Assembly (NCBI GenBank): GCA_018267585.1
Contig: JAFDYE010000375.1
Location: 1-59,235 of the forward strand
Source of the DNA: Bacteroidota bacterium
GTDB taxonomy: Bacteria; Bacteroidota; Bacteroidia; Chitinophagales; Chitinophagaceae
Length of the DNA stretch: 59,235 bases
Reading direction: 5' to 3'
The notes beneath the pieces are model-generated. The model had not been told where the DNA came from, searched no databases, and worked only from the letters and a program-made list of their open reading frames with translations. The position numbers and the translations under genes were made by a program. Positions 1 through 59,235 of this stretch are shown here, piece after piece. How positions within the stretch are numbered: the first letter of the stretch is position 1; each line of letters opens with the position of its first letter.

Positions 1-343
1 CCGAGATCCAGGGTCCGCACAACCCCACCAGCGCCGGCTTGATAACCCGGTTATAATAGATGAAATGCCGATTGCCTATTTTATCAAAAGCCATCTGGAC
101 GCGGCCGCCCAGCTCGGGCAGGATCATGATCCTGAGATAGGCATTCTCCAGAAAAAGTCCTGTGTAGGCCTTGTCGGTCTTTTCGTCATATACTTTTTCT
201 ATGACGGGGTTGGGATAGACGACGCCACTGCTGCCCTGGTATACACGGTTTTCAAAGAACATCGGGTTCTTGTCCGGGTCACCGGTGAGATATGTCGGAA
301 TGATGATCTGCTCTTGCCACGCTTGCACCAAAGGTTCGCTCAT
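1..343 (-). CDS. DUF5107-family protein, N-terminal part (runs off the window)
   Basis: The first 114 residues can be read from ATG at 343 leftwards to the window edge. They contain the run PDKNPMFFENRVYQGSSG, then LRIMILPELGGRVQMAFDK and YYNRVIKPALVGLCGPWIS, which I recognise as the start of DUF5107 proteins. These are large, often TPR-containing proteins with a galactose-mutarotase-like beta-sandwich, found in sugar-utilisation loci. The gene starts 27 nt after the SGNH hydrolase stop and is the last visible gene of the first SusC/SusD operon, so a role in carbohydrate handling is likely. No signal peptide is visible, so it is probably cytoplasmic. The C-terminal portion is outside the window, so TPRs cannot be confirmed. 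Confidence 0.8.
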   Translation of the reverse strand, partial: MSEPLVQAWQEQIIIPTYLTGDPDKNPMFFENRVYQGSSGVVYPNPVIEKVYDEKTDKAYTGLFLENAYLRIMILPELGGRVQMAFDKIGNRHFIYYNRVIKPALVGLCGPWIS

Positions 344-370
344 AATAGTCTTTTTATGGTTGTTTTTCAC

Positions 371-1072
371 TCAACGGAAATACTTTAGTATTTCCCCGGC
401 GATCAGCTCATGCCCCAGTTGGTTGGGATGATTCGACTGCGCCATATACGGATGGATATCTCCTTTTTCTTCCTTGATCTGCTTGAACCTTGCATAGCTA
501 TCCGCAAGCCCGATATCATATTTTTTTGCCAGCCCCCTCAGCCGTTCAGCCAGCTGCGCCAGGGGAGCATCAGCGGCCACCAGCGACTCTGTCTCATCTG
601 CCGACGGCGTCAACAATATAACCTTTATCTTCCGGCGAAGGGCCATCCGCACCATTTTCTCTATGTTCCTGCCGGACTGCTCAGGACCGATCTTCCGGTC
701 ATTCAGCGCATAGTCGATGAACAGGACGTCGGGCCGGTGGGTAAGCACTTCCTTTTTAAACCGGGCAGCGCCCTGCGTGGAATTTTCGCCGCCGATAGAA
801 GTAGTGATGACATTGATCACCGCATAGGGATATAACTCTTTCAAGTGACGCAACACCAGCTGCGGATAGGCCTCGAGCGTATGCACCTCGGGCGTCCTGA
901 AATACCCGCTCGGCACCGAATGGCCATGGAATACCAGGTTGATCGTCCGGTTGGCAGGCCATTTCTTTTGCAGCTCCGCCTTGACCGCACCTAAGTAGTC
1001 CGGGACCTGGGCCACTACCGTCCCCAAAAAGACGACCAAAAAGGCCGTACACAAAAGGATTCTTTTCTTCAT
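371..1072 (-). CDS. Secreted SGNH/GDSL-family hydrolase
   Basis: A 233-residue protein with an N-terminal signal peptide (about residues 1-21, ending VVAQ). Block I is FHGHSVPSG, with Ser52 the likely nucleophile. The later motif GGENS and DYALND correspond to the Gly and Asn blocks. The C-terminal block reads SNHPNQLGH: the catalytic His is present, but the usual Asp three residues before it is not obvious (Ser/Asn there). The family contains esterases and acetyl-xylan or rhamnogalacturonan deacetylases, so a side-chain deacetylase for the operon's glycan is plausible. Its ATG overlaps the GH2 stop by one base (TAATG), indicating translational coupling. Confidence 0.85.
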   Translation of the reverse strand: MKKRILLCTAFLVVFLGTVVAQVPDYLGAVKAELQKKWPANRTINLVFHGHSVPSGYFRTPEVHTLEAYPQLVLRHLKELYPYAVINVITTSIGGENSTQGAARFKKEVLTHRPDVLFIDYALNDRKIGPEQSGRNIEKMVRMALRRKIKVILLTPSADETESLVAADAPLAQLAERLRGLAKKYDIGLADSYARFKQIKEEKGDIHPYMAQSNHPNQLGHELIAGEILKYFR

Positions 1073-3750
1073 TATCGGGTCGGTTTGAATAATTGATCGA
1101 TCATTTCCGTCGAAAGGGCCTCTGTCGGCCTGAATTCATCGCCGGTAATATATTTCTTAAGGCTATACAACAGTTGCGCCGCAACAGGCCTGTGCTCAAG
1201 ATCATCCTTGAGGTCGATCGCTGAGACCAGCAGTCTTCCCTTCCCGACCTTCGCCTCCCAGACCAGGCCGATCTTCTGGTTCTTATTCCAGTCCGGGATC
1301 ATTTGTACGATCGGCCGCAACTCATCAGGCATCGAATCCATCACCATCGGCTTCGAATGACGCACCGGGTCCCACCACTGCCAGTTGGAATAGAACTCCG
1401 TGGGAAAGGAAGCCAGCGCAGGATGTCCCGGATCGCAAAGGATACCCAGCAGATCAGGAGGCATGCCCGACCATACCGTATTCCAGGAGATACCGGAGAA
1501 CACGGGGCTCGCAGTGCTGACGATCTTCGCCGTATCCGCCAGCAACAATACCGTCCCGCCGTCCCCAAGCCATCGTTTGAGCTCGTCATTCCACTCGTAC
1601 GCGATCCTGACACCGGCAGTGTCCACGGCCGGCAGCCTCCGCGGATATACCCATATCTCCCACTGGTTGCTGCAGTCTGCCCCGTTGAGGGACAAACGCA
1701 GCGTCAGCGAAGTGGCGGTCTTTATCCTGTTCAGCGGGATATGCAGACTGGCCAGCCGGAAGGGACTTCCCAATGGAATATCCGTTGGCCTCGTACGGCC
1801 TTTTGCAAAGACGGTCCCGCCGGCATTCTCCAGCGTCCAGCTAAGAACGGCCTGCTTCAGCGCCGACCGGCCAAAGTTCGCAAATTCCATATCCGCAGTG
1901 AAGACCTGGTCGTTCGTCCAAATAAACCCGCTCGTACGGAGCAGCGGAACCATCGCCGACTGGAATCGCGAGAACTCCCTCGCGGAGGTATAGAACTTGG
2001 GATCCCAGAACTGGTCCACCACGCCTACCGGCGCGGTACCCTGACCGGGAAAATCGTTCAGCTGCAGCAGATGATAGCCTCCCAGACCGGGCGTTCGCAA
2101 ATAAGACTCGATCTCCTCCTTTTTCTGAATGACCTGGAATTTACCGGAGGCCTCGGTAAATCGTCTGGCCAGATCGCCCATATGATGGTCCCGCAGGGAC
2201 TCCCGGAATATTTCGTAGTTGTAAGGTTTCAGCACACCGGTGTATTTGGGTATCTGGTCGAAGTCCGGATATACGCACCACTGCCCAATCTCGTGTGAAA
2301 CGAGCGGTATGGCGAATTTTTTAACGTATTCCGAATAGTCGTAGACGGTGTTCAGCGCCCGGGCATTGAACCTTCCGTTAAGTCCCTCCTTCCAGTGCTG
2401 CGGACGCGGACCATAGTAGTCATTGTATTGATTGCCTTCGACGACCGGATAGCCGGAGCCTCCCGTATAGAGGTGACGCGGGTCCTTTTTCCAGTCCGCC
2501 AGCAGCCCGTTCAAAAAATCATTGACCGTCGGTCCCACCAGCTCGTTACCCTCGCAGAAGAACACAAAGGACGGGAGGTTGCCATAGGCCTGCAATATCC
2601 GATGGGACTCTTCCGTCAGGTACCTGTTGACCGCCGTGTCCTTGCCGATCGTAAATCTCCAGTCGGTGTTCTCCACCTGCAGATAGATCCCCACCCGGTC
2701 AGCAGCAATAAAGGCTTCCTCCGGCGGGCACCAGGAATGGAATCGCATCGTGTTCAGCCCATAGTCCTTACAGACCGTAAAAATATGCCGCCACGCGGCA
2801 GAATCCATCGGCGGATAGCCCGTCAATGGAAACTCAGCGGAATTCACCGTACCGCGGATAAATGTCGGACGCCCATTGATCGTAAACCGCGTGCCCTCGA
2901 CACCGGCCTCCCGCAGGCCAAAGTTCATCCGCAGGGAATCTGATGCCTGCTCAGTCGCAAGGTCAACAGCCAGTTGATATAAGGCCGGATCGAATTCATC
3001 CCATGGAAACACCTTATCTCCCAGCGGCAACGTGGCCGTCAGACGTATCAGCGGATCGGCCGAAGCGACACCCACCGTGACCTCCGGAAGAGCAAGGCCA
3101 GCCGGCGTACGAGCCGCCAGACGGACCCGTCCCCTCACCGCGGCGCCCGAACCATTGACGATCGCCAGCTCAACCGACACCGAATGCTCCGCGAGATGCG
3201 GAAAGACCTGCACGTCCCCGATATGTACGACGTCAGAGGCCTGCAGCTCGATGCGGCCGATGATCCCGTTCCAGTTGGTTTGCGTCTCGGCGCTGACGGC
3301 ATGGCTGTATTCCAGGTTATAGATGAGCTCATTGTTGACGCGGATGCGAATGGTGTTCTTCTCTCCCGGACGCACCAGACCGGATATATCGTACACATGA
3401 GCCACAGAGAGGCTTTGCCTGGTCCCCGCAGGCCGGTCGTTGACCCATACCGAACTCTCCCAGTGCGCCCTCTCCAGGAAAAGGCGGATAGCCTTTCCCT
3501 TCCAGCCGGAGGGAACAAAAACCTCCTTTTCATACCAGGCCGGCCCCTTGTATTCGAAAAGACGCGTGAGCCGCAGCGGACTCATACCGGAGGTCCGGTA
3601 GCCCTTGCCCCCCTGATCCGTAGAACCGGGCAGCATGATCGAATCACCGTTGAACTTCCATATCCCCGCCAAAGAGATGCTGCGCTGCGCCATAACGCTC
3701 CCCACAAATACCATTAACGCCAAAGACAGGACGATCGATCTTCTCATCAC
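1072..3750 (-). CDS. Glycoside hydrolase family 2 protein (beta-galactosidase/glucuronidase-like)
   Basis: An 892-residue exported enzyme (signal peptide about 1-21, ending VMAQ). The jelly-roll sugar-binding domain spans about 25-170, with WYEKEVFVP and FLERAHWESSVWVND typical of GH2. An Ig-like domain follows to about 285, then a TIM barrel from about 290. Barrel signatures are GLNTMRFHSW (331-340), the acid/base motif EGNE (Glu403) and a candidate nucleophile in HEIGQW (Glu487). The long C-terminal part after about 600 looks like added beta domains. GH2 enzymes act on terminal beta-galactose, beta-glucuronate or beta-mannose; the sequence alone does not fix which. It overlaps the GH30 gene by 4 nt (ATGA), so the two are co-translated. 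Confidence 0.9.
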   Translation of the reverse strand: MMRRSIVLSLALMVFVGSVMAQRSISLAGIWKFNGDSIMLPGSTDQGGKGYRTSGMSPLRLTRLFEYKGPAWYEKEVFVPSGWKGKAIRLFLERAHWESSVWVNDRPAGTRQSLSVAHVYDISGLVRPGEKNTIRIRVNNELIYNLEYSHAVSAETQTNWNGIIGRIELQASDVVHIGDVQVFPHLAEHSVSVELAIVNGSGAAVRGRVRLAARTPAGLALPEVTVGVASADPLIRLTATLPLGDKVFPWDEFDPALYQLAVDLATEQASDSLRMNFGLREAGVEGTRFTINGRPTFIRGTVNSAEFPLTGYPPMDSAAWRHIFTVCKDYGLNTMRFHSWCPPEEAFIAADRVGIYLQVENTDWRFTIGKDTAVNRYLTEESHRILQAYGNLPSFVFFCEGNELVGPTVNDFLNGLLADWKKDPRHLYTGGSGYPVVEGNQYNDYYGPRPQHWKEGLNGRFNARALNTVYDYSEYVKKFAIPLVSHEIGQWCVYPDFDQIPKYTGVLKPYNYEIFRESLRDHHMGDLARRFTEASGKFQVIQKKEEIESYLRTPGLGGYHLLQLNDFPGQGTAPVGVVDQFWDPKFYTSAREFSRFQSAMVPLLRTSGFIWTNDQVFTADMEFANFGRSALKQAVLSWTLENAGGTVFAKGRTRPTDIPLGSPFRLASLHIPLNRIKTATSLTLRLSLNGADCSNQWEIWVYPRRLPAVDTAGVRIAYEWNDELKRWLGDGGTVLLLADTAKIVSTASPVFSGISWNTVWSGMPPDLLGILCDPGHPALASFPTEFYSNWQWWDPVRHSKPMVMDSMPDELRPIVQMIPDWNKNQKIGLVWEAKVGKGRLLVSAIDLKDDLEHRPVAAQLLYSLKKYITGDEFRPTEALSTEMIDQLFKPTR

Positions 3751-5402
3751 TGATAGGTTCCGGTTAACGTTACAATCGAGCGGGCGGGGATCACAATATT
3801 GTCGGCAGTGACCCAGGACCTTTTCAGGCTATTGGAAGCATCGGTCAGATAGGTGTTCAGCCGGTTGCCGGCCAGTCCGCTGACGCCCGCCAGCTGCAGC
3901 GTCGAGGGAGAAGTTGTGAAATTCACCACGACGATGACCAGCTGCTTGCTATTGTCATCTTTATACGCCGATGCCATGATCGAACCCGCAGCCGTCACGG
4001 GATTATCCATGCCCTGGACGACCGCAGCGACCCGCTGCATCCCCGGCCGGATAAAACGTGAGAAATTGCCCAGCGACCACAACTGTTTGGAGTCCAGCAC
4101 CGTGCCATCCTGCTTGCAATTGTCCACGTTGATATTACCCGAAGGGTCATTGATATATACCAGCCCGTCGCTGTAGTTGTAGGGGCTGACCGCCAGCCAC
4201 CACTGCCAGGAACTTACGCCCGCAACAGTGAGATCGTTGTGGATCGTTTTGGCGACATATAAGCCATAGTCGATGTTAGTGGTGCGTGGAGAGCCGTTGT
4301 AAATGCTGCAGATATTGCCCAGGATGCCGAATTCCGACTGCCAGGTCCCCAGCGTTGGGTCGACCTGTTTAACTTTGGACGCCACCTGCTGCCGGATGTT
4401 GACCAGATTATCGTCCGGACAGGTAGTATAATAGCTGTGCGAAGAGATCACGTGCAGTGTATTACCCAGATTGCCGATATAATTGGAGGACGAAGGCGAA
4501 AAGAACTGACTGATCTGGTCTCCCCTCCCGTCGGTATTCCGGCCATAGAGGAAGTCCCACTGTCCCGCCTCGCCGATAACGGTACTGGTAGATGGCGCAA
4601 CGGCAGCCAGCTTTGGCGATAGCGCCTTTACGAGATCGGCCACCTGCGAATTGCCGGCCTGGCTGCCCTCCTGTTGCGCAACTCCGTTGGCGCCGCCCCA
4701 GTCCCACTGAGGCTCGTTCACCGGGCTGATATAGTCGAAATGCCAGTGTCCCGCAACCTGCGCCAGGAACCCGGCATAGTCGCCCAGCCGCCCGTCGGCA
4801 ATATTGAGACCGGCGGTGCCGGCGATGCCATGCGCACGCTGATTCTTCGTCATCGATACGGGCGGAGACAACGCAAAGCCAAGGCTGTATTTTACACCCC
4901 GCTGACGCGCAGCCTGCAGGAACCATTGCTGCCCCGCCTGCTTGCTCCAGTCATAGGTCCCATCGGCGTTCAAAAAACACTCCTCCCGCCGCCAGTCCGT
5001 TGCGATCTGGCTGGTATCCCCCTGCTCGTAGCTGCCCGCGCCGATATTGAATCGCCACAGCGACAGCCCGATGCCCTTGGGAGTCCCGTCCTGCAGCGTA
5101 TCCATGCTGAACAGGAGATCGGCGATCTTGTTCTTCTTGTTGACGTCGGCCCATTTTCCGATGAACTTGCAGGTCCATCCGTCAGACGCGCCAAAACTAT
5201 GTATCGTCTGCTGCACGCTGCCCATATTGACGGTCAGGCTCAGCTTGACCGGCTTGTTGTTGCAGGTGTCCACGCCGTTGTAAAAACAGCTTCTGCCATT
5301 ATCGGGGGGAGGAAGAGGCGAATCCTTCTTCTTGCATTCCAGCGCTAGAAGTGCCACTGGTAAAGCAAGCGAGGCTAAAAGGAAATAACGTATCGGCTTC
5401 AT
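3747..5402 (-). CDS. Glycoside hydrolase family 30 protein (endo-beta-1,6-galactanase-like)
   Basis: A 551-residue protein from ATG at 5402. A longer in-frame start at 5453 lies inside the SusD gene and would bury the signal sequence, so 5402 is preferred; it follows the SusD stop by 1 nt. The N-terminus is hydrophobic and ends LLALECKKK, a weak lipobox because Glu precedes Cys23. The barrel shows SFGASDGW (69-76), SLWRFNIGAGS, the acid/base motif SPVNEPQW (Glu230) and the nucleophile motif WQSEFG (Glu357). A C-terminal beta-sandwich ends the protein, as in GH30. The pattern most resembles beta-1,6-galactanases or related GH30 endo-enzymes. Together with the GH2 enzyme this suggests a galactan or arabinogalactan-like substrate, which is inferred. 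Confidence 0.82.
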   Translation of the reverse strand: MKPIRYFLLASLALPVALLALECKKKDSPLPPPDNGRSCFYNGVDTCNNKPVKLSLTVNMGSVQQTIHSFGASDGWTCKFIGKWADVNKKNKIADLLFSMDTLQDGTPKGIGLSLWRFNIGAGSYEQGDTSQIATDWRREECFLNADGTYDWSKQAGQQWFLQAARQRGVKYSLGFALSPPVSMTKNQRAHGIAGTAGLNIADGRLGDYAGFLAQVAGHWHFDYISPVNEPQWDWGGANGVAQQEGSQAGNSQVADLVKALSPKLAAVAPSTSTVIGEAGQWDFLYGRNTDGRGDQISQFFSPSSSNYIGNLGNTLHVISSHSYYTTCPDDNLVNIRQQVASKVKQVDPTLGTWQSEFGILGNICSIYNGSPRTTNIDYGLYVAKTIHNDLTVAGVSSWQWWLAVSPYNYSDGLVYINDPSGNINVDNCKQDGTVLDSKQLWSLGNFSRFIRPGMQRVAAVVQGMDNPVTAAGSIMASAYKDDNSKQLVIVVVNFTTSPSTLQLAGVSGLAGNRLNTYLTDASNSLKRSWVTADNIVIPARSIVTLTGTYQ

Positions 5403-5403
5403 A

Positions 5404-6984
5404 TTAGTATCCCGCATTTTGTTTGACAACTCCGCCTGACGCGACGATCTCACTGTTAGGGATAGGCCACAGTCCGTGTATGGCGGGATTGAAATGTACG
5501 CCCTTGTTCTGCGCCTCGATCAGGTTCTTCGTCTCGAAGGGATCCGTGCTGGTCTGCGTATTGTATTTTACAAAGCTGCCATTGGCGCCGAGGACGCTGT
5601 TGATGACGGGCGCGCCCGACTGATCCTTCCAGCGGCGAAGATCATAAAGCCTGTCCCCTTCGAAAGCCATTTCCAGCCTCCTTTCCTTCCTGACGGCATT
5701 GATAAGATCCCAGCCGGTCAGGCTCATATCGGTAGCCAGCCCGACCCGGTCCCGGATCTTTTTTAAGGACGCCAGGGCATCGGCCGGCTTGTTCTCCATG
5801 GCGCAGGCCTCCGCATGGATGAGAAGGACGTCCGCGAAGCGCAGAATAATATCGTCGCGGGAATAGAGACCATTCGCAGGACGCTGCGACTTGGGGACAT
5901 ACCATTTGCGGGAAAAACGTCCGGATTTGGACTGATTGGTCGGATAGCCGCCGCCATTGAAGCTGGTATTATTGGGGTCGCCGGCGACGGGCTTTCCCTG
6001 ACGATTGATCGTCCAGACCATACGAATGCTGTCGCCCTGTGCGATATAGGCGTTCTCCAGGTCGCTGGTCACCGAATAATAGCCCCAGCCCCCGTCCGAT
6101 ACGGAGTTGATCATGTACAGCGCACTGGAAGGCAGCGCCGGGTTTTGAGAGGAGGCGCACTGGATCTCGAAGATGGACTCGGGACCGTTCTTATAGGTAT
6201 AGCTCCAGAGCGTTCCAAAGCTGGTCTCCAGCGAATACTCGCCCCCGTCGATGACCTGGCGCGCGGCCGCCTCGGCATTCGCCCAGTCACCCTTGTACAG
6301 ATATACCTTCGCCAGCAGCGCCGTTGCCGATCCGGAGGAGGCCCTGAACTTGTCTGCGGCGGAATAGGCGGACCTGCGCGGCAGCACTGCGGCCGCATTC
6401 TTTAGATCGCTGATCAGCTGGTCGTATACTTCACCCACCGTATTGCGGGGCAGGTGCGTATTGGCCGGGTAGGTCTTCAATACCAGCGGGACACCCCCAT
6501 AGTTGCGTACGAGATCGAAGTAGCACCAGGCCCGGAGGAATTTCAGTTCGGCAATGAATCTCGATTTGCTCGCCGTATCGATCGGCGCCGACTGGATGCC
6601 TTCAATGGTATTGTTGAATATCCCGATGCTCTTGTAGAGCTCTATCCACTGGGCCTCGTTGCGGTCATTACCGGCGTCCAGCATATATTCCGCTACCGCA
6701 TTGTATGTGGCGTGAGAAGCCTGATAGGTATTGCCGACCCAGGCGTTGTCGCTGGCGGCCTCACCCGAGAGATAGCGCCAGTTGAATATCTGCCACCAGC
6801 TGTCCCAGTCGATATAACGGTAGCATACCTGCGTGGACGTATTGCACTGATCCACGTTGGTGAAGTATTGCGAGGTCTGAACGGCCGAGCTGTTGTTGTC
6901 TACGGTCAACAGGGACTTCTTGCACCCGGCTATCACCAGCAGCAGGGCCGCGAGAGAAGTAAGACGGAATAGATTGCGTTGCAT
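5404..6984 (-). CDS. SusD/RagB-family outer-membrane glycan-binding lipoprotein
   Basis: A 526-residue lipoprotein with lipobox VIAGC (Cys21). The N-terminal TPR-like helices contain RFIAELKFLRAWCYFDLVRNYGGVPL, seen here as FLRAWCYFDLVRNYGGVPL, a SusD hallmark. The C-terminus has the usual run of LRFADVLLIHAEA followed by an RKERRLEMAFEGDRLYDLRRW motif. SusD proteins sit on the cell surface as a lid on the SusC transporter and bind oligosaccharides. The gene begins 26 nt after the SusC stop and ends 1 nt before GH30, so it is the second gene of the operon. Its specificity cannot be read from the sequence. Confidence 0.95.
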   Translation of the reverse strand: MQRNLFRLTSLAALLLVIAGCKKSLLTVDNNSSAVQTSQYFTNVDQCNTSTQVCYRYIDWDSWWQIFNWRYLSGEAASDNAWVGNTYQASHATYNAVAEYMLDAGNDRNEAQWIELYKSIGIFNNTIEGIQSAPIDTASKSRFIAELKFLRAWCYFDLVRNYGGVPLVLKTYPANTHLPRNTVGEVYDQLISDLKNAAAVLPRRSAYSAADKFRASSGSATALLAKVYLYKGDWANAEAAARQVIDGGEYSLETSFGTLWSYTYKNGPESIFEIQCASSQNPALPSSALYMINSVSDGGWGYYSVTSDLENAYIAQGDSIRMVWTINRQGKPVAGDPNNTSFNGGGYPTNQSKSGRFSRKWYVPKSQRPANGLYSRDDIILRFADVLLIHAEACAMENKPADALASLKKIRDRVGLATDMSLTGWDLINAVRKERRLEMAFEGDRLYDLRRWKDQSGAPVINSVLGANGSFVKYNTQTSTDPFETKNLIEAQNKGVHFNPAIHGLWPIPNSEIVASGGVVKQNAGY

Positions 6985-7010
6985 AGAAATATTTTTAGCA
7001 AAGAGGAGAA

Positions 7011-10000
7011 TTATAAATTAAGATTGACGCCGACCAGGAATGTCCGCGAGGGGATCGCCTGGTAATTGTCCACGCCATTGTAGCCCACGGTGCTATACCA
7101 GGGAAGGTCCGGGTTCAGACCGGGGTATTTGGTGACGGTGAACAGGTTTTGAACCGAGGCGTACAAACGAAGGCTCTTGACGCCCTTTATCCAATGCGGG
7201 ATCGTATAGCCTACCTGCAGCAGGTTGCACCGGATAAAATTGGATTCTGCCAGGAAGAAGTCGGACATCTTGCTGAAGTTGCCGTTCTGGTCGGGGTAGC
7301 GGAGGACGGGGAACTTGTTGCTGGTCCCGGCTCCATGCCAGAACTGGTTCTCCAGCCCGGATTCGAAATTGAGATGACCGGTCGGGTTCATGTTCAGCCG
7401 GTAACCCTGAAAATATTTGGCGCCAAAGGAGCCGTAGAATTCCGTCCTGAAGTCAAAATTACCATAGTTGAGGGTGATCGTCAGGTTCCCGGTATACTTC
7501 GGCCAGGGAGAACCCAGATCGGTAAGATCGTTGTTGTTGAGCACCGTGTCACCATTGATATTCTTAAATTTCAGGTCCCCGGCCTTTGCGTTCGGCTGGA
7601 GACGGGTGCCGTTCTTGTTGACATAGGCAGCGGCTTCGGCGTCACTCTGGAAGACACCCTCCGTAACAAAGCCATACCAGGCGCCGGGCTCATGGCCCTT
7701 CGTCAGACGGCTGCGATACGTGGATATTACGTCATTGGCCTCATGCCCGAGTATCGGGTCGGCCGTCCCCAGATCGTCAACGATCGACCTGGAATGGCTG
7801 ACCGTAAGATTGACGCCTAATTTCAATTTCTTTGTGAGGTTATCCTTGTATCCGATGGAGAAGTCCCAGCCCCTGGTAGTCATCCTGGCAACGTTGGCCA
7901 ATTGGGTTGGATAATACCCCTGCGGATAGCCGAGGACATAGTCGACCGTAATATTCTCCAGCAGATTGCTGGGATTGCGGACGAAACGCTCAGCCGTGAC
8001 GTTTAGCCTGTCGTGCAATAGGTTCGCATCCAGACCGAAGGTATAGTCCTTCTGTATCTCCCATTTGATCTCTGGGTTGGCGATGGTTCCCGCGGCATAG
8101 CCCACCGTATAGCCGCCGGCGGCATTGGGATAGGTGGTGGAACCCAGCGTCGTGAGATAAGCCCCGGAAGACGGGGGCAGGTTGCCGCCCGACTTACCCC
8201 AGCTGGCGCGCAGCTTCAGATAGCTGATGGTTTCCGGGCTGATCTTTTTGAAGAACCCTTCTTCGGATACGATCCATGCGCCCGATGCCGTCGGGAAATA
8301 GCCCCAGCGGTACAGTGGATTCACGAGAGAGGAGGCGTCTGCGCGCATCGTGCCGGACAGGAAATATTTCTCCTTATAGTTGTACCGCAACGATCCGAAA
8401 TAAGAGACCATATTCCCCCAGGGAGCCGCACCGGGCTGATAGGAGCCGCTGCCATCGATGACGGTAGTAGCCGCGGAGATATACTGGAAGGAAGGATCAT
8501 CCAGCGCAATGCCCTGGCGCGTCGCATTGGTAGCCTTTACGATATATTTGTCCGTGCTCTCCCCCGCGAGCAGATCGACATTGTGGTTGCCGATGCTGAA
8601 TTTGTAATTCGCGGTGTTAATGATCTTCCAGCGCGTGTTGACCCCCGTCGTGGAGTAGAGCGTCGACTGCTTGTTGTTGGCGTTGGGAGCCAGGTAGTAT
8701 TTGGGCGAATAATTGTTGTACTGGCTGACGTCCACAAATCCCTCCACCGTGCTTTTGATTACCAGGTTGCGGATGGGAGTGAGCTGCAGATACGCGCTGT
8801 ATTGCGTCCCGAAGAAATCGTTCTTGTTGAAATTCGTCACATAGTTGAAGGCAGGATTTGTCACGCTGTTAAAGGACGAACGATTCGGAAGGCTGTAGTA
8901 GGGGTTGAACGCGGTCATATCCATAAAGCCGTTCGGGATGGACCGGTAGACACTGTCCGACGTCTTGAAAGGAGCGACCGTGGGGTCCATGGAATATGCC
9001 GCATAAATGTTGTTGGGAGAATTGAGCCAGGTCTCATAGCGCGGCGCCAGGGCGACGCCAAACTTCACCGCATTGTTGACCGTCATATCGGCGTTGAACC
9101 GGGCAGTATATTTCTGCCAGTTGCCTCCCTTTGCAGAGGCGTTGTACGAGTCTTCGCGGTAATAGCCCAGGCTGCCGTACAACGAAAGTCCATTCCGGCC
9201 TCCGGTGGCGCTGACCATATAGTTCTGCGTACGCCCGACGTCGAAGGTATTGTCCCAGTAGTTATAGGTCGGAAGACCATCCGGATTGGCGAAGGGCGCC
9301 GGCTGGCTGCTGGCCTGCGCGATCTGGTTCATGGTCCTTGCATACTCGGGAGCGCCGGCCAGATTGACGCCGGGCAGGTAATTCCAGCCCGTCGCTGCCG
9401 ACACGTTGATAGATGCAGTGCCCTTTCCTCTTTTGGTCGACACCAGGATAACACCCTGTCCGCCCCTGGCGCCGTAAATGGCCGCCGCCGAAGCGTCCTC
9501 CAGGACGTCTATCGACTCGATGTCAGACGGATTGAGCAGATTCAACGAGTTGAATCCTACTTCTACCCCGTCGATGATCACCAGCGGGTTGTTGTTGTAG
9601 TTGATGCTGCTCAGTCCGTGGATCAGGATTTTGGGCTGCGCGCCGGGAAGACCGCCGCCGGACACGACCTGCAGGCCCGGCACCTTGCCCTGGAGGGCAT
9701 TGGCCACATTTCCCGTCACGTAGGAATTGACGTCCTTCGCCGATACCGACGCGACCGAAGTGCTGATACTCTTCCGGGATGTGGTCTGGTACCCGATGAC
9801 CACAACATTGTCCAGCTCTTTGCCGGACGTCTCCATGGAGGCAGTGATAAAGGACTGCCCCTTGACCGGCACCTCCTTTGTCGCATATCCGATATAGGAC
9901 AGGACCAGTACGGCATCGGAAGACGCGTTGATGGAAAATCTCCCTTCGTTGTCCGTGACCGTGCCCTTCGAGGAGCCTTTGATGGTCACGCTTACTCCGG

Positions 10001-10118
10001 AGAAAGGAGCTTCACCCCCGGTATGGGTAATGATGCCCTTGACGGGTTTTGGCTGTGCGAACCCGGTCAGCGCCATAAAGAAAACAGGAAAGCAGAAAAG
10101 CAGTAGTCTTTTTTTCAT
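7011..10118 (-). CDS. SusC/RagA-family TonB-dependent outer-membrane transporter
   Basis: A 1035-residue transporter. ATG at 10118 gives a clean signal peptide (MKKRLLLFCF..., ending GFAQ); an upstream in-frame start at 10157 would add 13 unlikely residues. A carboxypeptidase-regulatory-like domain (about 22-95) is followed by a TonB-box-like segment LDNVVVIGYQ. The plug domain holds LQGKVPGLQVV, NPLVIIDGVEV and ASAAAIYGARGGQGVILVSTKRG. A long beta-barrel follows, ending in an aromatic/leucine-rich strand (FLVGVNLNL). It imports oligosaccharides together with the adjacent SusD. There is no STN domain, so it is not expected to signal through FecR; control by the divergent AraC regulator is more likely. 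Confidence 0.96.
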   Translation of the reverse strand: MKKRLLLFCFPVFFMALTGFAQPKPVKGIITHTGGEAPFSGVSVTIKGSSKGTVTDNEGRFSINASSDAVLVLSYIGYATKEVPVKGQSFITASMETSGKELDNVVVIGYQTTSRKSISTSVASVSAKDVNSYVTGNVANALQGKVPGLQVVSGGGLPGAQPKILIHGLSSINYNNNPLVIIDGVEVGFNSLNLLNPSDIESIDVLEDASAAAIYGARGGQGVILVSTKRGKGTASINVSAATGWNYLPGVNLAGAPEYARTMNQIAQASSQPAPFANPDGLPTYNYWDNTFDVGRTQNYMVSATGGRNGLSLYGSLGYYREDSYNASAKGGNWQKYTARFNADMTVNNAVKFGVALAPRYETWLNSPNNIYAAYSMDPTVAPFKTSDSVYRSIPNGFMDMTAFNPYYSLPNRSSFNSVTNPAFNYVTNFNKNDFFGTQYSAYLQLTPIRNLVIKSTVEGFVDVSQYNNYSPKYYLAPNANNKQSTLYSTTGVNTRWKIINTANYKFSIGNHNVDLLAGESTDKYIVKATNATRQGIALDDPSFQYISAATTVIDGSGSYQPGAAPWGNMVSYFGSLRYNYKEKYFLSGTMRADASSLVNPLYRWGYFPTASGAWIVSEEGFFKKISPETISYLKLRASWGKSGGNLPPSSGAYLTTLGSTTYPNAAGGYTVGYAAGTIANPEIKWEIQKDYTFGLDANLLHDRLNVTAERFVRNPSNLLENITVDYVLGYPQGYYPTQLANVARMTTRGWDFSIGYKDNLTKKLKLGVNLTVSHSRSIVDDLGTADPILGHEANDVISTYRSRLTKGHEPGAWYGFVTEGVFQSDAEAAAYVNKNGTRLQPNAKAGDLKFKNINGDTVLNNNDLTDLGSPWPKYTGNLTITLNYGNFDFRTEFYGSFGAKYFQGYRLNMNPTGHLNFESGLENQFWHGAGTSNKFPVLRYPDQNGNFSKMSDFFLAESNFIRCNLLQVGYTIPHWIKGVKSLRLYASVQNLFTVTKYPGLNPDLPWYSTVGYNGVDNYQAIPSRTFLVGVNLNL

Positions 10119-10154
10119 ATCTGGCAGTTTTCGTTGATCGATAATTCGAAGGCA

Positions 10155-10183
10155 CAATTTTAGACCGATATCCGCAGTAACAA
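10155..10183 (-). promoter_or_regulatory. Candidate promoter for the first SusC operon
   Basis: On the minus strand a TAAAATTG element (10155-10162) resembles the Bacteroidota -7 box TANNTTTG. A TTG (10181-10183) lies 18 nt upstream at the -33 position. It sits 37 nt before the SusC start, in the 183-bp space shared with the divergent AraC gene. This is a motif match only. Confidence 0.35.
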
Positions 10184-10255
10184 GATGGAGTTTCTTATTA
10201 AAAACCTAGACAATCTTATTATCGGTCGGATTCAACAGGCAATAGCAATAACTTT

Positions 10256-10263
10256 TACTTTTG
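10256..10263 (+). promoter_or_regulatory. Candidate -7 element for the AraC-type regulator
   Basis: TACTTTTG at 10256-10263 matches TANNTTTG exactly and lies 38 nt before the preferred ATG at 10302. No clear TTTG element was found about 18 nt upstream, so the promoter may be weak or activator-dependent. Confidence 0.35.
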
Positions 10264-10301
10264 CCACAGGTTGCCTCCGGGACAACACAAACAGCTTGCA
10301 T

Positions 10302-11201
10302 ATGAAACGATCCGGCGTACTCAGAAAAAAAGAAGGCTTTGCAGGACAGCGTTCGATCGTCCTGCCCCGCAAGATACTGGCCGACTCCTGCGTCGACAAT
10401 TCCATGATCAAGTGGCTATACATCACTGATATCGGCTATTATCCGAAAGCACAGTACCATTTCAGACAGCGCGTGCACGGCAGCGACCAGCATATTCTGA
10501 TCTACTGCGTGGAAGGAAAAGGAAGCGCGCAGGTCATGAAAAAAAAATACGAGATCGGTCCCGGATCCTTCGTCCTTATACCGGCCGGGGAGCAGCACAA
10601 TTATTCGGCAAGCGAGGATGATAGCTGGACTATTTACTGGGTTCACTTCAAAGGCGCGGGTTCGGAGAGACTGATAAAAACCCTGCTGGAAAAAATAAAT
10701 GCCCACCGCGGTGCCGTCGATTTTCAGGCCAGGCGGCTCGACCTGTTCGAAGAAATGTATACCTGCCTTGAAAGAGGATACGGCACCGACAACCTCTGCT
10801 ATGCCAACGTCTGTCTCTATCACTATATTTCTTCCTTCATCTACCCCGACAAGTTCGGTCTCACAAAGAACAAGCCGGAGGACAACGCGGTCGAGCTGTC
10901 GATCGACTATATGCAGCAGAACCTTTCCCGCCCGCTGACGCTCGGGGACATAGCCGCATCGGTCAATTTCTCGGCCTCCCATTATTCCGCCTTTTTCCGT
11001 AAAAAGACCGGATACGCCCCGATAGAGTATTTCAACCACCTGAAGGTCCAGAAGGCCTGTCAGTACCTCTTATACACGGAGCTTCGGATAAAGGAGATCT
11101 CCGACAAATTGGGGATAGAGGACCCCTACTATTTTTCGAGGATGTTCCGCAAATTGATGGGACTCTCGCCGAATGAATATCGAAGTAAGAAACATTCCTA
11201 G
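10302..11201 (+). CDS. AraC-family transcriptional regulator with cupin sensor domain
   Basis: A 299-residue regulator. ATG at 10302 is preferred over in-frame 10185, because the upstream extension overlaps the putative promoter and does not look like protein. The N-terminal cupin (about 40-115) includes GPGSFVLIPAGEQHNY, the sugar-sensing jelly roll of the AraC family. Residues about 195-297 form the double helix-turn-helix, with PLTLGDIAASVNFSASHYSAFFRK and the signature GIEDPYYFSRMFRKLMGLSP. It is divergent from the first SusC operon, so it very probably controls that operon in response to a released sugar. The ligand is unknown. Confidence 0.9.
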   Translation: MKRSGVLRKKEGFAGQRSIVLPRKILADSCVDNSMIKWLYITDIGYYPKAQYHFRQRVHGSDQHILIYCVEGKGSAQVMKKKYEIGPGSFVLIPAGEQHNYSASEDDSWTIYWVHFKGAGSERLIKTLLEKINAHRGAVDFQARRLDLFEEMYTCLERGYGTDNLCYANVCLYHYISSFIYPDKFGLTKNKPEDNAVELSIDYMQQNLSRPLTLGDIAASVNFSASHYSAFFRKKTGYAPIEYFNHLKVQKACQYLLYTELRIKEISDKLGIEDPYYFSRMFRKLMGLSPNEYRSKKHS

Positions 11202-11286
11202 GTAGAACCTTTAATCTTCAACAGGGGGTTCTGTTAAAATTCCTTAACAAACCAAAAAACCACGGGAATTTTTCCCAATATCCGGG

Positions 11287-11294
11287 TACCTTTG
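11287..11294 (+). promoter_or_regulatory. Candidate -7 element for the L,D-transpeptidase-like gene
   Basis: TACCTTTG is a perfect TANNTTTG match, 44 nt before the ATG at 11339. The -33 position is AT-rich but has no clear TTTG. It lies in the 137-bp gap after the AraC gene, so the downstream gene probably has its own promoter. Confidence 0.45.
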
Positions 11295-11338
11295 CAGGAC
11301 CAATATATATTTTAAAAACCAACAATACTTACCCCGTG

Positions 11339-12121
11339 ATGAAGAAAAGGATGAGCCGGGCCGGTAAAATTGCGACAGTACCCTTTTTAATTGCTGTAGC
11401 CCTTTTGTTTTTCAGTTTTTTACCGGCAGAAAAGCCTTCCCCATCCAACTCCGTATCCAGCACAGCAGCCGTTGCCAGTTCCAGTATATCCAATTCAGCC
11501 AGACACGCGTTCTCGTTCGCCGATTCATCCCGGCTCAATCTCTTGTACGACAGCCTGCAGCTCGCCAATCTCGGTCTGAGCGCACAGGCGTACCATAAAG
11601 CTATCACCGGGTTCCTCAACCTCGTGGAAACCGGCTCTGTACCCAATCCGGGCGTCCTGTCCATCATTGACTTTTCACTGCCCTCCACGCAGAAAAGGCT
11701 CTTCATCGTGGATACCTATAACGGCAGGCTCCTGTTCAGCACATTAGTCGCCCATGGGCGAAATTCCGGCGGACTGATGGCTACCCGTTTTTCCAACAGG
11801 CGCAACAGCCTGATGAGCAGCCTCGGTTTTTATCTTACGGGCTCTGCCTTCATAGGAAAGCATGGCTATTCCATGCGGCTGGAAGGAATGGAAAAAGGAT
11901 TTAATGACAACGTCTTCAGCCGCGCCATCATCATGCATCCCGCCGGCTATGTAAGCGAAGACCATATCCGCCAATGGGGTTTTCTCGGCCGCAGCGAAGG
12001 ATGTCCGGCCATACCCGAAAAGGTGGACAGCTCCATCATCGACGCGATCCGTGACGGCAGCTGTCTTTTCATCTACAGCCCCGACAAAAGATACCTCCTC
12101 CAGTCCACACTGGCCTCCTAA
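11339..12121 (+). CDS. Murein L,D-transpeptidase catalytic-domain family protein (YkuD_2 type)
   Basis: A 260-residue protein that starts at ATG 11339 or at the adjacent in-frame GTG 11336; the two cannot be separated by sequence. A hydrophobic stretch (about 11-27) is a signal anchor. The C-terminal half has HGRNSGG, then HPAGYVSEDH and WGFLGRSEGCPAIP. The His and SEGC(P/A) Cys form the catalytic pattern of the YkuD_2 family, proposed to cross-link or trim peptidoglycan in the periplasm. Many members have no assigned role, so the activity is inferred from the family. The stop overlaps the stop region of the convergent membrane-protein gene by 3 nt. Confidence 0.82.
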   Translation: MKKRMSRAGKIATVPFLIAVALLFFSFLPAEKPSPSNSVSSTAAVASSSISNSARHAFSFADSSRLNLLYDSLQLANLGLSAQAYHKAITGFLNLVETGSVPNPGVLSIIDFSLPSTQKRLFIVDTYNGRLLFSTLVAHGRNSGGLMATRFSNRRNSLMSSLGFYLTGSAFIGKHGYSMRLEGMEKGFNDNVFSRAIIMHPAGYVSEDHIRQWGFLGRSEGCPAIPEKVDSSIIDAIRDGSCLFIYSPDKRYLLQSTLAS

Positions 12122-12618
12122 GCCGCAACACTTCTTTTGGATATTCTGCCCCTCAGCCTTATCACCTGAAGGACGGCCCCGACAACAAAAAGCAAAAAGC
12201 AGATACCCACAAGCTTTTGCACCAGCGGGTCGTCGGGACCCGAGGCCAGCGGCGCACTGACCGGCAGACGGGTCGTCGTCTCGGTAACGCCGGGAACAAG
12301 ATGGAAGAAAAAGGTCATGGAATATAAGACCGTTTCAACATAAGGCGAAGCCCCGCCAAATCTTCTTCTCCCCGCGAGCCAGGCGATCCCGAGAACGACC
12401 AGGGTGATGATCCCCAGCTCGTGCGGCTTTCCAAAACCGCCATGATGGAAGATGCCAAAGCCCGTAAGACAGGTGAGGATGGTCGTTATGACATAGGTCC
12501 TGCCGACGCCATTCCTGAGAGAAATGTCGCCGGTGCGCACTAGAGAGACGATCCCGGAACCAACGGCCACGAGAGATATCGCCGTATGGATGATGCCCAA
12601 GGTAGAGAGAGCTGCCAT
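12118..12618 (-). CDS. Small multi-pass membrane protein of unknown function
   Basis: A 166-residue, very hydrophobic protein with about four or five membrane segments (roughly 4-24, 42-58, 67-85, 93-112 and 134-153). Histidines occur near the membrane segments (IFHHGGFGKPH and FFFHLVPG), which might bind metal or heme, but I do not recognise a defined family. It is convergent with the transpeptidase-like gene. The 171 bases upstream to the HAD gene show no other gene. No function is proposed. Confidence 0.65.
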   Translation of the reverse strand: MAALSTLGIIHTAISLVAVGSGIVSLVRTGDISLRNGVGRTYVITTILTCLTGFGIFHHGGFGKPHELGIITLVVLGIAWLAGRRRFGGASPYVETVLYSMTFFFHLVPGVTETTTRLPVSAPLASGPDDPLVQKLVGICFLLFVVGAVLQVIRLRGRISKRSVAA

Positions 12619-12789
12619 AAGAAGTTAATTTTCCTAAAGATAGCTATTCCCACCAGTCCCGCATTCCCGGAGGCTTGTCAAAATCATCGCCGCTTGTGTA
12701 TGGATCATCGTTAATCATTCAGTCACCCCGCCGACACCGGGAACTTCGATTTTCTCCCTACATTGCAATAAATTAAAAAATCACTGGAA

Positions 12790-13425
12790 ATGGCAACGAA
12801 TGCGAAACCTGCGCCCGTCACGGCACTGTTCCTGGACATCGGAGGCGTAATGCTCACCAATGGCTGGGACAGGAAGTCGAGGGAGGCAGCGGCAAAGAAT
12901 TTCAACCTGGACCTGGACGAACTCAACGACAGACACCGCATGACCTTCGATACCTATGAGGCCGGCAAGCTCAACCTGGACGAATACCTGAAAAGAGCCG
13001 TTTTCTACCAACCCCGCCCTTTCACTATGGAGGATTTCCGCGCATTTATGTACGGCCAGTCCCAGGCCTATCCGGAGATGATCGACCTCGTCAGGGCGCT
13101 GAAAGCCAAATACGGCCTGCGGATAGCCGTCGTCAACAACGAAGGCCGCGAGCTCAACGAACACCGTATCCGCGCCTTCAGACTTTATGAATTCGTGGAC
13201 TTCTTCATCTCTTCCTGCTTTGTCCATTTCCGTAAGCCGGACGTCGACATCTGGAACGTCGCCCTCGATATCGCCCAGGTGCCCCGCGAGAATGTGGTCT
13301 ATATCGACGACCGCAACATGTTCGTGCAGGTAGCAGAAAGTCTCGGCCTCCGCGGCATCACGCACAGCAATAAGGACGTCGGACAGACCCGGCAGAAGCT
13401 GGCCGAGTGGGGACTGGTGCTCTAA
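12790..13425 (+). CDS. HAD-superfamily hydrolase (subclass IA-like)
   Basis: A 211-residue cytoplasmic hydrolase. Motif I is FLDIGGVM, with the Asp nucleophile and a Gly where many HADs carry the second Asp, as in YihX-type sugar phosphatases. An alpha-helical cap follows (about 25-85). Motif II VVNNEG has Asn instead of Ser/Thr. Motif III is FRKPD (Lys) and motif IV is YIDDR. This pattern indicates a phosphatase or dehalogenase acting on a small phosphorylated or halogenated substrate. A TACATTG element at 12759-12765 could be its -7 box. It is monocistronic, converging with the symporter gene 18 nt away. Confidence 0.83.
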   Translation: MATNAKPAPVTALFLDIGGVMLTNGWDRKSREAAAKNFNLDLDELNDRHRMTFDTYEAGKLNLDEYLKRAVFYQPRPFTMEDFRAFMYGQSQAYPEMIDLVRALKAKYGLRIAVVNNEGRELNEHRIRAFRLYEFVDFFISSCFVHFRKPDVDIWNVALDIAQVPRENVVYIDDRNMFVQVAESLGLRGITHSNKDVGQTRQKLAEWGLVL

Positions 13426-13443
13426 GTTCTTTAACAAAGTTTT

Positions 13444-14400
13444 TCAAACCTCTTCATCCCCCGGCGCCCGGTTATGCCACCAGCTCGCCAGCGACGACCC
13501 CGTCGTATTCATCATCGGACCAAAAACTGCCGGCGCCAGGCCGACCGTCGCCAGCTTACCCATCCCCAGCGCCAGACCCGAAGCCATGCCTGCGTTCTGC
13601 ATCCCCACCTCCAGGGCGATCGTACGGCAGTCCTTCTCCGGAAAGCCGAACAGCCTTCCCGCCCAATAACCAAGGAAATAGCCGGCCGAATTGTGCAGCA
13701 AAGTAGCCACCACCAGCAGCGCGCCAACCTTGAGCAGGCTGTCCCTGCCCGCCGCCGTGATCACCACGATGATAATGGCGATCCCCGCCATAGAGACGAT
13801 CGGCATCGCCTTATCCAGGCCTCTAAAACGGCCCCTGACAAGATAGTGGAAAAGCAGTCCCGCCACCACCGGGAAAATGACCATCTTCATGATATCCCAT
13901 ACCATCGCCTGCCAGTGCACCTCGATAAAGCTGCCGGCCAGGAGCCGCATGAGCAGCGGAGTAAGAAAAGGCGCCAGCAGGGTCGACACGGTCGTGACGC
14001 TGACAGACAGGGCCAGGTTCGCCCTGGCAAGAAAGGACATGACATTCGAAGCAAGCCCGCTCGGACAGCAGCCAACCAGGATGATGCCGGCAGCGATCTC
14101 CGGCGGGAACCCAAACAGCCGCGCCAGCCCAAAGCCGACCAGCGGCATGATGCTGTAGTGACAGACGACGCCGATGATAACGCCCCTCGGCATCCGCAGC
14201 ACCTGCGCAAAATCCTTCAGGCTTAGCTCGGTCCCCATCCCGAACATGATGACCTGCAGCAGCGGCACGATCAGACCCGACAGCTTGAACCCGCCCACGC
14301 TCACAAAATACTGCGGATAGCACATCGCCACGCTCACCACCGCAAGTATGATCACGGTAAAGCCATATCTCTTAAAGAGCACCCTCTTACGCATAGGCAA
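13444..14400 (-). CDS. Bile acid:sodium symporter (BASS/SBF) family transporter
   Basis: A 318-residue inner-membrane protein with about nine or ten hydrophobic segments. It carries VPLLQVIMFGMGTELSLKDF near the N-terminus and GCCPSGLASNVMSFLARAN in the middle, the conserved BASS sodium-binding crossover region. EVGMQNAGMASGLA further on is the second conserved signature. BASS members import bile acids, pantothenate or pyruvate with sodium. It is the last gene of the second SusC operon, 6 nt after the dehydratase, so a sugar-acid breakdown product such as pyruvate or a keto acid is a plausible substrate. That substrate is inference. Confidence 0.88.
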   Translation of the reverse strand: MPMRKRVLFKRYGFTVIILAVVSVAMCYPQYFVSVGGFKLSGLIVPLLQVIMFGMGTELSLKDFAQVLRMPRGVIIGVVCHYSIMPLVGFGLARLFGFPPEIAAGIILVGCCPSGLASNVMSFLARANLALSVSVTTVSTLLAPFLTPLLMRLLAGSFIEVHWQAMVWDIMKMVIFPVVAGLLFHYLVRGRFRGLDKAMPIVSMAGIAIIIVVITAAGRDSLLKVGALLVVATLLHNSAGYFLGYWAGRLFGFPEKDCRTIALEVGMQNAGMASGLALGMGKLATVGLAPAVFGPMMNTTGSSLASWWHNRAPGDEEV

Positions 14401-14406
14401 ACAATT

Positions 14407-15861
14407 TTAGCTCCACAACCGGTCCCAGGACCTCACATTGTCCCATTCCGGCGTTGGTCCAAAATAGTTCTTATTTTCCGGATCGAGATGCTTTTTCAGC
14501 ATTTCGTCGTTCAATTCAACTCCCAGGCCCGGCGAATCCGGCACACTGGCGAATCCCTTCTCGAACAGCGGCTTCCCGTCCTTCGTCCGGACGAAATCGG
14601 TCCAGTACGGCAGGTCCAGCGAATGGTGCTCCAGCGCCACGAAGTTCTGCGTCGCTGCAGCGCAATGCACATTGGCCATAAAGCTGACGGGCAGACCCGC
14701 AAAATGCATGGCCATCGCCACCCCCTTCTCCTCGGCGTAGTCCCCGATCTTCTTGGTCTCCAGCAGACCACCGGAAGTAGCCAGATCGGGATGGACAAGG
14801 TCTGTCGCGTGATTGTCGATGAGCTTGATGAATTCCTCTTTCAGATAGATATCCTCTCCCGTATTGGTGGGCGTCTCGATACTGCGGGTGATCTCCTTCC
14901 ACTCGTCCGTATACTGCCAGGGAATAAGGTCTTCCAGCCAGGCCAGCCGGTATTTCTCCAGCCCCCGCCCGAGCCGGATGGCATTGTTCATATCGAAATG
15001 ACCATAGTGGTCAGAAGCCAGCGGCACATCATAGCCGATGACATCCCTCACCTGCGCCACGTACTTGGCCATTTCCTCGATTCCCTTATCTGTCACCTGT
15101 ATCTGGGTGAAGGGATGCTTCGTCGCTCCATAGGTCATCGGCGCCATATTCCACTGCCGCTGTACGTCCCAGTAGTTGGAGTTGACGATGGTACCCGGGA
15201 TCTTTCTGATCATTTCGATACCCAGGTCCATCTTCAGGAAGGTAAAGCCCTTCCCTTCCAGCCGGTCCTTCAGCTTGGCCGTAAATACCTGCGGGTCTTC
15301 TTCCTCCGGCGTGTCGGCATAGAGCCGGACCTTGTCCCGGTATTTGCCTCCCAGCAGCTGATAGCAGGGGACATTATACGCCTTGCCCGCCAGGTCCCAT
15401 AGCGCCATCTCGACGGCGCACACACCCCCGCCCTGGCGGCCGTGAAAACCGAACTGCTTTATTCGCTTGAATAACATTTCCACGCTGCACGGATTCATCC
15501 CGACGATACGGCTTTTCAGGAACAGCGCATAGCGCCAGTCCGCGCCGTCACGAACTTCCCCGAGACCATAGATCCCCTGGTTGGTATCGATACGGATGAT
15601 GGTACAGCGACCCGTGGTGTTGATAGCGGTAGCATAGCGCATGTCGGTGATCCTGAGGTCGGACGGACTCGAATAGCGGTTGACATTCGAGGCGCTGTGT
15701 GCAAAGGTATCTTCGATGCCCGAAAAGAGAAGCCCGCTCAGCGAAAGGCCGCCAAGCGCCGATCTTTTGATAAAGCTGCGGCGGCCGCCCGTCCCGGCCT
15801 TTTCTTCAGGGACAGGCTCTTCCAGCCCGAATTTCTCCAGGAATTTTTTTGATGGATTCAT
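14407..15861 (-). CDS. Enolase-superfamily (mandelate racemase/muconate lactonizing) sugar-acid dehydratase with Tat signal
   Basis: A 484-residue protein of the MR/MLE group. Residues 27-32 (RRSFIK) match the twin-arginine motif, followed by a hydrophobic stretch to about 50, so folded export to the periplasm is predicted. In the barrel, LKMD (Lys210, Asp212) fits the first catalytic pair. Metal ligands are Asp284 (ASDHYGHFD), Glu310 (WLEDLIPW) and Glu336 (NTGEDIY). His386 in MHFAGLP is the candidate second base. This layout resembles galactonate/mannonate-type dehydratases that form 2-keto-3-deoxy sugar acids. The exact substrate is not readable. It lies 33 nt after the RraA-like gene in the same operon. 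Confidence 0.88.
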   Translation of the reverse strand: MNPSKKFLEKFGLEEPVPEEKAGTGGRRSFIKRSALGGLSLSGLLFSGIEDTFAHSASNVNRYSSPSDLRITDMRYATAINTTGRCTIIRIDTNQGIYGLGEVRDGADWRYALFLKSRIVGMNPCSVEMLFKRIKQFGFHGRQGGGVCAVEMALWDLAGKAYNVPCYQLLGGKYRDKVRLYADTPEEEDPQVFTAKLKDRLEGKGFTFLKMDLGIEMIRKIPGTIVNSNYWDVQRQWNMAPMTYGATKHPFTQIQVTDKGIEEMAKYVAQVRDVIGYDVPLASDHYGHFDMNNAIRLGRGLEKYRLAWLEDLIPWQYTDEWKEITRSIETPTNTGEDIYLKEEFIKLIDNHATDLVHPDLATSGGLLETKKIGDYAEEKGVAMAMHFAGLPVSFMANVHCAAATQNFVALEHHSLDLPYWTDFVRTKDGKPLFEKGFASVPDSPGLGVELNDEMLKKHLDPENKNYFGPTPEWDNVRSWDRLWS

Positions 15862-15894
15862 ATGATTACTGTTTTTTAAATAGAATAAGCGGTC

Positions 15895-16827
15895 TTACCA
15901 GGTCCTGCTCTTCATATAGTCATCCAGCTCCTTCCTGCTCATCGGCAGCTTCTCCGGATGCTCATCCAGCCAGTGCAAAAAATCTTTTTTTATCGCATCA
16001 CTCCACTGAGAGTCGATCTCTCCCGCCAGGTATTTCTTCTCACGGAGACGCTGGTGTCCAAATTCATCCCGCAACTCGATAAACTCGGAAGTAATGACCA
16101 CCGTATCCAGCAGCTGCGCCGGTATAAAGACAACGCCATACCGGTTGGCGAGCACCGCATCCCCCGGCATCACGATCGCCCTTCCGATACGGATAGGCGT
16201 ATTGATAGCCGTCAACATCATCTGCTGGATGTAGGAAGGATCCACGCCTTTTACCCAGCCGTTAAAGCCATTGATCTCGCTGAGCCCTGCCTCGTCGCGG
16301 ACGCTGCCGTAAAAGATGACCCCGCGGTGCGACCGGGAATAGATCGCGTTGCCTAAGTTATCCCCGATCAGCGTCCCGTCGGCCATCTTCAGATAGCTGT
16401 CGGCGACATAGACGTCCCCTTCCGTGAGCACGTCGATGGGCCAGGAATTGGTGCCGCCCTGCTGGTTGCGCCCCTCGGCCTTACCCTGCTCCTTGACAAC
16501 GGCGGCAAGATCGGGACGCAGGGGCATGTATTGCGCCGTGACGACGCGCCCGGTCATGCTCCCGCTGTCGGGATGAATGACGTGCCAGTCGCCCTCATAC
16601 TGGTTCTGGTAGCCATGGTTACGCAGCACGCCCCAGACGTCTTCCAGCGAGAGTTTCTTCAGACGCTCGAGCAGGTTATCCGAAACCTTCGGACGTCCGT
16701 CCGGCGATCGTTCCCCCTTCCAGGCCGGGGTCAGCGCTCTTAGCGTTTCCGGCGAAGAGCCCACCCGCTGGGCCGAAGCATAAAGACTGGCAACAAGCAG
16801 TAGAGGCAATAACAGTTGTTGGATCAT
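15895..16827 (-). CDS. RraA-family protein (class II pyruvate aldolase-like) with signal peptide
   Basis: A 310-residue protein that begins with a signal peptide (about 1-20, ending ASAQ), which is unusual because characterised RraA-fold proteins are cytoplasmic. The family core includes LIGDNLGNAIYSRSHRG and FYGSVRDEAGL. Arg177-Asp178 match the Arg-Asp pair used by HMG/CHA aldolases for pyruvate and metal binding. PGDAVLANRYGVVFIP is the second conserved stretch. The fold includes both aldolases that release pyruvate and the RNase E regulator RraA. The periplasmic signal and the neighbouring dehydratase and kinase favour an enzyme. It lies 11 nt after the FGGY kinase. Confidence 0.85.
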   Translation of the reverse strand: MIQQLLLPLLLVASLYASAQRVGSSPETLRALTPAWKGERSPDGRPKVSDNLLERLKKLSLEDVWGVLRNHGYQNQYEGDWHVIHPDSGSMTGRVVTAQYMPLRPDLAAVVKEQGKAEGRNQQGGTNSWPIDVLTEGDVYVADSYLKMADGTLIGDNLGNAIYSRSHRGVIFYGSVRDEAGLSEINGFNGWVKGVDPSYIQQMMLTAINTPIRIGRAIVMPGDAVLANRYGVVFIPAQLLDTVVITSEFIELRDEFGHQRLREKKYLAGEIDSQWSDAIKKDFLHWLDEHPEKLPMSRKELDDYMKSRTW

Positions 16828-16838
16828 GATTTCCGTAT

Positions 16839-18293
16839 TTAAAACTCTTTTTTAACGCTCTCATATAACCGCCCAAACTTTTCCACTCTCTCCCTGTACA
16901 CCGCATGATTCCCGGCATCCGGGTGATAGACGGCCAGCGCCTCCCGCCGGATCGATGGCACCAGCCCCATCGCCTCCATCCCGATGACCACGGCGCCCAG
17001 CGCCGCGATCTCCTCTTCACCAAAGGTCAGCACCTTCACGTTGAATACGTCCGCCAGCATCTGGACCCACAGCGGACTCCGCGCAAAGCCTCCGGTGGCG
17101 TGCAGCTCGGTGACCGTGTTCTGCTCCGCCAGGATCCGGCCGATACTATATACGGCATAGACGACACCCTCCATCGTCGCCCGGACCAGGTGCGCCTTCG
17201 AATGACGGATATCCAGTCCGAAAAAAAGTCCCCTGGCCCTGGAGTTCCAGACCGGCGCTCTCTCGCCTAAAATATACGGAATAAACACCAGATCGTCGGA
17301 ACCCGGCGCAACCGTTGCCGCCTGCTGGAAAAGCCGGCTGAAGTTCTCCTCTGTCTGCAGCAGGGTTTCTTTTAGCCACTGGAGCACTACGGCCCCATTA
17401 TTGGTGGCTCCCCCGCTGATATAGTCGTTGTCCTTTACATGATAACGGAAGGTCCGCATCTCCTTATCGACGCCGGTCCCCGAAAGGATCATCCTGGCTG
17501 CGCCGCTGGTCCCGATCGTGACCGCCATGACCTGCCCCCCGCAGGCGCCCGTAGCCAAATTGGCGGCAGCCCCGTCGCTGCAGCCGACGATGATAGGGAT
17601 CCCGGCGGGAAGAGACAGGGAGTGAACCCCATCCCCTCCCCCGGGTTCATACCTGATAGTATGCCGGGGTGAGACCACCCGGGCCAGTTTTGAACGGTCA
17701 ACTGAAATATGTCTCAGGATGTCTTCATCCCAATCCAGTGTCTTGCTGTTGAGCAGGCCCGTAGCCGACGCGATGCTGCTGTCGACGGGTCGCTGGCCAA
17801 AAAGCCGGCCGAATACGAATTCCTTTATGCCGATAAAGGCCGCGGCGCGGGCGAACAGCCCCGGCTCCTCCCTGCGCAGCCAGATCAGCTTGCACAACGG
17901 GGTCATCGCATGGATGGGCACGCCCGTCGCCGCATAAAAACACTGACCGATCCCGTTGCCGGACAGCTCTTCGGCAATAGAAGCCGCCCGGTTGTCCGCG
18001 TAGATCATACAGGGAGTCAACGGACAAAGTCCCTCGTCGACCGCCAACAGGCTGTGCATCGCCGAGCTGAAAGCCACCATCTCCGGCCGCGCGGGCGAAA
18101 GATCGCCCACGACCTCGTTGATGCTCCGGCATACCGCCCGGAGTATCTGCTCCGGGTCCTGCTCGCTCCGGTCCGGATGGGTATGTAACATCGGGTACGA
18201 TACCGACCGCTTGAGAATGGGCACCCCTTCCCTGCTGAATGCAACCGCCTTCGCAGACGTAGTGCCAATATCGACTCCCATGTAATAGGTCAT
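16839..18293 (-). CDS. FGGY-family carbohydrate kinase (gluconokinase-like)
   Basis: A 484-residue cytoplasmic kinase. The first domain starts GVDIGTTSAKAVAFS, the phosphate-binding loop of the actin-like fold. HPDRSEQDPEQIL and SAMHSLLAVD are seen in gluconate kinases. The second domain has MAVTIGTSGAARM, FIPYILGERAPVWN and LHATGGFARSPLW, the FGGY nucleotide-binding signatures. It phosphorylates a sugar or sugar acid with ATP; gluconate is the nearest known type. It starts 7 nt after the second SusD, placing it in the operon. A second kinase with the same architecture lies at 24045-25568, so the locus has two. Confidence 0.9.
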   Translation of the reverse strand: MTYYMGVDIGTTSAKAVAFSREGVPILKRSVSYPMLHTHPDRSEQDPEQILRAVCRSINEVVGDLSPARPEMVAFSSAMHSLLAVDEGLCPLTPCMIYADNRAASIAEELSGNGIGQCFYAATGVPIHAMTPLCKLIWLRREEPGLFARAAAFIGIKEFVFGRLFGQRPVDSSIASATGLLNSKTLDWDEDILRHISVDRSKLARVVSPRHTIRYEPGGGDGVHSLSLPAGIPIIVGCSDGAAANLATGACGGQVMAVTIGTSGAARMILSGTGVDKEMRTFRYHVKDNDYISGGATNNGAVVLQWLKETLLQTEENFSRLFQQAATVAPGSDDLVFIPYILGERAPVWNSRARGLFFGLDIRHSKAHLVRATMEGVVYAVYSIGRILAEQNTVTELHATGGFARSPLWVQMLADVFNVKVLTFGEEEIAALGAVVIGMEAMGLVPSIRREALAVYHPDAGNHAVYRERVEKFGRLYESVKKEF

Positions 18294-18300
18294 TCGTCGG

Positions 18301-19881
18301 TTATTTATCCCAAAAAACGTGTATTGCCATATTGTCCCCGCCCATATGGCTGACCGCGGCGTTGTAGTTGTCCGTATTCACCGAAGCTTCCCGCAGCGGA
18401 TACTGCAGCCTGTGGACAAAAGCTCCCTTAACCGCCGGATCGGCGCCGGGATAGGGATTGGGCGTCAGCGACGGATAGCCGCTACGCCTGAAATTGGCCC
18501 AGGCCTCCGTCCCATTGAGGAAGGAGGCGATCCAGTACTGCGTATTGATCTGCTGCAGGGCATTCCCCGGGTCGAAGGGATTGGCGGCCATATACGCATC
18601 CTGCGCCGCCACGGGAATAGTAGCCGACGCATCGTATTTCGCCATCTGGTCCATATGCGCCCGGACACCGGCGGCATAAAGCGTGGCGGGACTGGCGGCT
18701 ATCCACCCCCTCTGCGCGGCCTCCGCCAGCAACAGCTGCGTCTGCGCATAAGTGACAAAGAACTCCGGGATATCTATGCGCGCCACCGTACGGCGGTTCA
18801 GCTGCGAATACTTCCAACCGGTGACCGCCTTCCCCGGGAAATTGGGCGCGGTGTTGATGGTGGCTTCGTTGTATCCCAGCGGCATCCCGATCTGATCGGC
18901 GACGGCGGTATCCTCGGAGCCAGTGCCGTTGGGACCCAGCGCGCCACCCGGATTGTTATACTTTACGGCGATAACGCCCAGGCGGGGATCGTGCGTTCGC
19001 TGCAGCGAGTCCACGAACGGCTTGGCGAGGTAGACGTTGGCCTTCTCCGTCCCTTGCAGCCAACCACCCGTAGGACTGTTAAAAGTGCTGCTGAAGAAGA
19101 CGACGGCGTTGTCGGCATTCGACTGCATAACGCCGGCTGCATAGGCTGCCGCAACGATCTGCTGGGCCTTCGTAGCATCTGATCTGCTATAGCGCATTCC
19201 TATTCGCAACAGCAGCGAATTACCCAGCTTCTTCCACTGGGCGATATTTCCCTTGTAGATGACGTCGTTTGCCTCGGTGGCCTTCCCCGCGTCCAGTGCA
19301 CCTACGGCCTGGGTCAGCTCGCCCGTGATATCCGTATAAATATCCTGCTGATTATCGTATTTGGGCAGCCCCAGCTTCTGAAGATAGCCCTGTCCAGCCT
19401 GGGTGTAGGGAACGTCGCCATAAGTGTCTACCAGGATCATGAACACATAGGCTCTCATGATGCGCGCCATATTGTAGAGATTGCTCCTCGCCGCATTCGC
19501 CTTTGTCTGGTTGATCACGTCGGCCAGCAGGGCCACAGGTCCGTTGACTCCGGTGGTGCTGCCGGTAACTGTTGCGCCATTCCCTGTTCCCTGGAAGAGC
19601 AGGTCGAATGTTGTGCTGGCATTGTTGTCATACTCGACATTGTGATTGCCCCCTTCGGCGACTCCGGTGAAAGGATGAATGACCTGCTGCGCAAGCGGCA
19701 GCTGATAGTAGAAGACCGGAATCGCAGCGTTGACCTCGGCCGTCGCAAAAAGATAGGCAGGATCGAGCGAACTGGGCTGCGTCGGGTTGGTGTTCACATC
19801 CACAAAGTTCTTGTCGCAGGCGGATGCGCCCGCCAGCAGCAGCAGCGGCAACAAGTATCGGATCGAAAACATTCGTACCAT
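18301..19881 (-). CDS. SusD-like outer-membrane lipoprotein (SusD/RagB, SusD-like_2 type)
   Basis: A 526-residue lipoprotein with lipobox GASAC (Cys22). The start at 19881 is used, but the in-frame ATG at 19872 would also give a normal signal. Helical segments contain RIMRAYVFMILVDTYGDVPY, the equivalent of the SusD signature in the SusD-like_2 subgroup, and the C-terminal part has PEFFVTYAQTQLLLAEAAQRG. It should bind the ligand at the surface and hand it to the adjacent SusC, whose stop lies 21 nt upstream. Its partner genes suggest a ligand rich in sugar acids, which is inferred. Confidence 0.93.
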   Translation of the reverse strand: MVRMFSIRYLLPLLLLAGASACDKNFVDVNTNPTQPSSLDPAYLFATAEVNAAIPVFYYQLPLAQQVIHPFTGVAEGGNHNVEYDNNASTTFDLLFQGTGNGATVTGSTTGVNGPVALLADVINQTKANAARSNLYNMARIMRAYVFMILVDTYGDVPYTQAGQGYLQKLGLPKYDNQQDIYTDITGELTQAVGALDAGKATEANDVIYKGNIAQWKKLGNSLLLRIGMRYSRSDATKAQQIVAAAYAAGVMQSNADNAVVFFSSTFNSPTGGWLQGTEKANVYLAKPFVDSLQRTHDPRLGVIAVKYNNPGGALGPNGTGSEDTAVADQIGMPLGYNEATINTAPNFPGKAVTGWKYSQLNRRTVARIDIPEFFVTYAQTQLLLAEAAQRGWIAASPATLYAAGVRAHMDQMAKYDASATIPVAAQDAYMAANPFDPGNALQQINTQYWIASFLNGTEAWANFRRSGYPSLTPNPYPGADPAVKGAFVHRLQYPLREASVNTDNYNAAVSHMGGDNMAIHVFWDK

Positions 19882-19902
19882 AATTTATTTTTTAGGCGAT
19901 GT

Positions 19903-22900
19903 TTAAAATTTGAAATTCAGGTTGAGCCCATAGCTGCGGGTAGTCGGCAGCGTGTGCGCCTCGATGCCGGGCACGTTGTCCGAGGCTGAGACCTGCGCTT
20001 CCGGGTCGAGATTATCCACATATTTCTTTATCACCAGCACATTGTAGATATTGCCGCTGACAGTGAGCTGGCGGATAAAGGTCTTTTTGACAAATGGCGA
20101 GAGATCGTAGGCGAGTGACAGCGACCGCCAGCGGATAAAGCTCGCGTCGTATACGAACGGCGTAGCGACAGCCGTCGACCGGTATTGTGTATAGAAGGTC
20201 TCGGCATTCACGCTTGTCGAATTGGCCGATCCGTCCTGGTTGACCGCGCCGAAGACGACGCCGCCTTCCCTGCCGACCAGCGAAGCCTTTGACAGACCCT
20301 CCCGCAGGAAGTTCAGGTTGGAATTCGAGAGCAGCTTTGCCCCCGCCTTGAAGTCGACCTGCGCAAACAGGCGCCAGCGACCCAGCGTAAAGGTATTCTG
20401 CCAGCCACCGGTCCAATTTGGTATCGCGCTGCCGAAGGTCTTAAGACTTCCCTGCAGGAACAGACCACCGCTGGTGATGATATTCCCCTTTGCGTCCCGC
20501 TTGTAGTCATACCCGCGCAGCGACGCCAGCGGCTTTCCGACCTCGTGGGAGACGGTGCCGAAGTATTCCCCCGAGCCCACGTCGAATCGCTGCTGCCCTC
20601 CCGCGAGCGATAAGACCTTGCTTTCATTATAGGCGGCGTTGAAGCCGGTCTCCCAGCTGAAATTTCCCGTCTTTACCGGCGTACCCGTCAGCAGCAGCTC
20701 GAGGCCCCGGTTGCGGAGATGTCCCAGATTCACCTTGGTGCCGCTGTATCCGCTGGCATTGGAGACGCTGACGTTGAGGATCTCGTCATAGGTATTCTTG
20801 TTGTAGACCGCCCCGTCAAAGCTCAGCCGGTTGTTGAATAGCCTGAACTCGAGTCCCAGCTCGGCCTCTTTTACTTTCAGCGGCTTGAGGTCGGGGTTGG
20901 GGCTGACATTGCTGGGTATATTTCCCAGCGCAAAGCTGCCCGTGGGTGTGGTGAACTGATTCGCATTGACAAAATAATACAGGGCGTTCGTATACGGGTC
21001 CGTATCCCCTCCGACCTCGGCATAGGCCGCGCGCAGCTTGCCATAGTTCAGCCACGAAGGCAGGTGGTTCCCCAGCAGCTCGCTCCAGACAAAGCTGAGG
21101 CTCGCTGAAGGATAGAGATAGTTGTTGGACTTGGGGTTCAGTGTGGAGAACCAGTCGTTGCGCGCGGTAAGGTTCAGGAACAGGTAGTTGTTGAACGATA
21201 GTTCGGCCGCGCCGTACAGCGAGTTGACCTCCTTCTTCGAATAGTTATAAAAGGGATTCTTGGTCTGTCCGTTGCCGATCGTATAGAGATCGCGCACATA
21301 GAAATTCGTAACCGAGGTTCCCAGGTTAGAATAGACCTGCTCCATCTGGTTGCCGCCCAGGGTCACGTCGATGCCAAACCTGCCGAAATTATGCTTGCCG
21401 CCGACGAGAAAGTCCATATTCCGCTCGCGGAAGGTCGTCTCGTCCTGATAATAATAGCCGTTGAATCCGCTGGCCGCTGCGCCGATGCTTCGCGTTCCCG
21501 TCGGCCGGTCGTAGTCGTAGGGCCGGGTATAATAGTCCTGACCAAAACGTCCCTGGACATAGAGCCAGTCGGTCAGCTGATAGCGCAACGCCGCGTTGCC
21601 GATGATGCGGTCGCGGCGGACGTGCTCAAAACGCTGCAGCGTCACCCAGTACGGGTTATTCCGGTTCGTAAACCGGGCCAGCGGCTGCTCGTTGCCATTG
21701 GCATCTTTATAGGTCGCCTTCAGCCAGGCCACGTCGATGCTGTTGGCAAGCGTGTAGATCGTCGTATTGGCGTCCATGTCCTGGATGCCGATCTGCGGCG
21801 GATTGTGGTTGTATTCATTCGAATAGTTCGCGTTCAGCTGGAGGCTGAACCTTGGCGTGAACTTATAGTTCAAACCCAGGTTAACGATCTTCTTGTGATA
21901 GTCGGAATTGGGCATGATGGCATTGGCGTCCGTATTGGAGAAGGACAGCCGGAAATAGCCCTTGTCGCTGCCCCCGGAAACTGCGACAGTATTGGTATAA
22001 TTGGCGCCGGTCCGGTAAAAATCCTTTATCCGGTTCTTATAGGCGACATAGGGCTTCGTCGTGCCATCGAACTGCGGAGTAGGCTTTCCGTCGAACTTCT
22101 CGCCGAAAGAAAAGACGCCGGAACTCTGTGCGTCGCTGACGCTCTGCGGCCGGATATTGTTCTCACCCTGACCATAGTCATACTGAAAATCCGTATAGTC
22201 CAGTGCCTGGTCGGCCTGGAAATGCGAGCTGACCTCGACACCCAGGGCCGTGCTGCGTGACCCCGTACGGGTGGTGATGATGATCGCGCCGTCCTTTGCC
22301 CGGAAACCATAAAGGGCGGCAGCTGCCGCGCCCTTCAGTACGGTCATCGACTCGATGTCGTCCTGGTTGATGCTCTGCAGACCATCGCCCTGGTCGGAGG
22401 AACCGCCGGTCGGATTACCCGTGCCATTGCCGCCGGAGAAGCCCGCAGAAATGCTGGTGTTGTTGATCGGTATGCCGTTGACGACGATAAGCGGAGAATT
22501 GTCGCCTTTGAAGGAAGACTGTCCGCGGATTCGGATCTTGGTAGAGCCACCCGGCCCGCCCGCAGGCGGAGAGACATTCAGACCCGCTACCTTTCCTTCG
22601 AGGCTGTTGCCGAAGTTCGTGGTGCGGTTGCTCGTCAGCTGTTCGGTGTTGACGCTGGTCGCAGCATAGCCAAGCCGCCGGGCCTCGCGCCGGATACCCA
22701 GGGCTGTGACCAGCACTTCGTTGAGGTTGCGCGAGTCGGTGACGAGGGCGACATCGAAGGACGCCCTGTCATTCACAGCGATCTCCTGAAGGGCATAGCC
22801 CACCGAGCTGATGACCAGCGTGGAACCCGTCGCCGCATTGATGTGAAAATGGCCGAGCGAGTCGGTGGAAACCGCGGCTCTCCCTCCCTTCACCTGTACA

Positions 22901-23019
22901 GTAGCAGCAAAAATAGGCTTGCCGGCCGCGTCGGTCACGGTGCCGGTCCTGGTTTGCGCCATGCTGTTGAAGGTAATAAAAAGGAGGGCAGGCCAGAAAG
23001 CCAGTGCAATTCTTTTCAT
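19903..23019 (-). CDS. SusC/RagA-family TonB-dependent transporter
   Basis: A 1038-residue outer-membrane transporter with a signal peptide ending NSMAQ (about residue 22). A carboxypeptidase-regulatory-like domain (about 23-95) contains GKPIFAATVQVKGGRAAVSTD. The TonB-box region is LNEVLVTALG. The plug holds LEGKVAGLNVS, SPLIVVNGIPI and AAAALYGFRAKDGAIIITT. The barrel ends in YGLNLNFKF, a typical outer-membrane C-terminus. There is no STN domain. It heads the six-gene operon running down to the symporter at 13444, and is divergent from the AraC gene at 23170. Confidence 0.96.
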   Translation of the reverse strand: MKRIALAFWPALLFITFNSMAQTRTGTVTDAAGKPIFAATVQVKGGRAAVSTDSLGHFHINAATGSTLVISSVGYALQEIAVNDRASFDVALVTDSRNLNEVLVTALGIRREARRLGYAATSVNTEQLTSNRTTNFGNSLEGKVAGLNVSPPAGGPGGSTKIRIRGQSSFKGDNSPLIVVNGIPINNTSISAGFSGGNGTGNPTGGSSDQGDGLQSINQDDIESMTVLKGAAAAALYGFRAKDGAIIITTRTGSRSTALGVEVSSHFQADQALDYTDFQYDYGQGENNIRPQSVSDAQSSGVFSFGEKFDGKPTPQFDGTTKPYVAYKNRIKDFYRTGANYTNTVAVSGGSDKGYFRLSFSNTDANAIMPNSDYHKKIVNLGLNYKFTPRFSLQLNANYSNEYNHNPPQIGIQDMDANTTIYTLANSIDVAWLKATYKDANGNEQPLARFTNRNNPYWVTLQRFEHVRRDRIIGNAALRYQLTDWLYVQGRFGQDYYTRPYDYDRPTGTRSIGAAASGFNGYYYQDETTFRERNMDFLVGGKHNFGRFGIDVTLGGNQMEQVYSNLGTSVTNFYVRDLYTIGNGQTKNPFYNYSKKEVNSLYGAAELSFNNYLFLNLTARNDWFSTLNPKSNNYLYPSASLSFVWSELLGNHLPSWLNYGKLRAAYAEVGGDTDPYTNALYYFVNANQFTTPTGSFALGNIPSNVSPNPDLKPLKVKEAELGLEFRLFNNRLSFDGAVYNKNTYDEILNVSVSNASGYSGTKVNLGHLRNRGLELLLTGTPVKTGNFSWETGFNAAYNESKVLSLAGGQQRFDVGSGEYFGTVSHEVGKPLASLRGYDYKRDAKGNIITSGGLFLQGSLKTFGSAIPNWTGGWQNTFTLGRWRLFAQVDFKAGAKLLSNSNLNFLREGLSKASLVGREGGVVFGAVNQDGSANSTSVNAETFYTQYRSTAVATPFVYDASFIRWRSLSLAYDLSPFVKKTFIRQLTVSGNIYNVLVIKKYVDNLDPEAQVSASDNVPGIEAHTLPTTRSYGLNLNFKF

Positions 23020-23169
23020 AATGGCAATTGTTTGGAGTTAGCAAATCGTCAGATTACACAAAGAAGAAAAATTCCAAACAAAAAAACTTCCAATAAAATC
23101 CACCGGTGAATTTTATACATAAATAATAGTCTAACTTACAGTTGTCGCCAAAACAAAAGACCGGATTGC

Positions 23170-24048
23170 TTGAACCCATTTCTCCTACAAAAAGGATTCT
23201 CAAAAGAGCTGGACCTTTTTCCGCACATCCTCGAGTTCGGAGTGAAAAAGATCCAGACCATCCGTCTTACTTCCTTCCCGGTCGAAAAAAGCAATTCCTT
23301 CAGCATCTATTATATATGGGATGGCCGCTATGACTGGCTCATCGACGACCGCTCATACATCCTCTATCCCGCCGACCTCGCCCTGGTGCTGCCCGGACAG
23401 CCATTTGGCAGCCCCCGCGGTACGCTCGACATCGGCAGCTATGGCTGGATATCCCTCGACATCGGTACCTCGGACAGCAGTCTGGGACCATTCAGCGGCC
23501 TCTCGCCCACCGAAAGCCGCTCCATACGGAAGATACTCCTGCTGAACAATGTCCCCGTCGCTACGTCAATGAAGGAGACGGGCAAGCTGTTTCAGCAGCT
23601 GGCGCAAGAGCTGCACCTGCAGGAGATAGGCTACCAGACGAGGACCAATCAGCTGATAGACGCGCTGCTCATCCTTACGGCCCGGCAGCTTATCCAGCAA
23701 AGCCATTCGCAGCGGGACTTCTCCGGCTCATTTATGAAGCTCGAGCAGGAGCTGCGAAAGAACCTCTCCCACCAGTGGGCAGTGGAAGAGATGGCGGCCC
23801 TCGTTGGGCTGGGCACAACCGCATTTACCGAAAAAGTAAAAACATATACCGGCTTTTCACCGCTGAACTATCTGATCAATATCCGCATCTCGGAAGCCAT
23901 CAAGCTCCTCAAACAGACGGACACCAACCTGACCGATATAGCGCTGGATACCGGCTTCTATTCGTCACAACATTTCTCCACCACCTTTAAGAAGCTCACC
24001 GGCTATACGCCGAGCCAGTTTCGAAAGGACAATACCGACATACCATGA
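23170..24048 (+). CDS. AraC-family transcriptional regulator (TTG start)
   Basis: A 292-residue regulator. There is no ATG or GTG upstream in this frame before the TGA at 23107-23109. Translation most likely begins at TTG 23170, in the context ATTGCTTGAACC. The N-terminal cupin (about 15-100) has YILYPADLALVLPGQPFGSP. The C-terminal helix-turn-helix (about 195-290) has WAVEEMAALVGLGTTAFTEK and the signature ALDTGFYSSQHFSTTFKKLTGYTPSQF. It is divergent from the second SusC operon and probably controls it. Its TGA overlaps the start of the kinase gene (ATGA), so regulator and kinase are co-translated. Confidence 0.88.
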   Translation: MNPFLLQKGFSKELDLFPHILEFGVKKIQTIRLTSFPVEKSNSFSIYYIWDGRYDWLIDDRSYILYPADLALVLPGQPFGSPRGTLDIGSYGWISLDIGTSDSSLGPFSGLSPTESRSIRKILLLNNVPVATSMKETGKLFQQLAQELHLQEIGYQTRTNQLIDALLILTARQLIQQSHSQRDFSGSFMKLEQELRKNLSHQWAVEEMAALVGLGTTAFTEKVKTYTGFSPLNYLINIRISEAIKLLKQTDTNLTDIALDTGFYSSQHFSTTFKKLTGYTPSQFRKDNTDIP

Positions 24049-25568
24049 ACAGGCAGGACTGCATACTGACCATCGACCTCGGTACGGGCGCCGTACGGAT
24101 CTTCGCCTTTGACCTGCAAGGCATTTTCATCGGCTCCATGAAAGGCTCCTACCCTACCTTTCACCGGGAGCCGGATCAGAGCGAACAGGACCCCGAACAG
24201 ATCTTTATCACGGTGCTGTATGTCCTGAAGAATCTGCTCAACGAAAGGATCCATCCGTCCGGCTACCGGGTAAGCGCCATCTGTTTCAGCGCCGCCATGC
24301 ACAGCGTGCTTCCGGTCGACAAGAAAGGCAACCCCCTCGGCAATGCCATCACCTGGTCGGACAACCGCGGCAAAATGGAGGCCCGGCAGCTCAGAACCTC
24401 ACCCGAGGGCAAGACCATCTATGACGCGACGGGCACTCCCATCCATCCTATGTCCCCCCTGATAAAGATCACCTGGATGAAGAACGAGGACAAACACCGG
24501 TTCCACCTGACCGCACGCTTCCTTTCCCTGAAAAGCTATATCATCCAGCAGCTGACGGGGGAGACGATCATCGACTACAGCCTCGCCTCCGCCACGGGCC
24601 TGTTCAATATCCATTCCTTCCGGTGGGAGGACGCGGCGCTCGACTATGCGGGCATACTCGCCAGCCAGCTGCCCGAACTGGTACCGGTGTTCTATTCCTC
24701 GCCGCGGCTGCGGCCGGAATACCAGGCTTCACTGGGACTGGATGCCGCCACCCGGATCATCGCGGGCGCCAGCGACGGCTGTCTCGCTACCCTGGGAGCC
24801 GGCGTATGGGGCGAAGGGAAAGCGACGATCACAGTGGAGCAGAGCGGGGCCGTGCGCGTGGTTGGCAAAGAAGTCCTGATCGACGAGAAGCAACGGCTTT
24901 TCAACTATGTCCTCACACGCGACTACTACGTCTCGGGCGGCCCTACCAACAACGGCGGCGTGATCTTCGAATGGTTCACCCGCGAGTTCGGTTCGTTCCG
25001 GAAAGCATTCGACCTCGAAGAGGCAATGGAAGGACTGATACAGGAAGCCTCGAAGATACCCGCCGGCAGCGAAGGACTCCTGTTCCTCCCCTATTTGCTC
25101 GGCGAAAGAGCCCCTATCTGGAATGCCAATGCCAGAGGCGTGTATTTTGGACTGAATATGCAGCACCGCCAGCAACACTTTGTCCGCGCCACCATCGAAG
25201 GCATCCTGTTCGAGATATACAGCATTGGTAAAACGCTCGAGGAACACCGACCCATCCACACGCTGTCCATCAACGGAAGCTTCGCTGCCTATCCCTTCTG
25301 GGCGCAGCTGATCGCCGACATGTTCAACAAGCCGGTGCACGTAAAGAACAATTCGGATAGCATCGGGCTCGGCGCCTTCCTCGTCGCCGCCACCGAAATG
25401 GGCATGTATCAAAGTCTCGAAGAGGCGACCCGGGGCATCGACTTGCCGGGAATGTTCCGGCCGGACAGGAATAACCACGAAGTGTATATGCGGCTGTTCC
25501 CCATCTTCGAGCGCCTGAGCAGCAAATTAGCGGACGACTTCGAAGAGATCGCCGGCTTACAGAGCTAG
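24045..25568 (+). CDS. FGGY-family kinase (gluconokinase-like), second copy
   Basis: A 507-residue cytoplasmic kinase with the phosphate loop TIDLGTGAVRIFAFDLQG, REPDQSEQDPEQIF and SAAMHSVLPVDK. The second domain shows GGPTNNGGVIFEW, FLPYLLGERAPIWN and SINGSFAAYPFW. It has the same layout as the kinase at 16839-18293, but the two are clearly diverged. Its start overlaps the AraC stop, giving a regulator-kinase bicistron. Gluconate-type phosphorylation is the family default. Phosphorylating the inducer or a locus product is a possible role. The 23 bases after it lead to a convergent cupin gene. Confidence 0.9.
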   Translation: MNRQDCILTIDLGTGAVRIFAFDLQGIFIGSMKGSYPTFHREPDQSEQDPEQIFITVLYVLKNLLNERIHPSGYRVSAICFSAAMHSVLPVDKKGNPLGNAITWSDNRGKMEARQLRTSPEGKTIYDATGTPIHPMSPLIKITWMKNEDKHRFHLTARFLSLKSYIIQQLTGETIIDYSLASATGLFNIHSFRWEDAALDYAGILASQLPELVPVFYSSPRLRPEYQASLGLDAATRIIAGASDGCLATLGAGVWGEGKATITVEQSGAVRVVGKEVLIDEKQRLFNYVLTRDYYVSGGPTNNGGVIFEWFTREFGSFRKAFDLEEAMEGLIQEASKIPAGSEGLLFLPYLLGERAPIWNANARGVYFGLNMQHRQQHFVRATIEGILFEIYSIGKTLEEHRPIHTLSINGSFAAYPFWAQLIADMFNKPVHVKNNSDSIGLGAFLVAATEMGMYQSLEEATRGIDLPGMFRPDRNNHEVYMRLFPIFERLSSKLADDFEEIAGLQS

Positions 25569-25591
25569 CGCTCTATCAGATCTCAGGCGCC

Positions 25592-26302
25592 CTATTTGAT
25601 CTCAAAGACCGCAAACTGCGCCTCAGGCTTCCCTATATTCTCGATGCGCAGCGCCTCCCCGGAAGGGACGAAGATATAGCTTCCCTTTCCGCTGAATAGT
25701 TTATTATTGACCTTACCGCTCGCGTCGGTCCCCAGCAATCCGATCACAACTACGGGACAGGGCAGCGCATTCAATTTTATATTCCCTCCGCCGGCCAGCT
25801 TCACGCGATAGGCACGCACCGGCTTTGCGTCGAAAAGAAGCTCCGCGGACGGGATATCCACGCCCTTAAATCCGGCAGAGGGCTTGTGCGGCAGCTCGAT
25901 ATCGATCGTATGAAAAGGCTTCTTATCGGCATTCCATACCCGGTGTATCCTCGGCGTGTCCGTAAAATCTTCGAACCAGATATCCTCCTTGTCAAAGGTC
26001 CTGTGCCGCGGCTCTATAAGGGCCTGGCTGCCGGTCTTCGTATTCCCCAGCACCAGGAACACGGACGGGGTCGAATGCTTATGGTAGTAGGTCGTATCGC
26101 CGGAAGGGAGACGCACGTCCAGTATCCTCACCCACTGGTTATCCACCACGTCGTGGTGCCTTGGCTCCTTGCGGACCTGCATGATCGAAGCGCTGTCCTT
26201 TAGGGTCTGGGCTGAACCGCTGATGGCAAAGAAGAGAAGGGCGAAAAATGAGGATCTGGGACAAAAAATTTTGACCGAAAGTAATTTTTTGCCCCAAACC
26301 AT
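25592..26302 (-). CDS. Secreted cupin-fold protein
   Basis: About 236 residues from ATG 26302; an in-frame start at 26374 gives a charged, non-signal-like extension and is not preferred. The N-terminus has a hydrophobic stretch ending ISGSAQ, a signal peptide. Two cupin-like halves follow. The first has TYYHKHSTPSVFLVLGNT, a His-rich cupin motif, and the second includes GSYIFVPSGEALRIENIG. Cupins are metal-binding beta barrels with enzymatic or sensor roles. No specific function is assigned. It is convergent with the gluconokinase gene and divergent from the GH109 gene 156 nt away. Confidence 0.7.
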   Translation of the reverse strand: MVWGKKLLSVKIFCPRSSFFALLFFAISGSAQTLKDSASIMQVRKEPRHHDVVDNQWVRILDVRLPSGDTTYYHKHSTPSVFLVLGNTKTGSQALIEPRHRTFDKEDIWFEDFTDTPRIHRVWNADKKPFHTIDIELPHKPSAGFKGVDIPSAELLFDAKPVRAYRVKLAGGGNIKLNALPCPVVVIGLLGTDASGKVNNKLFSGKGSYIFVPSGEALRIENIGKPEAQFAVFEIK

Positions 26303-26458
26303 AATGTCTGCACACTTCGGCTCAAGGCCTCGTGTGCGAACCGGACTCCGTCCGGTTAAGGTAAGGCTGCGCATGTCCGGATTTTTTATAAAAATAGGTG
26401 AAATTTGCGCATTCGATTGCGTTAGTTTTTTATCCCCGGCTCTATTATCTTTATTTTC

Positions 26459-27790
26459 ATGAACAGAAAAGAGTTTCTTCGCAATAGCGGCCTCGCCGCC
26501 CTGGCACTTGCCACCGCCCCCTCCACCCGGTTATCAGCCCGCAGCCGGCAGGAAAAGGTCCGGCTTGCCGTCATCGGGACCGGCCTTCGCGGACAGAGCC
26601 ACCTGAGCCTCCTGCTTAAAAGGGACGACGTCAGCCTCCTGGCCATCTGCGACATCGACGATGGGATGCTCGACAGGACAAGAAAGCTGATCGAAAAAAG
26701 CGGCCAGAAAATGCCTAAGATCTATACCGGCAATCCCTACGCCTGGAAGGACCTGCTCCACAACGAGCAGCTCGACGGGGTCATCATCGCGACCCCCTGG
26801 GAATGGCACAAACCAATGATCATCGGCGCACTGGAAGCAGGAATAAAATATGTCGGCACGGAAGTCGTCCTGGGCATCACACTGGAAGACCACTGGGATG
26901 TCGTAAGAACGGCAGAGCAAAAAAATGCCCACGTCATGATGCTGGAGAACGTCTGCTACCGCCGCGACGTCATGGCCGTGCTGAATATGGTGCAGCAGGG
27001 ACTGTTCGGAGAGCTCGTACACCTGCAGGGCGGGTACCAGCACAATTTGCGGGACGTGAAATTCAGCGGCAATTGCGAGTTTGGAGAGAAGGCCTTCTCC
27101 GAGGCTCGCTGGCGTACGGAACACTCCATCCATCGCAACGGCGACCTTTATCCCACGCACGGGGTCGGCCCGCTGGCCCACTATATCAATATTAACCGCG
27201 GCAACCGGTTCGTCAACCTCTGCTCCTTCTCATCCAAGGCCCGGGGCCTGCACGACTACGTGGTCAAAAAATGCGGACCGGACAACCCGAGCGCCAGGGT
27301 CCAGTTCAAACTAGGCGACGTCGTCACCACATCCATCAACTGCGCGAACGGCGAGACCATCCTGCTGCAGCACGACACCAGCCTTCCCCGCCCCTACTCG
27401 CTGGGCTTCCGTGTCCAGGGGACAGGGGGGCTCTGGATGGACGTCGCAAAAGGCATTCACGTCGCCGGACAGTCGAAGGAAGACGCCTGGGACGATGCGA
27501 AGACCTGGCTTGACAAATACGACCACCCGCTTTGGAAACGCTGGAGCTCCTCCGCAGAAGGCGCCGGCCACGGGGGAATGGACTTCTTCGTGCTGCACGC
27601 ATTCGTAGAATCCACCAAAAGGAGCGTCCCGACACCCATGGACGTATACGACGCCGCGGCCTACAGCGCCATAACACCCCTCAGCGAACAGTCCATCGAA
27701 CTGGGCAACCAGACGGTTGAGTTCCCTGACTTCACCGCCGGGCAGTGGATGTATCGCAAGCCGTCCTTTGGCCTGTCGGACGAATACTAG
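26459..27790 (+). CDS. Gfo/Idh/MocA-type oxidoreductase, GH109-like (alpha-N-acetylgalactosaminidase family)
   Basis: A 443-residue protein with an export-type N-terminus (MNRKEFLRNSGLAALALA, no twin arginine). The Rossmann NAD-binding motif GTGLRGQSHL is at about 40-49. The motifs EVVLGITLEDHWD, ENVCYRRD and YPTHGVGPLAHYININRG are typical of GH109, a glycosidase family that uses bound NAD in an oxidation-elimination mechanism. Alpha-N-acetylgalactosamine is the known substrate of characterised members, so the call is at family level. The gene converges with the third SusD and their stop codons overlap (CTAG). It may supply the glycan-cleaving step for that operon, but it is on the opposite strand. 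Confidence 0.85.
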   Translation: MNRKEFLRNSGLAALALATAPSTRLSARSRQEKVRLAVIGTGLRGQSHLSLLLKRDDVSLLAICDIDDGMLDRTRKLIEKSGQKMPKIYTGNPYAWKDLLHNEQLDGVIIATPWEWHKPMIIGALEAGIKYVGTEVVLGITLEDHWDVVRTAEQKNAHVMMLENVCYRRDVMAVLNMVQQGLFGELVHLQGGYQHNLRDVKFSGNCEFGEKAFSEARWRTEHSIHRNGDLYPTHGVGPLAHYININRGNRFVNLCSFSSKARGLHDYVVKKCGPDNPSARVQFKLGDVVTTSINCANGETILLQHDTSLPRPYSLGFRVQGTGGLWMDVAKGIHVAGQSKEDAWDDAKTWLDKYDHPLWKRWSSSAEGAGHGGMDFFVLHAFVESTKRSVPTPMDVYDAAAYSAITPLSEQSIELGNQTVEFPDFTAGQWMYRKPSFGLSDEY

Positions 27791-29367
27791 TTGTAGCCGG
27801 GATTCTGAACAAGCGCCGGGTTTAATATCCTTTCCCCCGAAGGAATTGGAAAGATGCGTTTGTTGACGTCGGCATCCGTCTTGTACCCCCAACTGTCCTC
27901 AAACCGGCCGTACCGGATGAGGTCATTCCGCCGCCAGCACTCCCAGTTCAACTCGAGCGCCCTTTCTTTCAGCATCGCAGGTAGATCCACGGAGCCACGG
28001 GCGGCCGCCTTTCTCGCGGTCCGGATTTGATTGACCAGTGATAACGCCGTTTCACCATGGGTGCCGGCGGCTCCCCTCAGCAGCGCCTCGGCTTTCATCA
28101 GCAGTATATCCGCGTACCGGAATACGGGCACATCATTGCTCTGGTTGCGGTCGGTAGCGGTCACGTCCGGATAGTACTTGATGTTCCGGATGCCCTTGGC
28201 CTTGCCCAGCTCGTCGCCCCCGACCTCGAACCTGGCGACATCCCGCAGCGTCAGGTCCGGAGTGAAGTTCAGCTGGTAGTCCACCGGGGCGCTGCCGTCA
28301 GCGCCCGCATAGGTATTGTCCAGCCCTACCCTTGTCGTATGTATGATGATGGGATTGCCGCCGAAGTCATACTGCTTGCCGACCAGCCACAGCGCTGTCC
28401 GGACGTCGTTGGGATCGTCGAACTGCGCATAGTAGGAAGGGATCGTGCTCACGGGATTGCTCAGTCGGTAAGAGAGGCCGTACTTGGCCTGCAGGGCGGG
28501 ATGCAGGGAATACCAGGAGAACTGCTCTCCCTGCGCGCTGGCGTGATCATAGGGGATGGCGAAGATGAACTCCTTTGTCTGCGGGCCGTTGTCGGGATAG
28601 AACATCTTCGCATAGTCGTCCGCCAGCGTATACTTACCCGACTGAATAATGCTGTCGCAGGCCATCACGGCATCTTCATATCTTGCCTTTCCCGTATACA
28701 CTTCCGCGTTCAGGTAGAGCTTGGCCAGCAGGGCATATGCCGTATATATATTGGGGCGGCCATAGACCGAGGCATCCGTAGCGCGGCTCAGCGAAGGCAG
28801 CGCGGCCTTTACCTCGCTCTCGATAAAGCCGAACACCTGCTGCCTGGGGAGCTGCCTGGGCCTGGCCGTATCGCCAAAGATTGTGGTCACCGGGATATTC
28901 CCGTAGAGGTCCATCATAAAGAAGAACACCATAGCCCTGAGAGCCCTTATCTCCGCCACGATCTGCCCCTTGGACGGGCTGGGAGCAGCCGACGCGAACA
29001 ACGACAGTATCTGGTTGCAGGTACTGATCGTCCCAAAACCCCAGGCCCAGGTATCCGACACGATAGGATTGTCCGGCGTCCAGCTGTGATAGTGCATCTG
29101 CTGATAACGTCCTCCGTCGTACCAGCCGCCCGCTCGGCTTGGCAGGATCGCTTCGTCGGTGCTCAGCGTCTGCGCCTGCCAGTAAGACAGACAAAAGCTG
29201 CCCCGAAAATTGGTATAGGCCGGACCCGCCGCCAGGATATATTCCTGATCGGTCTTCGGGAAGTTCTGCGGCGTCAGCTCGCTTTCCACGGGAACGTCCG
29301 TCCTGGTACAGGCAGCGATCAGCAGCAGGCCGGACGCCAGATACAGGTATATAATGCTCTTTTTCAT
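27787..29367 (-). CDS. SusD/RagB-family outer-membrane lipoprotein
   Basis: A 526-residue lipoprotein with lipobox LIAAC (Cys20). The helical part contains SKGQIVAEIRALRAMVFFF in full-length context (seen as EIRALRAMVFFFMMDLYGNI), the SusD signature. The C-terminal part has FRYADILLMKAEALLRG and ALELNWECWRRNDLIRYGRF, also typical. It binds oligosaccharide at the surface for the adjacent SusC, which ends 11 nt upstream. The ligand is not readable from the sequence. Confidence 0.95.
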   Translation of the reverse strand: MKKSIIYLYLASGLLLIAACTRTDVPVESELTPQNFPKTDQEYILAAGPAYTNFRGSFCLSYWQAQTLSTDEAILPSRAGGWYDGGRYQQMHYHSWTPDNPIVSDTWAWGFGTISTCNQILSLFASAAPSPSKGQIVAEIRALRAMVFFFMMDLYGNIPVTTIFGDTARPRQLPRQQVFGFIESEVKAALPSLSRATDASVYGRPNIYTAYALLAKLYLNAEVYTGKARYEDAVMACDSIIQSGKYTLADDYAKMFYPDNGPQTKEFIFAIPYDHASAQGEQFSWYSLHPALQAKYGLSYRLSNPVSTIPSYYAQFDDPNDVRTALWLVGKQYDFGGNPIIIHTTRVGLDNTYAGADGSAPVDYQLNFTPDLTLRDVARFEVGGDELGKAKGIRNIKYYPDVTATDRNQSNDVPVFRYADILLMKAEALLRGAAGTHGETALSLVNQIRTARKAAARGSVDLPAMLKERALELNWECWRRNDLIRYGRFEDSWGYKTDADVNKRIFPIPSGERILNPALVQNPGYN

Positions 29368-29378
29368 TTTCTTTTGTT

Positions 29379-32300
29379 TTATAAACCGACATTCAGACCC
29401 AGTAGAAAGGCTCGGGTACGGGGATAGTAGTCTTTGTTATCGACACCGGGCGTAAGGCCACCCAGCGGCACTTCGGGATCGATACCGCGATATCCCGTAA
29501 TAACGGCCAGGTTATTACCCGACACATATACCCGCATCGAACGCATCCCCCTGAAAAAGGAAGGAAAGGAGTACCCCAGCGTCACGTTGTCCAGCCGCAG
29601 ATAGGACGCGCTTTCGACATAACGGTCGGAGTAGATATAAGCGCTGATGTCCCTGGACGATTCCTGCGAAGAAAAGACCGGCAGGTTGTAGTTGGCGACC
29701 TCGTCCGGCCGGTTCAGGTCGGCAAGGGTAGCATTCATGATCCTGGCGCCCAGCGAGCTCCGGAGAAAGATATTCAGATCGAACCGCTTGTAAGTAAACC
29801 TGTTCCCCCAGCCGATCTGTATCTTCGGCTGTGCATTTCCGGCATAATAATAATCGGTGAAATTCATTGGCGCTGCCGTTATCTTCCCGGCCTTGTCATA
29901 GAACTGGCTCACGCCCTGTGGATTCTTCCCGGCATATTTGAAGGTAAAGAACTGCCCCACGGGGAATCCCGATTTCAGGATCTGCACATTGGACCCCGTC
30001 TGGCCCTGACCATCCGGCGCAGCCTCGAATATCGAATCCAGCTTGAACATATTGTCGGAAAGGGAGACCAGCCTGTTGTTGTTGTGAGAGACGTTGAAAG
30101 AGCTTACCCACTTGAAATTGGTCGATTGCGCCGGCGAAGCCTCCAGCGTCAGCTCAAAGCCATTGTTGGAAATAGACCCTACATTGGCCGTGAAAGTGCT
30201 GACGAAATACCGGATCGTGGATACCGGGTAGTACCAGATCAGGTCGCTGGTCTTTTTGTCGTAGTATTCCACGCTGGCGGTCAGCCGTCCCTTGAACAGC
30301 GAGAGGTCGATACCCGTATTGAACATGGCTGTCTTCTCCCACCTGAGGTCGGGATTGGAGTTTTGCGCCGGGCCGATGCCGTTGACGAAGGACCCGTTGT
30401 AATAGAATGAGCCTACCGAGCCATACCTCACCCTGGAGATCAGCGGGTCAAAGCCAAGCGAGTTGCCGGTAACGCCATAGCTGATCCGCCATTTCAGGTC
30501 GTTGAACAGCGACTGGTGCTGCATAAAGCGCTCTTCGACGATGCGCCAGGCAAAGGAGGCGGAAGGGAATGTAGCCCAGCGATTGTTCGCGCCAAAGGCC
30601 GAAGAGGCGTCCCTGCGCAGCGACGCCTGCAGCAGGTACCGGTGCCTGAGATCGTACCTCGCGCGGGCATAGAAGGATATCAGCCTAAGCCTCTGGTACC
30701 TGTCCGATCCCCAGTCGTTACGATAGTTGCCGGTAGGGCTTCCCAGCCCGATATTCGTGTACCCAAGGTCATCCGTGGGAAAGTTCTGGTTGCTGGCCTG
30801 AAAGCCGTCGCCGACAACGTCCTCCTGCCAGCTGTATCCTCCCAGCACATTGATCGCGCGGACGCCCCGGGCGCGGTCGAAAGTAAGAAAGGTTTCCACC
30901 GTCTTCCGGGAGCTCCGGTAGGACGACCGATACGCCTGCCCGTCGAGACCCGTCTTGAGCGCATACTTGCTGGTATAATAAGCGCTGCTGTCGTCCTGCT
31001 CGGTCTGGGAGGTAAGGCTAAGATCGTATCTGAAGCCCAGCGGCAGGATCACCCGCGCTGTTCCGTTGAGGGTCATGATCCTGTTCTTTACCTGCAGCCA
31101 GGCATTGTTCTGCAACGATACCGGGTTGTAATACTGCACCCGCTGGAGATTTTCCGTATAGGAGCCATCGGCCATTTTAACCGGCACGGTAGGGAGGTAC
31201 CGCAGCATATTGTAGAGGATGATGTTCTGGTCCGGCAACAAGTCGGAGCTGGTGGCGGATGACCCGACCGAGACGCCCAGCTTAAGATGATTGCTGAAAG
31301 CCCGCTGCTCGACATTGATCCGGCCGATCAGGCGGTTCATCGCCGTATTCTTCAGGATACCCTTGCCGTCGAAATAGTTGACGGCGGCATTATAGGACGT
31401 ATTGCTGGCGCCTCCGCTGAGAGAGACGTGGTGATTCTGCGAGAAGGCCGTCTGCGTAACGGCCTTCTGCCAGTCGGTATCGGCGCCCTGGTCATCGGAA
31501 GGGTCCAGCGCCAGGCCGTTGCGCTTCAGGAAGTACTTCAGCCGGCCGGCGTCCATCATCTTTATCCTGCGGGCAACAGTTTCCGCCGAGACATAGCCGT
31601 CATAGCCGATCAGCGCCTCCGCCTGTCTCCCCTTCTTCGTCGTGATCATGACCACGCCATTCGAGGCGCGGGTACCGTAGATGGCGGTGGCCGAAGCGTC
31701 CTTCAGAACGTCGATCGCAGCGATATCGTCCGGCGAGACCAGCCGCACGTCTGCGCCGGGCACACCGTCGATGACATAAAAGGGCTCCTGCGCCGCACCG
31801 CCGCGCAGCGTCGACGGCCCGCGGAGGATGATCGTCGGCGCACCATTGGGATCTCCGCTGCGGCTGATGGTCAGACCCGCGACCTTGCCCTGTAGCAGCT
31901 GGGCGGGATTGCTGAAATTACCCTGGTTGAACCCGCCGCTCTGCACCGTGCCGATGCTGCTGCTCAGCAGTTTTCGCGACTGTTTGCCATAGCCGACCAC
32001 GACCACCTCGTTCAGGGAGGTGCCGTTCTTGTGCAGCGACAGATTGAGCACCGTCGGCGAAGAAGCCGGGACCTCCAGGTCACTGACCTCGCGCGCACCA
32101 TAGGTCATATGGCTGACGGTTACCGTATAAGTGCCGGCGGGTATTGTCAGCCGGTAGCGGCCATCCTCATCCGTCAGGACGCTTCGATCGCCAACCCTGA
32201 CGGTAGCTCCGCCCACCGGCTCTATCGTCTCCGCATCCAAAACTATCCCGGAAAGGACCTCGGCGGAACCACGCGACGAGCCCTGCTTTTTGTAGCCGGG

Positions 32301-32615
32301 ATCGGCAGAAAGGACCACAAGAGTGCCCCTCAGCGACCAGACCAGCGGACTCCCCGAAAATATTTTGTCCAGGACCTGTTTTACCGTCGCGTCCTTTAGC
32401 GCAAAATTGATCTCCCGGCTGTAAAGACGAATATTGGTCTCGTTGTAGGAGAAATTGAGGCCGAATTGCCTTTCCAGTTCGGCAAAAGCCTGCTGCAGCG
32501 TAGCATGCCGGATGCGTACGTCTGCCCGCCGGGGAAGATCCTGCGCATAGAGGCAGAAATACCCGGAGAGCAACAACGAGAAAAGGAATACCGCCTTTTT
32601 CATACTTCTGATCAT
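29379..32615 (-). CDS. SusC-type TonB-dependent transducer with STN signalling domain
   Basis: A 1078-residue protein. ATG 32615 overlaps the FecR stop (TAATG); ATG 32603 is an alternative giving MKKAVFLF. A signal peptide ends about residue 24 (LYAQ). An STN domain (about 29-105) precedes a carboxypeptidase-regulatory-like domain (about 120-195) and a TonB-box-like LNEVVVVGYG (201-210). The plug contains LLQGKVAGLTIS, PFYVIDGVPGAD and ASATAIYGTRASNGVVMITT. The STN domain is what binds the anti-sigma factor FecR when substrate arrives. With the sigma and FecR genes just upstream, the operon is predicted to be induced by transport of its own glycan. Confidence 0.95.
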   Translation of the reverse strand: MIRSMKKAVFLFSLLLSGYFCLYAQDLPRRADVRIRHATLQQAFAELERQFGLNFSYNETNIRLYSREINFALKDATVKQVLDKIFSGSPLVWSLRGTLVVLSADPGYKKQGSSRGSAEVLSGIVLDAETIEPVGGATVRVGDRSVLTDEDGRYRLTIPAGTYTVTVSHMTYGAREVSDLEVPASSPTVLNLSLHKNGTSLNEVVVVGYGKQSRKLLSSSIGTVQSGGFNQGNFSNPAQLLQGKVAGLTISRSGDPNGAPTIILRGPSTLRGGAAQEPFYVIDGVPGADVRLVSPDDIAAIDVLKDASATAIYGTRASNGVVMITTKKGRQAEALIGYDGYVSAETVARRIKMMDAGRLKYFLKRNGLALDPSDDQGADTDWQKAVTQTAFSQNHHVSLSGGASNTSYNAAVNYFDGKGILKNTAMNRLIGRINVEQRAFSNHLKLGVSVGSSATSSDLLPDQNIILYNMLRYLPTVPVKMADGSYTENLQRVQYYNPVSLQNNAWLQVKNRIMTLNGTARVILPLGFRYDLSLTSQTEQDDSSAYYTSKYALKTGLDGQAYRSSYRSSRKTVETFLTFDRARGVRAINVLGGYSWQEDVVGDGFQASNQNFPTDDLGYTNIGLGSPTGNYRNDWGSDRYQRLRLISFYARARYDLRHRYLLQASLRRDASSAFGANNRWATFPSASFAWRIVEERFMQHQSLFNDLKWRISYGVTGNSLGFDPLISRVRYGSVGSFYYNGSFVNGIGPAQNSNPDLRWEKTAMFNTGIDLSLFKGRLTASVEYYDKKTSDLIWYYPVSTIRYFVSTFTANVGSISNNGFELTLEASPAQSTNFKWVSSFNVSHNNNRLVSLSDNMFKLDSIFEAAPDGQGQTGSNVQILKSGFPVGQFFTFKYAGKNPQGVSQFYDKAGKITAAPMNFTDYYYAGNAQPKIQIGWGNRFTYKRFDLNIFLRSSLGARIMNATLADLNRPDEVANYNLPVFSSQESSRDISAYIYSDRYVESASYLRLDNVTLGYSFPSFFRGMRSMRVYVSGNNLAVITGYRGIDPEVPLGGLTPGVDNKDYYPRTRAFLLGLNVGL

Positions 32616-33595
32616 TATTGGAAGGTGATCGTATTACCCTGCCGGACATAGTGTCGAACTCCAGCCGTGACAGCGACAATATCCACCGCCTCGTCCAGGC
32701 TTCGGTTGTCCAGTACTGTTGTGATCAGGATATTCTGCAGGGCCGGATCGGTATAGTGAATGCTAACCCCATAATACCGCTGCAGCTCGTCCGTGACCTC
32801 TTTCAGCGGACGCCTGCGCCAGCTGAGCACTCCTTTCCGCCAGGCTCCCGCAAGCGACGCGTCAGGCAGGCTGTCGGTAGTGAACTTCGCGGACACGCCA
32901 TCGTATTGCAGCCGCTGCCCCTTCCCCAGGGTAGCGACACGCCCGCCCTTTCCGACGTGCACCTCTACCCTGCCCTTCGCGACGGCCACCACAACATCGC
33001 CCGAATAGTGGCGGATATTGAACTCCGTGCCGATATCCATGGTCGAGAGCGCTCCGGTGAATACTGTAAAGGGCCGGCGTCCGTCATGCCGTACAACAAA
33101 ATAGCCTTCGCCGTCCAAAAGAATTTTCCGGTCACTGCTATTGTATCCCGGGTTATACTTTATGGTGCTGGCCGCACCCAGATAGACAAGAGAGCTGTCA
33201 GGCAGATACAGGGCCTTTCTTTCCCCTGCCGCCGTTCGAAGGACCGTCCACGCCGGCTCTTTCCCCGAGCCGGCCCGCCTGCCCAACAGCCAGGCCATTC
33301 CACCCAGAACAATGATCACTGCAGCAGCGGCAACCCACCTCCGCCTTGCTGCCGGCATCGGACGCACCGGTGCCAGCCGGGCCCGCCAACGGTCGTACTG
33401 CTGGTCCAGGCCGGGCATCTGCGGCTGCTCCTCTTCCCGCAGAGCCGCCCATTCCTCCTGAAGCAACTTGTCCAGGCTTTCCCGATAGGCGGGATCATTA
33501 AGATATTCCTGCAGAATGCGCAGGTCGCTGATGGAATGCTTGCCCTGCAGCCAGGATAGCACTATTTTCTTGTCGATCTCTTTTGGAGTCATCAT
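32615..33595 (-). CDS. FecR-family anti-sigma factor
   Basis: About 326 residues from ATG 33595 (an in-frame ATG follows at 33592); an in-frame start at 33619 adds eight residues. The cytoplasmic N-terminus precedes one membrane segment (WVAAAAVIIVLGGMAWLLG). The periplasmic FecR domain has ALYLPDSSLVYLGAASTIKY, GEGYFVVRHDGRRPFTVF and DIGTEFNIRHY, followed by a C-terminal STN-binding domain. It relays binding of substrate by the SusC to release of the sigma factor. Its stop overlaps the SusC start, so the stoichiometry is coupled. The sigma gene ends 70 nt upstream. Confidence 0.94.
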   Translation of the reverse strand: MMTPKEIDKKIVLSWLQGKHSISDLRILQEYLNDPAYRESLDKLLQEEWAALREEEQPQMPGLDQQYDRWRARLAPVRPMPAARRRWVAAAAVIIVLGGMAWLLGRRAGSGKEPAWTVLRTAAGERKALYLPDSSLVYLGAASTIKYNPGYNSSDRKILLDGEGYFVVRHDGRRPFTVFTGALSTMDIGTEFNIRHYSGDVVVAVAKGRVEVHVGKGGRVATLGKGQRLQYDGVSAKFTTDSLPDASLAGAWRKGVLSWRRRPLKEVTDELQRYYGVSIHYTDPALQNILITTVLDNRSLDEAVDIVAVTAGVRHYVRQGNTITFQ

Positions 33596-33665
33596 GCTGG
33601 TTTCTATATCCGCATACACCGATCGGTTTCTCTACCCCTATCGGTAACAATTTCTTAATAAAAGA

Positions 33666-34229
33666 TTAAAGGATAATACTTGTAAGATATTGCAGCATAG
33701 CCACGCGCAGCTGTTTGAGAGCCGCTGCTATCTGATTCTCGACTGTCCGCGGAGAGATATTGAGCTGCCCCGCGATCTCTTTATAGCTCATGTGTTCGTT
33801 GCGGTGCATCTGAAAAATTAGCCGCCGCTGGGCCGGCAGCAGGGAAACGCTCTTGTGGTAGACAGACTCCAGTTCTTTTGAAAGTATCTCGTCCCGGACG
33901 ACTACCGGTTCTTCTTCCGTCGCATCTCCGTTCGCGAGCCTGTCCAGCGACAGCAGATGCTCGATCCGCCCGCGCCAGTGGTTGATCAGGCGGTTGCGGG
34001 CAGCCGTAAAAAGGTAATTCTCGAATGTGCCGGCGTCTTTTACCAGCGCCTTTTTCTCCCAGATCCTGGTAAGTACTTCCATCGCCATGTCTTCGGAGAT
34101 CGCCTCGCTCCTGAGGTAGCGAAAGGCATAGCGGTATAGCAGCGGGTAATAATAGGTAAATATTGCCTTGAACGCGTCCTCGTCATCCTGCAGCCAGGAC
34201 ATCACCTTGTGTTGAATAACTTTCTCCAT
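33666..34229 (-). CDS. ECF RNA polymerase sigma-70 factor
   Basis: About 187 residues from ATG 34229 (MEKVIQHKVMSWLQ); a longer in-frame start at 34253 is less likely. Region 2 contains AFKAIFTYYYPLLYRYAFRYLRSEAISEDMAMEVLTRIW in parts, a family signature. Region 4 contains HMSYKEIAGQLNISPRTVENQI, the helix that reads the -35 element. It belongs to the extracytoplasmic-function family that partners FecR in glycan-sensing loci of the Bacteroidota, and should direct transcription of its own SusC/SusD operon. Confidence 0.94.
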   Translation of the reverse strand: MEKVIQHKVMSWLQDDEDAFKAIFTYYYPLLYRYAFRYLRSEAISEDMAMEVLTRIWEKKALVKDAGTFENYLFTAARNRLINHWRGRIEHLLSLDRLANGDATEEEPVVVRDEILSKELESVYHKSVSLLPAQRRLIFQMHRNEHMSYKEIAGQLNISPRTVENQIAAALKQLRVAMLQYLTSIIL

Positions 34230-34308
34230 AGTTAGCTTGAAGTTGGCCCGCAAAGTAAACGATCAAATATGAACTGAATATTACGGCGCCCGCTTCAATG
34301 GATCGCAT

Positions 34309-34350
34309 AAAAAAACCAGAGCGGAAATCCTGACAATTCCCTGCTCCGGT
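34309..34350 (-). terminator. Rho-independent terminator after the SWIB-domain gene
   Basis: On the minus strand ACCGGAGC pairs with GCTCTGGT (one mismatch), and inner GGGAAT pairs with ATTTCC. The hairpin is followed by seven T residues. It lies 29 nt downstream of the stop at 34379 and separates this gene from the sigma factor gene. Confidence 0.8.
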
Positions 34351-34378
34351 CAATAACAGTATTCGCTGCTCCCAGCTA

Positions 34379-34762
34379 CTACTTTACGTTCTGTCCAACG
34401 ATCTTGGCAAGATCGAACATCGATACCTGGCTCTTGCCACCGAACAACACCTTCAGCTTGGCGTCTGCATTGATCATTCGCTTGTTGGTCTTGTCCTGGA
34501 GATTGTTCTTCTTGATGTAGTCCCAGATCTTTTTGATGATCTCCGTTCTCGGGAGAGGCTTGCTTCCGATAACGTCAGCCAGTGCAGCACTCGGATTGAG
34601 CGCCGTCATAAAGGCTGCGTTCGGCGTTCTTTTTTTCTTAGGGGCAGCTTTTTTAGCAGCCTTTTTAGGAGCGGCTTTCTTCGCTGCCTTCTTGGGAGCA
34701 GCCTTTTTAGCGGCCTTCTTTGCTGCCTTTTTGGGAGCAGCTTTCTTAGCGGTCTTTGCCAT
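34379..34762 (-). CDS. SWIB/MDM2-domain protein with histone H1-like Lys/Ala tail
   Basis: A 127-residue basic protein. Residues 1-46 are repeats of the type AAPKKAAKK, like the tail of eukaryotic histone H1 and bacterial Hc1/AlgP-type proteins, and should bind DNA without sequence specificity. Residues about 48-127 form a SWIB domain (NPSAALADVIGSKPLPRTEI, then IWDYIKKNNLQDKTNKR and GGKSQVSMFDLAKIVG). The family occurs in Bacteroidota and Chlamydiae. A nucleoid-structuring role is likely but not proved. It has its own candidate promoter and terminator, so it is monocistronic. The tail DNA is itself repetitive. Confidence 0.93.
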   Translation of the reverse strand: MAKTAKKAAPKKAAKKAAKKAAPKKAAKKAAPKKAAKKAAPKKKRTPNAAFMTALNPSAALADVIGSKPLPRTEIIKKIWDYIKKNNLQDKTNKRMINADAKLKVLFGGKSQVSMFDLAKIVGQNVK

Positions 34763-34791
34763 GTTAACTAGAATTTAATTGGTTAGTGAAC

Positions 34792-34820
34792 CTAAATTAC
34801 TACTTTTTCCAATATAACAA
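34792..34820 (-). promoter_or_regulatory. Candidate promoter for the SWIB-domain gene
   Basis: On the minus strand TAATTTAG (34792-34799) resembles the -7 box TANNTTTG, and TTG (34818-34820) lies 18 nt upstream. The element is 30 nt before the ATG. The surrounding sequence is AT-rich. Confidence 0.4.
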
Positions 34821-34867
34821 GGGCTAATCTGCTCACACGGTAATCCCCATCCCCAATCAGGGACCCC

Positions 34868-36139
34868 CTACACCACGAACGGCACATCGATAGCCGTGCT
34901 CGGCTGGGAGAACCAGCGGGGTCCATCCTCGGTCATATAGGCGCAGTCCTCGAGCCGGACCCCAAACTCCCCATATATCGCGACCATCGGCTCGACGCTG
35001 AAGCACATCCCCGGCTGGAGGGGCTGCTTGTTTCCCAGGACCATATTCCCCCATTCATGGATGTCCATACCGATGCCGTGTCCCGTCCGGTGGGGCAGGC
35101 CGGGGATCTTGTAGCCGGGTCCAAAGCCCGCGTCTGTTATGACTTTCCGGGCAGCGATGTCCACCTGCTCACAGGGGACGCCAACCCTGGCCGCCGCAAA
35201 ACCCGCCGCCTGGGCCCTTTTCTCCAGGTCCCAGATCTCCCGCTGCCGTTTGGTCGGCGGAGCCCCAAAAACGACCGTACGGCTGATATCGGAACAATAC
35301 CCCTGGACCTTACAGCCGTCATCCATGATCACGACATCCCCCTTTTGCAGGTGCTGGGTCTGGATGCTGCCATGGGGATAGGCAGAAGCCGGTCCAAAAT
35401 TGGCGCTCAGGTCACCCCGGACGCCAAGACGGGAAAAAGCATCTGCCGCGATGGACGAAAAATCAGCCGGCGTCATCCCCTCGTGCAGCAGGGCGATCGA
35501 GGCCTTATAGGCCGCCACGGTAATGTCATTGGCCCTCTGCATCAGGGCCAGCTCCGCGGCAGACTTGATCATCCGGCAGTTCATCGTCACCGGATCGCCG
35601 CTGACATAATTCAGCTGCGGGGCCTCTTTCCGGACACCATCGAAGATGAAAAAACGGACCCGCTCTTCCATCCCGATATTTCCCGTCCTGATGCCATAGT
35701 CCTTCAATATCCCCGCGATGACCTTATACGGACTCTCGTGCTCCTCCCATACCCTCACCTCGGTACCGATCTTTATCAGCTCACGCAGCCGCTCGGCCTC
35801 AAAAGCAGGGCTTACGTATTTCACCTCGCCCTTTGCCGGGATAACTGCCACCATCGGCCGCTCGCTCTGTCCCCAGCCAATGCCGGTGAAATAGACCATC
35901 GACGTTCCCGAGTCGAGGACCAGCGCTTCGATCTTATTCTCCACCATCAGCCGCTGGGCCTTCAGGATACGCGCCTGCCGTTCTTCCACCGCGATAGGGA
36001 CTACATCCCCTGTCATCGGCCGCAGGCCATCCAGCACAGAGGTCATGACGCGCAACGATCCCGCACGGGCGCCCAGCCCGTTGACTCCGGCCGCCGCCAG
36101 CCCGGAAAGACGGATAAAATCTCTTCTTTTGATACTCAT
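34868..36139 (-). CDS. M24-family metallopeptidase (Xaa-Pro peptidase-like), exported
   Basis: About 423 residues from ATG 36139 (MSIKRRDFIRLSGLAAAG), which begins a twin-arginine-like signal. An upstream in-frame start at 36154 would separate it from that signal. The N-terminal creatinase-like domain spans about 40-175. The catalytic pita-bread domain holds all five metal ligands: two Asp in DDGCKVQGYCSDISR, His in RTGHGIGMDIHEWG, Glu in CFSVEPM and Glu in GVRLEDCAYM. It should cleave Xaa-Pro dipeptides or a related amide bond. No operon partner is evident. The stop lies 105 nt from the SWIB gene start. Confidence 0.9.
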   Translation of the reverse strand: MSIKRRDFIRLSGLAAAGVNGLGARAGSLRVMTSVLDGLRPMTGDVVPIAVEERQARILKAQRLMVENKIEALVLDSGTSMVYFTGIGWGQSERPMVAVIPAKGEVKYVSPAFEAERLRELIKIGTEVRVWEEHESPYKVIAGILKDYGIRTGNIGMEERVRFFIFDGVRKEAPQLNYVSGDPVTMNCRMIKSAAELALMQRANDITVAAYKASIALLHEGMTPADFSSIAADAFSRLGVRGDLSANFGPASAYPHGSIQTQHLQKGDVVIMDDGCKVQGYCSDISRTVVFGAPPTKRQREIWDLEKRAQAAGFAAARVGVPCEQVDIAARKVITDAGFGPGYKIPGLPHRTGHGIGMDIHEWGNMVLGNKQPLQPGMCFSVEPMVAIYGEFGVRLEDCAYMTEDGPRWFSQPSTAIDVPFVV

Positions 36140-36198
36140 GCGACAAATCAACAAACTTCTGCCGACACAACCTTCTCATATTTTAGCCTTTTCCTCCC

Positions 36199-36230
36199 AA
36201 AAAAGAAAGGAGCCCCTGGAAAGGGGCTCC
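36199..36230 (-). terminator. Rho-independent terminator after the 37021 lipoprotein gene
   Basis: On the minus strand GGAGCCCC and GGGGCTCC form an 8-bp perfect stem around a 6-nt loop, followed by TTTCTTTTTT. It lies 26 nt downstream of the lipoprotein stop at 36257. Confidence 0.88.
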
Positions 36231-36256
36231 GCAACTATCAGCTCTGCATTGTTACC

Positions 36257-37021
36257 TTATGAAGCCTGTCTGTAAACAAATCCTTTCAATATAACATTCA
36301 GCACCCCACTCTCCTTCTTTACCTGCATCGTCGTGGGATAGTATCCGCTCGTCTTGTATTTTGTAGGTTGTGGTATGGCCCTTTCAAAGGAAGCATTGGC
36401 ATCCAGGAAAGCCTTCGTGATCATCGGCTCATAGAACGTCACCTTGCTGTCGTAGGACCCATAAAGGAAGGTCTGCGTAAAAGGCTGACCGTGCAGCTCG
36501 GGAGTCGTAGCGTCTACCCAGTGCGTCCCCATCTCCGGAACACCGCCGGGCACCGGAACATAGGTCCCGGGCAGGTAGCCGGGCGCCGGGAAAAGCAGGA
36601 ATTTAGAAGAATCCTGTGCATATGGCGGGATCGCCAGCCTGTCCGCCTCGGACTGAATATAAAAATGGAAGTCAAAATGGGGCTTGTCGTAGACGCCGGC
36701 GGGCTCATGTCCGTGGGGATTCCATTCGAGCAGGGCGTGCGTAAAGGGAGTGATCGAGGCCTTTGGATGGAGCTTCAGCGATATGCCATCCTGGGCTTCG
36801 TGCGACTCATCCGTACCGGGGTCAAGGGTCGAGAGGGCCGCCTGGTCGATCGCAATGGCCAGCATTTCCGGTTGGCCGTCCTTATTGGTTTGCAACCATG
36901 TCCAGGCTTTTCCGCCCTGGAATTGCTGATCCGGACCTTTGAAAACGTTGTCGCCGTCGTTGTGCTTCTTGCAGGAGGCCAGCACGATCAGCGAAAGGAA
37001 GAAGTAGACGATCTTTTTCAT
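36257..37021 (-). CDS. Putative lipoprotein, possibly DUF5602/TTHB210-like
   Basis: About 254 residues from ATG 37021, with lipobox VLASC (MKKIVYFFLSLIVLASCKKH). An in-frame start at 37189 would place a long non-signal stretch in front and is rejected. The body has HALLEWNPHGHEPAGVYDKPHFDFHFY in parts, then PAPGYLPGTYVPVPGG and GTHWVDATTPELHGQPF, with several His in a beta-rich protein. I think this is the DUF5602/TTHB210-like family, but that is tentative. No catalytic role is evident. A CATCTTTG element (37048-37055, minus) could be its -7 box. Confidence 0.72.
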   Translation of the reverse strand: MKKIVYFFLSLIVLASCKKHNDGDNVFKGPDQQFQGGKAWTWLQTNKDGQPEMLAIAIDQAALSTLDPGTDESHEAQDGISLKLHPKASITPFTHALLEWNPHGHEPAGVYDKPHFDFHFYIQSEADRLAIPPYAQDSSKFLLFPAPGYLPGTYVPVPGGVPEMGTHWVDATTPELHGQPFTQTFLYGSYDSKVTFYEPMITKAFLDANASFERAIPQPTKYKTSGYYPTTMQVKKESGVLNVILKGFVYRQAS

Positions 37022-37224
37022 TTTTGGTGTTTTTTTGTTTTGTTCCGCAAAGATGCCCTCCTCCCGGCCCGCAGAAAACCTTCGGCTGCATGAGCTGTCA
37101 TAATCGTCACACGAATTGAAAGGACGGCCCCCGCCAAACATTTCATCCGTCAAATACCGCAGCTCATACCACTGGCCATGCTCCGGCAACCTTCTCCGCT
37201 ATAGCTTGGCGAAAAATTTTAAAT

Positions 37225-38151
37225 ATGCGACGTCTCATAAGTATCCTGAAATGGACCGGCATCGTGGTTGTTGCCCTGATCGCCATCCTGGCAATTACGG
37301 TCCTCTGCCGGCAGAACCTTCACTATACGGCCCCATACCCCGATATCACGGCATCAACCGACAGCGCCGTCATCGCCCGAGGCCGACACCTGGTCTTCGG
37401 TCCTGCCCACTGTATCAACTGTCACAATCCGAATAATCCCGATTCCCTCGTCGCGCTCGGACAGGAGCCGCCCCTCACCGGCGCCGTCGCCTTCAACCTC
37501 CCCGTCGGCGTTATCTATTCGAAGAATATCACGCCGGACAAGGCGACCGGCATCGGAAATTTCACCGACGCAGAGATCGCCAGGTCGCTCCGCTATGGCG
37601 TCCACCCCGACGGCACCCCCGTATACGATTTTATGCCCTTCCACAATTTGAGCGATGAAGACCTCAAAGCCGTGATCTCCTGGTTGCGCGCACAAAAAGC
37701 CGTGCATCATCCCGTACCGGCCAACCGGCTGAATACACTGGGCTATCTCGTCAAGGCCTTTCTCGTCAAACCCGTCGGGCCATCCGGGCCACCGCCCACA
37801 GCCGTAAGAGCCGATACTACCGCCGCCTACGGCAGGTATATCGCACACAGCATAGCGGAATGCAACGGCTGCCACACCCAGCGCGACCTCGCCGGAGCCT
37901 TTACCGGCCCTCAATTTGCCGGGGGCGCGAATATCGACGGCTTCATTACACCAAACCTGACACCCGACCCCTCCGGCCGCATCTTCAGCTGGTCCCGGCA
38001 GGACTTCATCAACCGTTTTCGCAAAGGCAGGCTTGTCCCCGGCAGCCCGATGCCCTGGTACAGCTTTGGCCGCATGTCAGACGACGAACTGAAAGCCGTC
38101 TATCAATACCTGAAGACAGTGAAGCCCGCCAGGATGCCCGCAATTCATTAA
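37225..38151 (+). CDS. Diheme cytochrome c, membrane-anchored
   Basis: A 308-residue protein with one N-terminal membrane segment (about 8-27). Two heme c attachment motifs are present: CINCH and CNGCH. Distal Met ligand candidates are in YDFMPFH and GSPMPWYSFGRMSD. The two similar cytochrome modules suggest electron transfer on the periplasmic side, possibly to or from a dehydrogenase. An 80-nt gap leads to the OmpA-like gene. The divergent lipoprotein at 37021 is 203 nt upstream; TAGCTTG at 37202-37208 is a possible -7 box. Confidence 0.9.
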   Translation: MRRLISILKWTGIVVVALIAILAITVLCRQNLHYTAPYPDITASTDSAVIARGRHLVFGPAHCINCHNPNNPDSLVALGQEPPLTGAVAFNLPVGVIYSKNITPDKATGIGNFTDAEIARSLRYGVHPDGTPVYDFMPFHNLSDEDLKAVISWLRAQKAVHHPVPANRLNTLGYLVKAFLVKPVGPSGPPPTAVRADTTAAYGRYIAHSIAECNGCHTQRDLAGAFTGPQFAGGANIDGFITPNLTPDPSGRIFSWSRQDFINRFRKGRLVPGSPMPWYSFGRMSDDELKAVYQYLKTVKPARMPAIH

Positions 38152-38203
38152 CCAAAAAATTCAGCTCATTCACCCTTGCATTGCCCCGCCCCACGCCAAA
38201 CCC

Positions 38204-38211
38204 CAATTTTG
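38204..38211 (+). promoter_or_regulatory. Candidate -7 element for the OmpA-TPR cluster
   Basis: CAATTTTG differs from TANNTTTG at one base, with TTG at 38181-38183 20 nt upstream. It lies 20 nt before the ATG at 38232, so the cluster may have its own promoter after the cytochrome gene. Confidence 0.35.
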
Positions 38212-38231
38212 TACGAAGAAAAAAACACCAC

Positions 38232-39491
38232 ATGTTCAAAGCAGCTCCTATACTCCTTTTCACCGTCCTGCTGGCTGGCCAAAGCTTTGGCCAGTTCGGC
38301 AGCCTGATCAACAAGGCAAAGAATAAGATCAACCAGCGCATCGACCGCAGGGTCGACCAGGGCATGGACAAGGCCCTCGACAAAGCTGAAGGCAAGAGCA
38401 CCGCAACATCCGGCGACAGCCCGGGTTCAGAACCCGCCCCGACCCTCGCCAGCTTCTCCAAATACGATTTTATACCCGGCGAAAAGGTCCTCTATGCCGA
38501 AGACTTTGCAGAGCAGTCCATCGGCGAACTACCTGCCGGTTGGAACAGCAGCGGCTCCGGCGAGGTCGTTACCCTCGACAAATTTGCGGGCCGGTGGCTG
38601 CGTCTTCACAAGTCGGTATCCTATCTCACGGCCAATACGCAGAGCTTCGGCCAGGACTATACGATCGAGTTCGACCTCGTCCTGCAGCTGAAGAACAACG
38701 GCTGGATGTATCCCCAATTCCTCATTTCCCTGCTGGCCAGCCGCGACCTGTCACCCGACGACAACAGCCTGTTAAAGGACTACCGGCAGTTCGCCGCTGC
38801 AACGGCAACGATCGCACCCTTCGAGAACAATGGCTCCCGGGCTCTATTCGAAACTTTTAAGGAAAAAGCTTCCATTTTCAAAGGCGACCTCATCAATATC
38901 GGGCAGCTGCAGAACTGGTATGGACAGGCGGCGCACGTCGCCATACAGGTACAAAAACAGCGCTTTCGCTGCTGGGTGGGCGAGCTGAAGGTCTTCGACG
39001 TTCCGAAAGCCATGCCCGCCGCCGACACCATGAACCAGCTGCGGCTGGAGGTCGGCAGCACGAATTATCCGGAAGAAGGTTATGGCGTCTACATCGGCAA
39101 TATCCGCGTCGCCACCGGCCTCCCCGATACCCGCCACCGGCTGGTCGAAGACGGGAAATTCTCCACCAATGGCATCTGCTTCGACCCCAACAGCGCTACT
39201 ATCCGTCCCGAATCCTATGGCGTCCTTAAAGAGATCGCAACGGTACTGAAGGAGAATCCTTCGATCCGCATCAAGGTCGTCGGCCATACCAGCAGCGACG
39301 GAGACGACGCCGCAAATCTTGACCTGTCGAAAAAACGCGCCGCTGCCGTAAAAGACCTGCTTGGCAGCGAATGGAAGATCGACAGCGACCGCATCGGCAC
39401 AGACGGAAAAGGCGAGACCGAGCCAATCGCCGACAACAAGACAAAAGAAGGCCGCGCCCAGAACAGACGCGTCGAATTCATCAAACTCTAA
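38232..39491 (+). CDS. OmpA-family outer-membrane/periplasmic protein with N-terminal beta domain
   Basis: A 419-residue protein from ATG 38232 (MFKAAPILLFTVLLAGQSFG signal). Upstream in-frame codons overlap the cytochrome gene and were rejected. A basic helical stretch (about 26-55, INKAKNKINQRIDRRVDQGM) precedes a beta-sandwich resembling a LamG/concanavalin-type domain (about 75-290). The C-terminal OmpA domain (about 310-418) has ICFDPNSATIRPESYGVL, VVGHTSSDGDD and NRRVEFIKL, which bind peptidoglycan. It likely tethers the envelope to peptidoglycan. It lies 12 nt before the next gene, so the cluster is operonic. Confidence 0.9.
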   Translation: MFKAAPILLFTVLLAGQSFGQFGSLINKAKNKINQRIDRRVDQGMDKALDKAEGKSTATSGDSPGSEPAPTLASFSKYDFIPGEKVLYAEDFAEQSIGELPAGWNSSGSGEVVTLDKFAGRWLRLHKSVSYLTANTQSFGQDYTIEFDLVLQLKNNGWMYPQFLISLLASRDLSPDDNSLLKDYRQFAAATATIAPFENNGSRALFETFKEKASIFKGDLINIGQLQNWYGQAAHVAIQVQKQRFRCWVGELKVFDVPKAMPAADTMNQLRLEVGSTNYPEEGYGVYIGNIRVATGLPDTRHRLVEDGKFSTNGICFDPNSATIRPESYGVLKEIATVLKENPSIRIKVVGHTSSDGDDAANLDLSKKRAAAVKDLLGSEWKIDSDRIGTDGKGETEPIADNKTKEGRAQNRRVEFIKL

Positions 39492-39503
39492 TCAATCAAA
39501 AAA

Positions 39504-40325
39504 ATGAAACACACCATTCGCCTGGTCGCAGCCTCATGCCTCGTTGTGCTGAGCTGCCATCTCTTCTCCTTCGTCATCGCCCCCCGCCTCGCGGAAGGCA
39601 TCTGGCAGCAGCTGGGTATCACCCAGCAGGACGGCAACGACAAGATCAAAAAAAGCTTTCTCGACGGCTACCTGCACTATGAAGGACTGAAAGCCGCAAA
39701 GAATATAGGCGACCGGGGAAGAACGGCAGCCGACCTGCTGGCCTATACCAGACAATACCTGTCCGGCCCCGTCTTCAAAGCCGCCTATGACAAAATGCGC
39801 AAAGACTCCAAACCCTCCGAACCCGTCGATTATACAAGACCAAAAGAACAGATCCGCCAGGACAAGATCGCCGATACAAAAAAGCTGATCTCCAATACCG
39901 AGAATGTGATCAGCACGGGCAACGCCGAAATAAAGAAAACCATGCAGCCCATACTGGAGATGCACAGGAAGAACCTCGCGGACTATCAGAACCCGAACAG
40001 CCAGACCATCGAGCTGCTCTATCAGAGCCAGGTCGACCGCCGGAAAAAAGAGCTGGAGGACTACAAAAAATATACCCTGCAATGGGCACAGGAATTCCCG
40101 GAAGACAGTCGTACCTTCATCAAACGTCGCATTCAAAAATATCTCTCGCTCGCCGCCACTGTCGACTTCTCCGCAACTACCCACGAAAAGAACGGCAAAC
40201 AGATTTTCGACAAGCAGGAATTCCAATACAAAAGCAACGACTGGAAAATGATCTATCGGGCCGGAAAGGAAGTATACGACGTCACGAGAACTTTCACCGA
40301 AAAATGGATCCAGGAACTCCCTTAA
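39504..40325 (+). CDS. Secreted coiled-coil protein of unknown function
   Basis: A 273-residue protein with a hydrophobic N-terminus (about 6-28). No lipobox is certain, although a Cys occurs in VVLSCHLF. The middle is rich in Lys, Glu and Gln (about 105-200) and likely helical or coiled-coil. The C-terminus ends EKWIQELP. I do not recognise the family. It sits 12 nt after the OmpA gene and 10 nt before the TPR gene, so the three form a tight operon. Function unknown. Confidence 0.78.
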   Translation: MKHTIRLVAASCLVVLSCHLFSFVIAPRLAEGIWQQLGITQQDGNDKIKKSFLDGYLHYEGLKAAKNIGDRGRTAADLLAYTRQYLSGPVFKAAYDKMRKDSKPSEPVDYTRPKEQIRQDKIADTKKLISNTENVISTGNAEIKKTMQPILEMHRKNLADYQNPNSQTIELLYQSQVDRRKKELEDYKKYTLQWAQEFPEDSRTFIKRRIQKYLSLAATVDFSATTHEKNGKQIFDKQEFQYKSNDWKMIYRAGKEVYDVTRTFTEKWIQELP

Positions 40326-40335
40326 CCCGATCCTC

Positions 40336-42300
40336 ATGCACAAGATGACCTGCACCCTGCTCCTCTTATTTACGGTCTTCGTATGCGGCCGGACACAGTC
40401 CCTCCCCGACGCGGCGCGTCTTTCCAAGATGTCGCCCTCCGAGCTCGCTGCTTACAGGCAGCTGATGCTTAAGCAGGCTTCGTCCAGGGCCAGACAGCTC
40501 GCCGCGCAATACGATAGGAAGATCGACGCAACGGTCCTTCCGGACTTCGAGGCAAAGCTTCCCGTAAAAGATCTCAAAAGACTTTCCCTTATCCCGCCGG
40601 TCGCCCCTTCGGCTGCCGAGCTGTCGGCTGCCGTCCGCCTATCCATACGGCAGCTGGAAAGCCTGACCCCGGCTCCAATTGTACAGGAGGTCAGGGCGAT
40701 GACGGCAAAGCAGGATGGCGCGGGACTGCAGGGCGCTGCGGTCGGACAGTGGCTGAACAACAACCCCATACAGGCCCTGCTGCTATCCATGGAGGCTGCG
40801 CTCAGGAGCCCGTCGGAGGCCACTGCCTGGAACAATCTTGCCGCGATGTATAATATGGCCGGACTCCAGCATAAGTCGATCCCCATTCTCCAGCGCTGGC
40901 TGCAGGAGGAACCCGGCAATGCCATGCTGCTCAACAATATGGGCCAGGCCTACCTGGGTTTGGGCGATATATCAAGGGCCAGGCAGTACCTCCTGAATTG
41001 CCTTTCGGTCGACGAGCTCAACCCGGAAGCCAATCACAGCATGGCCGTGATAGCCTCCTTCGAGGGACAGATCGACGAGGCCATGAACTATTTCGAAAAA
41101 GAATTGCAGATCGCCACCCGCCGCAGCACCCTCGGTCAGATCAGGAAAATGGGACGCAGCGTCAACCTGGCGGCGATAAGAAGAAGCAGGTCAGACATTC
41201 CGCACCGCGATCTGTTCACGGAGATCGGACTGGACAAGTTCAGGATCCCCGATCTGCCGACGAACTGCGACCAGACGGATGAATGGAAGGCAAAGAAAGA
41301 CGCACTGATGAAAAGCCTGAGCGCCGAGTATTGGTTCTGGAAGAAAGCCGCGGCGTTAACCGAGGAAGAGCGCAGGCAGGACGGCAGACGGGTCCCCGGC
41401 CTGTACGCCGACCTGGCGGACGAGCTTCTCCATGAGCACGGCAGCGAATACGCTCCGCTGCTGGGCCTGATCCGAAAAGAAGACGTCGCGCCCCTCGATG
41501 GAATGGTCAGGAACTACTGGAACAAGCTGGCGCAGGCGGCCTGTCCGCAGCCGCCCCTCGATCCCGGGGGAGGAGAACAGCTGATAAAAGCCTACGCCAG
41601 GAAATGCTGCGACCTCCACAAGCCCATCGTCGATGCCTATATGGATGAACACAACGCCTATATAACAAACCGCCTGAACCTCACCCTGGCGAACTGGAAA
41701 TCCTATATCAATGGCTGCGTGGACATCGCGCAGCTCGATCCTACCAACGCCGCCAAAAAGAGTGTATACGGCGTCGTCGGCGAATATTTCGGTTTTTTGA
41801 TCTCAACCTTGCAGACCTCGGTCGCAGAAGAGCCACCCCCCGGAGAGTGCATGATCCGGATGAGCACGGCAACAGCGGATGAGATCATTACCGCAAAACA
41901 CGATATCGACCTCGACTGCCCCGGCTGGCTCAAGCTAAAATACGATCTGGCTCCCTTCACGCTGAAAGCGGACTGCTCAAAGTTCAGCGTGGAAGGAGGC
42001 GAGGGCCTGCTCGCCGGCTACGAGAAGAACTTTAAGACAGGGGTCTGCACCCTCAGCGCCGGCGTCGGCGAGAAAGCCAATTTTCAGAACCTGGTGAAGG
42101 CCAATATGAAACAAATGGTCTATATCAGTTTTGACAACAACAACCAGTTGACGGACCTCGGCCTTAAAGGCAGCAGCCAGGTCGGGACCGACATCGGTGG
42201 GCTCGAAGGCGGATATTCCCTCGGTCTCCATTCCGGCTTCAACGCGGCTGTCAATGGGAAGGGTATTTTGAAAAGTTTTGTCAACCTGTCGACTCAATAA
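40336..42300 (+). CDS. Secreted TPR-repeat protein
   Basis: A 654-residue protein with a signal peptide (MHKMTCTLLLLFTVFVCGRTQS). A TPR region (about 135-265) is seen in AWNNLAAMYNMAGLQHKSIP, AMLLNNMGQAYLGLGDISRA and INPEANHSMAVIASFEGQID-like helices. The remaining 390 residues are not recognised; the C-terminus is beta-rich and Gly-rich (GLEGGYSLGLHSGFNAAVNG). It is probably a periplasmic or outer-membrane scaffold. It lies 10 nt after the coiled-coil gene and 10 nt before the NmrA gene. Confidence 0.82.
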   Translation: MHKMTCTLLLLFTVFVCGRTQSLPDAARLSKMSPSELAAYRQLMLKQASSRARQLAAQYDRKIDATVLPDFEAKLPVKDLKRLSLIPPVAPSAAELSAAVRLSIRQLESLTPAPIVQEVRAMTAKQDGAGLQGAAVGQWLNNNPIQALLLSMEAALRSPSEATAWNNLAAMYNMAGLQHKSIPILQRWLQEEPGNAMLLNNMGQAYLGLGDISRARQYLLNCLSVDELNPEANHSMAVIASFEGQIDEAMNYFEKELQIATRRSTLGQIRKMGRSVNLAAIRRSRSDIPHRDLFTEIGLDKFRIPDLPTNCDQTDEWKAKKDALMKSLSAEYWFWKKAAALTEEERRQDGRRVPGLYADLADELLHEHGSEYAPLLGLIRKEDVAPLDGMVRNYWNKLAQAACPQPPLDPGGGEQLIKAYARKCCDLHKPIVDAYMDEHNAYITNRLNLTLANWKSYINGCVDIAQLDPTNAAKKSVYGVVGEYFGFLISTLQTSVAEEPPPGECMIRMSTATADEIITAKHDIDLDCPGWLKLKYDLAPFTLKADCSKFSVEGGEGLLAGYEKNFKTGVCTLSAGVGEKANFQNLVKANMKQMVYISFDNNNQLTDLGLKGSSQVGTDIGGLEGGYSLGLHSGFNAAVNGKGILKSFVNLSTQ

Positions 42301-42310
42301 TAAAAATCAA

Positions 42311-43261
42311 ATGCTACGAACTATGCAACAACACCAATTCCCCGGAGTGCGTCCGACGATCTTAGTGACCGGCGCCACGGGCGCCCAGGGAGGCAGCGTC
42401 GCCCGGGCCCTCCTGAACACCAAACGCTATACCGTCCGCTGCCTCACCCGCGACACGGGCTCTGAGAAAGCGCAACAGCTGAAAAAAGAGGGCGCAGAGC
42501 TCGTGGAAGGCGACCTCAACGACAAAGACAGCCTGCTCGACGCAATGAAGGGCTGTTACGGCGTCTTCGGCCTCACCAATTTCTGGGAACACTACGAGCA
42601 AGAGTTCCACCAGGGAAGAAATCTTATCGATGCCGTACGGGACTCCGGTATCTCTCACTTCGTCTACAGTGGCCTGCCGTCCTACGTCGAACTGAGCAGC
42701 GGAAAATTCGCGGTACCACACTGCGATATCAAAGCCTCGCTGGAGAACTACACCCGGTCTCTCGACCTGCCCGCCAGCTTCGTCCATATTGCCTTCTATT
42801 ATGAGAACTTCCTTTCTTTTTTTCCACCTCGGAAAGGCGCCGACGGCAATTTCTATTTTGGTTTCCCCCAGGGTGACACGCGACTGGCCATGGCCAGCGT
42901 GGAGGACATCGGCAAGATCGTAACTCAGGTATTCGCCTGCCCCGGGATATACCTGCACCGGACCGTCGGCGTCGTAGGGGAAGACCGCAGCTGTAAAGAA
43001 TACGCGGCGATCATGAGCCGGGTACTGGGAGTGACCATCCGGTACAACCATATCCAGCGCGACGCCTACGCCGGCATGGGCTTCCCCGGCGCTGAAGAGC
43101 TGGCCAATATGTTCGAAGTGCAGCGGCTTTATATCCCCAGGCGCAGCCAGCACCTCATGGAAAGCTATTGCATGCACCCGGGGATGCAAAGCCTCGAAGC
43201 CTGGCTGACAAAGAACAAACAACAATTTCTTCAACTATTAAACGAGACTGAATATGCATAA
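42311..43261 (+). CDS. NmrA-family NAD(P)-binding protein
   Basis: About 316 residues from ATG 42311; an in-frame start at 42278 lies inside the TPR gene, and ATG 42323 is another option. The Rossmann motif is TILVTGATGAQGGSVARALL. ELVEGDLNDKDSLLDAMKG and GVFGLTNFWEHYEQE follow, typical of NmrA-like atypical short-chain reductases that sense NADP or reduce quinones. The catalytic YxxxK is not obvious, which suggests sensing. Its end overlaps the next cytochrome gene by 8 nt, so translation is coupled. Confidence 0.88.
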   Translation: MLRTMQQHQFPGVRPTILVTGATGAQGGSVARALLNTKRYTVRCLTRDTGSEKAQQLKKEGAELVEGDLNDKDSLLDAMKGCYGVFGLTNFWEHYEQEFHQGRNLIDAVRDSGISHFVYSGLPSYVELSSGKFAVPHCDIKASLENYTRSLDLPASFVHIAFYYENFLSFFPPRKGADGNFYFGFPQGDTRLAMASVEDIGKIVTQVFACPGIYLHRTVGVVGEDRSCKEYAAIMSRVLGVTIRYNHIQRDAYAGMGFPGAEELANMFEVQRLYIPRRSQHLMESYCMHPGMQSLEAWLTKNKQQFLQLLNETEYA

Positions 43262-43850
43262 GCGATATGCGATACTTGCATCCCTGATCCTTGCCACCCT
43301 GATCTTTGGCTTCTCCTGCGGAGAGGTCAGCTCTGAAGGCTCCGCCCCTCCCGTCGCCGACCCCGTCCAGCTGGTCAAACGCGGGCAGTACCTGGTCAAC
43401 GCCATCGGCTGCGATGACTGTCATTCGCCCAAGAAGATGGGCCCGCACGGGCCCGAGATCGATACCGCTCTCCGGTTCTCCGGCTATCCCGCCGGCAGGC
43501 CGATGCCGGCCTTCGACACCGGCACGGCAAAAAAATGGATACTCTTTGGCGGCGATCTCACCTCCGCAGTAGGTCCCTGGGGCGTATCTTTCTCGGCCAA
43601 TATTAGTTCAGATCCCACCGGGATCGGCAACTGGACGGAAGCCCAGTTCGTGCGCTGCATCCGGGAAGGCAAATGGAAAGGACTCGAACAGGGCAGACCT
43701 CTTTTACCGCCTATGCCCTGGCAGAACTTCAGCAAGCTGTCCTATGAAGACCTGCGTTCTATATACACCTTCCTGAGAACGACAAAGCCGGTCAACAATT
43801 CCGTACCTCAGCCCATTCCGCCCGGAGGAATGCCGCCGGCGATGAAATAA
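43254..43850 (+). CDS. Cytochrome c-type lipoprotein
   Basis: A 198-residue protein. The signal ends FGFSC (Cys22), a lipobox. One heme c motif CDDCH follows, with Met ligand candidates in PPMPWQNF and GRPMPAF. The module resembles the diheme protein at 37225 (compare SYEDLRSIYTFLRTTKPV with DDELKAVYQYLKTVKPA). It is probably a periplasmic-side electron carrier. It is coupled to the NmrA-like gene by an 8-nt overlap. Confidence 0.9.
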   Translation: MHKRYAILASLILATLIFGFSCGEVSSEGSAPPVADPVQLVKRGQYLVNAIGCDDCHSPKKMGPHGPEIDTALRFSGYPAGRPMPAFDTGTAKKWILFGGDLTSAVGPWGVSFSANISSDPTGIGNWTEAQFVRCIREGKWKGLEQGRPLLPPMPWQNFSKLSYEDLRSIYTFLRTTKPVNNSVPQPIPPGGMPPAMK

Positions 43851-43888
43851 TGGATATTTTATATTAATTTGACCACCCTAACTAACCT

Positions 43889-44944
43889 ATGCAGATAAGA
43901 CGGTATAGCAGAATTGAGCCGATGATCTTCATCTGGTTCATGCTGCCCTATACCGTCCTGATCAATCTCCTGCTGTTTGGCTACTGTACCCTGTCCTCTT
44001 CCGGCGTTTTTTTCCTGCGGCTGGGTATCTCGCTGCTGTATTTCGCGGCGATCTATTCGATATTCGGCATGGCCGCCATGCTGGTGAAGCGACGTTTTCC
44101 AGGCGACAACGAACTCTTCAGACGCACCGGCATCCTGTTACCCCTGTTCTGTGTCATGAACCTCCTGACCATTCAGGCCGTCTACCTGCTGTACGAAGCG
44201 CTGCCCCTGAGCGGCTGCCCGGTCCAGCGCGGCATGGAATGGTGGGTAACGGGCTATGCCTGCCTCGCCAGCGCTATACTCACCTTTGTCAACGAAGCCG
44301 GCCTGGGCTGGGAGAAGTGGAAGACCGCCATGATGGAGACCGACCGCCTGCAGAGCGCCTACCAGAAAAGCCGGCTGATGAGCCTGCGCCGACAGCTGCA
44401 TCCGCACTTTCTGTTCAATTGTTTCAATTCCCTTTCCAGCCTCATCCAGGAGAACGAAAAGGAGGCGGAGAAATTCCTGGACGAACTGACCCGGGTCTAC
44501 CGCTATCTGCTGAAAGGCGCGGAAGAGCAGCTGGTAGATCTCAGCGAAGAGCTGAAGTTCATCGACGCCTATCTCTACCTGGTCAAGACCCGTTTTGGCC
44601 CCGCCCTCGACGTCGTGATATGCATTGAGAAAAAGGACGAAGCAAAGAAGATAGCGCCGATGAGCCTCCTGGTGGTCCTGGAAAATATCATCTACCGGAA
44701 CGCCTTCAGCAAGGCCGAGCCGCTGGGCATCGACATCCGGACGCTGGCGGACGGCTCGCTGATGGTCACCAATACGGTCCAGCCCAAACCCGTCACCGGC
44801 GACGGCCCCGACCAGGAAGAAGGGCTGGACGACCTTGTCGGCAAATACAGGCTGCTGGGTGGTCCCGGAATAGTCATTCACGAGACGCCGGCCTGCCGGT
44901 CTGTCTGTATTCCATTAATCGAAAACAGCACGATGCCATCATGA
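43889..44944 (+). CDS. LytS-type sensor histidine kinase with degenerate ATP-binding motifs
   Basis: A 351-residue membrane protein with about four hydrophobic segments in residues 1-135. The kinase core has LHPHFLFNCFNSLSSLIQEN, with the likely phosphoacceptor His173 (second His). The usual N-box ends VENAIKHG; here it is VLENIIYRN, lacking the Lys-His. The usual GxGLxN G-box is EEGLDDLVGKYRLL, also altered. ATP binding may be weak or lost. Its stop overlaps the next kinase start (ATGA). TAATTTG at 43865-43871 is a possible -7 box. It may be a regulatory partner of the second kinase. Confidence 0.85.
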   Translation: MQIRRYSRIEPMIFIWFMLPYTVLINLLLFGYCTLSSSGVFFLRLGISLLYFAAIYSIFGMAAMLVKRRFPGDNELFRRTGILLPLFCVMNLLTIQAVYLLYEALPLSGCPVQRGMEWWVTGYACLASAILTFVNEAGLGWEKWKTAMMETDRLQSAYQKSRLMSLRRQLHPHFLFNCFNSLSSLIQENEKEAEKFLDELTRVYRYLLKGAEEQLVDLSEELKFIDAYLYLVKTRFGPALDVVICIEKKDEAKKIAPMSLLVVLENIIYRNAFSKAEPLGIDIRTLADGSLMVTNTVQPKPVTGDGPDQEEGLDDLVGKYRLLGGPGIVIHETPACRSVCIPLIENSTMPS

Positions 44945-45981
44945 AATTCTCCCGACCACTGAGAGTCCAGGTAATAGGCTTCTGGGTATCGATGCCCTTC
45001 ATAGTGCTCGCCTATAACGCCATCCTGTATCCGGGACGGTTCCTTGCCGACTGGCGGGTGTGGGCGGTCAGCTGGCCGCTGATCTATGGCATCGGCATCG
45101 TGTCCTGGTATGCGCATATCCAATACGATCACGCGATCCGCCGGCAGTTCCCGACACTCGAAGAGACGAGGAAGCGCATCCTGTATAAGGCGCTGACCAA
45201 CCCCTTTATCATGACGCCTTCCGTCCTGCTGATCTTCTGGATCTATGACCACTGGCATATTCTCGGCTACCAGATGCGCGTCCGCGACCTGAAATGGGGC
45301 TATCTGATCGGCCTGTCGATCAACCTGCTTTTCGACACGCTCTGGGAAGTGCTGTTCCTGCTGGAAAAATACCGCGAGAGCGTGCAGGAAAAGACCCTCC
45401 TCGAAAAAATGAGCATGGAGCACGAATTTGAGAATTTGAAAGGACAGATCAACCCGCACTTTCTTTTCAACTGTTTTAATACGCTTTCGTCCCTGATCGA
45501 AGAGGACAGGACAGAAGCAGAACGGTTCCTCGACGAGCTCAGCAAGGTCTACCGGTACCTCCTGCGCAACAACGACAGCGGCGTCAGCACCGTGGAAAAA
45601 GAGATCCGGTTCATCCAGTCTTATTTCCAGCTGCTGCGTACCAGATACGGAGAAGGGCTCCAGTTGAACATGGACATCGACCGGCGCTACTACTCTTACC
45701 AGCTGCCCTCGCTCAGCCTCCAGCTGCTGGTGGAGAATGCCGTCAAACATAATATCGTCTCCAGACAGCAGCCCCTGGTCATGGATATCTTCACAACGGC
45801 CGGCAACCGGCTGGTCGTCAATAACAACCTCCAGCGAAAGGCGCTGGCGGTCGCATCCACCCGCATCGGACTCCGGAACATCGAGGCCAAATACCGGCTG
45901 ATGAAAGAAGAAGGATTCCAGGTCGTGGAAGGCGAGAAGAATTTTATGGTCGTGCTGCCGCTGATCTGGAATAACAATTAA
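44941..45981 (+). CDS. LytS-type sensor histidine kinase (intact)
   Basis: A 346-residue protein with about four membrane segments in residues 10-140, then a linker and the kinase core. INPHFLFNCFNTLSSLIEED holds the phosphoacceptor His173. QLLVENAVKHN is a canonical N-box and TRIGLRNIEAKYRLM a canonical G-box. It should phosphorylate the LytTR regulator that starts 12 nt downstream. The overlapping upstream paralogue shares the histidine-core motif but not these ATP-site motifs, so a heterodimer is possible. Confidence 0.93.
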   Translation: MKFSRPLRVQVIGFWVSMPFIVLAYNAILYPGRFLADWRVWAVSWPLIYGIGIVSWYAHIQYDHAIRRQFPTLEETRKRILYKALTNPFIMTPSVLLIFWIYDHWHILGYQMRVRDLKWGYLIGLSINLLFDTLWEVLFLLEKYRESVQEKTLLEKMSMEHEFENLKGQINPHFLFNCFNTLSSLIEEDRTEAERFLDELSKVYRYLLRNNDSGVSTVEKEIRFIQSYFQLLRTRYGEGLQLNMDIDRRYYSYQLPSLSLQLLVENAVKHNIVSRQQPLVMDIFTTAGNRLVVNNNLQRKALAVASTRIGLRNIEAKYRLMKEEGFQVVEGEKNFMVVLPLIWNNN

Positions 45982-45993
45982 AACACAAACACT

Positions 45994-46776
45994 ATGAATA
46001 TACTGATCGTGGAAGACGAAGACCTCGCCGTAAAAAAGATACAAAAGACGCTTTTGTCGATACAGTCCTCGGCCGTAGTGACAGGGGTCACCGACAGCAT
46101 AAAGAGCACGGTAGAATGGCTGCAGCAAAATCCCGCGCCGGACCTGATCCTGATGGACATCGAGCTCGCCGACGGGCAAAGCTTTGAGATCTTCAAGCTG
46201 GTCGACGTCACCAGCCCGGTCATTTTCACGACCTCGTATGACGAATACGCGCTAAAGGCCTTCAAGGTCAACAGCATCGACTACCTGCTCAAACCGGTGC
46301 AGAAAGAAGAGCTGCAGCTCGCGCTGGACAAATACCACCAGATGAAGCTGCGCTATTCAAGCAAAGAAACGCCGGAAGGAGAAGCCCGGCTGGACGTCCT
46401 GCTGAAAGAGCTGCGGCGTCAGCTGGAGCCCAGGGAATACCGCCAAAGATTTCTCGTCAAGCACGGCCAAAAGCTCGTCAGCATCGACCTCGGCGAGATC
46501 GCCTATTTCTTCAGCGACGGAAGGCTGAACTTCTTCCGGACCACCGACGGCCGGAAGTTCGTCGTCGACTACACGATGGACGAACTGGAAGAGATGATCG
46601 ATCCCAGGCTCTTCTTCCGGATCAGCCGCGCCTTCTATGTGTCTGCCGGTTGTATCGACAGGATCGAGGAATATTTCGGCAACCGCCTCATCCTTACCCT
46701 CCGGCCCACGGTAGAAAAAGAGGCGCTGGTCAGCAGGGAAAAAGTGACCGACTTTAAAAAGTGGATGGGCAAGTAA
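45994..46776 (+). CDS. LytTR-family response regulator
   Basis: A 260-residue regulator. The receiver domain (about 1-120) has the acidic pair in VEDED, phosphoacceptor Asp55 in DLILMDIELADG and the conserved Lys in YLLKPV. The LytTR DNA-binding domain (about 150-255) has RFLVKHGQKLVSIDLGEIAYFF, FVVDYTMDELEEMID and FFRISRAFYVSAGCID. It binds direct-repeat promoters; its targets are not known. Its 3' end overlaps the convergent propeller-kinase gene by 23 nt, so read-through could produce antisense pairing. Confidence 0.95.
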   Translation: MNILIVEDEDLAVKKIQKTLLSIQSSAVVTGVTDSIKSTVEWLQQNPAPDLILMDIELADGQSFEIFKLVDVTSPVIFTTSYDEYALKAFKVNSIDYLLKPVQKEELQLALDKYHQMKLRYSSKETPEGEARLDVLLKELRRQLEPREYRQRFLVKHGQKLVSIDLGEIAYFFSDGRLNFFRTTDGRKFVVDYTMDELEEMIDPRLFFRISRAFYVSAGCIDRIEEYFGNRLILTLRPTVEKEALVSREKVTDFKKWMGK

Positions 46777-49700
46777 AGAGAACAGCTGTCCCCTTCTCAT
46801 CTGAATGCAGGTCGAGGGCGCCACGGATCGCCGAGGCCCGGCTACGGGCCTCTTCCACCAGACGGATGGCCCGGCCGCTGCGATGATCGATGCGTATCCC
46901 CTTCGAATACACGCTGAGGTTCAGCATGCCATGGTCCTGCTCGAGCTGGACAAGAGTATCCTGCGCATTCGCTTCCTCCACCAGCACCCGCAGCACGAGC
47001 TTGTAGATCAACAACAGCTCATGGCGGATATTCATATCAGGGTGCAGACGCTCGACCCCGTTGTCGGCGTGCAGCCTTATCCGGACACCATGCCGGTGAT
47101 TCAGCGCTTCGGCGAACTCCCGCATCCTGGCGATGGCCTTTGTCATGTTATCGTTGACGGGATCGATAGCCCATAACATATCGTCCATCGCAATGATCAT
47201 ATTATGGCTTTTGTGATGGATCTCGTTGATGTAATTGATGGCCTGCTCCGGATCCTTCTCCGCCTTGATCCTGGCGATCTCGCTCAGCACATTGATGTTC
47301 TGCAGCGCCTGGTTGACCTCTTCGTGCAGGTTCCCCGAGATGTCGCTGCGCATATTCTCCAGCGCGGCTTTCCGCTGCATCCGCTGCCGGTCGAGCACAT
47401 ACAAAAGAGCGGCCCCGGCCAGCAGCACGAGACACAGGAACCACCAGCTGCGCCAGAAAGGTCCGTGTACATGAATAGCGAGCCGGCGCATATTCCTACT
47501 TACCATGTTCTCCGCGTTGACGCCCTCGGCGCCGAATGTATAGCGGCCGGGCGGGAGATAATTATATACGGCGTCATTCGACTTCGCGTCGATCCAGTCC
47601 TTGTCGATGCCTTCCAGCCTGTACATGATGCCGCTGACATCCTGATAAGCCAGGGTCGACAGCGATATCCTCAGCGAATTCTCGCCGTATGGCAGCTCGA
47701 GCTCTTCGAGCTTTTCGACCGAGTCGACCGACAGGGGTTTGTTGTTCGCCCATATCCCGGTGATCTCGACATCGTTGGGCGCCAATTCCGAGTTCCGGAT
47801 CAGCGCGGGCTGGAAGACCAGGACGTCATGCGTAGTCCCGATGGCCACACGGCCATCCTTTAGCTGGTAGCCGGAACCAAGATTAAAGGCATTGCTGCCT
47901 ACGCCGTCCATCTCGTAAAAGGTCGAGGCCAGCTGCTTGGTAAAGCTCAGCTTGTGCAGTCCTTCGGCATTCGTGATCCAGATATATCCCTTCCGGTCCG
48001 GAATGACGTTGGTGGCTCCGCTGAACAGCGCGCCCGTGACGCTGGTGTCGCTGCGGATACGGCCGGTGTAGACGTTAAGGATATCCAGGTTATGCGTAGC
48101 AATAATATAGAGACTGTCGGAATACTGTACGATATCCGCTGCACCGACCCCGCTGAGACGCCAGCCTTCCCTTTCGGTGGTAGTATAGTGGTTGAGAATG
48201 GCGCCGTCACCCGGTCTCACCCGGTATACGCCTTCCATTTCGGTACAGGCCCAGACATCGCCGCGGTTGTCCAGGTAGAGACGCTGAACAGGACTGCCCA
48301 GCGTGCTCATGACCGTGTAGGCGCCCGTCCTGGCTTCCCAGCGGATAAGCTCTCCATGCTGCGTCCCGATCCAGACATTGCCGTCTTTATCAACCAGCAT
48401 TTGCCGGATCGTGCTATTCTTGACAATGGGAAGGTGCAGCTGCTCGGTCCTTCGGCTCGCCCAGTGAGAAATATGGATCCAGCCTTGCTGGTGACCGCTC
48501 CAGATATCCCCGTTGGGCCGCTGAACGATGCACCATGCCTGGTTGACACGCGCCCTGAATGGCCGCAGCCCCTGTATATACCATCTCGAAACCGGTCTGA
48601 AGAGGCTGTCGTAAGCGAACAGGCCGTTGCCCCAGGTGGTGACGACGATATCGCCGTTCTGCAGCTGGCGGACGCCGGTCACCTCGGGTGTAAACACGCT
48701 GTCTCTTCCCGGCATTCGCAATGCGACGGAATGGCAAAGCTGCGCTCCCGGGTTGAACCAGTAGAGTCCCCGGTCGGTCGCCAGCCAGATATTGTGCTCT
48801 TTGTCTTCGATCCACTGCTGGACGACGTCATAGTACAGGCTGAACTCTCCGCCGGCATTGGGACGCACCAGCTCGAACCCTTCGCTGCCCGGCCGGAGTA
48901 TCACCAGCATATTGACGCCGGCAAGGGCCACCGTCCCGTCGCTGGCCTCCGAAATATAGTTCAGCTCATTATATCTTCCCTGGAGACAACGCGCAATGGA
49001 AAGACTCCAGTTATGCTCTCTCCCTGTGCGGATATCCAGGCTGAGATAGCTGGGTCCCACTCCTGTGAGTGGCCAGTACAATACCCAAAACCTGCCGCTG
49101 TGGTCGATATAGGGAAAGCCAATATTCGTATAGCGCCCGTAGCCGGCGATGACGACGTCGCTGTCCGCATTGTGCCCGCGATAGGAAAGGGTCCGTCTTG
49201 CCGGATCGTATTTCACCAGGCCCGAATCCGAGCCCAGCCAGTAGTTGGACGCGCTGTCCTGAAAGAATGATATGGGCTTCCAGCCGGGAGGCACCGGAAA
49301 TGGACGGTTGCCGGGGTGAAAAGCGCTGATCTTTTCGTCATAAGTGAGTATCGCCCGCCTGATCAGGAAAAGCATGATATGACCGGCCTGGTCCATATAG
49401 AGACGGCCTTTCCCCTTGTTGCGGTCGTCCTCGGCGATGATCGTGGGAACTTCGTGGTACTGCAGATCGGACAGGTCCATATAGCCGACCCGGTTGAAGG
49501 CTGAAAGTATCCAGAGCCGGTTGCTCCTGTCCAGCAGCAGCTGCTGGACGATGTTATTGGGTAGCGACCGCGGATCGTTCAGCCGGTGCTGGAACAGCAG
49601 CATCTTGTATCCGTCATAGCGCTGCAGCCCGTTGCTGGTCCCTATCCAGATATATCCCTTCGCGTCCTGCTGCAGGGCCATGACCGAGTTGGAAGCAAGC

Positions 49701-49801
49701 CCGTCCCGGATACCCAGCCGCGTAAAAAGATATTGCTGCTGGGCGGCGAGCCGGCCGGCACCAAGACAGAGGAAAAGCAGGCTGTAGAGCAGAATGCGCA
49801 A
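46754..49801 (-). CDS. Propeller-domain sensor histidine kinase, probable pseudokinase
   Basis: A 1015-residue protein with a signal peptide (ending RLAAQ). A large two-component-regulator propeller region (about 22-700) is followed by a Y_Y_Y domain (about 700-775), a membrane segment (about 784-803) and a dimerisation helix with SGNLHEEVNQALQNI (His826). The ATPase domain is degraded: the normal KEALNNxxKH box is KLVLRVLVEEAN, and the GxGL G-box is SGRAIRLVEEA. It can probably sense a periplasmic glycan ligand but not bind ATP normally. It may control a partner kinase. No response regulator is adjacent on its own strand. Confidence 0.88.
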   Translation of the reverse strand: MRILLYSLLFLCLGAGRLAAQQQYLFTRLGIRDGLASNSVMALQQDAKGYIWIGTSNGLQRYDGYKMLLFQHRLNDPRSLPNNIVQQLLLDRSNRLWILSAFNRVGYMDLSDLQYHEVPTIIAEDDRNKGKGRLYMDQAGHIMLFLIRRAILTYDEKISAFHPGNRPFPVPPGWKPISFFQDSASNYWLGSDSGLVKYDPARRTLSYRGHNADSDVVIAGYGRYTNIGFPYIDHSGRFWVLYWPLTGVGPSYLSLDIRTGREHNWSLSIARCLQGRYNELNYISEASDGTVALAGVNMLVILRPGSEGFELVRPNAGGEFSLYYDVVQQWIEDKEHNIWLATDRGLYWFNPGAQLCHSVALRMPGRDSVFTPEVTGVRQLQNGDIVVTTWGNGLFAYDSLFRPVSRWYIQGLRPFRARVNQAWCIVQRPNGDIWSGHQQGWIHISHWASRRTEQLHLPIVKNSTIRQMLVDKDGNVWIGTQHGELIRWEARTGAYTVMSTLGSPVQRLYLDNRGDVWACTEMEGVYRVRPGDGAILNHYTTTEREGWRLSGVGAADIVQYSDSLYIIATHNLDILNVYTGRIRSDTSVTGALFSGATNVIPDRKGYIWITNAEGLHKLSFTKQLASTFYEMDGVGSNAFNLGSGYQLKDGRVAIGTTHDVLVFQPALIRNSELAPNDVEITGIWANNKPLSVDSVEKLEELELPYGENSLRISLSTLAYQDVSGIMYRLEGIDKDWIDAKSNDAVYNYLPPGRYTFGAEGVNAENMVSRNMRRLAIHVHGPFWRSWWFLCLVLLAGAALLYVLDRQRMQRKAALENMRSDISGNLHEEVNQALQNINVLSEIARIKAEKDPEQAINYINEIHHKSHNMIIAMDDMLWAIDPVNDNMTKAIARMREFAEALNHRHGVRIRLHADNGVERLHPDMNIRHELLLIYKLVLRVLVEEANAQDTLVQLEQDHGMLNLSVYSKGIRIDHRSGRAIRLVEEARSRASAIRGALDLHSDEKGTAVLFTCPSTF

Positions 49802-49899
49802 TTACAACGGATTTGCCGGACAAGATAGGCTATAGCGTGATTAGCAGCGAACAGTCCATACAGCTTTTTTGACAGTTCATGCAGCCCGCTGCGACCTTC

Positions 49900-50733
49900 C
49901 TAACCGCCCAACATAGAATTGAACGCTGTATAGGACACCGTGTCTTCCGCAAACCTAAAGGTTCCCTTCTGCCGCACCTCTTCCGCCGCGTGCAAAAATG
50001 CCCCGTAGGCAGCACGTACCAGCGATGACCCGAGACTGACCCTTTTGACCCCAAGCGCCTCCAGGTCCTTCAGCGACAGCGGGCTTCCCGCAAGCCCCAT
50101 GACCACATTCACAGGTTTGGGCGCTACCGCCTTCACAACCGCAGCGATCTCTTCCGGTGTCTTTACTCCGGGAGCAAAAAGCACGTCCGCCCCCGCCTCG
50201 GCATAGGCCACCAGACGGCGGATCGTATCGGGCAGATCGATCCTGCCCCTGATCAGGTTCTCGGCCCGGGCCGTCAGCACGAACGGGATCGGCAGACTAC
50301 GGGCCGCCTTAACCGCGGCCTCAACCCGACGGACAGCCAGGTCCAATGGATAGATGGGAGTTCCCGGGTTGCCTGTGGCGTCTTCGATAGAACCGCCACA
50401 AAGCCCCGTTCTCGCTGCCAGCAGAATCGTCTCCGCACATGCCTCCGGCTCATCCCCAAAACCATTTTCCAGATCCGCAGACACTGGCAGACCTGCCGCA
50501 TTGACAATGCCCGCGACATTGGCCAGCGTCTCTTCCCGCGTGACCCTGGCAAGTCCATCCGGCCTGCCAAGCGAAAAGGCAAGCCCCCCGCTGGTCGTAG
50601 CCAGCGCTTCAAAACCAAGGCTGGCCAACATCTTAGCCGAACCGGCGTCCCATGGATTGGGGATGGTAAAGATACCCGGACGCTCATGGAGGGATCTGAA
50701 GGCCGCAGCCTTATCAGCGTGAGAGATTGACAT
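49900..50733 (-). CDS. Isocitrate lyase/PEP mutase-family enzyme
   Basis: About 277 residues from ATG 50733 (MSISHADKAAAFRSLH); an upstream start at 50757 overlaps the VWA gene by 17 nt. The barrel has GIFTIPNPWDAGSAKML, ATTSGGLAFSLG and VSADLENGFGD, with the Asp/Glu metal-binding cluster. SIEDATG replaces the usual EDQ. The KKCGH active-site loop of isocitrate lyase is absent, so it belongs to the PEP-mutase-like group of carbon-carbon or carbon-phosphorus lyases with varied substrates. It starts 7 nt after the VWA gene, likely in one transcript. The 98 nt downstream of the kinase gene hold nothing clear. Confidence 0.88.
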   Translation of the reverse strand: MSISHADKAAAFRSLHERPGIFTIPNPWDAGSAKMLASLGFEALATTSGGLAFSLGRPDGLARVTREETLANVAGIVNAAGLPVSADLENGFGDEPEACAETILLAARTGLCGGSIEDATGNPGTPIYPLDLAVRRVEAAVKAARSLPIPFVLTARAENLIRGRIDLPDTIRRLVAYAEAGADVLFAPGVKTPEEIAAVVKAVAPKPVNVVMGLAGSPLSLKDLEALGVKRVSLGSSLVRAAYGAFLHAAEEVRQKGTFRFAEDTVSYTAFNSMLGG

Positions 50734-50740
50734 GGTGGGT

Positions 50741-52372
50741 CTATTTGGTGTGTTCATAAACTCTTCGCGCTTCGGTCACCAGGCTCAGATAATTCCTGTC
50801 CAGCACGTTGTTCGTCGAGAAATTCTTCTTCGCCATTCTTTCGATATCCGCCCAGGATACCCCGGATGCATAGCCGGGATCTTTCAGCTTCATTCCAAAC
50901 AGCGCAATACAGGCGGCTTTTCGTTGTTCACCCGAAGCCCTCTCAAAGGTAGTCAACTGATTGGGACAATTGTAGACCATTTTCAACGCAGCTTTTTTGC
51001 CGGGGAGGCAATAACCGATGCTGATATCTGCAATGTTGGCGATATCCGCGGAATCCTTTTTGGGAACCAGCTCAAAAAGCGCCACCAGCGAATGACCGGA
51101 GGATATCTTCCCGCCCCGGAGCCGGGCCGCGCTGTCCATTGCCGCCGTCCTTTCAAATCCGATCAGACGGTATTCCCTCACCAGGCTGGTGTCAAAGCCC
51201 GCCGTGATACACACGCTGTCCGCCACCGTGCAGACATTCGGCCCAAGCTCGTTCAGCAAGACCCTTTCGACGTCTTCCGTCTCTTCGATCGCCGCAAAAT
51301 TGCCATGCCCCGTCGCCGCCATCCAGGGCAGCTCGGAATTGCGGACGCTGTCTACGCCCACGCCCAGACAGGAAAGCTTTATCCCCGCCTGCGCCTGCTG
51401 GTTGATCAGCTCTCCCAGCTCGTCACGGCTGGAGCCCCCATTGCTGATATCTCCGTCGGTGATCAGGATAACCTTGTTATTGCCTCCCTGTATCATCTGT
51501 TGCTGCGCCACCTCGTAGGCCAGCTTGAGGCCTTCAATGCCCGGGGAGGGACCGTCCGGTCTCAGCCCTTCGATGACGGACAGCAGCTGCCCCTTATTGG
51601 CTCCGGATATACCGGCCGCGGCGACACCGATCCTGCTGCCAAACACCACGAAGGATACTTTGTCATTGTCCCTAAGATTCTTTATCAGCAGCGGAAAACC
51701 CGACCGGACCAAAGGCAGCTTGCGGGGCATGTCCATCGACCCCGATGCATCGATGAGATAGACAAGGTTGGCGGGTGGTGTCCCCTGCCGGTCCATGATA
51801 CGCGCACAGGTATTCAGGTACAGCAGCCGGTGCGATCCGTTCCAGGGACAGGACATAAGCCCCGACGTGCAATGGAACAGCGCAGACCCTTCCGGCTCTT
51901 CATAATACAGGTTAAAGTAGTTGAGCAGCTCCTCGACCTTTACCGCTTCCGCCGGAACCGGCATACCCATGTCGAGGAAACGACGAATCATGCAATAGGA
52001 CATCCCGTCAATATCCGCAGGAAAAGAGACGCTTGCGCCTGAACTGGCCGACAAAAGCCGCCCCTTTCGGGATGGCGTAAGCGCCCGCATCTTCAGCGTG
52101 ATCTGTACAAAATCCGCCGACCGGATGGCCATTCGAAATGGTTCATAGCCCGGCATGGCAAAAAGCAGGGAATCCTCGCTGCTGCGCGAGCTGATCTCGA
52201 AATTCCCCTCGAGACCGGTCTTATAGAGCGTACCCGTGGACTGGACGAGGACAGCGACGTTCTGGAGCCTGTCGCCGTGAACATCCCTCACCTCCCCCGT
52301 AAAGAAATATTGGGAATAGGCAGCGGCAGAGGAAGAAAAGAGGGCAACGAATAAAAGTAGATGTAGCTTCAA
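50741..52372 (-). CDS. VWA-domain protein (YfbK-like), secreted
   Basis: A 543-residue protein with a signal peptide (ending AAAYSQ). A carboxypeptidase-regulatory-like domain (about 22-95) precedes a vWF_A N-terminal part (SYCMIRRFLDMGMPVPAEAV and VEELLNYFNLYYEEP). The VWA domain starts YLIDASGSMDMP, with the MIDAS Asp208-Ser210-Ser212, and KVILITDGDISNGG lies later. The C-terminal half matches the YfbK-type extension. It likely mediates protein contacts through a bound metal. It is 87 nt after the permease stop. Confidence 0.93.
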   Translation of the reverse strand: MKLHLLLFVALFSSSAAAYSQYFFTGEVRDVHGDRLQNVAVLVQSTGTLYKTGLEGNFEISSRSSEDSLLFAMPGYEPFRMAIRSADFVQITLKMRALTPSRKGRLLSASSGASVSFPADIDGMSYCMIRRFLDMGMPVPAEAVKVEELLNYFNLYYEEPEGSALFHCTSGLMSCPWNGSHRLLYLNTCARIMDRQGTPPANLVYLIDASGSMDMPRKLPLVRSGFPLLIKNLRDNDKVSFVVFGSRIGVAAAGISGANKGQLLSVIEGLRPDGPSPGIEGLKLAYEVAQQQMIQGGNNKVILITDGDISNGGSSRDELGELINQQAQAGIKLSCLGVGVDSVRNSELPWMAATGHGNFAAIEETEDVERVLLNELGPNVCTVADSVCITAGFDTSLVREYRLIGFERTAAMDSAARLRGGKISSGHSLVALFELVPKKDSADIANIADISIGYCLPGKKAALKMVYNCPNQLTTFERASGEQRKAACIALFGMKLKDPGYASGVSWADIERMAKKNFSTNNVLDRNYLSLVTEARRVYEHTK

Positions 52373-52459
52373 TAAAGTGCTTTTTTACCGGCAATATCCT
52401 TATTAAGATACGACACATTTGCAAATCCACAATATGCAAATGGAGTGCCAGCCAGCAGC

Positions 52460-54880
52460 CTATTCCGTCCGGAGGCTCTTCACGGGGTTGACCAGACCCG
52501 CCTTGATCGCCTGGTAGCCGATCGTGGCAAGCGCTACACCGGTAACCATCAGTCCGGCAAGGACGAATATCCACCAGGACAGGTCGATCCGGTAGGCAAA
52601 ATCGCTCAGCCATGCCCTCATCGCATACCAGCCCAGCGGTCCCGCGATCAGGAAGGCGATGCCGATCAGCCCGAGGAAGTCGGAAGAGAAAAGCGTGACG
52701 ATCTGCCCCAGGGATGCGCCGAGCACCTTGCGGATACCCATCTCCCTGGTCCGCTGTTCGGCCGCAAACATAACCAGCCCGAGCAGTCCCAGACAGGATA
52801 TCAGGATGGCCAGGGACGCGAACAGCAGCGAAAGACGGGTCATAAGCAGCTCGGTCTCGTACATCCGCTGGTATTCTTCGTCCATGAATTGGTACGCGAA
52901 CGCAAATTTCGGGTTGATGTCCCTGTAGACCTTTTCGATGCCGGCCAGTGCCTGCCTCGTCTGGCCCGGCAGGGTCTTGATCATGATCACCCCAAAGTAT
53001 TCGTATTCTTTTACATCGAGCAATATGGGGACGATCGGATCGCGAAGCGAATTAGTGTGAAAGTCCTTTATTACGCCGATGATATGCCCCTTCTTCTTCC
53101 AGGCCTGCACCCATTTTCCGATGGGGTTCTTCAGGCCCATTTCCCGCATCGCCGTTTCATTGACCAGGAAAGCATCCGAAGAATCTGTCGGGTTCAGCGG
53201 GGAAAAATTGCGCCCCTCCACGATCCTGAGACCGAGCAGGCGGACAAAGTCAAAACCGACAGAAGAAGGGTTTACCCCGACCCTTGAATTGTTCGCCTTC
53301 CCTTCCCAGGTGATCTCGTCGTCCGTTACCAGGAAATTCATGGAATGCGGCGTTTCGCTGCTGCGGTCGACCACCGCAATACCCGGCGAAGCGAGCAGCC
53401 GCTGCTTAAATAGCGCGTAGCCCTTTGCATCGGAGAGTTCGCCCTCGATCCGCACATAGATGATATTCTCCCGGTTGTAGCCCAGATCCGTCGTCTCGAC
53501 ATAATTGGTCTGCCGCGTGATCACGATCGTCGCAATCAGCAGGAACAGCGATAGCACGAACTGGAAGACCGTCAGCCCTTTCCGGAAAAGAATAGAGCTT
53601 TGCGTATATCTGATCGCGCCCTTCAAGACCCTCACCGGCCGCAACGAAGAAAGATAAAGTGCCGGATAGCTGCCTGCAACCAGCCCCGTAAACAGCATGA
53701 CACCAGCCAGCGTGAGCCAGAATCGCGGCTCCGCCGCCGGAAAGCGGATATGCTTCGCCGTAAAATGATCAAAGGCCGGCAGCAACAGCACCAGCAAAAC
53801 CAGCGATAGCACCATTGCCAGCAACGAAAAGACAAGCGACTCGCCGATGAACTGCCCTATAAGATGGATCCGCGTCGAACCCACCACCTTCCGCAGACCG
53901 ATCTCTTTCGCCCGCCGGACCGACCTCGCCGTCGCCAGATTCATAAAATTGACACAGGCGATCAGCAGGATAAAAAACGCTACGCTGCTGAAGATGCGGA
54001 CGTATTCGATACGTCCCGCAATAGGACGACCATTGACAAAAACGTTGTAAAGGTACTGGTCCCCCATCCGTTGCAATCCCACCCGGAGCGCAGCCCTGTC
54101 GGCCGGAGCCAGCCGGGTGGCCATATAGCTGTTGATCGCCGTTTCCGTCGACCCGGGTTCAGCCCCAGGCGCCAGCTCCATAAAGGTCCGGAAACCATGG
54201 CTGGCCCATTCCAGCAGACGGCTCTTCTGCGCCTCCCACGACAAGAGAAAATCGCAATGAAAAGAGCATCGCTCTGGCAGGTTCTCGAAGACCGATGACA
54301 CGACGAGGTCCATTTTATCCTCATAGCGGACGGGCTTGCCCATGGCCGCGTGCGCGCTTCCGAACAACGACTCCGCTACCTTCCGCGAAATGGCGATACT
54401 ATAGATGCCTGGCAGCGCCGTGGCAGGCCGGCCTTCCAGCAAGGGAAAGCCGAAGAGGTCAAAAAACCCGCCGCTGGCCCGTGCGCCGTCATATTTGATG
54501 ACCTTGTCACCGACCTGAAGCGTCTCCGGATGCCCCCAGGGCAGCTCATAACCGGTAGCGTAGAAGACGGTATTTCTGACCGCGGGCACCGAGGCCGCCG
54601 TCTCCTCCAGCGCAAATTCCCGGAGGTTCTTTTGACGATTGTAGGAGACCGGGGTATTATAGCTACCCTCTACATGGCCATCGGCGGTGGAAAGGGTATA
54701 GACAGTATACAGGTTCTTTTCACTCCCGTAAAAATTATCTACGCTCCTTTCATCCTGCACCCACAGAAAGATGAAAAGACAGCAGGTCATGCCCAGCCCG
54801 AGACCAAACACGTTGATGCCGGCATAGACCCTATGCCGCTGCATATTCCGCCATGCGATCTTGATATAGTTCTTTAACAT
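52460..54880 (-). CDS. FtsX/MacB-type ABC transporter permease
   Basis: An 806-residue inner-membrane permease (start MLKNYIKIAWRNMQRHRVYAG). The first membrane helix (about 19-41) leads to a periplasmic MacB-type domain (about 45-275). FtsX helices follow near 285-410, a second periplasmic domain at 450-670, and a C-terminal FtsX with TREMGIRKVLGASLGQIV. It probably exports or moves lipoprotein- or peptide-type substrates. No ATPase is adjacent. A remnant of a second permease precedes it by 9 nt. Confidence 0.92.
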   Translation of the reverse strand: MLKNYIKIAWRNMQRHRVYAGINVFGLGLGMTCCLFIFLWVQDERSVDNFYGSEKNLYTVYTLSTADGHVEGSYNTPVSYNRQKNLREFALEETAASVPAVRNTVFYATGYELPWGHPETLQVGDKVIKYDGARASGGFFDLFGFPLLEGRPATALPGIYSIAISRKVAESLFGSAHAAMGKPVRYEDKMDLVVSSVFENLPERCSFHCDFLLSWEAQKSRLLEWASHGFRTFMELAPGAEPGSTETAINSYMATRLAPADRAALRVGLQRMGDQYLYNVFVNGRPIAGRIEYVRIFSSVAFFILLIACVNFMNLATARSVRRAKEIGLRKVVGSTRIHLIGQFIGESLVFSLLAMVLSLVLLVLLLPAFDHFTAKHIRFPAAEPRFWLTLAGVMLFTGLVAGSYPALYLSSLRPVRVLKGAIRYTQSSILFRKGLTVFQFVLSLFLLIATIVITRQTNYVETTDLGYNRENIIYVRIEGELSDAKGYALFKQRLLASPGIAVVDRSSETPHSMNFLVTDDEITWEGKANNSRVGVNPSSVGFDFVRLLGLRIVEGRNFSPLNPTDSSDAFLVNETAMREMGLKNPIGKWVQAWKKKGHIIGVIKDFHTNSLRDPIVPILLDVKEYEYFGVIMIKTLPGQTRQALAGIEKVYRDINPKFAFAYQFMDEEYQRMYETELLMTRLSLLFASLAILISCLGLLGLVMFAAEQRTREMGIRKVLGASLGQIVTLFSSDFLGLIGIAFLIAGPLGWYAMRAWLSDFAYRIDLSWWIFVLAGLMVTGVALATIGYQAIKAGLVNPVKSLRTE

Positions 54881-54889
54881 CGGAAGGAT

Positions 54890-54982
54890 TTATTCGGTTC
54901 TTAGCGTTTGAACAGGATTCATCGACGCGGCCTTCAGCGCCTGATAGCCTACTGTCAGCACCGTGATCACCAACGCGGCAGC
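54890..54982 (-). pseudogene. Remnant of a second FtsX-type permease (C-terminal 30 codons)
   Basis: Reading leftwards in one frame to TAA at 54890-54892 gives AALVITVLTVGYQALKAASM followed by NPVQTLRTE. The end of the adjacent permease reads GYQAIKAGLVNPVKSLRTE. The alignment of the two ends is close and both terminate in RTE. No full gene extends beyond about 54985. The following 110 bases up to the deacetylase are not recognisable. An ancestral tandem pair with an upstream deletion is likely. It lies 9 nt before the intact permease, as in an operon. Confidence 0.75.
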
Positions 54983-55095
54983 TGGCTTTTCAGCATGGCA
55001 GTGAATTGTACCTATTCCACAGCCAAGAAAATGCCCTTTTCAGGAAGTCCTGAGAACCAAAAAATTGCGCAAACTTCAACGTCTGCAACTGTCCG

Positions 55096-55947
55096 CTAGC
55101 GATACACCCGCTGTCCGCGTATATATTCGGCGACGTCCACCATTGGGGCCACCCAGATATCCTTTTCATGCTCTTTCAGATAGCCGATCAGCCGCCGGTG
55201 GTCGTCCAGCGCGACATTGATATTGTGGCCACCGCCTACCCCGTGAAAGAGAAAGACGAGCAGAGTGCCGGAGTCCATGGCCTGCTTCACCAGCCCGATC
55301 ATATAGTCGGCATTTTGCCCGTTGATACCATAGCAGCGGATATCCGAAAGATCGATGCGCCCAGCCGTTTCAAAGCCGGAGTTCGTTCCCCGCGCAGCAG
55401 CGAAATCGCTCTTCAGCGAATCGTAAAATAGCGTATCCCCGATGCGCAGGTCCCCGCAGGGAAAGGCAAAGGTCCGGACCGACCGCCCGTCGATAGCCGA
55501 AAGCAGCTCGTTATTGGCCCTTATCTCGTTGACCGCACGGCGGACCGTATATCGCGAAAGGTCATTTTCCGCAGTGACCCAGCTGCGCCCGGGACGGCTT
55601 CCGTCACAGGGATGGAAGAGGGAATGATTCCCCAGCTCGTTGCCCTTTGCTGCGAGCTTACGCCATTCCCCGATGCGGCGACTTACCGCAGGCGAAGAGC
55701 CGATCAGATAAAAGGTCGCGGTAAGACCCGCGCTGTCCAGCTGCGGCATCACTTTATCGAGGTGGTTGTCGATAGCATCGTCATAGGTTAGCACGACAGC
55801 GCAACGCTTATGATTCCAGCCCCCCCCTTCCTCCGGGGGATAGATCCTGTACGGTCCTCCGCAAGTGGCGAAGGCACCACGACCGTTGTCCTGGGCAAAT
55901 GCCGCGGGCGCAACGAAGACAAACAGTAGGGCAAACAAACATTTCAT
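55096..55947 (-). CDS. Polysaccharide deacetylase (NodB-fold), secreted
   Basis: A 283-residue protein with a signal peptide (ending AAFAQ). Motif 1 is VVLTYDDAIDNH, with the catalytic Asp pair, and motif 2 is GNHSLFHPC, with the two metal His. TFAFPCGD is motif 3 and LLVFLFHGVG the C-terminal motif with His. It should remove N- or O-acetyl groups from a sugar polymer, such as peptidoglycan or an exopolysaccharide. No operon partner is clear. The divergent gap to the lipoprotein gene is 209 nt. Confidence 0.93.
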   Translation of the reverse strand: MKCLFALLFVFVAPAAFAQDNGRGAFATCGGPYRIYPPEEGGGWNHKRCAVVLTYDDAIDNHLDKVMPQLDSAGLTATFYLIGSSPAVSRRIGEWRKLAAKGNELGNHSLFHPCDGSRPGRSWVTAENDLSRYTVRRAVNEIRANNELLSAIDGRSVRTFAFPCGDLRIGDTLFYDSLKSDFAAARGTNSGFETAGRIDLSDIRCYGINGQNADYMIGLVKQAMDSGTLLVFLFHGVGGGHNINVALDDHRRLIGYLKEHEKDIWVAPMVDVAEYIRGQRVYR

Positions 55948-56156
55948 ACCCTAATATAGGAAAGAAATTGCAACCGATTACAATCCAGTATTTTATTCCC
56001 CTGTCATGGGTTTCCGGGTATTCTCATCATCAGGCAACCTCTGCATCCTCAACGGCGTTTTCCATTCGCGGAAACTATTTCGAACAACCAACAACCATTT
56101 GCTCCGGGGGCAACATTATTCTCCGGCATCAGTTTTCATTTTTTATTTAAACAACC

Positions 56157-57038
56157 ATGAAACGTAACAACCACCATTTCGCAATGGCAGGTATCGCCAT
56201 TGGCATGCTGCTGACTATCTCATCCTGTTCCAAAAAAGACAACAACAGCAATCCTGCTCCTCCCGCCGTACCAAAAATTCAGATACAGCTGGCGGACAAC
56301 AGCAAATTCGGCAAGATCATGACGGATAGCAATGGCCGGTCGCTCTACTTCTTCTCGAATGACGCCGGCGACACTTCCACCTGCTATGGCGGCTGCGCGA
56401 CGGCCTGGCCCGTCTTCTATGTAAACAATCCCACCCTTTCGGACGGACTGAAAAGCGGCGATTTCGCCACCATCACCCGCACCGACGGCAGCAAACAGAC
56501 TACGTATAAAGGATGGCCGCTGTACTACTATGCGCAGGACAGCAAGGCCGGCGACGTCAACGGCGATCCCGTCGGCAAAGTCTGGTACATCGCAAAACCC
56601 GACTATACGGTAATGATCTCCAACGGACAGTTGAAAGGCAACGACGGCAATCTTTATGACTCCCTGTACAATGCGGGCGTCACAGGTCTTACCCGGTATA
56701 TTACTGACGACCACGGACACACGCTGTACAATTTTAAAAATGATTCGTTCAACATCAACAAATTCACCAAGGCCGACTACAGCAACAACCCAAGCTGGCC
56801 GGTCGACACGCTGTCTGCCATCGGCAGCGTCCCCTCGACGCTCAACAAGGCCGACTTCGCCAATATCACCGTCGTAGGACGTACGCAGCTGACGTATAAA
56901 GGACGGCCGCTGTATTTCTTCGGTTCCGACGCGGGCAAACGCGGCAGCACCAAGGGCGTCAGCATTCCCAACGCCAACAAGCCCATCACCTGGCCTTATG
57001 CCAATGAGAACATCACTCCCGGGCCCGGATCGAATTAA
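56157..57038 (+). CDS. YX4D secreted-repeat lipoprotein
   Basis: A 293-residue lipoprotein with lipobox ISSC (Cys24). It carries repeats of unknown-function COG4315 type: RSLYFFSNDAGDTSTCYGGC with AWPVF, then LYNFKNDSF and PLYFFGSDAGKRGS. Each repeat pairs YKGxPLYYx and a WP motif. The biochemical role is not known; a redox or periplasmic binding role is suggested for some relatives. A strong terminator lies downstream. TTTG (56098-56101) upstream has no matching -7 box at the expected distance. Confidence 0.88.
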   Translation: MKRNNHHFAMAGIAIGMLLTISSCSKKDNNSNPAPPAVPKIQIQLADNSKFGKIMTDSNGRSLYFFSNDAGDTSTCYGGCATAWPVFYVNNPTLSDGLKSGDFATITRTDGSKQTTYKGWPLYYYAQDSKAGDVNGDPVGKVWYIAKPDYTVMISNGQLKGNDGNLYDSLYNAGVTGLTRYITDDHGHTLYNFKNDSFNINKFTKADYSNNPSWPVDTLSAIGSVPSTLNKADFANITVVGRTQLTYKGRPLYFFGSDAGKRGSTKGVSIPNANKPITWPYANENITPGPGSN

Positions 57039-57070
57039 CGCGCTCCAACATCCGTTGCCCTTTAACAGAC

Positions 57071-57108
57071 AGGGTTATTGCCAAAGGCGATAACCCTTAT
57101 TTTTTTTA
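57071..57108 (+). terminator. Rho-independent terminator after the YX4D lipoprotein
   Basis: AGGGTTAT (57071-57078) pairs with ATAACCCT (57090-57097). Inner TGCC and GGCG extend it to a 12-bp stem with a GU pair and an AAA loop, followed by TATTTTTTTT. It lies 32 nt after the stop. Confidence 0.92.
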
Positions 57109-57169
57109 TACGCCATACGTCGGAATAAGACAATATTACGGATATGTATATTTTTTATTTAAATATGTT

Positions 57170-57199
57170 TTTGATTCCCAGGTCTTTCTATTATATTGG
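57170..57199 (+). promoter_or_regulatory. Candidate promoter for the IPT/FG-GAP protein
   Basis: TTTG (57170-57173) and TATATTGG (57192-57199) are 18 nt apart. They match the Bacteroidota -33/-7 pattern closely, with the -7 box 17 nt before the ATG. Confidence 0.5.
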
Positions 57200-57216
57200 T
57201 GCAAATTCAATACCCC

Positions 57217-59235
57217 ATGCCGAAACTAAACCCTGGCAGAAGACCATTTTTTGGTAGAGGAAGATATTTTGTCTTCCTTCTGACTTCGGTATTCCTCTCC
57301 ATTTTGCTGCAGGCGCAGCCCAGAATAAATTCCTTCTCTCCGACATCGGGTCCCATAGGTACTGCGGTAACCATCACCGGTAGTAATTTTGGCGCTACGC
57401 TTTCGGACAATATCGTTTATTTCGGCGCGGTAAAAGCAACCGTTACCTCGGCCAGCGCGACTTCGCTGACAGTCGCCGTACCAACGGGCGCGACCTACGA
57501 GCCGATCACCGTAACTACCGCCGGGCTGACCGCGTCGTCGGCCATCCCCTTCAACGTGCTCTTCTCCGACAACGGCCAGTTCACGCCCCAGGCCTTCGGC
57601 ACGGGATCACCGACGCCGACCGGGGGGACCGCGCCGACCATGGTTTCCGCCAAAGACTTCGACGGCGACGGTAAGATCGACCTGGCTATTATCATCGCAG
57701 AGGGCTTACAGGTGTATAACAACACCGGGAGGCTGGGGTTTCCTGCGGTCACCGCGCTTTCGTCGATACCCTACGCCTTGCCCGGTTCGGGAGTTCCGCA
57801 GGCCCTGGCAGCCGGAGACATCGACGGCGACGGCAAGACCGATCTGCTGGTGTCCACGCCCGGTGACGCATATGTCTACGTCTTCCGGAATACCAGCACG
57901 CCCGGGCATATCTCCTTCAATGCGACGCCATTTTCAGTCCCCGCCTCCGCCAATATCGGCTGCATCACGCTCGCGGATTTCAATGGGGACGGCAGGACCG
58001 ATATAGCCATCCTGGACCACATTTACGATCCCACCGACCCGAATAATCCCATTTTCGGCCACATCAACGTTCTCGCGAACAACAGCACGCCGGGGAATTT
58101 TTCTTTCGGGGCAGAACAACTGTTGTCGTACGTGCCGGGTTCCTATCCCATGGTCCTCGCCGCGGCCGACCTCGACGGCGACGGAATGCCCGAGCTGGCC
58201 TATACAGAGTCCAACTTCAACCAGATCTATATTTACCAGAACGGCTCCAGCCGCGGGGGCACCGCTATCAGTCTTACTCCTGCCACCACGCCACAGCCCC
58301 TGAGCACCGGGGACATGGATATATATGGCAATTTGCCCACCCCCTATGGTATCGCCGCAGGCGATATGGACGGCGATGGCAAGATCGATCTTGCAGCGAC
58401 AAATTTCTTTACCAGTAGCCTGGCGATCTTCCGGAATACCAGCATCCCGGGGAATTTTTCCTTTAGCACGGAATCCACGACAACCCCGACATCCATGTAT
58501 CCCGCTCAGATCGCATTCAGCGACCTGGACGGCGACGGCCTGCCTGATCTGAGCCTGGCCACCCAGGGTGCAAACAGTCCTGCCAGCGATTCGATCTGGG
58601 TCTATCGCAACACCAGCAGCGGCGGGCATGTATCGCTTGCACCCTACGCCGGCTATCTCGCGAATTCACAGGCTTACTGGACGGTCCCCGCCGATCTGGA
58701 CGGAGACGGAGTACCTGACCTGCCCGTAGTCAACAACGGGGTTGGCCAGCTTTCCATTCTGATCAACAAAAGGTCGACCGACCTCGCCATCACCTCCTTT
58801 TCGCCGGACACCGCCTCTACCGGCACAGTCGTGACGATAACCGGGATCAGCTTTACGGGCGTCACCGGCGTCAGTTTTGGCGGTGTCCCCGCACAATATA
58901 CGGTCGTATCGCCCACGTCCATCATAGCAACGGTCGGCGCAGGAGCCACAGGCCTCGTAAAACTGACTACTGCCAATGCCTTTGCGACGGCTCCCGGCTT
59001 TGTCTTTAAGCAAACGCCATCGACGATCACCAGCTTCTCCCCGCAGACCGCGACCACGGGCACTGCCGTGCTGATCAAAGGCACCGGCTTTATATCCAAC
59101 CAGGCCAGCGCAGTCAGCTTTGGCGGTACACCGGCTGCCTCCATCAACGTGATCGACGATACGACCATATCAGCCATAGTTGACTCCGGCTCGACCGGGG
59201 ACGTCGATGTGATCGTTACAGGGGATACGATCTCC
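57217..59235 (+). CDS. Large secreted IPT/TIG and FG-GAP repeat protein (C-terminus outside the window)
   Basis: At least 673 residues are open to the window edge. The N-terminus (about 13-33) is a signal-like hydrophobic stretch ending LLQAQ. An IPT/TIG domain (INSFSPTSGPIGTAVTITG) comes first. Seven FG-GAP/VCBS calcium-binding motifs follow between about residues 140 and 510 (DFDGDGKIDL, DIDGDGKTDL, DFNGDGRTDI and four more). Two further IPT domains begin near 523 and 602. Such proteins are typically cell-surface or secreted adhesins, often ending in a type IX sorting signal. The end is not visible, so length and anchoring cannot be judged. Confidence 0.92.
   Translation, partial: MPKLNPGRRPFFGRGRYFVFLLTSVFLSILLQAQPRINSFSPTSGPIGTAVTITGSNFGATLSDNIVYFGAVKATVTSASATSLTVAVPTGATYEPITVTTAGLTASSAIPFNVLFSDNGQFTPQAFGTGSPTPTGGTAPTMVSAKDFDGDGKIDLAIIIAEGLQVYNNTGRLGFPAVTALSSIPYALPGSGVPQALAAGDIDGDGKTDLLVSTPGDAYVYVFRNTSTPGHISFNATPFSVPASANIGCITLADFNGDGRTDIAILDHIYDPTDPNNPIFGHINVLANNSTPGNFSFGAEQLLSYVPGSYPMVLAAADLDGDGMPELAYTESNFNQIYIYQNGSSRGGTAISLTPATTPQPLSTGDMDIYGNLPTPYGIAAGDMDGDGKIDLAATNFFTSSLAIFRNTSIPGNFSFSTESTTTPTSMYPAQIAFSDLDGDGLPDLSLATQGANSPASDSIWVYRNTSSGGHVSLAPYAGYLANSQAYWTVPADLDGDGVPDLPVVNNGVGQLSILINKRSTDLAITSFSPDTASTGTVVTITGISFTGVTGVSFGGVPAQYTVVSPTSIIATVGAGATGLVKLTTANAFATAPGFVFKQTPSTITSFSPQTATTGTAVLIKGTGFISNQASAVSFGGTPAASINVIDDTTISAIVDSGSTGDVDVIVTGDTIS

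Follow-up and report, generated by a model that had tools for sequence, protein, structure and literature searches.

The window, i.e., the whole 59,235-nucleotide stretch of DNA that was analysed (contig JAFDYE010000375.1, from a Chitinophagaceae genome), carries a run of six genes, all on the minus strand, for SusC, SusD, an FGGY kinase (KIN1), an RraA-like protein, an enolase-superfamily protein (ENO1) and a BASS symporter, with gaps along the operon from SusC to BASS of 21, 7, 11, 33 and 6 nt. An earlier note on this DNA had described such an operon with 6-33 nt gaps, and the description is confirmed by the gene coordinates and by the Pfam families of the proteins, every one above its gathering score. 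SusC and SusD are adjacent, as in SusC/D loci. A divergent pair of genes for an AraC regulator and an FGGY-fold protein (KIN2), whose reading frames share 4 nt, lies within the same range and was overlooked in that note. The features, in window coordinates, are:

13444-14400, minus: BASS sodium symporter, PanS/ASBT_NM type, a probable organic acid importer with predicted cargo (PF01758)
14407-15861, minus: ENO1, enolase-superfamily protein of the mandelate-racemase type, apparently exported by Tat and a putative aldonate dehydratase (PF13378, PF02746)
15895-16827, minus: RraA/HMG-aldolase-fold protein, apparently exported, putative 2-keto-3-deoxy acid lyase (PF03737)
16839-18293, minus: KIN1, FGGY kinase, nearest named family gluconokinase (TIGR01314, 3gbt, motifs)
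18301-19881, minus: SusD-like surface lipoprotein (PF12771, 4e-76; PF12741, 1e-53)
19903-23019, minus: SusC/RagA-type TonB-dependent outer-membrane channel (Pfam plug and barrel; TIGR04056, 587.7 bits, above the cutoff of 368.25)
23020-23169, no strand: SusC-AraC divergent intergenic region, a likely control region
23170-24048, plus: AraC-family regulator, divergent from SusC (HTH_18, 9e-22)
24045-25568, plus: KIN2, FGGY-fold protein, putative sugar-acid sensor (GTS replaced; proximity to RraA)

Kinase-fold proteins and export signals

Three samples were used: 147 genomes from the family, 50 family regions that were fetched, and 80 named loci; because the family regions and named loci share members (e.g., L033/L114, L045/L149, L043/L153), counts from these two sets are not independent. 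KIN1 has intact motifs (DIGTTSAK, SDG and GTSG, conforming to DxGTTxxK and GTS), and its best solved relative is the gluconate kinase 3gbt (4.8e-89), with a score against the gluconokinase model TIGR01314 of 411.9 bits, below the cutoff of 648.55; the route drawn in the earlier note assigned KIN1 no role. In KIN2 of the window, EQS stands in place of GTS, which we take to be the phosphate-binding motif of FGGY kinases. All copies of the KIN2 subgroup (29/29, some genomes counted twice) carry E-D/E/Q-S instead of the ATP-site GTS, as compared with GTS in 6/7 of the other FGGY proteins and GTC in one. Judged from this motif, KIN2 may be a sensor; RraA lies within 10 kb of it at 19/24 places in the 147 genomes. 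The AraC group was found in 19/50 family regions (the window possibly among the 19) and 9/80 named loci, and no description of an AraC-coupled FGGY sensor was found among the open-access papers listed.

Judged by eye, the N-terminus of the window RraA-like protein resembles a Sec signal peptide, and ENO1 begins with RRSFIKR followed by a hydrophobic stretch. The Tat-type RR motif was present in 36/37 and 95/99 ENO proteins, vs. 0/64 kinases and AraC proteins. The hydrophobicity test for RraA export was weak, being passed also by 13/36 kinases and 17/28 AraC proteins. The RraA-like and ENO proteins of the window, and those of relatives, appear to be exported, as had been claimed before for the window proteins.

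Conservation and neighbourhood of the RraA-ENO pair

ENO was the next gene after 87/97 RraA copies in the named loci (median gap 54 nt), and the pair is the constant part of 74/80 of these loci. Subtypes were paired strictly like with like (R1-E1 84, R2-E2 34, R1-E2 or R2-E1 0, for 118 pairs drawn from two partly overlapping sets). In the 147 genomes, ENO1 and RraA were neighbours beyond what chance would give, RraA lying within 2 kb of 20/23 ENO1 places; as controls, FGGY kinases other than KIN2 were near RraA at 2/58 places within 2 kb and 3/58 within 10 kb, and the more distant BASS genes at 0/12 within 10 kb (these proximity counts omit three places resembling ENO2, an additional fragment of ENO1, and the distant BASS genes' second halves). 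All ENO1 genomes also carried RraA (23/23; Fisher 1.9e-18, relatedness of the genomes being ignored). The exported RraA group is widespread, with at least 564 relatives confirmed among the 592 candidates listed. No description of an exported RraA-enolase pair was found among the open-access papers listed, and the portion of PMC9007349 available to us, reporting fitness data, holds no mention of the RraA-ENO system.

Conservation of the gene order, upon which the earlier note had made its reading depend, held in part: the RraA-dehydratase order extends far beyond the source genome, whereas the exact six-gene order is rare and was rejected as a conserved unit, SusC, SusD, KIN1, RraA and ENO1 occurring together in 2/80 named loci. 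One of the two (L082) has this five-gene set with BASS and is the sole intact relative among the 80; in the other (L156) BASS is replaced by an MFS carrier. A further genome (G077, L038/L171) has the six-gene order, with a BASS match spanning query residues 171-315 only. BASS came immediately after ENO1 at 34/80 named loci by script count. Orphan BASS genes had mixed surroundings at wider range. Among the family regions, L046 has RraA beside a UxuA with an RR motif and a PQQ sugar dehydrogenase, and a DgaE-type ammonia lyase with an amidohydrolase accompanies RraA in 10/50; the UxuA and the DgaE-type lyase are exported enzymes that would be expected to form 2-keto-3-deoxygluconate (KDG). The glycoside hydrolases near related loci (GH31, GH127, GH43, GH20) fixed no substrate for the window.

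Active-site and binding-site residues

The RraA-like protein matched PF03737 (5.4e-16), and structure matches (3noj, 5x15) assigned it the HMG/CHA-aldolase fold. Its D156, R177 and D178 align to 3noj; an Arg-Asp pair with an upstream Asp presumably forms the catalytic residues of HMG/CHA aldolases. The Arg-Asp pair was invariant (53/53 homologues) and Asp156 was kept in 42/53; the Ser or Ala found at this position in 11/53, L046 included, counts against the aldolase reading. The ligK_PcmE score was 52.3 bits, below the cutoff of 304.5. In ENO1 the three metal ligands and His-Asp dyad (D284, E310, E336, D359, H386) were present in 18/18 ENO1 sequences, aligned to 2qq6. Its nearest named families were the galactonate, gluconate/galactonate and mannonate dehydratases, all under cutoff (the best, PRK14017, at 181.1 bits vs. 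311). The His of the DxHGR motif, retained in ENO2 and in 2qq6, the nearest solved relative, is missing from ENO1 (Tyr286, flanked by His285 and His288), and this counts against the assignment.

The best solved relative of the BASS protein was ASBT_NM (3zuy, 1.9e-66), and its score against the PanS model NF047939 was 249.9 bits, below the cutoff of 400. Window Asn269 corresponds to ASBT_NM Asn265 and is Asn in 25/25 homologues; window Leu116 occupies the Thr112 position, where the homologues have L18, M4 and T3. According to the available part of PMC10645422, the residues of pyruvate-type plant BASS2 at the Asn265 and Thr112 positions are Ser and Gln, and Asn265 of ASBT_NM is needed for pantoate, with ketopantoate binding at ASBT_NM absent. 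The window protein thus lacks the Ser and Gln of BASS2-type pyruvate carriers, and its site gives no support to pyruvate as the cargo, the last step of the earlier route. These residues appear to favour, over pyruvate, a 2-hydroxy acid such as aldonate that has not reacted or glycerate formed by oxidation of glyceraldehyde. The source genome also encodes a second BASS, 75% identical to that of the window and forming an in-frame fusion with a PQQ sugar dehydrogenase, which would yield an aldonate. Of the matches listed for the 147 genomes, this was the only fusion to span the query, and it may be a sequence error, the assembly consisting of 929 contigs.

Proposed route and comparison with known systems

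The genes themselves, the order in which they stand, their conservation, the pairing of like subtypes, the export motifs and the fold are demonstrated; from these we infer the whole of the following chemistry, and give about an even chance (roughly 0.5) to the operon being a periplasmic, phosphate-free, Entner-Doudoroff-like system for the uptake and splitting of an aldonic acid. SusC/D would carry the aldonic acid, or a short glycan ending with such an acid, to the periplasm, where Tat-exported ENO1, judged by its family and residues, would dehydrate it to a 2-keto-3-deoxy acid. The Sec-exported RraA-fold enzyme would then cleave the 4-hydroxy-2-oxo acid, by a metal-assisted retro-aldol reaction, to pyruvate and an aldehyde, e.g., glyceraldehyde; this would be the best-supported new step of the mechanism. 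The PanS-type BASS would take one periplasmic acid across the inner membrane, KIN1 would phosphorylate imported aldonate in the cytoplasm, and AraC with KIN2, a motif-less kinase relative, may sense the acid and induce the genes. Periplasmic dehydration followed by RraA cleavage, as had been suggested in the earlier note, stays the preferred reading, with its chemistry predicted, because of the RraA-ENO pairing and conserved order, the export signals, the aldolase fold with its Arg-Asp pair, and the varied neighbours that would form KDG. An MFS protein of the D-galactonate transporter family taking the BASS position at 5/80 loci counts for it, as do the BASS site residues and the KDG formed by analogous deamination in chitin oxidation. 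Against it count the presence of KIN1 in only 2/80 named loci, the 3/23 ENO1 genes with no RraA inside 10 kb, the Dyadobacter loci (e.g., L100, L105) with SusC-SusD-RraA-ENO1 and no BASS or MFS match, and the scores of RraA, ENO, both kinases and BASS beneath every curated function-specific cutoff.

The characterised RraA relative FlDet, of Flavobacterium sp. UMI-01, also counts against cleavage, being a 2-keto-3-deoxy-D-glucarate dehydratase/decarboxylase on a route to alpha-ketoglutarate and not an aldolase (PMC8563752, in part; its authors there noted a lack of reports on the enzymatic conversion of this compound). On this precedent the periplasmic unit might be kept with RraA as a FlDet-like dehydratase/decarboxylase, or as an enzyme eliminating a C4 group, and BASS importing the resulting keto or semialdehyde acid. 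Weimberg-type genes (ILVD, FAA hydrolase, semialdehyde dehydrogenase) near some clusters (ILVD 8/80, FAH 3/80 loci) fit such a scheme; they look cytoplasmic, however, and the FlDet substrate is a diacid whereas the enzymes found beside RraA (UxuA, relatives of galactonate/gluconate dehydratases, DgaE type) suggest monoacids, so that we judge it unlikely. Alternatively, BASS might import unreacted aldonate for phosphorylation by KIN1, with exported ENO and RraA serving side products or epimers and not the main route. The kinship of KIN1 with gluconokinase, the 2-hydroxy-acid Asn retained in BASS, and the PQQ-BASS fusion with its expected aldonate product all point this way, but the scarcity of KIN1 beside the constant RraA-ENO pair, and a fusion that is solitary and possibly an error, make it a rather unlikely explanation. 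Keto acids are possible cargo for the BASS family because plant BASS2 carries pyruvate and PanS is implicated in ketopantoate uptake (PMC10645422, in part); the unchanged earlier route, with RraA-derived pyruvate imported by BASS, is nonetheless very unlikely, given Asn269 and Leu116 where the keto-acid-carrying plant proteins have Ser and Gln, and an Asn-bearing ASBT_NM for which that part of the source reports no ketopantoate binding.

Returning to dehydration and cleavage in the periplasm, we tentatively extend it, as one joint claim, to a whole phosphate-free Entner-Doudoroff-like pathway in the Bacteroidota periplasm, in which exported PQQ- or cytochrome-linked dehydrogenases, a lactonase, and dehydratases and deaminases acting on aldonates or amino-aldonates might converge on KDG, an exported RraA-fold aldolase might yield pyruvate before the inner membrane, and the degenerate FGGY protein might be an AraC-coupled sensor. 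Sugar breakage to C3 units is usually taught as cytoplasmic. If the unit works as proposed, many Bacteroidota would cleave sugar acids on the periplasmic side of the inner membrane, small acids and aldehydes would be what cells import or leak to neighbours, and the widespread exported RraA group and the kinase-derived putative sensor would gain a function.

The non-phosphorylative Entner-Doudoroff and De Ley-Doudoroff routes take an aldonate to a 2-keto-3-deoxy acid and on to pyruvate and an aldehyde, unphosphorylated until cleavage, and to our knowledge the known versions are cytoplasmic. The proposed scheme is the same; it differs in that both window enzymes have export signals and the RraA fold would substitute for the known aldolases. 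The operon resembles SusC/D polysaccharide utilisation loci in its SusC-SusD pair, regulator and catabolic genes, but has exported acid-processing enzymes in place of a glycoside hydrolase. Compared with HMG/CHA aldolases (3noj, 5x15; PF03737), the window RraA is apparently exported and paired with an enolase-superfamily partner, its chain is about 60 residues longer than 3noj at 20-24% identity, and it falls under all HMG-aldolase cutoffs. BASS shares with PanS/ASBT_NM both Asn265 and Asn295 as well as Ser114 and Asn115, the sodium ligands (25/25 homologues), and differs in Thr112 to Leu (window), His294 to Met (25/25), a score under the PanS cutoff, and its place in a catabolic operon. FlDet is likewise of the RraA family, from Bacteroidota, and acts on a 2-keto-3-deoxy sugar acid; compared by description only, it performs no aldol cleavage and was found in cell extract, beside alginate genes (PMC8563752, in part). 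In the ong chitin oxidation pathway KDG is the proven product of analogous cytoplasmic deamination (PMC9537276, in part), and related Bacteroidota clusters that combine a PLP ammonia lyase and a Rid protein with a deacetylase would be expected to form KDG as do OngB/OngC. The ong enzymes are cytoplasmic with a KDG kinase as final step, whereas the proteins of the related clusters come from other families (PRK09237, DgaE type), appear to be exported, and are followed by RraA and BASS.

Gene content and conservation of the operon

We found the six minus-strand genes (SusC, SusD, the FGGY kinase KIN1, the RraA-like protein, the enolase-superfamily protein ENO1 and the BASS symporter) where the earlier note had placed them, separated by gaps of 21, 7, 11, 33 and 6 nt, confirming its operon observation. 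AraC and KIN2, a second FGGY protein, overlap by 4 nt and are divergent from SusC, with 150 nt between. All family assignments of the operon genes exceeded the Pfam gathering score; among the function-specific NCBIfam models only SusC scored above cutoff. The nearest models were gluconokinase for KIN1 and KIN2, the galactonate, gluconate/galactonate and mannonate dehydratases for ENO, and PanS for BASS, all under cutoff, as was RraA; the family name therefore gives no substrate. Features of the window referred to here are:

1072-10157, another SusC/D locus, distinct from the operon and including hydrolases of GH30 and GH2-like type
10185-11201, AraC belonging to that locus
24045-25568, plus strand, KIN2, coupled to AraC
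26459-27790, Gfo/Idh/MocA protein with a GH109 C-terminal domain, immediately past the operon system; not seen as a kept neighbour in the related loci looked at

RraA homologues (threshold 1e-10) were present in 35 of 147 genomes sampled from the window's family, at 59 places including one short fragment. ENO1 lay within 2 kb of RraA at 20/23 places, close BASS genes at 28/37 (29/37 within 10 kb), and KIN2 within 10 kb at 19/24; for FGGY kinases other than KIN2 the values were 2/58 within 2 kb and 3/58 within 10 kb, and for more distant BASS genes 0/12. Counted by genome, in raw numbers that ignore kinship, RraA accompanied ENO1 in 23/23, close BASS in 30/33 and KIN2 in 19/20. Three ENO1 genes had no nearby RraA: one adjoined BASS close to a contig start (G035), one adjoined a KIN1-like kinase (G122), and one was downstream of SusC-SusD (G098).

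Scanning the RraA alignment against 84,980 species genomes yielded at least 564 relatives among at least 592 candidate stretches. The best 80 of these, our named loci, all bear Bacteroidota genome titles, Dyadobacter, Algoriphagus, Spirosoma, Cyclobacterium, Pontibacter, Mucilaginibacter, Mariniphaga and Tannerellaceae among them. They contained ENO1 (74/80), SusC (40/80), SusD (40/80), ENO2, the second ENO subtype (22/80), KIN2 (11/80), KIN1 (2/80) and a D-galactonate-transporter-family MFS protein (5/80), shares skewed to the window subtype since the loci were selected as its best matches. In 34/80 loci BASS came after ENO1 in the same orientation, at most 1.5 kb away, and in 7/80 it lay elsewhere in the locus. 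When the six-gene order described in the earlier note was sought in other genomes, its RraA-ENO core proved widely kept, ENO being the next same-strand gene after 87 of 97 RraA copies (median gap 54 nt), and the exact order uncommon. The order KIN2-AraC | SusC-SusD-KIN1-RraA-ENO1-BASS was found in MAG SZAS-47 (L082; RraA 85% identical), with MFS replacing BASS in L156, and the window order in G077 with a BASS match covering the second half of the protein only. This half match (L171:5977-6512, contig C143), behind an intact SusC-SusD-KIN1-RraA-ENO1, is probably a decayed copy. The constant core is RraA-ENO, often plus SusCD, and KIN1 is optional.

Subtype pairing, export signals and KIN2

The window subtype RraA1 preceded ENO1 68 times in the best 80 loci and 16 times in the family regions; RraA2 preceded ENO2 19 and 15 times, and mixed pairs were seen in neither set. 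Unpaired RraA copies (10/97 and 22/53, respectively) were at a contig end, had another next gene, or were of a third RraA subtype, one that lacks an ENO partner. Algoriphagus- and Spirosoma-type loci hold both pairs in series, RraA2-ENO2-RraA1-ENO1-BASS. The strict pairing and the serial arrangement argue for dedicated two-enzyme units that would work in sequence.

The motif RRx[FLM] occurred within the first 75 residues of 36/37 and 95/99 ENO copies (family regions and named loci), compared to 0/64 kinases and AraC proteins; of five exceptions, L047 had the motif further in, two had RRDAM, and L158 and L161 were without it. A hydrophobic N-terminal stretch was present in 52/53 and 95/97 RraA copies, a weak test since 13/36 kinases and 17/28 AraC proteins also passed. 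The signal-peptidase-like pattern small-x-small-Q/N was found in 17/53 and 50/97 RraA copies and in 0/64 controls. Judged by eye, the RraA N-termini read as putative Sec signals.

KIN2 overlaps or directly adjoins AraC, as in L033, L036, L042, L043, L045, L064-L080 and others. At the GTS position the KIN2 subgroup had E-D/E/Q-S in 29/29 copies (some genomes present twice), and other FGGY copies had GTS (6/7) or GTC (1/7). In most KIN2 copies Glu replaces Asp of the first motif; one copy, cut at a contig end, was without this motif. The simplest reading is that KIN2 may be a kinase-derived sugar-acid sensor, from gluconokinase.

The cargo of the BASS transporter

Mapped to ASBT_NM, the window BASS has N269 at Asn265, L116 at Thr112, M297 at His294 and N298 at Asn295. 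PMC10645422 describes Asn265 as needed for pantoate, with no stabilisation by ketopantoate, and gives Ser at 265 and Gln at 112 for plant BASS proteins carrying keto acids. In the window group the 265 position was Asn in 25/25, versus this Ser, and the 112 position Leu, Met or Thr; pyruvate import, as proposed in the earlier note, gained no support. The same paper records that PanS genetics implicate ketopantoate, so the site residues make pyruvate the less likely cargo. A keto-acid cargo would also fit a GarL/HpaI-type aldolase (under cutoff) sharing a stretch with an orphan BASS in L169, which counts against the 2-hydroxy acid that we prefer. Another contig of the window's genome (C378; L165:951-4088, minus strand) carries an in-frame fusion (1045 aa) of a PQQ sugar dehydrogenase and a BASS that shares 75% identity with the window BASS, the only query-spanning match among the matches listed from 147 genomes. 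The fusion may be an assembly error, a stop codon lost in the draft; even by adjacency alone, this BASS is tied to periplasmic sugar oxidation.

Neighbours of RraA and known sugar-acid pathways

A PRK09237 amidohydrolase/deacetylase (scoring over its cutoff) was accompanied by a DgaE-family PLP ammonia lyase in 10/50 family regions; Rid protein (7/50), SMP-30 lactonase (6/50) and PQQ sugar dehydrogenase (5/50) were partly in other regions. UxuA matches (26-59% identity) were found in 9/80 best named loci, and in L046 the genes flanking RraA encode a PQQ dehydrogenase and a UxuA that bears the RR motif. These neighbours give independent support for a shared 2-keto-3-deoxy acid intermediate, most simply 2-keto-3-deoxygluconate (KDG), the putative substrate cleaved by RraA. 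In L181 and L182, where RraA is absent, an exported (Tat-type) ManD-like dehydratase adjoins a PQQ sugar dehydrogenase. Some RraA clusters (L036, L063, L071, L073-L075, L077, L114, L119, L120, L134, L136, L143-L145) have in their vicinity ILVD genes resembling L-arabinonate dehydratase, FAA-hydrolase genes, or both, which suggest a cytoplasmic Weimberg-type branch.

The amidohydrolase and ammonia-lyase regions (L050, L051, L053, L055, L058-L062, L066; many with Rid, SMP-30 lactonase, RraA and BASS) resemble the ong chitin-oxidation route, in which, according to PMC9537276, OngB and OngC yield KDG; unlike the route described there, they use other protein families and their N-termini look exported. 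In L053 a GH20 hexosaminidase adjoins a GSDH-cytochrome protein. The clusters have the look of a chitin-oxidation (GlcNAc acid) pathway whose proteins are exported. The periplasmic dehydratase-lyase route of the earlier note gains real comparative support from the RraA-ENO core, strict pairing, export motifs and KDG-type neighbours, its pyruvate-import step excepted; the operon would be a variant of known non-phosphorylative sugar-acid catabolism, new in compartment, RraA fold and sensor.
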